This document shows, in pieces, positions 1 through 64,000 of a stretch of 64,000 nucleotides of DNA. The DNA lies in the NCBI GenBank assembly GCA_021292105.1, contig CM037872.1, forward strand, positions 12,116,791 through 12,180,790, read 5' to 3'. This DNA comes from Anadara kagoshimensis. Lineage: Eukaryota > Mollusca > Bivalvia > Arcoida > Arcidae. Numbering within the stretch: the stretch's first letter is position 1; every line of letters starts with the position of its first letter. The notes under the pieces are model-generated. The model was given only the letters and a program-made list of their open reading frames with translations, had not been told where the DNA came from and did no database searches. A program made the translations under genes and the position numbers.

Positions 1-1230
1 TATTCCCTTCAGTCCTTTTTAATTGAAATAAAAATATCATTTTTACATTTGTGTCACAAAATCATTGATGTGTTCTGTTAATGGATTTCGCCGCTGTACC
101 GCGTGATATTCCTTAACGTTTAAGTGGAATAAATATTTGCATTGGATATTGAATCATATCAGTTCATGTTTTCCGTTATACACGATAAGGAGTGTTAATC
201 TCTTGATACAGCAGTGGTAATCCCCTTTCATATGAAAGTTTCAACTTATACCAAAGCCGTGAAAGGAAAACATACCTGGAAACTTTACTAGCCGACAGGG
301 GTATTCTAAAGCACACTTATCGGTCACAGTACTTCTCACAGCAAAGAAAGGTTCGAAACCCCCTTTGGACGTCAAATTTGTCAGTTACATGTAGCTTGCA
401 GTAGGTCTATGGTACAACAGTTTCTTCCACAATTCCAATCTTAATTTAAACGCTTCGATATAAGTGAAAGAACCATAAATGCAGTTTTAACATTACAACG
501 CCACTCTAATGGTTCTGTCTCGTATCTCCTAAATACAGGTTCATGCCCTTGACTTGGACGAAAGACACTGTGTTTTCTACTTCTAATAGTTCAGGGTGGC
601 CTTTACGTCATATCAGAGAAATATGGCTTGTGGTAGCTCAGCATTTAGCGACTTAAGGTCTTAACGCTGACCCTCGGATTCGAAAACTTTGACTGGAATA
701 TTCAGCTCATTCCACTCGCTGCTTAGTCGGTATTACATGATCAGGTCTTATTTTTATTCCATCCCCATGCTGTACGTGAATTATTTACAATTTAGCGTTG
801 AATAACTTTTTCTACTCAATTAAAAATAATATAATAAGAACGTTATATCACGAAATATGATTAATCAAACAAATATACCTGCACATGTCTGAATCACAAT
901 TCCAAAAGCAAAGCAAAAACTTTGAAAACTGTGAAAAATTATGTTAAACACGTAAACGTCTTAGCAGCAATGCCGGCTGCTCCGGGAGGATAAACATATC
1001 TCTCATGCTTCATCGAGTTATTCCGTTGGTTGCTAGGTGTATGATATCTCTGTCTTACACCCCCTGTGTAAGACAAGCTACACGCACTGTGACGTCACAA
1101 GATAATCGTATGCAGAAATTGATATTGTGTCATTGAGCATAGCCATGTGGGTTTGTTTACGTCGAGAAATTTTAAAATACTTCCAAATTCAATATAACAG
1201 TGTTTTGTATGTATGGGAGAAAAAGAATCA
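1..1230. other. Intergenic, no gene seen
   Basis: No coding signal is visible. A tRNA-like stretch near 630-700 (GGTAGCTCAG followed about 45 bases later by GGATTCGAAA) looks like the head of an old SINE. A reverse-oriented fragment of dispersed family A lies at about 868-990. The rest shows nothing recognisable. Confidence 0.5.
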
Positions 1231-1370
1231 ATCACTACCGGTTGTGTGAGATAGAGAAATCTTAACCCGAAGTCTAATATTTCTATTCAGAACGAGCTTA
1301 GCGAAAGCTCTAAACAGAAATATTAGACCTCGGGTTAAGATTTCTCGTTCTCACACAACAGGTAGTGATA
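1231..1370. repeat. Foldback (inverted-repeat) element FB1
   Basis: The left arm begins ATCACTACCGGTTGTGTGAG and the right arm ends CTCACACAACAGGTAGTGAT. The arms pair over about 55 bases, including CTTAACCCGAAGTCTAATAT against its near complement. The loop carries a second small stem (GAGCTTAGCGAAAGCTC). The compact palindromic form suggests a foldback MITE; no transposase is inside. Confidence 0.75.
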
Positions 1371-1636
1371 GCTGCTAAGCTAGCTACTATCTTCTTGTGT
1401 GAAATCAAAATTGAGATTGGAAGGAAAGTAAAATTATGGGAAGATAGTCTATAGGATAAATCTAAGATCATGGATACAGATACAGATACAATGTACATTA
1501 TAATTGAAAATATTGTCATGACGACCATACAATTTCAACACGGATTAGTATGCAATGTTTGTTTTTTAATTGAAGCAGCAATATTTCCGAGTCAACTAAT
1601 TTTTATAGATTGCTTTATTGTACTGGGCAAAGCTCT

Positions 1637-2826
1637 ACCATAGGCGTAGGAGGGTTTTTAATATTGGGGGGAGGCAAACCGAAGCTATGTCTCTGTCGTG
1701 CCGCAGGTACGACCTCATGCAGAGTATGAGAGGGGTGCCTCCCCGAAAAAGTTTCAAAACTAAGTCCTGTCTAGACGCATTTTCAATGTATTTTGCAGCG
1801 TTTTGATAGGTTAAAATACTGTGATATCAAGGCAAGATTATATAAAATAACCGTATGACACAAGTTGCATAATCAACCCTTTCATTGGAGATGGATATGG
1901 TGGTACCCCGGAAAATTTTGCAGCGTTCTGAGTGAGAGACTGAAAAGCAGTGAAATATTAAGACAAAATTGTACAAATAACTGCATGACATGATTAATTT
2001 TTAAACGTACGGTACTCAACTCAATAAACTAATTAACCACACCAACCTTCATTTACCTTTGATGTACATCATTAAGTTGGCCATGAGATTTTTGTCTTGT
2101 TCTTTGAATATCATCAATGTCTTATTTTATTTTATTTTTTTAAGTCTGTTCAATCCAGTTTTTTCAAATACAATTTGTATGTAAAAAGTCTTGTATTTTC
2201 CAATTAAAATTATTTTTACTGACTAATGTTTAAACCCCACAATTATCTGGAACATCACACATCAAATTTCTCCGACTCAGTAAATTCTCCGAAATATATC
2301 CGTCTGTCTAAATTCCGTGAAGCAAACTCTACTGCCAAAGAACTTGAACATGTCTTGTATCTGAGGGAGCTGAATTTCTTATTTACTCATGTCAATATCA
2401 TTTTCATAGAGCACTCTGGTACTATTTGAAATGGAAACAGCGTTGCCATTGGCTGCATCGATAATGAGTTTCTCAATTTCGTCAACAACAGCTAAATGCT
2501 CGCACCTAGCATTGATATAATTCTCATCCCCCCTTTTAAAAAATCCTGGATCCGCCCCTGCCAATGGAGATGCTGTAAGCCGTTTCTAAGGGTGAATTTC
2601 AAAACGCCTTTTTACAAGTATAATGACGAAATTGATAATTGATTGGTTACCAGATGGACATTTCCTGTTAAAGCTTTTGGTACTTTTTTAGCACTTACAC
2701 TATAAACATAAACTATGAAACAAAATTTCACACAATATATTGCGGGGGCCTGTCTCTCCCCCCCTTCTCTGACCTTTGGGGATGGGGTTGGGGCCCTTCC
2801 CCTGCTCCTACGCCTATGTCTACCAT
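1637..2826. mobile_element. Non-autonomous element with terminal inverted repeats
   Basis: The left end reads TACCATAGGCGTAGGAG and the right end reads CTCCTACGCCTATGTC, so the ends are inverted copies of a CATAGGCGTAGGAG motif about 1.19 kb apart. The interior has no credible transposase. A short reverse-strand reading frame at 2379-2564 begins with the residues AGADPGFFKRG, which reads as translated repeat sequence rather than protein. G- and C-rich runs near 1660 and 2750 also mirror each other. It is probably a degraded DNA transposon; superfamily unknown. Confidence 0.5.
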
Positions 2827-5510
2827 GGCATAATAGCATAGTTGTGAAATATGAAACAAATACACCATAAGCAGGAGAAGCAGATGTTGTTTATGTGAAT
2901 ATAAATATCACGCCTTGTACACGCATTTTTAAAAGAAAAATAAATCGTAGATAATTCCGTAAATTGTCGAGTTTTCAAAACCTTGTATTTCTTTAACAAA
3001 CTCTGGCACCTTTGTACTGCTCTATTGCGTTGAATATATTAATATCTTTTCATTTTTTTAATAATTCGTTACACAAGGTGAAAATCGTCTTTCCCCAACA
3101 CGTGTATTTTTGCACAATTTCCATCAAAAATGTAACAAAAAAAGTCTTAAATTATCAATTTCGGTTTTATTTTTATATATACATCGTCACACTTGTGTAG
3201 ATAATGTCATAACTGTATCCCTCTTTCACGTTTTTCAACCAAATGGGTTTCACTTGAATTTTCTTACTTTGATTACCTTTAACCTGTTAACCAGACAGTT
3301 AACTTCTCTTGGGTTGTTTGTCAGTAATGTTCAGAGATTGTGTCAAACATGACAAAGAAGAATACAAAAACTAATAAATTTATAACAATAAATTCATTAT
3401 ATAAAAATAAGGAAATATTTAAGTTTAACAATATTTTTAAATTGATATGATAAATAGTATTTAATTTAATGCCAAAATCCGGAGAAAGAAATCTGATGCG
3501 TTTTAACTAAACTAAAATAACCATTTCTCGTATTTCTAAGTTATAAAATAAGTAGAAAAAATGAATTAAAATAAACCTTAACTTAAATTACGCTAAGCCT
3601 AACTATGAAATAGTTTTGAATTTAGACGCTACATGCCGAAAAATAGCCAAAATAAAATATCCTCTTAATTAATTACAATTCGTCTCTAATTAAGCACAAG
3701 ATATAAAGAAAAAAGGGTCAGACCTTTAGGTCTTCCACCGCAGTGAAAGAGGATTCTACCGCTATCATTGTAAAATATATCGTTTTGTGCTACAATCTGC
3801 ATATACTAGTACCTTTTTTGCAATAAAGATTATTATTATTATTATAATAGTGAAAGGGGATATAAAAGAAATGCGAGGCATTTATATAGCGTGAGTCTTT
3901 AGAAATAAAATAGCCAATGAAAACCAACGACAGTTTGCTACCAGAGCCAATCAAATCATAAGTTTATTCCCCGAACGCCTACTCGATGAAAAAAGAACAA
4001 GTAATTAGTTTAGAGATTAAGAGGCCTTCTGGAGGGACATAAATTTCAACACGGTTACCTGTAAACTTTTTTTATTTAAATAACATAAATTAGCAAATTC
4101 TCATCTTTGTATTAATAGAAATTTTATGCATACTTAACTTAAAAATCAACCAACAAACCCAATATGTAATATAAATGATTAATTTTATTCATATTATTAT
4201 TAGATTTAAACAATCAAAAACATACTAGGCACAAACTAACAAATAGCACTATTTTGCATTAAAGTATATACAAAGTGAAATAGATACATTAAAATTATTT
4301 TATTTATTTATTTATTTATTTATATTTATTTATTTATTTTTTTGCTTAATTATGTGATAAAATGTTGAATATTGAATTTAGCATATTTAACTTTTGAATT
4401 TTAAAAAAAATAAATAGATCAACAGAGAATATGAAATAAAATGGACAAAAATAAAATATGACAGAGCATATTTTGCCACGATGATAATCCTATGCTTTCA
4501 TATCGCATTCTGTCTTAGTTTTCACACTTTTCATTTCATTTTGATTGACCTACTTTTTATAGTTTTTGGTCCTTGGAATGATAAAATTTATTTCACGAAA
4601 TGGCTAATGAGAAAAATCTTTGGTATGACAAAACAGTTTGCCTTCAAATACTCAAATAACACAATGTAAAAATTCAACACTTCTTCCGACTAAATATGGT
4701 ATTTGAAATTTTATTTTCACCATTTATTTGAAAATTTATAACTTAGTAAAACTGATTGACAAATTTTTCGATTTTAATATTTATTTATCAGTCCCGTAGC
4801 AGAAAATTTAAAAGTGGAGGGGCCAAAATTTAAAGTGGAGGGACCAAAATAAGCCTACAGTGTGGTAAATAGAAAGAAAGATCATATAAATAAAAAACAA
4901 GACGAAAACGGGAAAAAATCATTTTCCGGAAACCGTATCGTCAACATAAAATTAATAATTCTTATTAAATTATACTGCACTTTAAAGAGATATCTACTGA
5001 CTTTTAATGAATTATATGTCTTAGAAACTAAATGAAATTTTAGCCAAAAATGTTCGGGGGCAGGCCCCTGCCTCCCCTTTCCTACGGGCCTGTTTATTAC
5101 GTTAAAATACAGGTAAATCATAGGTAAAATAACAGGAAAAGCTCCCTTGATACGCCCCTCAATCCCCATCTCTAATAAGGTGTTGTTAAATTTATGCGCG
5201 TAGGCGTTCGGGGAACACACCATCAAATCGTGTACGACCAGGGATGGCGAAAGTAAACCGGGAATGCAATTTACAAAACTGTAGAATGAACTTATGAAGA
5301 AATACTGCCGTAATTATCAAATGCGAGCTAAAATTTATTATAAGATGAAGATATAAAACGTAAGTTATCAAAATTAATCCGAAAAATTTACTATGAATGA
5401 AGTCAAACTAAAAATATACTGAAGCTAAGATGTCGCGCCATCACATTTAGAAAAAAAGTTGATAATTGGAAAATTGAAGTTACAGTGTTTGCAATATTAC
5501 TACTGATGGC
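2827..5510. other. Intergenic, no gene seen
   Basis: AT-rich DNA without convincing exons. It includes a TTTA microsatellite at about 4297-4340 and a degraded repeat at about 4795-5226 with GTGGAGGGGCCAAAAT and GGGGGCAGGCCCCTGCC motifs. A 114-codon reverse frame over the latter has no recognisable domain. Confidence 0.5.
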
Positions 5511-5703
5511 AACAATTAATCGGTTAATCGATAAATCAATCTAAACAACCGATTATCGATTTTGATTACAAAAATCGATTAATCGTTCTCCTTTATGTAC
5601 CCCAAAAATACGCAACAATTAATCGGTTAATCGATTAATCAATCAAACAACCGATTATCAATTTTAATTTAAAAAATCGATTAATCGTTCACCTTTATGT
5701 ACC
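5511..5703. repeat. Two-copy tandem of a self-complementary 102-bp unit
   Basis: The unit starting AACAATTAATCGGTTAATCG occurs at 5511 and again at 5613. Each copy also contains inverted motifs (AATCGGTTAATCGAT and ATCGATTAATCG), so each can fold into a hairpin. It resembles the end of a DNA transposon, but no partner end is visible. Confidence 0.7.
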
Positions 5704-6534
5704 CAAACATTACCTGACCGTTACACCTGTACGCTCAAATTAATAACACATACCTGATAGATGCATTTAAAACAGTGTTCAGTAGTTGTTTTTATTAATA
5801 ACAGTGGCGTAGCGTGCATATAAGTCACTAATTGAAGATTTTATGAGGGCGCTTTGCGCCCGATATGAAATATTGATTATACAAATAAAACGACTAAGAT
5901 ATAACATGGCAATTGCCTTCAATATTAGCTCCAAACAAAAGCTTTTCACAGCCTATACCCCCTTGATAAAAAATTGGAATCGCCCAACCGTAGGTAATGT
6001 TTCACCTGAATACACCTGTAATACCGCTTTCAATTTGCGAGTTGAATAAACTATGAAAACTAAATTCTTGTAAACTTAATTTATATACGATCTAAATTTA
6101 AGTACAAAATAAGCACATAATGTCCATTTTCACATAAATAGTGATATCCATCGAATCATATCCATCCCTAGGTCATCTCTGTATCCCGTAACCGGACTTA
6201 ATACATGAAGTTAATCTTCTTTAATCTTCTTCAATCCTCTTCATTGTCTGTATCTAAAATAAAACAAATATACTGTTTAAATACATGTATACGTGCATTG
6301 CAATGAGGAAGGGTGAGATGGGAATTGCAATGTTATATCTTATTCGTGTAATCAATATTTCTTATCGGGCGCTTTGCACCCTAATAAAATCATCAATTAT
6401 ACAAGATATAACATTGCAGTTTACCCAAAGTCAAAACTTTGTTCCCATATATATTCTTAAAGTCTGTATTTCAGCATGCATGGTATGTGGGTTTATAATA
6501 GAAACGTTTAAATGTACTTGCATAGGACTAATCT
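5704..6534. other. Intergenic with a duplicated short segment
   Basis: No gene is seen. A segment containing GGGCGCTTTGCGCCC followed by a stretch ending AAGATATAACAT occurs at about 5846-5910 and in diverged form at about 6366-6415. It is a dispersed repeat fragment of unknown type. Confidence 0.45.
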
Positions 6535-7281
6535 GCCATGATTAATAATCATTTATAGAAACACCTTCATCATTAGCCTTACTGGTTGATGCTTCCCGAG
6601 TGGAATGGGCCTTAAATTTAGCCGTATCAATACCATATAGACATCATTTTTTAATCCAGATAGCTATAGTATTTGGAGATACTTTCTTGTGTGGTTTGAT
6701 AATTGTTCCTAATAAAGGATCTGAAAAGTCATCTTTACTCTTAAAATATTCAGTGCGTGCTTAATATTCAATTAAACTTTGATAAACTCACAATTTACCA
6801 TTTTGTGGAAAACTGGAATAAAATACTTTCCTTGCGGAACAATCATGTTGCGTCTTAGATACACCTGACAAAGCTGATACCATTTGGTTTAATGCACATG
6901 TATTTCATGTCTAATCTGGAAATTTCTGATGATCGTTTAGGCGCAATGATAGCTAGTAACATGGTCAATTTCAGAGTTAACTGTAATTATAAATCCTCAT
7001 TTTCGGGTAATTTTATTTAAATATCGAAGAACAATGTCCAAATCCCTAATTTCCTTATATTTCGGTACAGGTGGATTACCCTTTAAAATACCCTTCATTA
7101 AACGTAAAACTAAGAAGTGTTTCCCTACTTGTTGGTTATCTATTTGTGGAAGAACTGAGGATATTGCTGATCTATGAACATTGATTGTACGATACTGAAA
7201 ACCTTCGTAATATAACCAACTAAGGTACTCTAACACTGGTGGTATAAACGCCGAAAAGGATAAATTTCCCTTTCCAAACAC
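6535..7281 (-). pseudogene. Decayed tyrosine recombinase of a DIRS-type retroelement
   Basis: The open part at 6997-7281 reads like the N-terminal SAM-like domain of DIRS tyrosine recombinases: LEYLSWLYYEGFQYRTINVH, then SAISSVLPQ, then LRLMKGILKGNPPVPKY and DLDIVLRYL. Downstream on the same strand the frame breaks repeatedly, but pieces such as LTLKLTMLLA and AHSTREASTSKANDEG (near 6540-6600) match the catalytic part, where an Arg follows an HSTR-type motif. No reverse transcriptase or intact ends are visible nearby. A YR-bearing Crypton-type DNA element is an alternative. The copy is dead. Confidence 0.65.
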
Positions 7282-7314
7282 CAGCTAAACCACTTTTTCC
7301 TCGCTGAATTGTAA

Positions 7315-7546
7315 GCCGGCAGCTAGCCTTGCATGAACATTTTCTGCACAATATGACGTCAGCTTATATGACGTCACAAAAGTCTATCTATGGGGATCAT
7401 ATATTTACAACGCTGGATAGTATTTAAATTTAATTATTAATAAATAATTAAATTTTAATACTACCCAGTGTTGTAAATTTTTTATATCTATGATCCCATA
7501 GACAGAATTTTTGACGTCATATTGTGCAGAGCTAGCTACCGGCGGT
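7315..7546. repeat. Foldback element FB2
   Basis: Arms start with GCCGGCAGCTAGC on the left and end with GCTAGCTACCGGC on the right. Both contain CTGCACAATATGACGTCA or its complement and a GTCTATCTATGGGGATCATA stretch. The centre is an AT-only palindrome around 7430-7455. The left arm holds an extra GACGTCA-containing insertion of about 15 bases. Confidence 0.8.
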
Positions 7547-7711
7547 TGCCATTGGCAATCAGCTGTGTTCCGCTTTTAGATTAATGCGCCATTTTTTGTT
7601 TTAATGCGCTGTTTTTTTGTTTCATGTGTATAATTTAATAAAAGATTACATGAATGTTATGAATATTGAACTTATTTTTGAATTTAATTATAAGGAATGA
7701 TTGTAATTTTT

Positions 7712-7814
7712 TCTATCTATGGGTCCATAGATAAAATTATTTGGTGCACCCGTATGTATAAACCACTTCGCGGTTTTATACCGCGTACACCAAATTATCT
7801 AATCTATGACCCCA
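7712..7814. repeat. Foldback element FB3
   Basis: A short inverted repeat: the left arm contains ATAGATAAAATTATTTGGTG and the right arm contains CACCAAATTATCTAATCTAT, with AAACCACTTCGCGGTTTTAT at the tip. It lies between FB2 and FB4. Confidence 0.7.
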
Positions 7815-7936
7815 TGATGGATAGTGGTGTAAAGTGTAGAAAAACAGAAGATGAAGTCTATAGACTCTAAATGTCCTCTTTAGACCGAATAGTAAAGTAC
7901 TATCAATCAAAAACAAACGTACTATATAACTAGACC

Positions 7937-8060
7937 CCTTGGTTTAAGGAAAATATGGAGGATTGTCTCCCCGAGGGAATATTATCTCTCCCGAGCCGAA
8001 AGACAATGGAGATAAAGTTCTCAAGGGGAGACAATCCTCTATATTTCCCTTAACCAAGGA
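7937..8060. repeat. Foldback element FB4
   Basis: The left arm CCTTGGTTTAAGGAAAATAT runs on through GGAGGATTGTCTCCCC. The right arm is GGGGAGACAATCCTCTATAT followed by TTCCCTTAACCAAGG. The arms pair over about 45 bases with few mismatches. Confidence 0.8.
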
Positions 8061-9534
8061 TTATACCGAACAATCCTTCTTTTTCTGTCAGTATCTCCCT
8101 TGGTAGCGTTGCGTGAATTGTAAAGTCTGTATCAACACTTCATTTGTAAGCAGATTTGGTCGTTGTATAAAGAAAAAATATTGGAAATTTTCATCTAATT
8201 GGTTGTTTTAGCTGGTGCAAAAAGGGTAAACCTTCAAATGTCAATGTCATTATTAACTTCAATTAAAAAGGTTTTCAAAATACTGGTTAATATTAGTATA
8301 ATAGAATATATTTTAAAAATGAATAAACTTATATTTTTTCTTAATTGTATCAAATATTTCAGAAAATGTCCTTTCTGATATTAATAAATACATATATTTT
8401 ACTTTTCTTAATTGTATTAGAACAAATGTTCTTTTTTAATTCTACACAATTTGTTCTTTGAAAACTTAAGATTTTTCATAAATCAGTGTTCCCCTACAAA
8501 AGCACATCTTTCTTTTTCTGGTGAAAGTTTAAGTGTTACATTTAATCTGCCTTGACAGTTTTTAGTTTTTACTTTGGTTTTGGGATGGTGATTTGGAATG
8601 TACTAGTATGTTTGTTTTGGTTTGAATCACCAATTGGAGTCTAAGAGCATATAGCGAGTCATAAGTATGAAATCAGATCAGGGGACTACTGTATAAGGAA
8701 TGATCGATAGGCATAATTTATATGCATAATGCGTTCAAATAGACATTATCATGGATTTTTAGCAGCCTACTATTTTAGACAAACAATAATCACGTGTTAA
8801 TGACTGTTCGTCACTTTACTATTCTACAATTGTACTAACCAAAACAAACATACCAAACCATATCCCAAAATCAACGTAAGAAGCAACGTATAAAATTTGA
8901 AAACATGCAAATTGAGTTAAACAGTTGAACACGAAACATAGAGGGCAATCGCTTCCTGTTTAACTAATTACAAACTCAACGCGCAAAACCAAAACTGAGA
9001 AAGAATGAAACACGGAACTACGTGACGCTAAACACACTCGTGACAATTATGGACACACATCCATTACACTAAAGAACTCAATAACTCAATATAGATTAAT
9101 ATGCATCTTCAATTCATTTAAAAAAATTATCGCAGAGCATTACTAATTACGTTTATATCTATACAACCCACAACCTCTGCATATAGTGGAATTGTATAAT
9201 ATGAGTTTAAATACGTGTATAGTTATTCAAATGGATAGTGTGTTCACAGTAACTAAATATAATCGGTGTATAGAAAAAAAACGCATTTGTATGAAAGACA
9301 AAGGAAATTTAAATCATCCAATAAAAAGAAAAAATTTAGATTACTATCTTAATGTCTTTTTTATCCTTAATCTTGACTTTAGCTCTTTCTTAAATAATGA
9401 AATGACATGGACTAGTATGTTTGTTTTTTATGCATACGTTTTGAAATCATCATCACAACACAAACATAATGATTTATAGGTAGTAAATCAGAAAGTATAT
9501 CTATATCTTTTGGTGATCTAGGATGTCAATTATC
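8061..9534. other. Intergenic, no gene seen
   Basis: AT-rich. It holds end fragments of family A, forward at about 8560-8625 (ending TAGTATGTTTGTTTTGG) and reverse at about 8836-8925 (starting CCAAAACAAACATACC). A 97-codon frame at 9186-9479 has no recognisable content. Confidence 0.5.
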
Positions 9535-9960
9535 GTCTAAATTGTACTTCTTTTTCATTGTTTAGTTTATGTTTTTAACCTTTTTTTAAAATTTATTTTA
9601 TTTTTGTAAAAGATAAATAGATATAGAGACATTATTATTATCAAAATCTTTCCATTGTTAGTTTTTGTTGTTTTTATCTTTGTTAATCTTAATTGTCTTT
9701 TTTTCTTTTTTTTTTTCTTGTAGGAGATAAATGGAAAAAACATTATTATTATCGAAATCTTTCCTTTGTTATTTTTGTTGTTTTTAAAGTTTTATTGTGT
9801 TTTCTTTCTTTTCTATCTTGTAGGAGATAAAGAGAAATAGACACATTATTATTATCAAAATCTTTCTTTTGTTATTTTTGTTGTTTTTACCTTTTAAAAT
9901 TTCTATTGTATTTTTCCTTATTTTTTTATCTTGTAAGGGATAAATAGGCACAGACACAAT
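9535..9960. repeat. Minisatellite just upstream of the transporter gene
   Basis: About three and a half copies of a 100-115-bp unit with the shared blocks GAGATAAATAGA, ACATTATTATTATCAAAATC and TTTGTTATTTTTGTTGTTTT, each closing with TTTCTTGTAG or TATCTTGTAG. Copies begin near 9608, 9723, 9823 and 9937, with a degraded one before. The array ends about 110 bp before the first coding ATG, so it may lie in the promoter, 5' UTR or a 5' intron. Confidence 0.8.
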
Positions 9961-10079
9961 TCCCACCACATTTCGTGCTCTACATGCTCCAATAATGATG
10001 ATATGTCTTGTTGTTCTCCCTAATTGCCAATGCAGTATATACTGGTTAGTATAGGAGTACCCAGTCCAAATCCATCAAT

Positions 10080-10263
10080 ATGACATCAGACAGAACATCA
10101 CTAGGATTTGTGTTAATTGGAAGTTTTGGTTTATTTTACACAACATTGGGTATGTTACAATCTTTTGGAGTGTTATACAGTGAACTTCTGGAACAATTTG
10201 ACAGTGGGAAAGCAGAGACTGGTTGGATATCGTCCTTGAGTACAGGTCTTCTTCTGATTTCTG
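10080..10263 (+). CDS. Transporter exon 1 (residues 1-61 plus one base)
   Basis: Starts ATG ACA TCA GAC. It encodes the short N-terminus, helix 1 and the start of helix 2. The donor is TCTG|GTATGA, phase 1. A 5' non-coding exon cannot be excluded. Confidence 0.88.
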
Positions 10264-13200
10264 GTATGATGGGTTTTTGTCTTTCTATTCTTCTGATTTC
10301 AACATCTTAAAAAATATTGCTATTTTCACAATTTTGTTCTGATGAGGTTTATTCCGAAACGCCCCCCCCCCTAGTGCTGCAAAATCAAACAAGGTTAGTA
10401 ATAATTAAAGCAACCCTAAAAACACTAATGGCTAAACGTAATATAAGTTGAAAACATTATATTTAACGTGTGTTGTTTTACCAATTCGGAAAAAAAATTA
10501 AATATGGCTCAGAAACCATTTAGATTTCCATCCCCGATTTAATTTTAGTGGTATCTAGTCAGTCATTCAACCACAAACATACGGCCAATTTTCAAACACA
10601 ATCCCAAAAGCAAAGTAAAAAGTTTAACTTTCACCAGGAAAGTAAGACTGGGTGACCTGTATTGGTAAACACCTCCGGTCTGGCTAGCTACATTAATTGT
10701 GAAATCAAACTTGAGAATGAAAGACACATAATACTCAAATATATCCAGTATAATATTGAATGCAGACATCGATCATTCTTTTATACTTTGTACAACGAAG
10801 CAGGCTGCTTGCAAATAAATCGTTGACTCAGGGATATTGCAAGCCTAGGCTTATCAAGGCCCTCAAAAAGTTTTATGGCCGTCATCACAGTATTGTTGAT
10901 AAGTTTGATGTCTCTGTGTCCAGGATTGCCCTGGATATATTTGATGACTCATAGTTCCATGTTCCTTTCACACAATTTTGATTACACACGTGGCGGGTGT
11001 AGCTAGCTAAACAGGAGGTGCTTACCCTTCCGGAGCACCCAGCCTCACTTCCCTGGTGGAAGTTTACGTGTCTAACCTAACTTGTCAGTTCCAAAGTTTT
11101 TACTTTGCTTTTGAATTGTGATTCGGACATGGGTCAGTATGTTTGTTTTGGATACACTGTCATAATAACTTTTTTCTTTTAACCTTTTCAGTACTTTGAT
11201 AAGCTAAGACATAGAGTATCCTTAAATCATTTGCAAGAATACAGTAAACGTATACTAATTTTCGCTAATTTTGCGGTCGTTTGTTTTGCGCGAAAATTGA
11301 TTAAGAGCGGAATTTATATTATGCTTATTGTGTTATAGTGCATATTCCAAAAACGCAAAAATTTAACAACGCAGATATGTCTAAATTTCCTATACCGAAA
11401 AAATAAATACACGCGAAATTAAATACGTTTATAGTATTTGGTTACAGCTCTTTTTCTTCAGCGATATATTTCGGCGCTTTGTCTAGTTGTTCTCTGCACC
11501 ACATTGCCGGCTATTTCAAACAAAACTATGATCATTCTTAAAACAAATACTTACAGGTCCTGTTGTAGGCGTGTTAGAACGGAAATTTGGATGTAGGATG
11601 GTAGCAGTTTTAGGATCGATAACCATAGCAACCGGAATGTTTGTGAGTGGATTTGTGCCATCTTTTCACCTTCTCTACCTAACATATGGTATAATCTGTG
11701 GTGAGTAGCTATTTTGGGATCTACGGCTTATGCTGTATTTGTTTCACAACTAATATAGTGTAATATAGTAGCGTTTTGTCCCACTACGTGAACTTTAAAT
11801 AACGAAGCATGCAGCTTAATTTGACTTGGGTATGTTGCAAGGCAAGACTTATGTGCTTGGATACTCCGGAAGGGTAAGCACCTGTTTGGCTAGGTACATT
11901 CGCCAAACATATCTATGGTAATTTTGGATATAGTTTCCGTAGGGTATCAATTGTGAAACAAAAACACCATTAGCAGGAAAAGCAAATTGTTAGAAAAGGA
12001 CAGTTGACAATAGAAAAATTAATGTCATCACGTTTGTCATACAGCTTCAAATGTAGAATTTCGTGGTCAACATAATTAAGTTATAGATTTAAATATGACT
12101 TGAGGAATCAGATGCATCTTTTGTGTCAACCTCGCTAGGATAGATGAAATTGACATTATCCAAATATAGGATTATTAAATCCTAGCTTACTAAAAGTTTT
12201 AATTTTTCAGCCCTAGACGGCCGTTTCGAATTACAAATTTTCATCAGTAATGCTTGGACCAAATTTATGAAACTAAAATTGTTTTTTAGATGTTGGGCGT
12301 CTAAACATACGAGGGAAGGTCAAAAAGTTCATAGAATGGGGTATATATTGTCGCAACAAATCCATACATTTTATTATTATTTTACAATATAGTCCCCATT
12401 TACCCCAATGCACTTGGTCCACTTTTCTTTGAGACTGTCTATACCTTTGAAATAGAAGTCTTCGGTTTGGTCCTGAAACCATGCCTCTGTGGCAGCCTTA
12501 AGTCCATCATCATCAGGAAATCTGATTCCCCGTAAATGGGATTTCAAATTTCTAAATAGGAAATAATCACTGGGTGCCAACTCGGGACTGTAGAGTGGGT
12601 GATTCAGTTGTTTGAAATTGCATTCACGAATCGCTGCTTGTGCAATCCTTGACTTGTGCACAGGAGCATTGTCGTGAAGAAGCAATACCCCTCGGCTCAA
12701 CTTTCCCCTCCTTTTTAATTTAATAGCAATTTTCAGCTGCTTCATTAGATCAGCATGGTAAGCCCCAGTGAAATTTTCCAGCAGGTTTAAAATTGATTAA
12801 CAGAACATCCTTAGAATCCCAAAACACAGTGGCCATGACTTTGCCAGCTGATGGTTGGGTTTTGAATTTCCTTGGTGGGAGTGAGCCAGGTTGCTTCCAT
12901 TGCATGGACTTTTTTTGGTTTCTGGGTCCCAATGATGAATCCATGTTTTATCACCAGATACTAAACGTAAATGGAAGCTCTCTGGGTTATCATTATAAAT
13001 GCCAAGAAGCTCCCGACTTGACTGGAGTCTTTGGAAGCGATCTTGCACATTAAGGTTTCTGGGGACCCATCTTGCGGATACTTTTGACATCCCAAGATGC
13101 TCGTGGATAACCGTGTACATACTAGCTATGTCATCAATCCTAATTCGACGATCATTCATGATGAGAGTCTCCACAGACATGACAATTTCCAATACACCTC

Positions 13201-16200
13201 GGCCATTCGCCGATGAATTTCTTTGGCATTTGATTCCTCTACTGTCAGGAACTTTATTACTGCCCTAAACTCAACATTTTGATTTTCCATCATTTCTTGG
13301 TGGTCACCAACTTTGAATGCTTTTGAGAAATACACAAATATGTTGTGACAAATAAACATGATTTGTTTAAAATGGCGGAATGTTGTGTTGTCTAAATAAG
13401 TAAAGAAAATGTGTGTTACAATTGGCTGAATACGCTTTTCTGTGAACTTTCTGACTTCCTCTCGTAAAACTTAAGTTGATGGATTGAAAGTAGTATTCAT
13501 GGACAGAATCAGTCTATTTGTAGTTCTGGGTCGTATACCATTAAATTGTGGTTCAAACCAAGTAGAGTAAGACTATTCTAAACATGTTTTAAGGAATTTG
13601 TTTAATTTATTTTTAAAGGTCAATAGGTCATTTTTGAAAAAAGCTATTTCATGATTTGGACCTCTCTTTACAATTTCACAAAGTCTGTGACTTTAAATTT
13701 ACAACAATTTTCAAAACTGTTTGTAGAAATACAGTAAAACCTCGTTATAATGCCCCTCGATAGCTTTGCCACCTCGCTTATTGCCACACTATTTTGAAGT
13801 CCCAAAATCCATTTTGTTTATGTTTTTCTTTATACACTTCCCCCAATTTATCGCCAAACCCCTTTATAACGCTAAAATTTGACTGAACAAATGGTGGCTA
13901 TGAATCGAGGTTTTACAGTGTATTAAATTATGTTCTGTTTAAAGGTATTGGCTTCGGTTTATGTTTGTTGGCTGCTAATGTTGTGGTGCCGCTAAACTTT
14001 GATAAATGGTTGGCATTGGCAACGGCTTTCGCTTCATCTGGTGGAGCTGTTGGAACGATAACTCTACCAGTGATTACCAGGTATTTACTGCATGAATACG
14101 GTTGGAGAGGAACATTTGTATTACTAGGTGGTATTGCACTACAAGGAGTATTGTTTGGATCAATGCTGATGTCACCGAGAGGTAAATATTGTAGATATAT
14201 AGACTTTTAATGAAGTGGACATAAGGATTTATCAACTTCAAAACGATGTTTATGTTTATTATACTGAAAATGATATATTTATTAAACATAATGTTCGGCT
14301 TAAAATGATCAGTAAATTTACATTCAGTGTGGTAACAAAATGAGGATTACAATGGGCATTTGCACTTGTAAAAATGTTACAGATTTATCCGAGTAGCGGG
14401 GAAATATATTTCTTATTAAGAGACTACAACATTGCTATATTGATAATTTTCGGGTCACTTTGAACTGGTGTTATTTCCCTTACTATGTTTTTATTCTATC
14501 AAAAACAAACATACTTATCGATGTCCTAATCACAATCCAGAAGCAAAGTAAAAACTTTTTTGAAAAAATAATACGGCGACGTTCAACAGGATTCAAACAT
14601 TCATTTGTACTAGTTTTGGTAACAATTTATCACATAAACTTTACTTGCCTTTGTTGAGCTATGTACTAAACAAAACATTTTGGGGTGACACACATATATA
14701 TAGGGGTGACACACATATATATAGGGGTCCGGAAACGGTAATATTTGCCGGACATGTCCGATAAACATTTATTTTGACCGACGTGAAAAATCATCAGTCG
14801 GACATTTTTTGTTTTCGGACATTTTCAATTTTACAACAGGAATGTTAAACGGATAAATCAGTTTTCGGTCCGACAAAAGTTAACTACCGCTAGGCCGTCT
14901 GTCGGTCTTTTAAACTCTAAGTATATTGTCCTTACCACATGTTTACCTATCAACTTATATAAAACAGTACAGTATTAAGATCTAATAATTAGGTGATTGT
15001 TTATTAATCAAAAAATACCTGCGGACTTAAGTAGTCGCGTGTCTATTCCTTTTGTTTCCCAGTCAGAATCACCATATTTTTTTTAAACGTGTTTGTTTAA
15101 TAATACGTGCATGGTTGTTGATTACCTACCTACCTATCCTCTTCGCTCCTAGTGGAGCATAAGGCGAGGCACAGATCTCTCCACTTCGTCCTATTTGAGG
15201 CTTCGTTCTCTGCCGTTCTCCAACTTGGCCAGCCCATATCGTTTCTTTCTTTCTGTTGTTCTTTGCCAGGTCTCTCTTGATCTTCCTCTCTTTCTTTTTC
15301 CTTCTGGAGCCCAGGTCAATGCATTTTTTCATTTTCATAGTTTCCTTTTCTTAATATATGCCCTATATATCTCCATCGCTTTGATTTTATTATGTTTTCT
15401 ACTGATGTTGTTTGCGTTCTTTCTGTTAGGTGTTCATTTGTTACTTTATTCGTCAAAAGATCTTCATTATTCCTCTTAAGCATCTGTTCTGGAATGTTTC
15501 TAGCTCCTTTATATCTACTTTTGTTATTTTCTAACACTCGGCTCCATAAATGGGGTGCTTGCCATTCAATACCCTGTTCTACTATGTTCCTTAAGATGAA
15601 TATCTGGTCTGTTGTTCTTCGTTCTGACCTAAATCCTGCCTGTTCCTTCCTTAGGTCTTTATCAATGCCTTCTTTGATTCTGTTAATTATGATCTGGCCT
15701 AATATTTTACTTGGTATCGATAACAGTGTTATCCCCCTCCAATTTGAGCATACTATTGGGTCTCCTTTCTTCGGTATGGCGGTTAGTAATTCTTTAGACC
15801 AATCCTTTGGTGTAATGTCCTCTTGCCATATTTTGTCAAAGAGTGTTTTTAGCCATTTGACTGATGTTGGTGTGTCGGCTTTAAGCATCTCCGCAGTGAT
15901 GTTATCTATGCCTGGGGTCTTGTTGTTTTGTAGCCTTTGTATTGCTTTGATGATCTCTTTTTCATCTATTTCCTCTACATTTATGTTTTCATTTGCTCTG
16001 CTGTTCTCTATTCCGGCTAACCTCCTGGGTGGATCTCGATTAAGAATTTCGGAAAAGTGTTCTTTCCATCTCCTTTGTTTTTCAGAGTCTTTTGTTATTA
16101 CTTTTCCATTTTTGTCACGTATCACACTATTGGTATTTTTGAATTTACCACTGATGTTTTTTTTGGTTGTTGATTACGGAAGCCATAACGAGTGTCAGTC

Positions 16201-19200
16201 AAGGGTGACGGTTTCTTATGAAAGAAGTACCACGCGGGGTGTTGAAAATTACCCACTACGAGCTTCGTAACTGTTTCTGTATTAATAAAAAAAGAAACGC
16301 AATTTAATTTTATTTTAATAAAAGTTTGGCATAAATATCTATCATTCCACATAAATATATTGGAACCTCGCCAAGCCGTTCCCGTTATATCGTGATTCGT
16401 TATACCTGAATTCCTATTTAGAATCTAATTACAATTCGTGTATCTTCAGAATACGAAAATTCACGATTGACGGTAAACAATATGGCGGACGTGCAATATC
16501 AAGCATCGTGGACTGTAACGCATATTCATAATAACAGCATATTGCGGAAGCTTAGAAAAGCAGTAAACGTACACTGATTTAAATCAGCAATCGCGGTAGC
16601 TCAAAAAATCTGATTGGTTTGACAACATAATCCACATGCACGCACAACCCTGTTCCGATGACTAGTTTTCTCATAAAACTCCCTGTACTTGTCTTAAAGG
16701 TATTCACAAAAAACCCAATTGGTATAAAAAAGAGAAAAAATGTATCGTTATTGTTTCCTCAAGATAAAAATCTTGCATCCTTCATGAAACAAAATCATAT
16801 TTATTATCTTTTCATTTTATATGACAGTACATAAACAGACGCCGTCAGTCGTACAATCGTCACAACAGACCAATTCCAATTTGAAAAAGAACGTAGTAGC
16901 TATTTGTGCTGATGGAAGATATTTACTGTATCTTGTATCGAGTTTCTTTGTATCAATGGTATATTTCACAATATATGTCATCCTGCCAGATGCAGCAAAA
17001 GAAAATGGCATTTCAGCAGATAATGCAGTCGTGTTGATAACCATTTCCGGTATATCTGGTGAGTAAATACTTTTATAGTCGTATACTGTAAACGTCTTTA
17101 ATTTGACGTGTATTTATTTTCAGGGTATAGGAAATTTAGACATATCCACGTTTTGGAAATATGCACTATAAGCATAATGTAATTTTCGCTTGATATTAAT
17201 TTTAAGAGAAAAACAACCGACCGCAAAATAAGTGAAAATTAGTACATCTCGAAAATACGTTCACAGTATTTAATCAAACACGATCATATATCCATGTCAC
17301 AATCACATTTCGAATATACCCACCTTATATGAATGACGTAAGTATCCTTTAAGATAAAAAAAAACGTGTAGCAGTTTATACAACCAGCAGTACGAAAACA
17401 AGAGCACCACTGAGCTGGGTAATATACGCACCTCAATTGCTAAATGCAACCACAAAAAATGAACCACAAGATTTGAGAAACTGGATACAAATTAAAGAAC
17501 CATAACTACAATTTTCGGAAAGTTTAGACGCTTTTTATATGCTAAATATTATTGCTTTCTTGTGAAACCAACCCAAATTTGAAAATCATTAATAAAAAAA
17601 GCATGTTTGCATTTTCTACATTATTTCTTTATTTGGAACTCAAAGGACTATAATAAGTCCTTAGCAATTTCATGCAGCATTTTGTTGTACGCTATGCATA
17701 TCTTCATATCATCTCGATTACACATGCCAAATTTCAAAACAGTTTGACAATTTGTACCCACAGGAAAATTTAAAAAAAAAAGATATCTAGATACAAAGAA
17801 CCAAGAAACATATCTCCAATTCTGCCAACAATTGAAACGCGATATATATGTTGAAATGAATTACATGAAAATTAAAAAAAGTTTTTGCATTTTCTACACT
17901 GTGTCTTTTTGGCACTCAAAGGGCAATAACTCCTGTAAATTGTCACGCAGCTAGATACACGTGTCTTTTATAAAATAATTTTATCTGTTTCCTCACAGTA
18001 TGTTAGACAAGAACATGAATGTCTCTGTGTCCAGGATTGCGCTGGATATATTTGACGTTCCATAATTCTATGTTCCATTTATTTTCAATTTGATTACACA
18101 CATAAAGCGTGTAGCTAGCCTAAAAGGAAGTGCTTATCCTTCCGGTACACTCTGTCTTAAGTAACTTGTGAAATTCCGATATTTAACGAAAAATTTCAGT
18201 CAGTTTTCAAACTTTGTTTTTTGCATGATTTGTACATGGACAGGTATATTTTTATTTTTTATTTTTACTTTATTTATCATGGTTTCAAGATGGACTGGTA
18301 TGTCTGTTTTTTTAAATAAATTAATAGTTTGCTGAAATGTTATCTTATGACGCCATAATTGGTACATGTTCTATTTTTTAAGGATTAATTGGAAGGATTT
18401 TGATAGGCATGTTGGCTGATTTAAAATGTGTAAATAAATGTATTTTAAATGGGATAATAATTGCTCTTGGTGGATTAGCAACTTTTGGCTGTCCTTTAAT
18501 GGATACATTCGAGCTGTTTGTGGGATACGCAATATATCTAGGAATATTTCTTGGTAAGATATTATACATATAACAACATAGTAAAATTAAGAGATAATCA
18601 ACATTTATCCGTGGTATATCGTCGAATAATACACAGACTGGAGTTCACATGCGGAAGAATATATCACGAGGTGGCTATGCCGCGATATACCATGGGTAGA
18701 TTGTTGATAATTTTAATTCTAACATGATTTGAATAAAAAAAAGATTAAAATAAACATTGCTAACTCTTTCTTTGGAAGTACATTTTACTATATATTTGCA
18801 AAAAGGTCCTTTTAACCAAATTGGCTGTTGACATTACCTTCATAGACATAAATAATTTTGTTAATGAAAATTACGTCACAATCATTATTTGCGATATATA
18901 GCATGACGTCATAAGATGATCAAGAGTACAACATTTAAACGGAACAGCCATGGGCTTATCGTTGGACTGGCACTTTTTATGTTTCATATGAAGGAGAACG
19001 CGGGTCATGTTATATAGACTTCCCTGGCGGAAGGTAACTTGGCGTGGAATTTTTTTAATTTTTCACTTTGCTTTTGCAATTGTGATTCAGGAATAAAGTG
19101 GTATTTTAGTTTCGAATTTTGGTAGATGTTTTGCGTATGTTAATGTGGAATTAATTTCATTATAAAATGAACACAAATGTAAACTAACATGGGGTGATGT

Positions 19201-19455
19201 GTCGCAAACTAAATTTAGGGACATAGGTCAAGAGTCAATGATTCAATGACAAAATCTGTATGTGATATAAGCATCACTGACAATTATAGTTTATTCTGTA
19301 ATAGGTACCTTTGCGTTTCTCCAAGGCGTGATACTCGCTGATATTGTCGGTAAAGATCGTGTAAGCATCGCATATGGGTTTTTCTCCTGCGCTAGTGGAA
19401 TTTCAGTTTCATTTGGAGTCCCTTTGGCAGGTAGGTGTCTTATAATGGATTAAAG

Positions 19456-19506
<51 letters not shown>

Positions 19507-20749
19507 GGATGCATTTGACGTCCCATATTTTAATATTCCTTTAATTCTTAGTTTTGATTTAACAAGCCAACGGTACATCTGCATTTCCAGAGTACCTGAC
19601 CTCGCTTCACGTGATTAACCAGGGAAGTGGTGCTTAAGTCACCTAGCTATACCTGTCACTTGTGAAGTCAAGATTTGGAATGAAGGGAAGTGAAACCATG
19701 GAACGTCAATTATATCCAGGGCAATTTTTGATACCGATACACCATACTTATCAACACTATTGTGATGACAGCCATTAAACTTTTGAGGATAATCCTCGGC
19801 TTGCATTATCCCAGAGTCAACATTTTATTTATAAGCAGCTTGTTTGATTGTATGAGTAAAAGGTCTACCATAGCTAATTGGCTGTCAGAAACATGCATAA
19901 TGCTGCATAGTAAAAAAAAACAAATGAACTCATCATATTTGCCATGAATCTTCAAATATATCCTTTCTTGGTTGCCATATAATTTCGATGTAAATGAGTT
20001 AATTATTCGAGGCTTAATATTCCGTTTGCTGACTACAATATCATTTACAAATAGTTGACCCTGGGATATTGCAAGCCTAGGCTTATCAGTGCCTTCAAAA
20101 CATTTTATGACAGTCATAACAGTATTGTTGATAAGTCTGACGTCTCTGTGTCCAGGATTGTCCTGGATATATTTGACGTCCCTATCACTTAAATTAGACA
20201 CGTGGCGGGTGTAGCTAGCTAAACAGGTGTTGCTTACCCTTCCGGAGCACCCGGTTCACGTGTCTAACCTAACTTGTCAGTTTTAAAGTTTTCACTTTGC
20301 TTCTCGATTGTTGTTGTTGTTGCTTAACGTCACATCAGCAATTTTGCAGCTATTTGCGACGAAAAATGCTTTATTAATCGTTCTTATGCCAGTTCGCACT
20401 CAGTGTGACTTTAAGGTGCTAGCTCACGGAGTCAGTATGCCGCTTACAAACGTACCACTCCCCCAGTCACATTAAACTGAAATCGGGTGAAACCAGTAAA
20501 AGCCAATGTCAAGGAAAATTCACTTTCCCGGTTCTGGATTGTGATTCGGACTTGGTTTAGTATGTTTTTCTTAATATTTCAGGTTGGATTGCCGATTTAA
20601 CACATACGTATGTAGGATCATTTTATTTCATTGGATCAGTATTCGTGGTAGGTGGAATTCTGTCAATTCTAATTCCTGTTTATGGAAAATTTAGAGAAAG
20701 AATTATATCTAAACATACCAAAAGTTATGAAATTACTCATGTTTCGTAA
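10080..20749 (+). CDS. Monocarboxylate transporter-like (SLC16 / MFS) protein, seven exons
   Basis: Predicted join: 10080-10263, 11557-11700, 13945-14181, 16828-17058, 18383-18553, 19305-19430, 20583-20749. It totals 1260 nt and encodes 419 residues. The product is a 12-helix major-facilitator membrane protein of the SLC16 type. Evidence: SFGVLYSELL in helix 1; helix 2 continuing into GPVVGVLERKFGCR; the helix 4/5 region FDKWLALATAFASSGGAVG followed by EYGWRGTFVLLGG; a short TM6-TM7 loop of about 33 residues (183-217); and GLIGRILIGMLAD at helix 8. An in-frame TAG at 10047 supports the chosen ATG. Every junction has GT-AG ends and keeps phase 1. The usual N-terminal DGGWGW-type motif is degenerate, the basic residue expected in helix 1 is Gln, and the helix-8 Asp four residues before Arg is Gly, so proton-coupled lactate transport is doubtful. 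The substrate cannot be told from sequence. Both cytosolic ends are short. Confidence 0.9.
10264..11556 (+). other. Transporter intron 1, with two family A copies
   Basis: Holds a reverse family A fragment (about 10575-10705) and a long forward family A copy (about 10790-11155). A C-run of ten bases sits near 10363-10372. No extra exon is seen. Confidence 0.7.
10790..11155 (+). repeat. Dispersed repeat family A, long copy
   Basis: Representative copy. Its diagnostic blocks in order are GCAAGCCTAGGCTTATCA, GTGTCCAGGATTGCCCTGGA, GTAGCTAGCTAAACAGG, GTGCTTACCCTTCCGGAGCA, ACTTCCCTGGTGGAAGTT, TTACTTTGCTTTTGAATTGT and GTCAGTATGTTTGTTTTGG. No coding capacity, no tRNA head and no obvious terminal repeats, so its class is unresolved. 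At least a dozen full or partial copies lie in this window. Confidence 0.8.
11557..11700 (+). CDS. Transporter exon 2 (residues 62-109)
   Basis: Acceptor CTTACAG|GTCCTG and donor TGTG|GTGAGT, phase 1 to phase 1, 144 nt. It encodes GPVVGVLERKFGCR (the helix 2-3 turn) and helix 3 up to LLYLTYGIIC in helix 4. Confidence 0.9.
12308..13466 (-). mobile_element. Mariner-family DNA transposon, degenerate
   Basis: The left terminal repeat is TACGAGGGAAGGTCAAAAAG followed by TTCATAGA. The right end, read on the minus strand, is TACGAGAGGAAGTCAGAAAG followed by TTCACAGA. The two 28-base TIRs match with few differences and begin with the TA expected for the target site. The length of about 1.16 kb and the transposase remains inside fit a mariner inserted in intron 2 of the transporter gene, opposite to its transcription. 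Confidence 0.9.
12377..13359 (-). pseudogene. Broken mariner transposase (DD34D)
   Basis: Homology continues through at least three frames: an N-terminal HTH region (EFRAVIKFLTVEESNAKEIH, within 13156-13359), a middle part with LVSGDKTWIHHWDPE (catalytic Asp codon about 12950-12952), and a C-terminal part with LLLHDNAPVHKS (Asp about 12671-12673) and SPELAPSDYFLF. The last two acidic residues are separated by 34 residues, the mariner signature. Frameshifts near 13190, 12945 and 12750 make it inactive. The catalytic residues survive, so it is a moderately old copy. Confidence 0.9.
13730..13922. mobile_element. Pogo/Tigger-like MITE abutting exon 3
   Basis: The left end TACAGTAAAACCTCGTTATA and the right end GAATCGAGGTTTTACAGTGT form terminal inverted repeats of the CAGTAAAACCTCG type typical of pogo/Tigger elements. 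The interior also shows mirrored parts (CCCCTCGATAGC, CCCCTTTATAACGC). About 190 bp, with no coding capacity. Its right end lies about 22 bases before the exon 3 acceptor. Confidence 0.7.
13945..14181 (+). CDS. Transporter exon 3 (residues 110-188)
   Basis: Acceptor CTGTTTAAAG|GTATTG and donor GAGAG|GTAAAT, phase 1 to 1, 237 nt. It encodes helices 4-6 with the SLC16-like FDKWLALATAFASSGGAVG and GWRGTFVLLGG segments, the strongest family signal in the gene. Confidence 0.92.
15113..16177 (-). mobile_element. 5'-truncated LINE with target-site duplication
   Basis: A non-LTR retrotransposon copy in antisense to the transporter gene. It is bounded by the direct repeat GGTTGTTGATTAC at 15113-15125 and 16165-16177, a 13-bp target-site duplication. 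The 3' end closes with a TAGG tetranucleotide run (TAGGTAGGTAGG on the minus strand). The 5' end is truncated inside the reverse-transcriptase ORF. The clade is not certain (RTE/Jockey-like). Confidence 0.88.
15126..16164 (-). pseudogene. LINE reverse transcriptase with internal deletion
   Basis: A long open frame (about 15316 to 16160) shows the early RT blocks: RRWKEHFSEILNR, NNKTPGIDNITAEMLK, LTAIPKKGD, SNWRGITLL and QAGFRSERRTTDQIF. It then jumps directly to the C-terminal part (TQTTSVENI, RWRYIGHILRK). The central RT blocks, including the catalytic Asp pair, are missing. The end of the C-terminal domain (KWRDLCLALCSTRSEED) is readable in a shifted frame down to about 15130. Inactive. Confidence 0.88.
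16828..17058 (+). CDS. Transporter exon 4 (residues 189-265)
   Basis: Acceptor TATATGACAG|TACATA and donor ATCTG|GTGAGT, phase 1 to 1, 231 nt. It encodes the polar Ser/Gln/Asn-rich TM6-TM7 loop (QTPSVVQSSQQTNSNLKK), helix 7 (YLLYLVSSFFVSMVYFTIYV) and the start of helix 8. The split codon is Val, the only one of six that is not Gly. Confidence 0.88.
17059..18382 (+). other. Transporter intron 4, with family A copy
   Basis: A forward family A copy lies at about 17995-18310 (GTGTCCAGGATTGCGCTGGA, GTAGCTAGCC, CTTCCGGTACAC). Around 17550-17960 two related blocks, each with a TTTGCATTTTCTACA and ACTCAAAGG motif, form an old duplication. No extra exon. Confidence 0.65.
18383..18553 (+). CDS. Transporter exon 5 (residues 266-322)
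   Basis: Acceptor TTTTTTAAG|GATTAA and donor CTTG|GTAAGA, phase 1 to 1, 171 nt. It encodes helix 8 with GRILIGMLAD (an MFS motif-A-like turn), helix 9 and the start of helix 10. The Arg is present, but the residue four before it is Gly rather than the Asp found in proton-coupled family members. Confidence 0.9.
18581..18718. repeat. Foldback element FB5 in intron 5
   Basis: Left arm GATAATCAACATTTATCCGT GGTATATCG and right arm CGATATACCATGGGTAGATT GTTGATAATT are complementary with few mismatches; both flanks read AAAATTA or TTTTAATT. It begins 27 bases after the exon 5 donor, so the transcript can form a stem next to the splice site. Confidence 0.78.
18719..19304 (+). other. Rest of transporter intron 5
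   Basis: Contains the end part of a forward family A copy (about 18995-19105; CTTCCCTGGCGGAAGGT, CACTTTGCTTTTGCAATTGT). Nothing else is recognised. Confidence 0.5.
19305..19430 (+). CDS. Transporter exon 6 (residues 323-364)
   Basis: Acceptor TGTAATAG|GTACCT and donor GGCAG|GTAGGT, phase 1 to 1, 126 nt. It encodes helix 10 into helix 11 (GVILADIVGKDR, then AYGFFSCASGISVSFGVPLA). The VGKDR turn corresponds to the helix 10-11 loop of MCTs. Confidence 0.9.
19431..20582 (+). other. Transporter intron 6, TA microsatellite and inverted family A pair
   Basis: A TA dinucleotide run spans about 19461-19503. A reverse family A copy (about 19595-19830) and a forward copy (about 20050-20310, continuing at 20515-20570) face each other. 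The forward copy is split by a nested insertion, described in the next entry. Confidence 0.75.
20312..20525. mobile_element. Small insertion nested in a family A copy
   Basis: Family A sequence ACTTTGCTTCTCGATTG is interrupted at about 20310 by roughly 215 bases beginning TTGTTGTTGTTGCTTAACGT. Family A then resumes at TGGATTGTGATTCGGAC. The insert has no coding capacity and looks like a short interspersed element. The repeated GATTG flanks would be its target duplication. Confidence 0.6.
20583..20749 (+). CDS. Transporter exon 7 (residues 365-419, stop)
   Basis: Acceptor TTAATATTTCAG|GTTGG, ending TCG TAA at 20747-20749. It encodes helix 12 (GSFYFIGSVFVVGGILSILI) and a short basic C-terminal tail of about 23 residues (KFRERIISKHTKSYEITHVS). 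No clear AATAAA is close behind the stop, so the 3' UTR end is undetermined. Confidence 0.9.
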
Positions 20750-22636
20750 TATTTAGATAATCAAAGCACCGAAGGTGCCCAGCGAACAGAGAGCGAGAAC
20801 AAAATGCAAGCGTCTTTTACAATTGCTAATGAAGGGTGTTATAACTGTGCCAGTTTTTAAGTACAAGTCAAGATTGCACTGAGTCTCATTTTTCCAATAA
20901 GTATTATTTTTCACAGAAGTGTTTTCAAAGTAGGCATATATTCTGCACTGCTGAAAAGTTGTCGGATCACTCCAAATTGAGGATTCTTTGTAGCAAACAT
21001 GCTACGAAGTTTCAAGCAACTTCATTTATCAGTTTCAGCGAAGATTTTTTGAGATTTTGAGAAGTTTACAGACAAATGGCAGGCACATACAAAGTCATGA
21101 TAAAAGCTCACATAGCCTATGGCCAGGTGAGCTAATTAAGGCCATATGTTCAAAAAGTAAGAATACCTATGAATGTTACCACTGCAAACATGCTAACCCT
21201 CACGATATAAACAGCGGCCTCGACCACATCCCCCACCTCGTTTCTCCCGGTTTAAAACAAAGTCTTCTGAAATTGACCTTAGTGGCATATAAATATTTAT
21301 TGTCAATATTATTTATCTCTTTTTGAATTTGTTCAGCTGATAGACGCTTAATCACGGCAACAAAACACTTGAACACGAATACAGGATCAACAATATTTTT
21401 TTTTCAAAATACGCTTTTTTCAACATTCAAACACTTTATATTTTCATACCTTGGTCATACAACACTAGATCGTTTTTCTTAGTAAAAACCCAATAAGATT
21501 ATTCTCAGAAGTGTAGAGTATAGTTCCCTGATCTTTAATCGAGTTTCATAAAGATATACCACTTTATTTCAAGTAAATGTCACCTGTACAAGTGAGAAAT
21601 CGGCACCTTTTTTCATTATCGGAAATGCCGACAGTAATAGTACTGTACAAAACGGCAATAAAATGACAATCCGGACCCGAAAAATTCCGGGGAAAATCGC
21701 AAAGTAGAATCCACTTAGTGTGTTCGCTACCACGACCAAGCCCCAAAATGAAGGGCCGCTTAATTGGGGCGGTTCACTGCCAAACATTAAGATTTGCTAT
21801 CTTTCTTTCAGCATCGATCATTTAATATGAATATAGTGGCACTCCCCGTTTTACACACTCAGTGACGTACGAAGTTATCTACCAAGACTGCGTAGATTAT
21901 TAATTTTTCAGTTGGGTTGAGTTTATTCTTTATATCCTGCAGAGCAATTTATCGCAAGAAAAGCTTTGCCACAAATACATTTTATCCTAACATGTGGCTG
22001 CTGTCAAAGATTTCGGTATTGTGCGTGAGAGTAACGTATTGCGGCGCAAATCACCCTTCAAGCCAAACATTCACTATTAGACCAAAATGAAATTTTCAGG
22101 AAAACAGAGAGACTGGAATAGAAAGCCTCACATAAATGTTTTACACCGATATACATGTAGTTATATTATAAGCACGAAGCCTTCTGGTATGGTACCATTC
22201 TGATTATGGACAACGAGCAGCCTTCAAGGCAAGCGACAATTCAACACCGCGGCTCACACAAAAAAGAAAAGTTGCAAAGAAAATTGCTTTAATGATTGCT
22301 GCTGCTTAAAAAGCAAATTATATACATTATGAGCTTGCAAATACCAAATTAAAAGTTCAAATCTAGAAAATCACTTATGAGGTCACTCTGGGCAGTTACG
22401 ATAGTTTTCATTATTTGCAATTCGTTAACAAAAAAGGTAGCAATCAAACGCATCTGACAAGTATCATGTCGATGATACCAAATGTGAAAGTCTAGCAATT
22501 TATCAAGATTTCTCCAAGATTCCAAGATTTGAAGCATTTCTCAACTGAAGAAAATCAAACAACGATCACTCACGGTTCGTTTTTAATATTAAAAAAAAAA
22601 AAAAAAAAAACCAATAACGTCAGGATTTTCCAACTA
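20750..22636. other. 3' flank of transporter gene, no further gene seen
   Basis: The first few hundred bases are probably 3' UTR. About 20915-21135 carries a diverged relative of the 53753-55372 repeat (AAGCTCACATAGCCTATGGC, CAGGTGAGCTAAT). 21560-21790 is a more GC-rich block with no recognisable product. An A-run of about 20 lies near 22591-22610. Confidence 0.45.
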
Positions 22637-23184
22637 CATGTACAGCTCAAGTGGATACGTGAATTTCAACCGCGGCCGCGGTGTCAAAAGGGATTAATTT
22701 TCCACCGCGGTCCACCGTGATCTAAAGACATTCACCGCAACTGAATAAATGACGGATTAAAAATATTCCTGCCGCGGTGGACAGTAAAATCGTCCGCCGG
22801 CAGGAAAAATCTCCACCGCGATGTTGATTGAAAATGAATTACACTTTAACCATTGATGGATTATCACGTTATCTAAGTACATGTACAGTCTAACTTAGTT
22901 TATTCAAACTTCGATTTTTCAAATGCCTACGGTTATTCGAAGTTCCCGTCATTCATTATAATTTTTATTTATTAAAAAAAATCGAATACCACAGATTATT
23001 CGAACCTGAATTCTAGACCCAAATATGTTTTAATGATACTAAACCACCCACCCCAATAAAAAATTAAAGTTGTTTTTTTCCCACAATATGAAGTTTTAAA
23101 AAATTACCAGTGTGCACGTTTTTTTTCGGCGTGTATGTTTTCATCACCTCATTAACCAAGTGTAACTGATTGTAATTTCACACA

Positions 23185-23480
23185 GAGTGGCATGTACTAG
23201 CCCTTCCAAGCTCTCGTTTTAAAACTTTTTTCCAAAGCTTGCCGACAAAGACGATTAGACGGTTGAACGCACACTACCATTTTCAATAAACCACCCCCGC
23301 AACTTGTCCATCATAATCTGAAACCTAAGCACGTGCACACCGATACTGCGGTATTCAACAAAGTGACGTGTATTAGCCTTTCAAGCTTTTGTTCAAAGCT
23401 TGCCGACAAGGACGAGTAGACGGTTGCACGGACAATAGAGATACTTTCAATTAACCACCCCCGCAACAGACTTGTCTGTG
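23185..23480. repeat. Two-copy direct repeat, unit about 170 bp
   Basis: Both copies share AAAGCTTGCCGACAA, AGACGGTTG and AACCACCCCCGCAAC, at about 23235-23310 and 23397-23465, preceded by ATTAGCC/CTAGCCCTTCCAAGCT-like sequence. Diverged by about a fifth by eye. Confidence 0.7.
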
Positions 23481-23539
23481 TATTATATATGAGTACACAC
23501 GTACTATCTTACCCCTATGTACTATATAAAAGACATCTC

Positions 23540-23571
<32 letters not shown>

Positions 23572-23639
23572 GTGTTTTTTTTTAGAATGTCACATGTAAT
23601 TAAACACTAGCTATTTGGAAATTCAATTAAAAGCGACAT

Positions 23640-23905
23640 TAAAAACTGATGCTCCGTGTCGTGGTAAGCGCGGCGCTCTAAAAAACCATCCCAGTAATTA
23701 CCGTGCGCACTGCAAAGATAAATAATTCTGTCATTTCACCTATAGCTGGTTTTGTCTCGATAAATGTGATAGATTCTTGACTGAACGTAAAACCCCATTC
23801 AATCAACCAATCATCTCTGCTTGTCGAGGCCTCAGTGGCCGAATTTTCCAAAGTGATCCTCTACCTTTCGCCGCCAAGGTTCGAATCGACGGGCAGTTTG
23901 TCAGT
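23640..23905 (+). repeat. SINE remnant
   Basis: The 3' half contains ATTTCACCTATAGCTGGTTT and TTCTTGACTGAACGTAAAAC CCCATTCAATC, shared with the other SINEs here. Downstream, GGCCTCAGTGGCCGAA followed by GGTTCGAATC resembles tRNA A and B boxes of an adjacent second copy. Degraded. Confidence 0.55.
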
Positions 23906-24406
23906 TTATATTTCTACTTCTACTTCTACCAGTCTGCGGCCGCCATCAATCGCTGATGATACTGCCACTTTGTGTGTGCGCATTACAAATTTGACTAAGG
24001 TAAAAACAAAGTGCTGGCTAAGATTTTCCTTAAATGACAAATTTACTATACACATCCAGCTATTGGGGGAAAATGTCCAATTTAAGAAGAAATCGTTGTG
24101 AAACTTGCGTCTTGTCACTGTTTGCCAGCAGTGATACCTTGTTCACGTGTGTGTGTGTGTGTCGAGGATCTTTAACTGTAAGGGTAACGTTTGGAAAACA
24201 CAAATTATTATAATACACTTATTTAATGATGACCGCGGTGGACGATCCGGTGGACTAGTCCTTACAATATTTTACCACCGGCAAAATCGTGCACCACAAA
24301 TCGCGGTGGTCAGATAATTCCCACCTGAATCCACAAGAAATTTTGCGGTAACGGATTAAAAAACACCGCGGCGGTGGAAATTCACGTATCCACTTGAGCT
24401 GTACTG

Positions 24407-25468
24407 TACAGTGTAAAACCACTAAGTATTCTCGCACTTTGGTGTATATGCCGGAATGAAGTCTATGTACAGGTGCACGATTAAAACCGCCTGAAAAGTC
24501 TTTTTTCAGGGCCGATTTTCATATGAAAAGACTGAAAACGAGCATGAAATAAACAACGATATTCAGCTCTTTGACTACACCTACGTCTGATGAACTTAAA
24601 ACTAACACTGCTTCATTCAAAGTAGTTCGCCCTGTACGCTATCACCACGTGGAACATGGTTTTAATTGCGATTTTAAATTAGTAACTTTATTTTAAGTTT
24701 TAACGCTATCAACAGAGAATCCATTTTATTCGTCTCGTGACGGCGGTTCGCCCATAGTGGTGGAAACTACAGAACGGTCAAAGCAAGCTAACGATCGGAT
24801 TTACACAGAGGCGATTGGTTGAAATCAACTTTTTTTTAAATGCACATTTTATGAATAAATAAAGATTAAATATATAAATATGAAAAAAAATAATGTGGAA
24901 ATTTTTTATCAAATGTTCATGACAGCAGAGTAAAACGAAATATTTAACCAATCAAATAACGGCTTATAAACGTGTCCGGTACTCGCTGTATGTTTAATGA
25001 TCAGAGTTTATGAATGAATACCTCATTCATAAATCGGTGGTGTATTTTCAGAATTCATACGCTAGTAATGGGAGAACTACTATTATGTAGACATTGCCAA
25101 ATAGTTTTAAACAATGATGCATATTCATTTTCATATTCCATACAGCATAATGTATACATCGATTATTTGCACACTTATACCAATGTTCTCATAAATGACG
25201 CTCAATACCCGCACTACATTATTATAGTTTGCGCAAGGTTTGTCAATTAGCGGTTGTTCAGCCTGTCCGGATTTTACAAACGGCTCCCGTGACAGTACTC
25301 CCAGAGATTACTCTCTGTTCGTAAAAAAATCTAAGGGTAAATTATTAATTTTGTATCATTTGCATTTGAACGATTTTGTTGCTATGTGCTTCGTATTCAA
25401 GTACTATTGGTTAATACATGTAATTACCAGGTTTACTTTATAATATTTTATTTGAAGGCAGGACTTAT
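24407..25468. other. Intergenic, no gene seen
   Basis: Nothing convincing. A short frame around 25050-25140 contains GELLLCRHCQ after a TTTTCAG, which could be a lone exon relic but continues without recognisable homology. Confidence 0.4.
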
Positions 25469-27309
25469 CATACGCAGAAATCAAAATCGACCCGTAGCTG
25501 CGCATGCGTGAAATAATCTTAAGACGGCTATACCTGCGGTCACACCTGTACATTACTTTACTATGGGAAAGTAAAAGGTGGAGATTTTAAACCTTGTTTT
25601 CGTTTTTAAAATAAATTTTATGAAAATCTTATAGTTACCATAAGAAACTACAGATTGTCATGAACATTCAAATATAAAAATGATCTAGTTGTGTTAAAAA
25701 AACCGTTTCCACTTTTAATTACAAATTTTGGTGACATATACTCATAATATTTGAAGTACAGTTATGCGGAGTCCGTCAATTTTTTGAAAATTGTGTGTTT
25801 TTAAACACAAATTATTAATTCAAAGACAAAATTTAGGAAAATCTTATAGTTACCACTAGAAAATATAAATCTTCCTGAATATTCAAATATTGAATTCATG
25901 AAGATACCTTTAAAAAAACCGTTTCCACTTTTAAATTGAAAATTGTGTGAAAACGGGTTTTACAACTGTTTAGTTACATGTTCAGTCGAGTGTACAGACA
26001 ACTGCTACACGGGAATTGTTGAATTGTAACAGTGGCATTTTATTATTTGTAGAATTCATAAGAAAATTTGTTGATTTGTCTTATTATTATTTTCCAGTAA
26101 TTATTACGGGCCTGGTAAATTTCGTATTAATTAGAACTTTAAAATTTGAACAATGAAAATTTCTCCATAAATCCGAACCATTCAGTAGATAATATAAATG
26201 AATCAGTGACATTAGATATAGCTAGATTCCCACTCATTTAATAAATGTAGATACATGTATTTCCAAGTGGATAATTTTATTTACTGGAAAATAATATTCT
26301 CAACATTTTTTTTTATAATTCTTTCTATTGTCGTACTTCAGGTAGAATAAACAAAACAGAAAACTTAGATCCTATCACTGCAATTTTATATTGTTATAAC
26401 CATTGCTTTATATAAAGTTACAATGGGAACTAGATATACCCGATTTTCAAATTTAAATTTCACCAATAACAATATTATTTTCTGAAAATGTCTGGTTCTC
26501 AGTGAAAATACATACTGTCACGAATATTCAAATATAAAATTATTTAAATATTTTGAAAAAAATCCATTCCACTTTTTTATTTAAAATATGGTGACATTTT
26601 ACTTAATTTCCCTATGAAACTCATTAGAAAGTGCACAGCACTGTTTTTATAAACAGCTTTTTTTCTTCTTAAAGAAATTGAAAATTTGAAAATCAGGTGA
26701 TACAATATTTGTATCAATATTTCAGTCAGTGGATCAATTCTAATTAAATCAAGTTAGAGAAATAGGAAGTAATGAAATGTGCACATTTTTATTTTCCATT
26801 TTATCATATTTCTTATTATTTAACTAATAGAGTATGAGACTTTAAAATAACAAAAGTTCAGAAATTTATTTAAAGAGGAAAAAATGCACATTTTTATTTA
26901 TTACATTTCTTATTCATTTAACTCATAATATTACCGTGGCGGATCCAGCGGGGGGCCTCCCAGTTGCCCCGACTTCCCCCTCTCTCTCACAGCTAATTGT
27001 CAATCACCCAGCGTAATGACCAGTTAATTAGTGGTACTGATTAATTAATTCGTGTCCACCCTTGCAATCAGGGATGATGTAATTTACCAGTTTGCTGAAG
27101 CATGAAAGAATCCAGGTAGTACTGACAAGTCTTAGGTGATAAGGTTATTTACCTGATCGCTGAGGCGTGAAAGAAACCAGGTACCAGTAGATAACGTTAA
27201 TTAGTAATACTTATTAAGCATACATATATTTTATTATAGTCTCACCCATGAAGAGACTTCTATGAATAGTGATTCCATTAATCATCTAATTTACCGACAT
27301 GACCAAGAG

Positions 27310-27369
<60 letters not shown>

Positions 27370-28365
27370 TAATTTTTAGCACACAAGATTATCTTTTTTG
27401 TATATTTTTATAGCACGATGCTCTAGTTATAAAAGTCCAAATTTTTGTACAATTTTTGAACGTTTTTATTTTTAACATGATCTAGGTAAAGTGATTATTA
27501 GATTCGATTTTTAGTTGATTGGGAAATATTAATTGATTATTGAAACAAGTCGGTAAACCGTCGCGCATGAGCCCCTATTGTTCATTAGAAACGTTATGTT
27601 CAGATTTTTTTAAGTTCTCGTGAACTTTTAGAATATTATTGTATTTTGCCGATCATGTCCTGGTAGTAAAAAGTAATATTATTGTATATTGATCCTCTCT
27701 CTCCAAAACGTTACACATGGCTTTGTCCTTACCAGTGTCAGGTTTATGTTGCATTCTTTTCACAGTTCAGGTCGATAAATAAAATAAAATAAAATAAAAT
27801 AAAATATTGCAATTAACTATTCAGCATTGGATTTGTTGGTTCAATTAGATTAATATCAAATCATCTTGTTATGAAAAATAAACATAAGAAAACTCATAGT
27901 ATTTATTTATTTATTTATTTATTTATGTAAAAACATTAATATAGCTAGAATGGAATATTTAAAAACGCTGATTTAATTTTTATTTTAACTTAGAATAAGC
28001 ATATAAGACCCCGACAAAACGTATTTAAAACAAATACTTGAAACATTTATATAATTATGATTTCGTACAAATTTTCAATAAGCTGGACATATGGATGTAA
28101 TTTTTTTTTCATCATTTTATTACGAGATGCATTCAAGTCATTAGTGTCTAATCCGTCTGCGTTTAGCCAGAGACAGATAAAACCCCGATTGGATTTTTGT
28201 CGAGCACTTGTTATTGCTCTCCCAAATTGGAATTATCTAACAGGTCACGCTCGACTGAACAACACTACCATCTTTATAACACACCTGTATCCGATGGTCA
28301 GTATAGGACGACTTCTAATGTAGGGGCAGATAACCCTTCAAATCGGATCTCGATTTCTGGACATG
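25469..28365 (+). repeat. Array unit 1
   Basis: Landmarks: sub-repeats at about 25618-25740, 25834-25950 and 26481-26600; GC-rich block GGCGGATCCAGCGGGGGGCC at 26939; GA run about 27312-27367; AAAAT pentamer run about 27780-27805; TTTA run about 27900-27925; an 88-codon frame at 28057-28323. It also holds two smaller internal duplications (about 26775-26935 and 27085-27190). Confidence 0.95.
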
Positions 28366-30199
28366 CATACGCAGAAATCAAATCGACCCGTAGCTGCGCA
28401 TGCGTGAAATAATCTTAAGACGGCTATACCTGCGGTCACACCTGTACATTACTTTACTATGGGAAAGTAAAAGGTGGAGATTTTAAACCTGTTTTCGTTT
28501 TTAAAATAAATTTTATGAAAATCTTATAGTTACCATAAGAAACTACAGATTGTCATGAACATTCAAATATAAAAATGATCTAGTTGTGTTAAAAAAAACC
28601 GTTTCCACTTTTAATTACAAATTTTGGTGACATATACTCATAATATTTGAAGTACAGTATGCGGAGTCCGTCAATTTTTTGAAAATTGTGTGTTTTTAAA
28701 CACAAATTATTAATTCAAAGACAAAATTTAGGAAAATCTTATAGTTACCACTAGAAAATATAAATCTTCCTGAATATTCAAATATTGAATTCATGAAGAT
28801 ACCTTTAAAAAAACCGTTTCCACTTTTAAATTGAAAATTGTGTGAAAACGGGTTTTACAACTGTTTAGTTACATGTTCAGTCGAGTGTACAGACAACTGC
28901 TACACGGGAATTGTTGAATTGTAACAGTGGCATTTTATTATTTGTAGAATTCATAAGAAAATTTGTTGATTTGTTTTATTATTATTTTCCAGTAATTATT
29001 ACGGGCCTGGTAAATTTCGTATTAATTAGAACTTTAAAATTTGAACAATGAAAATTTCTCCATAAATCCGAACCATTCAGTAGATAATATAAATGAATCA
29101 GTGACATTAGATATAGCTAGATTCCCACTCATTTAATAAATGTAGATACATGTATTTCCAAGTGGATAATTTTATTTACTGGAAAATAATATTCTCAACA
29201 TTTTTTTTTATAATTCTTTCTATTGTCGTACTTCAGGTAGAATAAACAAAACAGAAAACTTAGATCCTATCACTGCAATTTTATATTGTTATAACCATTG
29301 CTTTATATAAAGTTACAATGGGAACTAGATATACCCGATTTTCAAATTTAAATTTCACCAATAACAATATTATTTTCTGAAAATGTCTGGTTCTCAGTGA
29401 AAATACATACTGTCACGAATATTCAAATATAAAATTATTTAAATATTTTGAAAAAAATCCATTCCACTTTTTTATTTAAAATATGGTGACATTTTACTTA
29501 ATTTCCCTATGAAACTCATTAGAAAGTGCACAGCACTGTTTTTATAAACAGCTTTTTTCTTCTTAAAGAAATTGAAAATTTGAAAATCAGGTGATACAAT
29601 ATTTGTATCAATATTTCAGTCAGTGGATCAATTCTAATTAAATCAAGTTAGAGAAATAGGAAGTAATGAAATGTGCACATTTTTATTTTCCATTTTATCA
29701 TATTTCTTATTTATTTAACTAATAGAGTATGAGACTTTAAAATAACAAAAGTTCAGAAATTTATTTAAAGAGGAAAAAATGCACATTTTTATTTATTACA
29801 TTTCTTATTCATTTAACTCATAATATTACCGTGGCGGATCCAGCGGGGGCCTCCCAGTTGCCCCGACTTCCCCCTCTCTCTCACAGCTAATTGTCAATCA
29901 CCCAGCGTAATGACCAGTTAATTAGTGGTACTGATTAATTAATTCGTGTCCACCCTTGCAATCAGGGATGATGTAATTTACCAGTTTGCTGAAGCATGAA
30001 AGAATCCAGGTAGTACTGACAAGTCTTAGGTGATAAGGTTATTTACCTGATCGCTGAGGCGTGAAAGAAACCAGGTACCAGTAGATAACGTTAATTAGTA
30101 ATACTTATTAAGCATACATATATTTTATTATAGTCTCACCCATGAAGAGACTTCTATGAATAGTGATTCCATTAATCATCTAATTTACCGACATGGCCA

Positions 30200-30250
<51 letters not shown>

Positions 30251-31248
30251 AACTAATTTTTAGCACACAAGATTATCTTTTTTGTATATTTTTATAGCAC
30301 GATGCTCTAGTTATAAAAGTCCAAATTTTTGTACAATTTTTGAACGTTTTTATTTTTAACATGATCTAGGTAAAGTGATTATTAGATTCGATTTTTAGTT
30401 GATGGGAAATATTAATTGATTATTGAAACAAGTCGGTAAACCGTCGCGCATGAGCCCCTATTGTTCATTAGAAACGTTATGTTCAGATTTTTTTAAGTTC
30501 TCGTGAACTTTTAGAATATTATATTGTATTTTGCCGATCATGTCCTGGTAGTAAAAAGTAATATTATTGTATATTGATCCTCTCTCTCCAAAACGTTACA
30601 CATGGCTTTGTCCTTACCAGTGTCAGGTTTATGTTGCATTCTTTTCACAGTTCAGGTCGATAAATAAAATAAAATAAAATAAAATAAAATATTGCAATTA
30701 ACTATTCAGCATTGGATTTGTGGTTCAATTAGATTAATATCAAATCATCTTGTTATGAAAAATAAACATAAGAAAACTCATAGTATTTATTTATTTATTA
30801 TTTATTTATGTAAAAACATTAATATAGCTAGAATGGAATATTTAAAAACGCTGATTTAATTTTTATTTTAACTTAGAATAAGCATATAAGACCCCGACAA
30901 AACGTATTTAAAACAAATACTTGAAACATTTATATAATTATGATTTCGTACAAATTTTCAATAAGCTGGACATATGGATGTAATTTTTTTTTCATCATTT
31001 TATTACGAGATGCATTCAAGTCATTAGTGTCTAATCCGTCTGCGTTTAGCCAGAGACAGATAAAACCCCGATTGGATTTTTGTCGAGCACTTGTTATTGC
31101 TCTCCCAAATTGGAATTATCTAACAGGTCACGCTCGACTGAACAACACTACCATCTTTATAACACACCTGTATCCGATGGTCAGTATAGGACGACTTCTA
31201 ATGTAGGGGCAGATAACCCTTCAAATCGGATCTCGATTTCTGGACATG
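28366..31248 (+). repeat. Array unit 2
   Basis: Same order of landmarks. The GA run at about 30199-30250 is interrupted by GG. The 88-codon frame at 30940-31206 is identical in translation to unit 1. Confidence 0.95.
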
Positions 31249-33071
31249 CATACGCAGAAATCAAAATCGACCCGTAGCTGCGCATGCGTGAAATAATCTT
31301 AAGACGGCTATACCTGCGGTCACACCTGTACATTACTTTACTATGGGAAAGTAAAAGGTGGAGATTTTAAACCTTGTTTTCGTTTTTAAAATAAATTTTA
31401 TGAAAATCTTATAGTTACCATAAGAAACTACAGATTGTCATGAACATTCAATATAAAAATGATCTAGTTGTGTTAAAAAAACCGTTTCCACTTTTAATTA
31501 CAAATTTTGGTGACATATACTCATAATATTTGAAGTACAGCTATGCGGAGTCCGTCAATTTTTGAAAATTGTGTGTTTTTAAACACAAATTATTAATTCA
31601 AAGACAAAATTTAGGAAAATCTTATAGTTACCACTAGAAAATATAAATCTTCCTGAATATTCAAATATTGAATTCATGAAGATACCTTTAAAAAAACCGT
31701 TTCCACTTTTAAATTGAAAATTGTGTGAAAACGGGTTTTACAACTGTTTAGTTACATGTTCAGTCGAGTGTACAGACAACTGCTACACGGGAATGGTTGA
31801 ATTGTAACAGTGGCATTTTATTATTTGTAGAATTCATAAGAAAATTTGTTGATTTGTTTTATATTATTTTCCAGTAATTATTACGGGCCTGGTAAATTTC
31901 GTATTAATTAGAACTTTAAAATTTGAACAATGAAAATTTCTCCATAAATCCGAACCATTCAGTAGTAATATAAATGAATCAGTGACATTAGATATAGCTA
32001 GATTCCCACTCATTTAATAAATGTAGATACATGTATTTCCAAGTGGATAATTTTATTTACTGGAAAATAATATTCTCAACATTTTTTTATAATTCTTTCT
32101 ATTGTCGTACTTCAGGTAGAATAAACAAAACAGAAAACTTAGATCCTATCACTGCAATTTTATATTGTATAACCATGCTTATATAAAGTTACAATGGGAA
32201 CTAGATATACCCGATTTTCAAATTTAAATTTCACCAATAACAATATTATTTTCTGAAAATGTCTGGTTCTCAGTGAAAATACATACTGTCACGAATATTC
32301 AAATATAAAATTATTTAAATATTTTGAAAAAAATCCATTCCACTTTTTTATTTAAAATATGGTGACATTTTACTTAATTTCCCTATGAAACTCATTAGAA
32401 AGTGCACAGCATGTTTTTATAAACAGCTTTTTTCTTCTTAAAGAAATTGAAAATTTGAAAATCAGGTGATACAATATTTGTATCAATATTTCAGTCAGTG
32501 GATCAATTCTAATTAAATCAAGTTAGAGAAATAGGAAGTAATGAAATGTGCACATTTTTATTTTCCATTTTATCATATTTCTTATTTATTTAACTAATAG
32601 AGTATGAGACTTTAAAATAACAAAAGTTCAGAATTTATTTAAAGAGGAAAAAATGCACATTTTATTTATACATTTTCTTATTCATTTAACTCATAATATT
32701 ACCGTGGCGGATCCAGCGGGGGGCCTCCAGTTGCCCCGACTTCCCCCTCTCTCTCACAGCTAATGTCAATCACCCAGCGTAATGACCAGTTAATTAGTGG
32801 TACTGATTAATTAATTCGTGTCCACCCTTGCAATCAGGGATGATGTAATTTACCAGTTTGCTGAAGCATGAAAGAATCCAGGTAGTATGACAAGTCTTAG
32901 GTGATAAGGTTATTTACCTGATCGCTGAGGCGTGAAAGAAACCAGGTACCAGTAGATAACGTTAATTAGTAATACTTATTAAGCATACATATATTTTATT
33001 ATCGTCTCACCCATGAAGAGACTTCTATGAATAGTGATTCCATTAATCATCTAATTTACCGACATGGCCAA

Positions 33072-33139
<68 letters not shown>

Positions 33140-34133
33140 TAATTTTTAGCACACAAGATTATCTTTTTTGTATATTTTTATAGCACGATGCTCTAGTTAT
33201 AAAAGTCCAAATTTTTGTACAATTTTTGAACGTTTTTATTTTTAACATGATCTAGGTAAAGTGATTATTAGATTCGATTTTTAGTTGATTGGGAAATATT
33301 AATTGATTATTGAAACAAGTCGGTAAACCGTCGCGCATGAGCCCCTATTGTTCATTAGAAACGTTATGTTCAGATTTTTTTAAGTTCTCGTGAACTTTTA
33401 GAATATTATATTGTATTTTGCCGATCATGTCCTGGTAGTAAAAAGTTATTATTGTATATTGATCCTCTCTCTCCAAAACGTTACACATGGCTTGTCCTTA
33501 CCAGTGTCAGGTTTATGTTGCATTCTTTTCACAGTTCAGGTCGATAAATAAAATAAAATAAAATAAAATAAAATATTGCAATTAACTATTCAGCATTGGA
33601 TTTGTTGGTTCAATTAGAGTAATATCAAATCATCTTGTTATGAAAAATAAACATAAGAAAAACTCATAGTATTTATTTATTTATTTATTTATTTATGTAA
33701 AAACATTAATATAGCTAGAATGGAATATTTAAAAACGCTGATTTAATTTTTATTTTAACTTAGAATAAGCATATAAGACCCCGACAAAACGTATTTAAAA
33801 CAAATACTTGAAACATTTATATAATTATGATTTCTACAAATTTTCAATAAGCTGGACATATGGATGTAATTTTTTTTTCATCATTTTATTACGAGATGCA
33901 TTCAAGTCATTAGTGTCTAATCCGTCTGCGTTTAGCCAGAGACAGATAAAACCCCGATTGGATTTTTGTCGAGCACTTGTTATTGCTCTCCCAAATTGGA
34001 ATTATCTAACAGGTCACGCTCGACTGAACAACACTACCATCTTTATAACACACCTGTATCCGATGGTCAGTATAGGACGACTTCTAATGTAGGGGCAGAA
34101 ACCCTTCAAATCGGATCTCGATTTCTGGACATG
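31249..34133 (+). repeat. Array unit 3
   Basis: Carries many private single-base deletions outside homopolymers, e.g. TATATTGTATAACCATGCTT where others read TATATTGTTATAACCATTGC. The longest-class GA run (about 33070-33137) is here. A one-base loss (TTTCTACAAA for TTTCGTACAAA) shifts the start of the 88-codon frame. Confidence 0.95.
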
Positions 34134-35964
34134 CATACGCAGAAATCAAAATCGACCCGTAGCTGCGCATGCGTGAAATAATCTTAAGACGGCTATACCT
34201 GCGGTCACACCTGTACATTACTTTACTATGGGAAAGTAAAAGGTGGAGATTTTAAACCTTGTTTTCGTTTTTAAAATAAATTTTATGAAAATCTTATAGT
34301 TACCATAAGAAACTACAGATTGTCATGAACATTCAAATATAAAAATGATCTAGTTGTGTTAAAAAAAACCGTTTCCACTTTTAATTACAAATTTTGGTGA
34401 CATATACTCATAATATTGAAGTACAGTTATGCGGAGTCCGTCAATTTTTTGAAAATTGTGTGTTTTTAAACACAAATTATTAATTCAAAGACAAAATTTA
34501 GGAAAATCTTATAGTTACCACTAGAAATATAAATCTTCCTGAATATTCAAATATTGAATTCATGAAGATACCTTTAAAAAAACCGTTTCCACTTTTAAAT
34601 TGAAAATTGTGTGAAAACGGGTTTTACAACTGTTTAGTTACATGTTCAGTCGAGTGTACAGACAACTGCTACACGGGAATTGTTGTATGTAACAGTGGCA
34701 TTTTATTATTTGTAGAATTCATAAGAAAATTTGTTGATTTGTTTTATTATTATTTTCCAGTAATTATTACGGGCCTGGTAAATTTCGTATTAATTAGAAC
34801 TTTAAAATTTGAACAATGAAAATTTCTCCATAAATCCGAAACCATTCAGTAGATAATATAAATGAATCAGTGACATTAGATATAGCTAGATTCCCACTCA
34901 TTTAATAAATGTAGATACATGTATTTCCAAGTGGATAATTTTATTTACTGGAAAATAATATTCTCAACATTTTTTTTATAATTCTTTCTATTGTCGTACT
35001 TCAGGTAGAATAAACAAAACAGAAAACTTAGATCCTATCACTGCAATTTTATATTGTTATAACCATTGCTTTATATAAAGTTACAATGGGAACTAGATAT
35101 ACCCGATTTTCAAATTTAAATTTCACAATAACAATATTATTTTCTGAAAATGTCTGGTTCTCAGTGAAAATACATACTGTCACGAATATTCAAATATAAA
35201 ATTATTTAAATTTTGAAAAAAATCCATTCCACTTTTTATTTAAAATATGGTGACATTTTACTTAATTTCCCTATGAAACTCATTAGAAAGTGCACAGCAC
35301 TGTTTTTATAAACAGCTTTTTCTTCTTAAAGAAATTGAAAATTTGAAAATCAGGTGATACAATATTTGTATCAATATTTCAGTCAGTGGATCAATTCTAA
35401 TTAAATCAAGTTAGAGAAATAGGAAGTAATGAAATGTGCACATTTTTATTTTCCATTTTATCATATTTCTTATTTATTTAACTAATAGAGTATGAGACTT
35501 TAAAATAACAAAAGTTCAGAAATTTATTTAAAGAGGAAAAAATGCACATTTTTATTTATTACATTTCTTATTCATTTAACTCATAATATTACCGTGGCGG
35601 ATCCAGCGGGGGGCCTCCCAGTTGCCCCGACTTCCCCCTCTCTCTCACAGCTAATTGTCAATCACCCAGCGTAATGACCAGTTAATTAGTGGTACTGATT
35701 AATTAATTCGTGTCCACCCTTGCAATCAGGGATGATGTAATTTACCAGTTTGCTGAAGCATGAAAGAATCCAGGTAGTACTGACAAGTCTTAGGTGATAA
35801 GGTTATTTACCTGATCGCTGAGGCGTGAAAGAAACCAGGTACCAGTAGATAACGTTAATTAGTAATACTTATTAAGCATACATATATTTTATTATAGTCT
35901 CACCCATGAAGAGACTTCTATGAATAGTGATTCCATTAATCATCTAATTTACCGACATGACCAA

Positions 35965-36014
<50 letters not shown>

Positions 36015-37014
36015 AGAAACTAATTTTTAGCACACAAGATTATCTTTTTTGTATATTTTTATAGCACGATGCTCTAGTTATAAAAGTCCAAATTTTTGTA
36101 CAATTTTTGAACGTTTTTATTTTTAACATGATCTAGGTAAAGTGATTATTAGATTCGATTTTAGTTGATTGGGAAATATTAATTGATTATTGAAACAAGT
36201 CGGTAAACCGTCGCGCATGAGCCCTATTGTTCATTAGAAACGTTATGTTCAGATTTTTTTAAGTTCTCGTGAACTTTTAGAATATTATATTGTATTTTGC
36301 CGATCATGTCCTGGTAGTAAAAAGTAATATTATTGTATATTGATCCTCTCTCTCCAAAACGTTACACATGGCTTTGTCCTTACCAGTGTCAGGTTTATGT
36401 TGCATTCTTTTCACAGTTCAGGTCGATAAATAAAATAAAATAAAATAAAATAAAATATTGCAATTAACTATTCAGCATTGGATTTGTTGGTTCAATTAGA
36501 TTAATATCAAATCATCTTGTTATGAAAAATAAACATAAGAAAACTCATAGTATTTATTTATTTATTTATTTATTTATGTAAAAACATTAATATAGCTAGA
36601 ATGGAATATTTAAAAACGCTGATTTAATTTTATTTTAACTTAGAATAAGCATATAAGACCCCGACAAAACGTATTTAAAACAAATACTTGAAACATTTAT
36701 ATAATTATGATTTCGTACAAATTTTCAATAAGCTGGACATATGGATGTAATTTTTTTTCATCATTTTATTACGAGATGCATTCAAGTCATTAGTGTCTAA
36801 TCCGTCTGCGTTTAGCCAGAGACAGATAAAACCCCGATTGGATTTTTGTCGAGCACTTGTTATTGCTCTCCCAAATTGGAATTATCTAACAGGTCACGCT
36901 CGACTGAACAACACTACCATCTTTATAACACACCTGTATCCGATGGTCAGTATAGGACGACTTCTAATGTAGGGGCAGATAACCCTTCAAATCGGATCTC
37001 GATTTCTGGACATG
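34134..37014 (+). repeat. Array unit 4
   Basis: GA run about 35963-36017. A shortened T-run near 36750 disrupts the 88-codon frame. A one-base difference (GTTGTATGTAAC for GTTGAATTGTAAC) opens a 70-codon frame at 34607-34819 that is closed in other units, which argues against coding function for either frame. Confidence 0.95.
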
Positions 37015-38852
37015 CATACGCAGAAATCAAAATCGACCCGTAGCTGCGCATGCGTGAAATAATCTTAAGACGGCTATACCTGCGGTCACACCTGTACATT
37101 ACTTTACTATGGGAAAGTAAAAGGTGGAGATTTTAAACCTTGTTTTCGTTTTTAAAATAAATTTTATGAAAATCTTATAGTTACCATAAGAAACTACAGA
37201 TTGTCATGAACATTCAAATATAAAAATGATCTAGTTGTGTTAAAAAAACCGTTTCCACTTTTAATTACAAATTTTGGTGACATATACTCATAATATTTGA
37301 AGTACAGCTATGCGGAGTCCGTCAATTTTTTGAAAATTGTGTGTTTTTAAACACAAATTATTAATTCAAAGACAAAATTTAGGAAAATCTTATAGTTACC
37401 ACTAGAAAATATAAATCTTCCTGAATATTCAAATATTGAATTCATGAAGATACCTTTAAAAAAACCGTTTCCACTTTTAAATTGAAAATTGTGTGAAAAC
37501 GGGTTTTTACAACTGTTTAGTTACATGTTCAGTCGAGTGTACAGACAACTGCTACACGGGAATTGTTGAATTGTAACAGTGGCATTTTATTATTTGTAGA
37601 ATTCATAAGAAAATTTGTTGATTTGTTTTATTATTATTTTCCAGTAATTATTACGGGCCTGGTAAATTTCGTATTAATTAGAACTTTAAAATTTGAACAA
37701 TGAAAATTTCTCCATAAATCCGAACCATTCAGTAGATAATATAAATGAATCAGTGACATTAGATATAGCTAGATTCCCACTCATTTAATAAATGTAGATA
37801 CATGTATTTCCAAGTGGATAATTTTATTTACTGGAAAATAATATTCTCAACATTTTTTTTTATAATTCTTTCTATTGTCGTACTTCAGGTAGAATAAACA
37901 AAACAGAAAACTTAGATCCTATCACTGCAATTTTATATTGTTATAACCATTGCTTTATATAAAGTTACAATGGGAACTAGATATACCCGATTTTCAAATT
38001 TAAATTTCACCAATAACAATATTATTTTCTGAAAATGTCTGGTTCTCAGTGAAAATACATACTGTCACGAATATTCAAATATAAAATTATTTAAATATTT
38101 TGAAAAAAATCCATTCCACTTTTTTATTTAAAATATGGTGACATTTTACTTAATTTCCCTATGAAACTCATTAGAAAGTGCACAGCACTGTTTTTATAAA
38201 CAGCTTTTTTCTTCTTAAAGAAATTGAAAATTTGAAAATCAGGTGATACAATATTTGTATCAATATTTCAGTCAGTGGATCAATTCTAATTAAATCAAGT
38301 TAGAGAAATAGGAAGTAATGAAATGTGCACATTTTTATTTTCCATTTTATCATATTTCTTATTTATTTAACTAATAGAGTATGAGACTTTAAAATAACAA
38401 AAGTTCAGATATTTATTTAAAGAGGAAAAAATGCACATTTTATTTATTACATTTCTTATTCATTTAACTCATAATATTACCGTGGCGGATCCAGCGGGGG
38501 GCCTCCCAGTTGCCCCGACTTCCCCCTCTCTCTCACAGCTAATTGTCAATCACCCAGCGTAATGACCAGTTAATTAGTGGTACTGATTAATTAATTCGTG
38601 TCCACCCTTGCAATCAGGGATGATGTAATTTACCAGTTTGCTGAAGCATGAAAGAATCCAGGTAGTACTGACAAGTCTTAGGTGATAAGGTTATTTACCT
38701 GATCGCTGAGGCGTGAAAGAAACCAGGTACCAGTAGATAACGTTAATTAGTAATACTTATTAAGCATACATATATTTTATTATAGTCTCACCCATGAAGA
38801 GACTTCTATGAATAGTGATTCCATTAATCATCTAATTTACCGACATGGCCAA

Positions 38853-38914
<62 letters not shown>

Positions 38915-39449
38915 TAATTTTTAGCACACAAGATTATCTTTTTTGTATATTTTTATAGCACGATGCTCTAGTTATAAAAGTCCAAATTTTTGTACAATTT
39001 TTGAACGTTTTTATTTTTAACATTATCTAGGTAAAGTGATTATTAGATTCGATTTTTAGTTGATTGGGAAATATTAATTGATTATTGAAACAAGTCGGTA
39101 AACCGTCGCGCATGAGCCCCTATTGTTCATTAGAAACGTTATGTTCAGATTTTTTTAAGTTCTCGTGAACTTTTAGAATATTATATTGTATTTTGCCGAT
39201 CATGTCCTGGTAGTAAAAAGTAATATTATTGTATATTGATCCTCTCTCTCCAAAACGTTACACATGGCTTTGTCCTTACCAGTGTCAGGTTTATGTTGCA
39301 TTCTTTTCACAGTTCAGGTCGATAAATAAAATAAAATAAAATAAAATAAAATATTGCAATTAACTATTCAGCATTGGATTTGTTGGTTCAATTAGATTAA
39401 TATCAAATCATCTTGTTATGAAAAATAAACATAAGAAAACTCATAGTAT

Positions 39450-39492
<43 letters not shown>

Positions 39493-39932
39493 TGTAAAAA
39501 CATTAATATAGCTAGAATGGAATATTTAAAAACGCTGATTTAATTTTTATTTTAACTTAGAATAAGCATAGAAGACCCCGACAAAACGTATTTAAAACAA
39601 ATACTTGAAACATTTATAAAATTATGATTTCGTACAAATTTTCAATAAGCTGGACATATGGATGTAATTTTTTTTTCATCATTTTATTACGAGATGCATT
39701 CAAGTCATTAGTGTCTAATCCGTCTGCGTTTAGCCAGAGGCAGATAAAACCCCGATTGGATTTTTGTCGAGCACTTGTTATTGCTCTCCCAAATTGGAAT
39801 TATCTAACAGGTCACGCTCGACTGAACAACACTACCATCTTTATAACACACCTGTATCCGATGGTCAGTATAGGACGACTTCTAATGTAGGGGCAGATAA
39901 CCCTTCAAATCGGATCTCGATTTCTGGACATG
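37015..39932 (+). repeat. Array unit 5 (last)
   Basis: Longest unit, mainly through a longer TTTA run (about 39446-39493). GA run about 38853-38912. It ends exactly at the unit boundary, then passes into single-copy-looking DNA (TTTAGTCTACG). The 88-codon frame is intact at 39624-39890. Confidence 0.95.
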
Positions 39933-40334
39933 TTTAGTCTACGTTCAACATACCCAGATGCATTTCAATGGTTTGCAACCTTTACTAAACAAAAAATAAA
40001 ATAGATTTTATAGAATAAATTTTCAGTACCAAGAAACTGTTTACTCTTTAAATGACCACACTCATGATAAAGAGCGACCTATTAAAATTCGGATGACATT
40101 GGATTGTCTCTTTGTACATACTATTGAAGATACAATTCTTTCAATCATAAAGCACTGGAGTATATCAGTATCAACATAAAAGAGGAAGAACTTGTGTGCA
40201 CTGGTTTAATAAAAAATGCATACAAAACAGTTTAAACAGATATAAAGTCTTAACTTTGCTTTTGGCATTTTGATTTTAACATGGACTGTCAAGTCAGCAC
40301 TGCTTAATGTGACAAACACGACACCTTAGTTTGA
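39933..40334. other. Right flank of the array
   Basis: About 400 bases with no recognisable feature before the SINE. Confidence 0.4.
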
Positions 40335-40665
40335 AGAGTACTTCTCAATATTTGGGAGGTCAGCGTTTGAACACCACCCGGTTTGACTAAAGCTTGAAGC
40401 AAAGGTTGTGACTGTTCTTTCATCAAACACTACGCATTAAAAAATAAAATCAAGAGGTGCTGCCGAGGAATCCTTTTGTATCGGTTCCCCGTGTCACGAT
40501 AGGCGTGGTATGCTATACAACCCCTCCTACACATTGCTATGAGCGCACTGCAAAGGTAAAAAAATCACTTCACCCATAGCTGACGTCTACACAAGTGAAA
40601 TATTTTTGACCGGGGTGCAAAACGGCATTCAATCAATCAGCTGCTACGTAGTTATCCTTTATATT
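40335..40665 (+). mobile_element. Degraded SINE
   Basis: Shares the SINE body seen at 58550 and 59480: GACTGTTCTTTCATCAAACA, CCCCGTGTCACGATAGGCGT GGTA, CACTTCACCCATAGCTGACG, GTGAAATATTTTTGACCGGG and a terminal CATTCAATCAATC. The tRNA-like head is barely readable. Confidence 0.65.
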
Positions 40666-40677
40666 CAAAAACACACT

Positions 40678-40975
40678 AATTCATGTCCGAATCACAATTC
40701 AGAAGCAAAGTAAAAACTTGAAACTGACACGTGAACTTCCACTAAGGAAGTGAGGCCGGGTGCTCCGGAACGGTAAGCACCTCTTGTTTAGCTAGCTACA
40801 TCCGCCACGTATGTTATCAAAATTATGTGAAAGGAACATGGAACTATGGGACGTCAAATATATCCAGGGCAATTTTGGACACAGACTCATCAAACTTATC
40901 AACAATACAAACTTTTTGAGGGCCTTGATAAGCCTAGGCTTACAATATCCCCGAGTCAACAAACTCTTGTAAATA
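40678..40975 (-). repeat. Dispersed family A copy, reverse
   Basis: Reads as the reverse complement of the 10790 copy: CATGTCCGAATCACAATTC, AACTTCCACTAAGGAAGTG, GGGTGCTCCGGAACGGTAAG, TAGCTAGCTACATCCGCCAC, ATATATCCAGGGCAATTTTG and TGATAAGCCTAGGCTTAC. Good full-length example. Confidence 0.8.
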
Positions 40976-41065
40976 CAAACACTAATAGCTACATCACATT
41001 ACATGGTGTATTGACCAATTCTTGTAGTTTAGATTAAATCCTAGAAAAGTTACATACACATATAT

Positions 41066-41395
41066 ACGATATGCAATCTAACCAATGTCTAAACCACAAT
41101 GCCAAAGCAGAGTTAATTCTTTGAAAACTGAGAAGATAATTTCAGCAAAAGAGCCACAAGGGGAGTGAAGCAAACTTGTCAAAGTGCTTTGGAAGGGCAA
41201 GAACCTCTTTAGCTAAATTAACCATTACATATGCAATCCAACCAATGTCCAAACCACAATGCCAAAGCAAAGTTAATTCTTTGAAAACTGAGAAGATAAT
41301 TTCAGCACAAGAGCCACAAGGGTAGTGAAGCAAACTTGTCCAAGTGCTTTGGAAGGGCAAGAACCTCTTTAGCTAAATTAACCATTACTTTGCTA
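41066..41395 (-). repeat. Two-copy tandem of a family A-like segment
   Basis: Two copies, unit about 159 bp, starting near ATGCAATCTAACCAATGTCT (41071) and ATGCAATCCAACCAATGTCC (41230), both with AGAGCCACAAGGG, GTGCTTTGGAAGGGCAAGAA and CCTCTTTAGCTAAATTAACC. The block order matches reverse family A but is diverged. Confidence 0.8.
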
Positions 41396-44149
41396 TAACA
41401 TAAAAAATAAAATAATAAATGTTAAGTTTTTTCTTAATTTATTACATTCTAATTCTTCATAATTTCCTATAGAATAACATCACAGTTATATTCATCTTCT
41501 CCTTTTTATGTTCAACATAAAAATCTAACAACAGTAAATATGATAAGTTTAATACAATATGATGCATGATAAAGTCTGTCAGCCATATTTAACAGTGTTT
41601 AAATTTCTGATCAGTATTGCTTGGAAAAAAATTGAAACCAAAATTTATAATCATGTGTATATTTACACCTTCATTCTTTTATTTGTCAAAACCATCTCTT
41701 TAACATTATATAGACTCTTCCATGTTTATAAAAACTCTGCCACAATACAGCTGACATACTATGATAATGTTAATGATATGAACACTGAATGAACAAGTTA
41801 ACAAAGTATAAAACATAATGATACATAACAAAAAAGGTGGGTAGTTTCAAGATATTTTAATTTAATTGGCAAATTCAAATCCAGCTTCCCTCTGAATCAC
41901 AAGATGGCTACAATTAAAAGTGTTCCATCAATATTGTTTTTCTGACATTGGCAAATAAATGATACATATGCTAACATTTTGATATTTTTCATAAACATTT
42001 GATATGAAATTAATTTTGAGATGACATTACCAAGGTACACTGGAAAATAATTTATGTATGAGAATATCACTATAAACGCATGATTTCAAAAACAGGAAAG
42101 GTTTCACAGGTTTTTAACTGTTCATAGAAATGCATAACTTGAAATTTTTAAGCCCCATCCATGCAAGACAACATATGTTAACATATATGAGATTAACTAC
42201 ACCCTTTACAGATACTCAAAACAGTTAACCTGTCGCTTGACCTTCATAAGGATTATTCATATATAATGGTCAATCCAAAGCATGGATAGTGTTAGGATTC
42301 ACAGTTAATACAGAGAAAAAAACAGGTTTTTCATGTATAAAGAATAAAGACCGTGTCCTCTTTACTTAAATTACTGGTCCATCATAAATATTTAAATTAA
42401 AGGTCTAACAGACAGGCCAATTTAATGTTGTTTGCCTATATCTATCAACACAAAAAGTATAATTGTTGCGGAAAAATTATCTATAATAATGCAAAAATAA
42501 AGTTGTCTGATAAAACTATTTGATTTTATTTCAAGTTATCTGAATAATCTTTAAGATATATGGCATCAAAAATGGGAAATGACGATGACAAAAAGTTACT
42601 GTTTTTATAACTGTTGTGCTTTAACACAACCAGACACCATTATGATGCGATAAATTGAGTGAAGAAAAAATATATATACCCAGTAAAATTGCAATGCAAT
42701 GTGAAAATAAGCATATCACTTTAATGCTTTTAAAGCATTCTCTGGAAGATTTGGTTTCTGGGAAGTTATGCTGATTGAAATGGCAACATCAATTTATTGA
42801 AACAACATTTACTGATTTCCAGATCAAACTTTTTAGGGGTTTAATATTAAATATTCTACATCTGTAGATGAAAAAAATGAAATGGTTCTTCGTATGATAA
42901 ATCTGGAAATCATATTGGTCAAAAAAGTGACAGGAAGGTATAAAAATCTAGGTATCAATTTTAGTTGGACTTGTGTGAAAAAAAAATATCAGCATTTAAT
43001 CATGATTCAGAAACTACAAAAAGTCATACATATTTATTTTAAATGAAAATAATTAAGAAGAATGAATCAACAAAAACAAACATTAATTAAATATCACAAA
43101 GCATATATCGAAGGAATGTTTACACGTGAAATTATAAAAAAGCAAAAACTCTGGGTGGTTAATGCATATTTTAAGATATTATGTACATGCTGTAATTAAA
43201 CACAGAGTATATAAAACGCCAAACTCAAGTTGGTTATGCATGCATGCTGTATTTAAATACATGGCGTAAATATAGTTTTGATTACATAATGTTATGATAT
43301 ACACAAGAATAAATAATGCAAGAAAAAAAACATCTGTTGCAAGCTATGAACACAATTAAAGAACACCTGGTGTATGCATTTATAATTAAATTAAAAACGT
43401 TTTTAACTGTACACAGACATGCAAATTTGAAACTTTTTAAGTCCTATCCATGGTTGTATGACTATATTGTTAACAGTTTGTTGAATTAGTTAACAAACAA
43501 GGTTATACTATACCAACTGTATCAATAAAATGCTAACAAGATATTTGATAAGTGGTGAAAATTCTAGACCTGCTTTTTGAAACAAAAAGATCATCCGCAG
43601 AGCACCCTAACAACCTATGACCAAATTAAAAGCCATGATAAAAAGGTCTGAGTCATTCAAATTTATATTCTAAACTTGCATAAATCTTAGTACACAGAAA
43701 ATTTGGTTGAACTGCATACAAGCACATAAAAACGAATTTCGTTTGGAGATTTATATTCAAAATTAACAATAATTCTGCAAAATAATATTATAGGTAACCT
43801 CTTATTGAGATACAAAATAAATTAAGATTTTTTAAATATTACCTATACATGTTGCTCAATTTTACAATATGGCAGTGTGTAAAATTATAACAATTATACC
43901 AATAGGTGAGTCATTGAATGAAAGAATACATTTATATAAGTGAAGCAATCATAATACAAGAATATGCATGTAATAATAATAATAAACCAAAGAAAAAAAA
44001 AAGAATCTGATAACAATAGATAAATGTTAATAACAATTACAAAAGGATAATTTTTACAATACTGTGAAATCATATATTAACGAGTTGTCAAATTTTTGTG
44101 GTTCTAAGAACAAATACTATTTCATGGGATGGTAAACTCACGGTTTGAT

Positions 44150-44625
44150 GGGTACTATTTAAGCTAGATTTGTAATCTACACTACTTTACGATTTTGTGG
44201 GTTGGTAATTTCATTTTGTGGGTTATATTTAAGGTAGATTTAATAGGTTCTTTTTCAGGTAGATTTGTAATCTATACCAAGATACATGTTTGTGGGTTGG
44301 TAATTTCATGATTTGTGGGTTACATTTAAGGTAGATTTGATGGGTTACATTTAAGGTAAATTTGTAATCTATACCAAGATACAGGTTTGTGGGTTGGTAA
44401 TTTCATGATTTGTGGGTTATATTTAAGGTAGATTTGATGGGTTCTTGTAATCTATACCAAGATACAGGTTTGTGGGTTGGTAATTTCATGATTTGTGGGT
44501 TACATTTAAGGTAGATTTGATGGGTTCTTTTTTCAGGTAGATTTGTAATCTTTACAAGATACAGGATTAAGGGTTGGTAATTTCATGATTTGTGGGTTAC
44601 ATTTAAGGCAAGTTTGTAATATATT
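44150..44625. repeat. Minisatellite, about five copies
   Basis: Unit of about 80-100 bp with GGGTTGGTAATTTCATGATT, GTGGGTTACATTTAAGGTAG and TTTGTAATCTATACCAAGAT. Copies of GGGTTGGTAATTTC lie near 44199, 44293, 44391, 44473 and 44571. Confidence 0.85.
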
Positions 44626-44689
44626 CTAGACTAATACCAATGTGTAAATTTAAGAAATATATATGCACAATGAATGACACATGACAGAA

Positions 44690-44945
44690 GATAAATGGCA
44701 AAAACTCATCAGAATCTCCAGCTCAGGTGAGATAAAAATTGGAACACCACTATAATTAATGATTGCACAGTTAATGGAAATATACAGATATCCTTTACAT
44801 GGAATATTAAATTCATGGGACAGGGTAGGGTTTCCATGAAAACCAATGAAAATTAGGACACCAAGCAATTTATGAATTCACAGTTCATGGAAATATACAG
44901 ATATCCTTTATATGGCATGATAATACTCAAGCAGGCAAGGAATTA
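44690..44945. repeat. Imperfect direct duplication
   Basis: TGGAAATATACAGATATCCT followed by TTA(C/T)ATGG occurs at about 44775 and 44889, in a larger pair of similar blocks about 115 bp apart. Confidence 0.6.
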
Positions 44946-47900
44946 CATTGATCTGAACATTATATGATACTTTGTAATTTAAATCGACGTATTATTGCAA
45001 ATGTTTGTCGTATGACAACATACTGCAATTGCAAAGTTATGTGACCACAAATGAGTTGATTTTTATGATATAAATGAACAAATTAATTTTTACAGCTGTT
45101 CTGGAAAATCAATTAAACTTTGCTTTGAGTGGATTGGTCTGTTTGATTTTTATTCTATACTCAAACAGTATGTTCTAATTTTTAACGATTATGTCCACAT
45201 ACCATGTGATAATTGCTAATGTTTATGTGAATCTATTGTTCCACTTTTAACAGAAAATGAAATTTTTTTTGTCATATTATCATTAATAATTTTAACAGGA
45301 AAAATCCATGAGAGGTGAGCGATTCCATATCAAGCAGAGAACATAAATAATAGTTTACCTTTTTCATTTTTTAAAATTCTCCCAATTCATGGCTTTTCTA
45401 CACCAAACTTTTCACTTTTGAGCCCTAGAGGATTTTCATACAGTCAGAATAAGATATGTTGCGAAAATAACTTCAGAGGTTTACCAATGCTAATGGAGAA
45501 AATTTTCTGTAAATGCTTATGCTGAATATAATGGAAATGAGCAAAATTAAGAGAATAAGATTAAACATAAAACTCTGGTGATTTAACAAACTACAGTGAA
45601 CAACCACTTTTGCATGACAAAATACTAAAAATATTTCTTTTATTAATAATTATAAAAGTCAAATGATTTTGCACAAAAAATCCATGGCATCTTAAGAAAT
45701 TTATTTTACTTAATATATATGTAAAATATATACACAAAATGAACACTTATATCCATAATTACAAGCTACTATTTACATTATTTCAAAACATACAAACATA
45801 AAAACATACAAGCTACAAAATATTCAAAAACACAGGTGGATAAAACGCATAAAAGAGCATATATTATATTGGGCCTTTATCTTTAGTAGCACAAAAATGC
45901 TTTAATATAGTTTTCTACTTGGTTCCTCATTCAAATGCAGTAATAATTTTTCACATCTTAGTCAAGATTCTTTCATAAATGACTGAAATAAATATGAGTA
46001 TCTTGAGTAAACTACCTACCTTTGGCTGGCAAATTCACAACTTTAGGTTATGACTAAACAGGATTCAAACATAGGTGTTTTAATCAAGAAGTCCAAAGCC
46101 ATAGACCACTTAGTAAATGTGCAAGTGATTTTGGAAATATCTAGATCCAAGAACAGCTTGTGCAATTAAAAATCATTGCTTATACATCAAAGAACGCTTA
46201 ATGTAATATTTGCATTGTTCTGTTCAATCATAAGTGTATTTGTTATTGGTAATATTTCTTGTGATAAATTTCCTGAGGTGCAGTAGTGTTTACATATTCA
46301 TTTTGGTACATATACAACTTATATTATTTTACTTGAAAATTAATTTTTATAGCCCCTAATAATTTCAATAAATCCTCATCCCTTTTACATACACATAAAT
46401 ATTCAAACTTAACAACAAATTTGATAAATCTTTACACATTTAAACATATTTACAATAAAACTGGTTATAAACATGATCTAGTACATATATAGAGTTAACA
46501 CCTTTCATTCTTTGATTTACAAGTTAGTTTCATATTTCATACAAATTAGAATTTGATTTCTTACAAACTGAAACAAAGTCATGTGACGATCATGTGACAC
46601 TAGTGATTCACAACTGGGTTGTGATAGCTCTGCAAGTCATTTTAATGAATTAAAACTGATAATTACTGTCTCAAAATTTGGTTATAAGTTCAATCACTTT
46701 TGAAATCTTTTTAAGAGTTGGTCTTCGGCGTTAAGTTTATTCTTTAAAGAGACAATCTATTTGTTTTTTAAAATAAAAATAAAAATATTTTTTTGGAATA
46801 GTCATCACCTGTAAATCAAAGTTGCAATTCCAAACTTAATTCTTAAGGAAATACATTAACTATTATAAAAACATTGTCAGCCTGAGAGAAATGTAAAGTT
46901 ATCGCTACAATAATTTATTCTATCCAAGATTCTTGCCAACACCTGATGGAACGGCCTTTTTCCAAATAAGGATAGAAACACTGGCTTAGGTTGGAATGCA
47001 GACCAATCAAGCAATGTATGATATAATAGGATGATATTACTTGATAAAATTCGATATTAAAATGTTACATAATAATAGATTGTGATGAACATCATATTCT
47101 TAAGCAAATGAATGCCTGTGAAAACAAACAGGTTCATCTAAAGAGTCAATTCCAATTGTAAACATTTACATTTTGCACACACTTTCACAAATTTATATAA
47201 TTTTTTGGCTGTGCTATCAATATCATTTTGTGAATAATGATAAGTGTCAGTAGGAGTACATAATTGTTTCTTACACTGAAAAACTGCTTAAAAGGAAAAA
47301 TAACAGACATTGAATACATTTTCTGATTAAAATACACATATATCACCAAAATAATACTGATTTAAAAGTAAGAAGGGTGAAACAATACTTGTAAAAGTTT
47401 AGTTGATTAGGTTGATACATGTAAGCAAGTAGACGCTCCTAGCCCTGGGGGTTTAACAGTATAGTAAGTGAAAATATAAAAGTAACAAGTTATAACTGAA
47501 ATGTGATGTCATTTCAAAAGTGTCCCCCAAACAAACCCAACTTGGAAATCCATGTTTTCCCAATCATGTGTATGATCAAAATTGGAATAGCTAACAGCTC
47601 ATCTATTCCACTATTTGTAAGGATCTGTTAAATAGTTTGAAAATTGTCAGACGAAATTTTGATGAAAGAGAGTAAACACAAAGTGCCCCAACTTTGATGG
47701 GGGACTTATTTGACTGACTGAAGACAATATTTTACATTTTACAATAATGGAACCAGGAAGATCTCTTTAACAACAATATACAGAAAGGGAAAGTTGGTTT
47801 TGCTAACATAAAACGCCAAAAACACCAAAACAAACTTGTATCAAAGTTTAAAAAAATTATGAGTCAACTCAGACTACAATGTATTGTTTCACCCCTAAAG

Positions 47901-49337
47901 ATAGTCACTACATATTTAAATAGAATGACATTAAGACGGAAGAAGACAAAATGCTTGTAATTAAATATTCTGAAAGTCTGTCTGAGTGAGTAAATATTCT
48001 GATAAAATGTCGGTCTTTGAAGTCAGTGAGCAAAATGTGTTTTCTACCCTCTACTCAAAATTATTTAAAGTATATATGTTTGACGGTCTTTGAAGATGTT
48101 TTTAAGCATATGGGAGTATTTCTATGAAAGTTTATAAACTGCATAACTCAAGAATGAACTTTATAAATTAAAAGCATTTTTCATAGGACTGGAACTTGTG
48201 TATGTCACTGAAAATGCAGAATGTCTTGGGACAAAAACATACTGTAAACACATTTATTTTACCCCATCGTTCCATGTCTTCGACTGATAACAGACTGAGA
48301 AATTCTGATGTTTAGTCCCAATTTTTTACAGGTAGCTCTAATTTTTCTGATTACCCTATCCCATATGTGAAAAAATTGCATATATTTTTAATATGTAAAA
48401 TTATTAAAGCTATTGGTCACCAATTATAAATGGTCATTATTGATTTAAACAGGTGCACAAAAGGACTATGAAAAACAACATACCTTTTTAAAAAAGAAAA
48501 AAAAATTCATAGTGAAGTATATACAATTTGATTTGTTAAGACTGTTATTAATTAATTATATTATTTCCAACACTGAGAAATTAAATTTCGTCTGATTTTT
48601 AATCAAAGATTTGGTTCTTAGTTGAAATGCAGAAGAAATCTATTTAAAAGCAACTTCCAAAAAAGTTTTTTACAAGCAAAAGCCAATGAGATTTGTGTAA
48701 ACTTTGAAAAAAAAAAGTTCAGTTGTAAAAGCTTATCTGATTGGTGGAATCTTCCTAGAAAAAGTAGAGTTGGACATGTACATACCAATCAGATTGCAGG
48801 ACAAACTGCAACCATATCTTCAAATTGATAGAATTTTATTCACATCAAAGATATATATTTCATACTTTTCCCAAAATTTTTTATTTTATTTTATTTTTCA
48901 AATATAATTCACTATTCCAATTTAGGTTCTACATGTATTTTCATTCTAGTATTTAAGAAGCAATCTGTATCAAGAATGAATATTATTTTAAAAAAATCAT
49001 AATATCAAATAAAAAAGTATCAGAAAAATATATCTATTTATTTGTAATCAAAGTATAAAAGTGCAGTTTTAAAACAGAAATAGCTATGTTTATAACAAAG
49101 TGTTTAAAAAAATCTATTCCTTCTACTTCCTACAATTCTTTTTTCCTGTCATATATTCTTAATGAATTCTACTACCTGTAAAACACTTTATTTTCACAGC
49201 ATGACATTTTTCGCGATATCCCATTGTGAAAATGAATAAAAATTACGAGCAAAATTGTTTGATCCTACTTATTTTTTTAAAACAAATTAAGAAATACTGG
49301 AATACTTCCAGATATGATTGTTCCCATCCATATGCAA

Positions 49338-49440
49338 GAATATTTCACTTATATTGAGACGTCACTCCACCTATAGCTGGTGAAGTCTTGATATAAGTGA
49401 AACATTCTTGACTGGGACATAAAACCCCATTCAATTAATC
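49338..49440. repeat. Head-to-head SINE tails forming a hairpin
   Basis: CAAGAATATTTCACTTATAT TGAGAC is followed about 30 bases later by its near complement GATATAAGTGAAACATTCTTG, around a CACCTATAGCTGGTG core. The right half continues as the plus-strand SINE tail (GACTGGGACATAAAACCCCA TTCAATT). Confidence 0.65.
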
Positions 49441-50463
49441 ATATGCATAAACGTATTATATTCTAGTTACAAAGAATGACATTTTTGTTTAATCAATTTT
49501 ATTTTCACACATATTAATTTTCACTCACAAATTAAACGAAAATTAACATGCACACGAAAATTTAATGTTTTACAGCATCTAAGATGTATATGAATATTCA
49601 TGAATATATGGCTACTTTTATTGCTTGAAAAGATGTGATTTTAAATATTAGATTTTATCAATGGCAATTAAGAAAAGAAAGTTTTATGTAACAAACATCA
49701 GGCTCCCTTTATGTTTATGAACAGCTGTTTCAGCAATTATGTATTGGCGTTCATCCATTTGAGTTGCAAAATTGACTCGCATGGAATATTAATTCTAAAT
49801 TTTGTCCAAATATTTCTGAATACATTCTGAATATTATCATTCACTAAAAACATGTGTTCGAATTTTTTTGAAGACTTTTACCAGTTTTCTGAATTTTGTT
49901 TAAAATTCTGAATTCATTCCAAAAATGTAAAAATATCCAAAATTCAGGAAAAGTTCAGAACTTTTCAAACAATATTCATAAATTTTTCAGACAATATTTA
50001 TAAATTTTTCAGACAAAATTCGGAAACTTTTTTTTCACTAAGGAATTAATATGACAAATACAACTCTGCTGTGAGATGACTTTCGTACTAATGAATCATC
50101 AGAACCTGTATTTAAAGATTTCATAAATATCATAAAGAATACCACAATTCAACCCAATAACTGCTAAAGGTGTCTGCAAATCAGATCTCTTGGAGTAAAA
50201 CAGGTCATAAGGGCACTAGGGTAAAGTGTTCAAAAGTCCATGAAGACTGGATCAAGGGTCAAGATTACCAAAAGGTAATTTTCCTCTAAAGACTGCATGA
50301 TAACACAGAGTTAAAGGTCCATCTGAGTATTAATTCAAAGGTCAAGGTTATCAGTGAGTTATTTTTTCCTAGGGACTATCTGACAAAGAGTATGACAGGA
50401 AATAAGGGCACGAGTGTTCAAGTCTGTCTCAGCAATGAGTGAAGGGTCAATATTACTGACAAG

Positions 50464-50715
50464 TTATTGTACCCCCCGCTTAAAAAGTGGGGGGGTATAT
50501 AGTGATAGGGGTGTCCGTCCTTCTGTTACACCTTAGGGTACCTATCTCTTTTACGCAACTCCTCCTAAACCCTTCAATGGATTTTTATGAAACTTTTACA
50601 CAATCTTTGTGATATAATGTAGATGTGCACCTTCTATTTAAAAATTTGATCCGATGGATTTTTGGGAGCGGGGGTATTTTTTGTGAGCTTGTGACTCACA
50701 GTTTTTCTAGTTTTT
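50464..50715 (+). repeat. Dispersed repeat with GTACCCCCCGC hairpin start
   Basis: Begins GTACCCCCCGCTTAAAAAGT GGGGGGGTATAT, a small perfect-looking hairpin, then GATAGGGGTGTCCGTCC and GTTACACCTTAGGGTACCTA. It resembles a repeat common in mollusc genomes. It closes near GTGACTCACAGTTTTTCTAG. Confidence 0.55.
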
Positions 50716-51424
50716 TATAGGTATAGTTACTAACTGACCAGCCTCTATTAAATTTGTGCAGGATTATTAACTTCCAATGGCTATGGAATCCTATGAAATG
50801 GAATATTCCTACAAAAATGATGTTAATCTGCGACTATTGTGGAATGTTTAACATAACCAGTAGAATCAATAATTCTGTACAAATATTACCAAGTTTTCAA
50901 TTGTTATTCTTAATTCTTTTCTTAATTTGAGATCTATGTAGATCTTACTATGCCGATACATTTTGATGAAAATGCTTTAGGCTTAAAATGGACAGACCAC
51001 AGTTTGCCATCAAACTAGATGGGTACATGCCCCCACAGGTCACATCACCAAAATACAAACTCATTAAAATGTTACTGTTTCATGAGAATAACTGTCTGCA
51101 ATAATGACATAAATAATGCCATGACTCACCCAACCCTGCCAATTAACAACATTTTTAGCCATTGTTCATCATTACAGAAGACCTTTCTAGAGTCAGATGG
51201 TTGCTAAAAATGAGTACTTTTTAGAAGCATTAATGCATAAAATACAAAACATGCCAGTGGTATGGTTTTATGCTCTAATCAAAATGGTGTCACTGGTATT
51301 GAGGCAGTCAGTTCTGGGATGATGATGGAAACCTGGAACTTGGGAACCATTCAAGAGAAAAGATAAAGTACTACTATAAAACATTTGAGTCCACAGTGTC
51401 TTTTGACACAAAAGAGGAATATAA

Positions 51425-51735
51425 TGGAGTGATGTAATGGATTTTTATGCCCAGTCAAGTTTTTATTCACCTACAGCAGTTAGTTGAAGGAATTGTGGAA
51501 GAAACCAGAATGTCCGGACCAAACTTTGGCAACCGAACTAACAAACTTCCTTACACTAGGATCTATTCTGAGTGGAAGGCCTTGTCATCTGCATATTTGC
51601 ATTTCAGATCCCTCAGTCACTGAGGCCCAATCATCAAGACCTAGATGCATTAGAGAACATAGAAGTTGGCAGTTATTGGGTTGGAATATGATACCGATAG
51701 CCATTTCAACAATAATGATGATTAAAAATTTATAT
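51425..51735 (+). repeat. Old interspersed repeat (partner at about 59240)
   Basis: Shares TTTATGCCCAGTCAA(G/A), GAAACCAGA(A/G)TG and CACTAGGATCTATTCTGAGT -like blocks with 59240-59460. The 84-codon frame over it is incidental. Confidence 0.5.
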
Positions 51736-52034
51736 TAAATGAATTTTACCAGTTGCCCTTATCATCTTAATTTAAAAAAACATTTTATAATATAATAAGT
51801 AATGACATGATATCAACATTTTAATAACCAAAGGACAGCACTAATATATATATAAATAATAAAATATTACAAAATTATTGTGAAACAAAATCACATTTTT
51901 CTTGCAAAGAAATGACTAGAATTTTATTCACAGTTTACTGGTCTGTCCCACAAAGCCTTATGATATATCTTATTACAGCAACATATTTTATCTGTAGCAG
52001 ACAAAGTAAATAAAAATGTACAACAGTCACTTTA

Positions 52035-52320
52035 TCGCAAAATTCATCTCGGACAAATTTGTTGAAAATGTACATTATTTGCCAAAATTTATCGCAAAAT
52101 TCATCTTTGACAAACTTGATGAAAAATTCATCTAGGACAAATTTGTTGAAAATGTACATTTTTTTTGCCAAAATTTATTCCAAAATTCATCTCAAGACAA
52201 ACTTGATACAAAATTTATCTAGGACAAATTGGTTGAAAATGTACATTGTTTGCCAAAATTTATTGCAAAAATTCATCTTGGACAAATTTGGTGAAGCTGT
52301 ATGTACATTTTTACAGCAAA
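52035..52320. repeat. Minisatellite, about three copies
   Basis: Unit about 85-89 bp with TTGCCAAAATTTATCGCAAA, ATTCATCTAGGACAAATTTG and TTGAAAATGTACATT; the last block recurs near 52063, 52145 and 52233. Confidence 0.85.
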
Positions 52321-52649
52321 AAAACAAATAATGTTGCCTTAAAAAGACATGTCAAACCTGTTGAAAACTTAACAGCAAAAGATTTAACAGAGCGAATAAA
52401 TAGTTTTATATTCCAAATACTGTAAACCAACTTTTAATCACATGTGATGCGATTAATTTTTATGTCTTTCAAGAGGACAAAAAATTGCCAAAAGTAAACC
52501 GTCACAAACTTGTTTCTGACAATGGTATTATTTATACCAAATATTCAACTACATTGTATAGTCTATATTGCAAAGTTAAAAGTTGAGAAAGTTTTCGTAA
52601 AAGAAACACAAAATTTAACATCTGCGAATAAAAGTTGGTTTGCAGTATC

Positions 52650-53006
52650 CCTAACCAATGGAGATATGAAATTTCTTTCCCCTTACCCAATAGAGAATTT
52701 TTTTTCCTAACCAATGGAGATATTAAGTTTTTTCCCCCTAACCAACAGAGTAATAAAGTATCTTTCACTACTAGCAACAGGAATCAAAGAGAATAATTTT
52801 TTCTTTTTCCAAACCAATGGAGATATTAAGTTTTTTTTTCAATAACCAATGGAGAAATAAAGTATCTTTTTCCTAACCAATAGAGAAATTAAGTTTTTTT
52901 TCCACTAACCAATGGAGAAATAAAGTATCTTTTTCTTTACCAATGGAGATATTAAGTTTTTTTTCCCACTAACCAATGGAGAAATAAAGTATCTTTCTCT
53001 ACTAGC
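52650..53006. repeat. Minisatellite, about ten copies of a 31-34-bp unit
   Basis: Repeats of CTAACCAATGGAGATATTAA followed by GTTTTTTTTCCC, alternating with a variant ending GAAATAAAGTATCTTTTTC, which gives a two-unit higher-order period near 64. It lies about 140 bp downstream of the GALNT stop codon and so probably in the 3' UTR. Confidence 0.88.
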
Positions 53007-53147
53007 GGTAGGAATCAAACCTGTATCATTATATCCCGGGTTCTATAACAATCCCATCACCTCTCTAGGACTGTACAGTGTTAACAGCACCCTGTTATAT
53101 TATTTGGCAAGTTCTGCACACACACTACTAAACATCCATTATCTTCT

Positions 53148-53203
53148 TCACCACTTCATGTCTCTGATAACCCATTTCTGTCTAGCACTATGATCACATG
53201 GTC
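53148..53203 (-). CDS. GALNT: GALNT terminal coding exon
   Basis: Acceptor TTTTATAG|GACCATG, phase 1 in, and stop TGA at 53148-53150. With the preceding base it encodes [18 protein letters not shown]. The Cys and the KW (QxW position) close the third lectin repeat, as in vertebrate GALNTs whose chain ends a few residues after this Trp. The gene therefore ends here. Confidence 0.87.
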
Positions 53204-56200
53204 CTATAAAATAAAATGTATATACATGTAGAATTGCTAGGTTTCCACAAATTAAACATCTATAGTCACCAAATTTCTAAAATTTGTGAAAATTAAATAT
53301 TAAATAGATCCCTTTTTATAGATTTTTTCCACAAATTTACTAAAATATGTCATTTTTTGAAAGAATTCCTTTGAAATTAGTTGTCAATGGCTATGTTACT
53401 TGCCAGGAAAGAAAACTTAGTGTTAAAAAGTTAAAATTGAATTCTCTGGTGTTGATGGCACTACAGATACTGCTAATGGCTTGTAAAAATATGAAAGCTG
53501 TATGAAAATCAGTTCAAAAGCTACATGTAAGGCAAGCCTTTTGGTAACAAGATAAGCAAGACAATATTCAATGGAATTCTTGTTGCAAATACAGTGTCCA
53601 TTCTGGAAGAGTGCTATGGGACCATTGATCACATATTTTGCCTAATGTCCCAAATATCAAGGTTTTAAGGCAACATTTAACATTTGAAAAATGCAAAAAT
53701 ATTGATGATATGGTCTTCTAGGGAAATTTCTAAAAGTGGTCCAATCTGAAACAAGAGGCCCATGGGCCTTAACGCTCACCTGAGGCTAAGTACATATCTC
53801 ATGCAGAGGTTCAATGGTCAATAACATTTATTAAAGAGAACTCCTAATTTTCAGCAGTAAGGCAGAATTAAATGCAAGGATTTTTGCAAATTAATCATAC
53901 CTTGTCCCGAGATTGCTACATATAATATATGTATAATATATTAATATATATATATATATTCTAGCTACAACACATTATTTATAAACAGCTAAAAAAGTAA
54001 AACAAAAGTATGAAACTATGACCTTCATCTATATATCAAAATGATTGTTAGGCCATTACCTACAATATTCGAATATACATGCCTATACAAAAAGTTAATA
54101 GTTTTCGAGATAATTAACCATTTCAGTATCCTTTCCCATCTGTGACCTTGACCTTTGAATCCATGACCTTAATCTATATATCAAAATGATCGTTAAATCA
54201 ATTCCTACAACATTGTATTATACATGTCTATACAAAAAGCTTATAGGTTTTAAGATAATTAACTATTTCAGTATTCTTTTGCATCTGTGACCTTGACCTT
54301 TGAATGCATGACATTAATCTTTATATCAAAATGATCGTTAAATCAAAACCTACAATATTTGAATATACATGTCTAGACAAAAAGTTAAAAGTTTTCGAGA
54401 TAATTAACCATTTATGTATTGATTTGCATCTGTGACCTTGACCTTTGAACCCATGACCTTAATCTATATATCAAAATGATCGTTAAATCAATTCCTACAA
54501 TATTGTAATATACATGTTTATACAAAAAGTTAATAGTTTTCTAGATAATTAACCATTTCGGTATTCTTTCGCATCTGTGACCTTGACCTTTGAACCCATG
54601 ACCTTTATCTATATATCAAAATGACCATTGTGCCATTACCTACAATATTCTAATATATATGCCTATACAAAAAGTTAATAGTTTTGCAGATAATCAACTA
54701 TAACGGAAATAGTTGTGCATCCTTGACCTTGACCTTTGAACTCATGACCTTGATCTATGTATCAAAATGATCGTCATGTCAATACCTACAATTAACTGAA
54801 AATCCCATGCCATTATCACCTGAAGTGTTTAAAAAATAGCATTTTTTATCAAAGGTCAAAAACAGGGACATGACCTTGACCTTTGACCTTGACATGTTTT
54901 GGAAGAAAATAGCAAGACAAGATCAACAGTGAAAACTCCATACAATTATCTTCAGCCGTTATTGAGTTATAACAATAAATGTCTCATTTTCAAAATTACA
55001 TAATTTTACGCAAAAAACGCGTAACCTATTTTTCGTTCAATTTTCATGAAAAACACAATTTTGATGTTCCCAGGTATGCTGAATCTAAATATCTAATCAA
55101 AATTTGCCTGCACCTTTTGATTTCAGAGAAGAAGATTTTTTTGTCTTTTTGCTATTTTTAGTAATGGCGGCCATCTTGTTGGGCGTGGCCAAACCCCGAA
55201 AACAATTTTTAAATGCTGTTACCCAGGCATGATAATCGCCAAGTTTCATCAAATTTGCCCCAGTAGTTTTGGAGAAGATTAAAATGTAAAGTTTACACAC
55301 GATGCACGACGGACGACGCACGGTGATAGATTGCAATAGCTCATCCGAGCCTTTGGCTCAGGTGAGCTAAAAATCTTAAATTGAACACTGCAAATACATC
55401 CATAGTTTCATGTTACAACCAATCTCAATTCTGGTTACATAAATGGTAGGTGCAGCTAGCGAAACATGAGATACTTACCTCCCTTACAAAGCACAAGGCC
55501 ACACTTCCCTGTGGGAGGTTGATGTTTTTATCAAAATTTGCTAGTATCAAAGTTTTAACTTTTCTTGGGGTGGGGATGCGGGGAAAAGAGAGATTTATGA
55601 TTTGAACAATGGCTAGTATTTTTGTTTTTGATGGTTATTGGTTTGTAAAAATGTGAAAACTTCACCTATCTTAAAATCAGACCAAAATTGTAAACCTAAG
55701 TATAGGGCTTAATTGTAACTACAGGAAAGTTGTACATCTTATTTCATGGACTTCTCGTTCCATATGAACCTACCTATAGATGGAGCATCTTTATCTGTTG
55801 GAGCAGAAGCTCCTAAACACTGCTTACTGTTTACATGTTTTATTTCTAAAGTCTGAAAATGAAGACAAAAAGAAAATATTAGCATTTCAGATTTAATTTC
55901 TTTTGACTAAGTATATATCTCTACTTTTATTTGAATTGGTTTGTCACACTCTATAAACTTTATTTAGAATTATTTCACTTTGTTTTTATTCATACCTAAT
56001 TTCAAATAATTCAGTGCTTGAATAAATGAACAACTCCAATAAAACCAAAACATTCTAGATAATTAACAGTATATTGATACTTTCTTTACTTCAATTAGTT
56101 AGCCCATACTTGCCTACCCTTTCTTGAGAATCATGAGACTAGAAGTAAGTTCGGGTAAATTTTGATTGCAAGTTTTACCAAAAACATTCGTAGGGATTCC

Positions 56201-59200
56201 CATATTTGACTTGTTTTAGTCATTAGTTTTAACTGGCAATCATTAGATCTTAATTTTAACTCTAAAATTGTACAACTTGAGCCAAAATTGTAAGGGTAGG
56301 CAAGTTTGGTTTTCCATCGAGTATAAAATACTCTTTACTCTCAACAGTACATCAATCAAATTATTCAATATTTTATCATAACTAAATAGATAAACATTTC
56401 CAATAAAACTAAGTTTTTTGTTTTACATAATGAGTCATAATATTAGGATACATGGCCTTTGACTAGATGAGCTAAAATGAATTATAAGAAACCTATAGGA
56501 ATTTTCTATTTTAAGTTGACAAATGTTCGTCTAAACGAATGAAAGCCGATATCAATTAACTTGCAAACTTGATAGTGCTTTGATCAAGGTACGTCAAAAT
56601 TAAGTTCCATTATCGTTGGCTCAGTGATTCGGGAGAATTAGAAAATGTATTTAAATTAATGATGCACAGCACTTAAATGATAAAACACACACACACACAC
56701 ACTGCATACATATATGTACCACTTGCATTAGCAAATTGGCATATGACAATAGACAACTTTGACCAAAACATCGCAAGTAGCCACATCCGACCCCAAAACC
56801 AGATATGGCAATAAAATGACATTTTCAGACATGCTGTAAGCGAGGCGTATGATTCTTTATAAATATATATACAGTATTTTTAACTTAAACATAAAGCTAA
56901 TTAAAGCCAACATAATCAGTATACATTTCAATTTTCCAAAAAAGCCGACAATGATGATCATGATGATATTGAAGAAGTTCTGTATATTGCATTGCATGCT
57001 CATATGCATTATGATAAGAATATGGATTATATAAATTGTATCTCTCGTAAAACAAATAAATCTGGATTTTGTCTGAATATTTCTAAATAGTTCTGAAAAT
57101 ATATGAATTCATTCTGAATTTTTCTTACACTAAAAATTTGAATAGTTCTGAAAATATATGCATTCTGAATTTGTGTCTAATTTTTTCTGAATATTTTCAT
57201 CTGTCAAATTTTTTTTGAATTTACATGTACATGTACAAAAAATATAAAAACGTTTTTTGAATTTACATGTACATGTACAAAAAATATAAAAACGTTAAAA
57301 ATTCATAACTTTTTCAGAAAAAAATTTCATGAGGGAACAATTTACAAACAAATTAAGGAAATCTTGGTCTTACTTTTTGTTTAAAAAAAACAAACTTTTT
57401 CAGACAAATTTTACAATTTTCTCAGGAGGGAACATTACAATGTGGAAATCTTAAGTCTTACGGTTTGTTAAAAAATCTACACAATATTTGTTAGACAGCA
57501 GTACTTTAAAAGCTGCAACTAAACTTAACCATGATTAGGAACACCACAGGTCCCACTGTATTTTTGTATCAAGTTCCCTAAACCGATGTCACACATGTAA
57601 TAAAATCGATCTTCAGATCTTGTATGTGTAGTTGTAATATTCCCACTAGGAAGAATAGAATTGAGTTGAGTAAATAAAGGTGTTTAACATTCCAGTCAAG
57701 AATATTTCACTTATATCGAGACATTGCCACCTATAAGCGAAAGTGCCTGTGTGTTGCATTTATGGCATTATACAGCAGGGTTCTTTATCATGCCCTGCCT
57801 ACTGTGACACGGGACCTCATTCCTGGTGACAGAACAGTCACTACCCATTTTCAAATCTTGGGTCAGACCTGGGCAGGGATCAAATTCACAACCTCCAACT
57901 TATTGGACTAGCAGTCTGCCAACTGAGTTACTACAGTGGTTTTAAGAAGAAAGATATTTAATGATAAAACAACTGAATGTGAATGAAATTGAATCTTTTG
58001 GAAACATTAATGGCATCCCGTCCTTTACTTTTAGATCTTAGCTGATGGTTTACAGCCGCCATCTTGTAATTGCTTATGTGTATTTTATTAAGTAAATTGA
58101 TCTATGCATAAAATCAAAATTCAACGTATCATCTGTTACAAATTAAAATGAATCGCAATACAAAATTTCACCAGCTAAGCTAAAACAGAATTTTAAATGT
58201 CATTCTCTGAATATTGTAATATATGTTTCTTGATAAATAACATTTTGTGTTACTGTGAAAAAGGGCAATCAAAATATTGACAGAAATATAATAAAAATAA
58301 AGTAGTAACAAGAGGCAGAAATAAAAGTACAAGTAGGGGTTAGTCAAAGAGAGAGTGAAATGTTTTCTAAATTGAAAGTAACTATTAGACACACGGTAGG
58401 CTAGGCATTAGTAAAAAAAGGTTGAAGTGTGTTTTAAATTGATCAGAAGAATTAGACACACTGTTAGCTTAAACTTTCATGTTAAATGATTTGTATAATG
58501 AAATATTGTTGACCTTGGTTTTTGTGCTTCTTTGAATCAGGGACCATTGTGGTAGCTCAGTTGGTAGAGTGCTGGCTCTGTACGTGGGAGGTCTAGGGTT
58601 TGAACCCTTGACCCAAGACTTGAAAGCGGATGGAGACTGTTCTTTCGCCAAGCACTCAGCATTTACAAAATGAAAGTCACAGTTCTTTCAGATGGGAACT
58701 TAAAACATAGAGGTCCCATGGCATAATAGGCATGGTAGGCATGGATTGATAAAGAACCCTGCTGTATAACCATTATTACCCCAATCAACTCCTTCATATG
58801 GGATTTTGGAGTCCAATTATGCACAAAAACCCAAGTTAGCAAACTTCACCATACAAAGTCAATCACCTTTTTTATTATATACTTTAGTTTTCAAATTATG
58901 CCATAACTACTGTTTTAAAGATACATGTTCACAAAAGAATACAAAATTGATGTAAATTAAGACAAATGCAATGACAGCATCATAGTCTGTGCTCGTCAAA
59001 CTTTTAAATGGTTCTTTATCTTAATTGGAAGGAACTAGTTCCATCTTAATAGACAGTGGGCTGAAAAATAATAACTGGAATCATTACAAATGTGAGTAGT
59101 GTAGTAATGATGGTCATCTTTGAAATTGTGGAGGAAACTAGAGTGGCCAAAGTAGACCACCAACCTCTGCCAAGTGGGCACACAAATATTGAAAAGTAAT

Positions 59201-60653
59201 GAAATTTAAAAATGAAATCATTACAAAGGAGTAGCAATGACTAATTGTGTTTTATGCCCCAGTCAAAATTCTTTCACTCACATTGAGGTTGTCAGATCAG
59301 GAAGGGTTTAGGAAACCCGAGTGCCTGAGAAAACGAACAACCTTTGACAAGCTTTCCCACTCTAGAATCTGCACTGAGTAGGATTCCAACGTAGGTGGTG
59401 GAAGGTGCTGTGATCCCTAAACACCCATTTTATATAACTTGATCACCGAGTCCCCTCCCCCTTTCCCCTTTCCCAAAGGAGTTGAGTAATGGTGTTTAAC
59501 ATCCCAGTCCAGAATATTTCACTTATATCCAGATGTCGCCAGCTATTGGCTAAGGTGCAGAAATTTTGCATGTGCTTGCACTGTTGGAATTATACAGCAG
59601 GATTCTTTATTGTGCCCCACCTACAGTGACATAGGGCCTTGTTCATTTTAAGTTCCCATCCAAAAGAACCGTGACTTTCATTTTGTAATGTCTAGTGCTT
59701 GGCAAAAGAACAATCACTACCCACTTTCAAGTCTTGGGGCGGACCTGGTCAGGATTTGAATCCACGACCTCCCACTTATGGAGCCAGCACTCTACCAACT
59801 AAGCTATCGCAGTGGTCACCTTTCCAAAGGAAAAAGAACCAACGGAAAAAAAATGTGGGAATCATTTAAATGTAAAAAGAAATATCACATCTGAAGCATA
59901 TACCGGTAATTAGTGTGAGTACTTAAAGAATTAATATACAATTGATGGATCGCCAGCCACGCCCACAATGTTCCGACAAAGGCCACGCATGCTTGAATGA
60001 CACACAAAAAGAATGAAAACTTGGCCTGAATTGTGCCATTTAATGACGTCACTGACACTAGTACATCATTAATTGCCGTGGCGCTGCGTTAGTACCGCGA
60101 TGGTAGCAAGTGTCGGAACATAAAAGGTGTGGCCCGCGATATGTCAATTAAACACAACAGACAAAATAATAATGGATACATAAACAAACAAATAAGATGC
60201 AACAATTCTAACATAGCTCCTGCATAGTCATAGATACATAGTCATGCTAGGGTGAAAAATTAGGATGATGAACCAAACTGTTAATTACAGGTATAACACA
60301 AACAGGTGAAAAATCTTGCCATTCTAGATCTTCTGATAACAAATTCTAAAAGTCTATTAACACTGTGATAACACCTAATAATACAAACTAATTTTATTTA
60401 GTTTTTTTTTTGGAATACTGCAAAGGGGAATATTTTCGCAGGGTCGAAATTTTGCGATATCTGAAATCTGACATTTTGCGTGGGTGTAACCAATATAAGT
60501 GGGTGTATATTCTATATATAATGATATTAAACTGTATGGTAGACATTTTTGCGTGTGTAAACTTTTGCAGTAATTTCTCTAGTGTGAAATAAGCGAATAT
60601 TTTACCCCCTTTACAGTATCATGGACAACTCTAAAAACCCCAGATCATTCCTA

Positions 60654-60714
<61 letters not shown>

Positions 60715-63098
60715 TCAATCTCATTTTCAAGCTCATTGCTTTCATTTTCTATTGCTCAGTATTTGGTAAAAGAAAATTAACTACCATTTTACAAAACAAA
60801 AAATGTTTTTTTTTTATATTTCAAAAAGAGAATGCACGTCAATATTTAATTGTTGTGCTCATATTCAGGTATTCCCATGTAAAATAGAAATAATTAACTT
60901 AGATAAAAAGACAAAAACATTATTACGATTTGTGTACGTCTATAAAGAAAACAGAATGCCAAGATTTTCATGTGAAGAAACAATTACATGTACAGAAATC
61001 TATATTAACCTAAACCACAACAGTATCTCAAATTTTCTGTCACTATTATGTAATACCTTAGTCACTCTTATCAAGTCAATCAGAAAGCCGAAATGGGTCC
61101 AAGTGGGCCAGAGCATAAAATGATTAAAAAAATATTGGTATTGTGGTGTTTAATAAGAGAGTTTTTGAAAATATACCCATCTGAAAAATCTGAAGATTGA
61201 ACACTGTCCAACATTTACAATACAGTCAAACTTGTCTCTACCTGCCAACCAAGAGGGAACCAGTAACAGTGGTCTTTATAGACAGGTGGTCCTTATATTC
61301 AGATTAAAATAACATGAATAAAGAGTAACCAGGATAAAATTTTACTGGCCTTCAAAAGCAGGTGACACTTACATAAAGGTGGCCTTAAAGGCAGGTGACA
61401 CTTACATAGAGTTGGCCTTAAAGGCAGGTGACACTTACAAGTTACATGGGGTGGCCTTAAAGGCAGGTTCCACTGTATGTTAAATATTCTAAAAAAGACA
61501 GGAAATAGTTTGAAGTCTTCACTTGTCCACACAGGGGTTTGAAATTCTCAGGTCCGAGGTCCCGGACCCATTGATTTTACACTGGGACCCTTGATATTTA
61601 AACTGAAAGTACCATGTACCTGTGGTTTTTTTTCAGGCTCTTTTTTTTTTGACAATTGCATATGGACCTATCAATGTTGATATTGGACTTTCAAAACGTT
61701 ATTTGGTACATGCCAAAAATAATAATGGCAAAAGGTTCTGAAACTGTCATTACAAAACATGATTTTGAACCCTGTCACAGAATTAATAGTTGGTTATGTT
61801 TTGGTGTTTTTTTGAATTTTTTTTTGACAACAACATCAAAATACAGTCAGTAGTACAGGAAATTTGAGAAACTCGATGCAGCAACCCTCACCAACAAAAT
61901 AGGTATTTAGTTTTTTGTGGAGTTTTAAATCTACCTCTTTATTGTAATCCCAAAATCCCTGTCCACTACTACAACGGACAAAGTTGACAATTCCATAGTT
62001 AGAATCTATACAGACGTCGTCATCCGTCATCAATTGCTTCTTGGATGTATACGTAAACACCTACAGTTTGCATGCAGCCAAGGACAGCAAGAAAGGAAAG
62101 TTTCATTAAAAAAAAAATCTTTTAAAAAAACCACACAAAATTTAAATAAGTTTAGCTAAGGCTAAAACACAGTTATTTATTATAAACATGAAGGGGAAAT
62201 AAAAATTGAAGTGCTTCAATGCTAACAGCATGCTGAGTCGTCAATGTCATTACGAGACCTGTAAGTAAAACAAAACTGTTACTATGGTAACTAATTTCTA
62301 ACAGATAAGACACCTGACACTGCTTATTCAATTCATTCTCTCACTCAAAATTTCTTTTTGTCTTGGTTTGTCAGAATTTTGTCTCTTCAAAAGACTTTAT
62401 GACCCCACCCCCCAATAAATTCTGCATTATACACCACAAAATGAAACTACAAGTGACAAACTTTACATAAAACTCGATGAATTTAACTTGAGTTTTGAGT
62501 TTTAACTTTAATAGCAGTTCTTCAACTTGTATTACTTTTTTGCATATTTTTTAAAGAATCATAAATTTGACGATTAAAATAGGTTTAATTTTTGAAAGAA
62601 TTTCTCAGAAATTAGTATCCAACGATGATTTGGTCTACCAGGGATAGAAAACATAGATAATTACATATTATACCAGTTTTAATTTTACAGCACTAGACAA
62701 TACAATTCCTCATCAGTAGTGCTTGGACCAAAATTGTGAAACCAAATTTTTTTTTAAGCTGTTGAAAAGAGACCCAAAGGACCAAAATAAATTTTTTATG
62801 TTTCATAATGAATGTGTTGAATAAACTATGTTTCGAAAGGACCAAAATATATTTCATGTTTTATAATGAATGTGTTGAATAAACAATGTCTGATGTCCGA
62901 CCTCACAAGTACGAGTAGAAACATGCAACAGGAGAAGGTTCCTGATGTTGTGTTTGTCTTTACCTTGCGGTTATACTCCCACTGCTGATTGCCCCCTAAA
63001 CCGTGACACTGAAATAATTTGACCGGTCCACTGATAGCAGACACATCTAGACATATATCGTCTGTCTGAAGGGCTTTCTTTTTTGTATATGAAAACAC
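53148..63098 (-). CDS. GALNT: Polypeptide N-acetylgalactosaminyltransferase, 3' end (lectin domain)
   Basis: The 3' part of a GALNT1/13-like gene. The family enzyme is a type II Golgi membrane protein that transfers GalNAc from UDP-GalNAc to Ser/Thr (first step of mucin-type O-glycosylation). Only the C-terminal ricin-B lectin domain is in the window. Exons in transcript order: 62964-63098 (or alternative 61935-62060), 55774-55852, 53148-53203. The translation contains TDDICLDVS and GGNQQWEYN (beta repeat), then [14 protein letters not shown] (gamma repeat CL motif), then [13 protein letters not shown] and a stop. Introns are phase 0, 0 and 1 with GT-AG ends. The lectin domain guides the enzyme to already glycosylated substrates. 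The catalytic domain and first lectin repeat lie beyond 64000. Paralogue assignment (GALNT1 versus 13) is by memory of the motif pattern only. Confidence 0.9.
53753..55372 (+). mobile_element. Composite mollusc-type repeat with internal 186-bp tandem
   Basis: Begins ACAAGAGGCCCATGGGCCTT AACGCTCACCTGAG and ends GAGCCTTTGGCTCAGGTGAG CTAAAAA, so the ends contain complementary CTCACCTGAG and CTCAGGTGAG. Between 53995 and 54800 are about five tandem units of about 186 bp containing TGACCTTGACCTTTGAACCC ATGACC, ATCTATATATCAAAATGAT and ACAAAAAGTTAATAGTTTTC. The later part (CACGATGCACGACGGACGAC) is characteristic of a repeat widespread in bivalves. No coding capacity. Confidence 0.8.
55432..55635 (+). 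repeat. Diverged family A copy
   Basis: Blocks in family A order: GGTGCAGCTAGCGAAACATG, ACTTCCCTGTGGGAGGTTGA, AAGTTTTAACTTTTCTTGGG and GCTAGTATTTTTGTTTTTG. Confidence 0.6.
55774..55852 (-). CDS. GALNT: GALNT lectin gamma-repeat exon
   Basis: 79 nt, phase 0 to 1. Acceptor ATTTTCAG|ACTTTA and donor TCTATAG|GTAGGT. It encodes [20 protein letters not shown] and [14 protein letters not shown] is the start of the third lectin repeat. The CLD Asp is replaced by Gly (CLG), so this repeat probably does not bind sugar. Confidence 0.9.
55853..57674 (-). other. GALNT intron, first part
   Basis: No exon. An AC microsatellite lies at about 56680-56702. A direct duplication (TTTTTTGAATTTACATGTAC followed by ATGTACAAAAAATATAAAAA) is at about 57207 and 57253. 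Around 57060-57420 is a TTCTGAA-rich repeat related to 49790-50040. Confidence 0.55.
57675..57945 (-). mobile_element. tRNA-derived SINE, internally shortened
   Basis: The minus-strand head contains CCACTGTAGTAACTCAGTTG GCAGACTGC. The body has CTACTGTGACACGGGAC (plus sense: CCTACTGTGACACGGGACC) and the tail GGTGTTTAACATTCCAGTCA AGAATATTTC (plus sense). Same family as the 59475 copy, more diverged. Confidence 0.7.
58548..58775 (+). mobile_element. tRNA-derived SINE, 3'-truncated
   Basis: Head TGTGGTAGCTCAGTTGGTAG AGTGCTGGCTC and GGGTTTGAACCC give a good A box and B box. The body matches the 59475 copy (AAGACTTGAAAGCGG, GTTCTTTCGCCAAGCACT, AGAACCCTGCTGTATAA). The tail part is missing. Not called as a tRNA gene because no full cloverleaf closes. 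Confidence 0.78.
59475..59818 (-). mobile_element. Full-length tRNA-derived SINE
   Basis: On the minus strand it starts CCACTGCGATAGCTTAGTTG GTAGAGTGC (A-box-like) with GTGGATTCAAATCC (B-box-like) about 35 bases on, like a tRNA head. The body contains AAGACTTGAAAGTGGGTAG and GTCACTGTAGGTGGGGCACA, and the tail GATATAAGTGAAATATTCTG GACTGGGATGTTAAACACCA. About 340 bp. Pol III promoter boxes are recognisable but imperfect. Confidence 0.8.
59951..60138. repeat. Foldback element FB6 in GALNT intron
   Basis: Left arm CGCCAGCCACGCCCACAATG TTCCGACA, right arm TGTCGGAACATAAAAGGTGT GGCCCGCG. The outer arms pair over about 28 bases with an internal mismatch patch. The interior also contains an AATGACGTCACTGACACTAG segment. 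Confidence 0.65.
60138..61349 (-). other. GALNT intron interior, GT microsatellite
   Basis: A GT/TG dinucleotide run of about 50 bases lies at 60656-60708. No exon is seen. Small plus-strand frames here (60410-61123) lack recognisable domains. Confidence 0.55.
61350..61475. repeat. Short tandem repeat, about four copies
   Basis: The unit GGCCTTAAAGGCAGGTGACA followed by CTTACATA recurs with a period of 32-40 bp in the GALNT intron between exon B and the next exon. It follows a repeat (about 61220-61310) with CAGTCAAACTTGTCTC and GGTGGTCCTTATATTCA. Confidence 0.8.
61935..62060 (-). CDS. GALNT: GALNT lectin beta-repeat exon, form B (alternative)
   Basis: 126 nt, 42 codons, phase 0 to 0. Acceptor AAACTGTAG|GTGTTTAC and donor AAAGAG|GTAGAT. 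It encodes [20 protein letters not shown], then [15 protein letters not shown]. About 20 of 42 positions match form A. The CxD motif is kept, the Gln of QxW is displaced, and the CHGLGGN loop is replaced by a shorter CSSGQG. It sits 903 bp downstream of form A in transcription order, in the same phase, so either can join the next exon. Confidence 0.87.
62061..62963 (-). other. Intron between the two alternative GALNT exons
   Basis: 903 bp, no other exon. It contains a fragment (about 62685-62750, CAGTAGTGCTTGGACCAAAA) shared with transporter intron 2, and a short direct duplication (GAATGTGTTGAATAAAC near 62810 and 62867). Confidence 0.65.
62964..63098 (-). CDS. GALNT: GALNT lectin beta-repeat exon, form A (canonical)
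   Basis: 135 nt, 45 codons, phase 0 to 0. Acceptor GATTTACAG|GTGTTTTC and donor CGCAAG|GTAAAG. It encodes [14 protein letters not shown], then ICLDV with the CLD motif, then [17 protein letters not shown] with the QxW motif. It closely follows the GALNT1/13 pattern. Confidence 0.92.
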
Positions 63099-63423
63099 CT
63101 GTAAATCGGTATCTAATAAGTATTAGTAGATATAATGAATATATATATAAAACAATGCATAATTTTAATTATCACAATAACTGTTATATCATGAAAACAA
63201 GCAAATTCAGTAAATTAATATCCCCTGCCAAAAGGTTCTATTTTTGTGTGATTTGCACTTATGTTCAAAGAGCCATAACTCCAGCTAACGAACTCAGGTT
63301 AACGATATGCGCATCTCCTATCTATGTTCATATTTTGCACCAAGTTTCATTAAATAGTGCCTCACAGTGTTGGAGAATTTCTGCAGACAAGAATTTCGGG
63401 AAGGAAGGATGGCTGCAAACTCC

Positions 63424-63774
63424 AATGAGATACATTTGGCGGGAAACAGTATCAGGACCACATCTTGTGTGCAGGACAGTGAATTACCACACCCTGTTCA
63501 CATTTCTATGTTGATTACGTCACTGATAACACTATTTACGTCACAATGTCTTCGGTTATCCGGGAAGCATATTTCTTAAAAATTCATGCGTAAACAGAAA
63601 AAATTTATTTAGATCTTATAATTTAAGATTAAAATTATAAGATCTGGATACATCTTTTAATTGGTGTTATCAGTGACGTAATCAACAATAAAATGTGAAC
63701 AGTCTGTGGCAATTCACTGCCCCGCAGACACGAAGCGGTCCTGATACTGTTTCCCGCCATATGTATCTCATTTA
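63424..63774. repeat. Long-arm foldback element FB7
   Basis: Arms of about 110 bases: left 63424-63532 (ATGAGATACATTTGGCGGGA ... GTCACTGATAACAC) and right 63664-63774 (GTGTTATCAGTGACGTAATC ... TCCCGCCATATGTATCTCAT). The core contains a further palindrome AGATCTTATAATTT ... AAATTATAAGATCT. It lies in the intron upstream of GALNT exon A. Confidence 0.88.
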
Positions 63775-64000
63775 ATATGGAAAGGCAGTGGATAATCAAT
63801 CATAAACAAACACGAAATCTGTGAGTTACTGCTCACTTAGTATACCCCAGCTTTTAACATATGTAAGAATGCAAACAAAATGTGAAGCAGATGTCAAGCA
63901 GACTTGAAATCAGCACTTGGGGTCTCATGTTGAACTCGCATACAAAACTTCAAATGGTTGTGTTTAGCAGTTACTGTTGTTTGTTTGGAACAGATGGCAG
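63775..64000 (-). other. Remaining intron sequence to window edge
   Basis: No exon visible; upstream GALNT exons must lie beyond the window. Confidence 0.5.

Follow-up and report, generated by a model that had tools for sequence, protein, structure and literature searches.

Tandem exon swaps are already known in the GALNT family of polypeptide GalNAc-transferases, which initiate mucin-type sugar chains, and the pair of lectin β-repeat exons described here is probably a variant of them. In Drosophila, the α repeat of the lectin domain is swapped through exons 8A and 8B of pgant9, and the effect on PGANT9 arises from an α loop that is longer and nearer to the active site (PMC6115407). PGANT5, the fly orthologue of GALNT1, also has two isoforms, in which the swapped residues (398-457) comprise the catalytic loop and a helix-turn-helix, and these isoforms have been contrasted with GalNAc-T1 (PMC12776162, a preprint). 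In addition, GALNT13, Pgant5 and gly-5 are listed together as cases of tandem exon substitution in vertebrates, arthropods and nematodes, a set that was read as convergence (PMC9741552). No paper on an exon swap in the β repeat was noticed among the titles and abstract openings listed, in a search that did not target invertebrate β-repeat exons and took in few subscription papers, and the available text of PMC5288242, PMC5041531, PMC8616257 and PMC8472655 contains nothing on lectin exon swaps.

The consequences of exchanging a β repeat can be considered in the light of what is known about GalNAc-T1. This enzyme and GalNAc-T13 are described as the only human isoenzymes with a GalNAc motif in two lectin repeats, and the motif consists of Asp, His and Asn in both the α and the β repeat (PMC10901373). 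The β repeat of GalNAc-T1 binds a GalNAc that lies C-terminally and steers transfer to the N-terminal side, and the α and β repeats act jointly on doubly glycosylated peptides (PMC10901373; PMC12776162).

Sequence matches indicate that the window (the whole stretch of 64,000 nucleotides of Anadara kagoshimensis DNA analyzed here, with a G+C content of 32.3%) carries the 3′ end of a GALNT1/GALNT13-type polypeptide GalNAc-transferase gene. The 3′ exons of this gene come in at the right end of the window on the minus strand, where exon A begins at 63098 and exon B ends at 61935, and the following features can be placed.

62964..63098, minus strand: exon A, lectin β repeat, 135 nt, 45 codons, phase 0-0; Asp (CLD), His (CHG), Asn (GNQ) and QxW kept
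62061..62963, minus strand: intron between exons A and B, 903 nt, GT...AG
61935..62060, minus strand: exon B, putative alternative β repeat, 126 nt, 42 codons, phase 0-0; Asp (CID) kept; His (replaced, giving CSS), Asn and QxW spacing lost
55774..55852, minus strand: next exon, first part of the γ repeat, phase 0-1
53148..53203, minus strand: last coding exon, end of the γ repeat and stop codon

The original prediction had placed a mutually exclusive exon pair at 61935..63098 without naming a strand; the span is exact and the strand is minus. Position 53148, which it had quoted, is where the stop codon of the last coding exon ends, and the next exon is the one at 55774-55852. No exons for the GT-A catalytic domain or the α repeat were found in the 64-kb window, and these should lie beyond base 64000.

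AG/GT borders are present at exons A and B and at both downstream exons, and either A or B joins in frame to the same shared 44-residue tail, in agreement with the earlier description of two phase 0-0 exons that have good borders and fit the next exon. Splicing A to B also preserves the reading frame without a stop, which would give the fourth repeat foreseen for transcripts that use both exons, and skipping both exons is in frame as well, so exclusive use is not enforced by frame, and a mechanism based on frame plus surveillance is not supported. An intron of 903 nt and a 56-nt AG-free stretch before B argue against exclusivity through steric closeness, and U2/U12 incompatibility is not supported by the donors GTAAAG and GTAGAT, neither of which we take to be of the U12 consensus. 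No convincing pair that might support intron docking was found among the inverted repeats within 60500-64000. Splice-site strength marks out neither exon, with 14 (A), 15 (B) and 21 (γ exon) pyrimidines among the 25 bases that precede the exon and donors that match the consensus at 7/9 (A), 6/9 (B) and 7/9 (γ exon) positions.

The same arrangement would allow exon B to be a cassette that is added to A in some transcripts to build a four-repeat lectin domain, because A and B together can be read through, nothing in the sequence forbids an A-to-B junction, and 903 nt is long enough to be spliced. We regard such a cassette as very unlikely, however, since B is homologous to A over its full length and has the same repeat start and end, as substitutes would have, and since a β-trefoil is complete, and closes, with three repeats. 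The reading that we prefer, and consider moderately probable from the sequence features set out here, is that A and B arose by tandem duplication and are used in a mutually exclusive way, with A turning the β GalNAc site on and B turning it off.

The relationship between the two exons is evident at the protein level. They are identical at 19 of 41 aligned residues, the three gaps between them all preserve the reading frame, and their alignment score of 80 exceeds the highest of 20,000 shuffles (43.5) and stands ~11 standard deviations above their mean (-4.4, sd 7.4), all of which upholds the earlier claim of tandem homologous exons. As same-phase, homologous neighbors that are interchangeable in frame, they have the properties by which tandem duplicated exons are recognized. 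When exon A was compared with the whole window by tblastn, with the low-complexity filter and composition correction off, exon B was the best non-self match (E 1.5e-6) and the next had an E value of 1.1. In a search of 2,105 six-frame segments of at least 20 amino acids with a profile of A, B and the GALNT1 β repeat, only exons A and B, which match by construction, passed the inclusion threshold (next E 0.032). This search found no third alternative exon in the window, whose end truncates the intron that precedes A.

The presence of two tandem gene copies was considered as another source of paired β repeats and rejected. A γ probe had a single clear match (55775-55849, E 1.35e-4; next 0.29), and a 26-residue α probe had its best match inside exon A (E 1.7e-4; next 0.69). 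One clear match for each probe makes two gene copies unlikely, with the proviso that both probes are short and that weak gene copies could escape them.

The identity of the gene is best seen after splicing. The A+γ product aligns with GALNT1 (1xhb, presumably the mouse enzyme) over 87 residues without gaps at E 2.1e-28, in support of the original proposal that the locus is a GALNT gene, and its further matches include PGANT9 (E 2.6e-14) and GALNT2 (E 4.9e-8). GALNT1 is thus the nearest solved relative along the lectin C-terminus among the 15 sequences matched by A+γ, a set that does not include GALNT13 and hence provides no comparison of T1 with T13. Spliced B+γ also finds GALNT1 first (E 3.6e-14) and in the same register as A+γ, a good score that is due in large part to the common γ tail.

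When each exon is considered alone, A has GALNT1 (1xhb) as its best match in the Protein Data Bank (E 1.4e-16) and is recognized by Pfam as Ricin_B_lectin (E 7.3e-8), and B has no Pfam match up to E 10 and an unrelated protein, TLP-IPT, as its best structural match (E 0.0014), with GALNT1 at E 0.48. Direct global alignment of exon B with the GALNT1 β repeat nevertheless gives a score of 69.5, twice as high as the maximum of 34.5 in 20,000 shuffles, and both exons start directly after the GNQ of the α repeat (GALNT1 residue 467 on) and cover the β repeat, as the original prediction had said. AlphaFold models of the lone exons had low confidence, with a mean pLDDT of 51.6 for A and 52.6 for B. 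No relatives of the exon pair were matched in viral-contig and genome-contig collections, as expected for an animal gene.

The two exons differ at the residues of the GalNAc motif. Changing residue 484 of GalNAc-T1 to Ala disrupts binding by the β repeat (PMC10901373), and D484, numbered from the match to 8v9q, corresponds to the Asp of CLD in exon A and to the Asp of CID in exon B. With His and Asn set to positions 498 and 503 (CH and GNQ) by our alignment and not from the text of PMC10901373, the three motif positions read Asp, His and Asn in exon A and Asp, Ser and Gln in exon B, so the complete β motif is found in exon A only. The earlier description of A as keeping the motif loop and QxW, and of B as having a shortened loop and a displaced Gln with CxD kept, agrees with this alignment, in which the loop of B is two residues shorter than that of A and B has no Gln at the place of QxW. 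Some GalNAc-Ts without the canonical residues still act on glycopeptides (PMC10901373), so binding may survive without His and Asn.

Other differences between A and B raise the possibility that exon B is an alternative β repeat for charge or peptide contact and does not turn the GalNAc site off, by analogy with the charged PGANT9 loop. Net charge (K, R, D and E) falls from +2 in A to -2 in B, and the position of GalNAc-T1 Lys496, which contacts Muc5AC-13 (PMC10901373), is occupied in our alignment by Gln in A and by Arg in B. This explanation is unlikely, however, as two of the differences affect the motif residues His and Asn, and as the PGANT9 α loop is longer and nearer to the active site (PMC6115407), whereas the exon B loop is shorter.

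The loss of two of the three motif residues and of QxW spacing could also mean that exon B is a relic of the duplication, either unused or used at noise level, and this would be consistent with its slightly weaker donor (6/9 compared with 7/9 for A) and with its not being recognized by Pfam when alone. Against this, B has no stop or frameshift and its AG/GT borders are intact, and the differences between A and B are biased by codon position. Identity is 22/41 at first, 29/41 at second and 16/41 at third positions (Fisher test, second versus third p 0.007; first plus second versus third p 0.02). In 20,000 neutral simulations from A at matched third-position divergence, a mean of 4.9 and a maximum of 15 of 41 residues remained identical, and the frame stayed free of stops in just 4% of runs. 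The test loses force if less change is assumed, as at least 19/41 identity was reached in 0.2% of neutral runs with three quarters of the change and in 38% of those with half. These results suggest that exon B has been held as protein, on a codon-position test to which a recent loss of use would be invisible, and we consider a relic unlikely.

It is possible that the exon pair is very old. The divergence of exon B from GALNT1 (16/38 identical) is similar to that of the common γ repeat (17/42), and A is nearer to GALNT1 (26/42) than to B (19/41). In a three-way comparison, A and B agree at 3 sites, A and GALNT1 at 9, and B and GALNT1 at 0, site patterns that are compatible both with a recent B that has changed fast and with an old split.

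If A and B switch the β GalNAc site, as we propose, one exon per transcript, A or B, would supply the β repeat. Inclusion of exon A would yield a two-site enzyme like GalNAc-T1, in which the β repeat holds the existing GalNAc of a substrate. With exon B, the pocket would be without His and Asn, so that β binding is predicted to be lost or altered with the fold kept, and the resulting enzyme would rely on its α repeat or have a β site of other preference. The choice of exon would then switch N-terminal-directed follow-up glycosylation, and, if this is true, a natural splice switch that takes away only the β site would serve as a test of the role of the second GalNAc site in an animal.

The choice between the exons is probably set by splicing regulators, perhaps of the Rbfox type acting on UGCAUG, as this motif is found in both flanking positions that would be relevant.

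62922..62927, minus strand: TGCATG, 36 nt downstream of exon A; candidate site for enhancement of A by Rbfox
62071..62076, minus strand: TGCATG, 10 nt upstream of exon B; candidate site for silencing of B by Rbfox

Rbfox binding upstream of an exon promotes skipping and binding downstream promotes inclusion, and downstream of included exons the motif is over-represented at distances of 10 to 80 nt (PMC5840707). At the mollusk locus, an Rbfox-type protein might therefore activate A from its 3′ side and block the acceptor of B, a layout that predicts use of A when Rbfox is present and of B when it is absent. Only one further UGCAUG (53800-53805) lies on the gene strand in 53100-64000, and the window as a whole is not enriched for TGCATG (35 found, 31.2 expected). 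The probability that both 60-nt stretches contain UGCAUG by chance is ~2.4e-4 for that motif alone, a value that precedes counting the other five of the six motif classes among which the Rbfox motif was chosen after the fact; some rare hexamer is common to 14% of random stretch pairs.

A precedent for such control is found in C. elegans egl-15, in which ASD-1/FOX-1 repress exon 5B through a UGCAUG in the upstream intron (PMC3585155). Exons A and B resemble egl-15 exons 5A and 5B in having UGCAUG in the intron before the exon that is, or here would be, repressed in a mutually exclusive pair, but they belong to a different gene, their regulator is a candidate only, and a second UGCAUG follows exon A. 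We consider an Rbfox-type step in the choice of A or B a tentative proposal, somewhat more doubtful than not. The joint reading, in which Rbfox, activating through one UGCAUG and repressing through the other, sets a directionality switch between a two-site, bidirectional A form and an α-only B form, cannot be more probable than its regulator step and is at best a doubtful one.

An alternative exon of GALNT13 may lie in the lectin domain. The original prediction had named this gene and fly Pgant9 as precedents; for GALNT13, a tandem-exon event is indeed in print, in an available text that does not give its placement in the lectin domain (PMC9741552), and Pgant9 does provide a lectin-region exon swap, in the α repeat and not the β repeat (PMC6115407). 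Vertebrate GALNT13 and C. elegans gly-5 belong to the same family and exchange tandem duplicated exons by splicing, at positions that the available text does not give (PMC9741552). As in pgant9, where use of the exons is tissue-dependent (PMC6115407), one lectin repeat of a GalNAc-transferase would be exchanged and its charge changed; in contrast to pgant9, both exons align best to the β repeat of GALNT1, and A+γ is nearer to GALNT1 than to PGANT9 (2.1e-28 versus 2.6e-14). Like pgant5 (PMC12776162), the gene is a relative of GALNT1 with a predicted exon swap, but A and B lie in the lectin domain and not in the catalytic loop. Its position in the β repeat makes the pair an event different from both fly swaps. 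Relative to GalNAc-T1, exon A reproduces the β GalNAc motif in an ungapped alignment, whereas the exon B form would be without it. If this interpretation is true, the β repeat would be a further place at which exon duplication varies enzyme preference in the GALNT family, along with the catalytic loop (pgant5), the α repeat (pgant9) and the events listed for GALNT13 and gly-5.

At 25469-39932 lies an array in which five units of ~2.9 kb each are arranged head-to-tail with a mutual likeness of 98.4-98.7%. A dispersed repeat, up to ~300 bp long and with a likeness of 71-83%, is found in both orientations as five copies:

10791-11144, dispersed repeat copy
17990-18145, dispersed repeat copy
19643-19852, dispersed repeat copy
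20043-20311, dispersed repeat copy
40669-40974, dispersed repeat copy

On the minus strand, 12377-13264 contains two adjoining open frames, both of which we take to be mariner-like in look; 12377-12796 matched the DDE_3 transposase family (Pfam, E 6.4e-7), and no Pfam family was matched by 12797-13264. The same strand carries a reverse-transcriptase-like fragment (15316-16173) with an RVT_1 match (E 9.2e-7) whose score, 29.2 bits, falls below the 29.6-bit cut-off.

Within the GALNT gene, the last intron holds a satellite-like array (54011-54792; 5.4 copies, period 145). The intron upstream of exon A, which encodes a lectin beta repeat, contains an inverted repeat with 115-nt arms (63424-63538 and 63658-63772) that are 87% complementary across a 119-nt spacer, and this structure looks like a fold-back mobile element.
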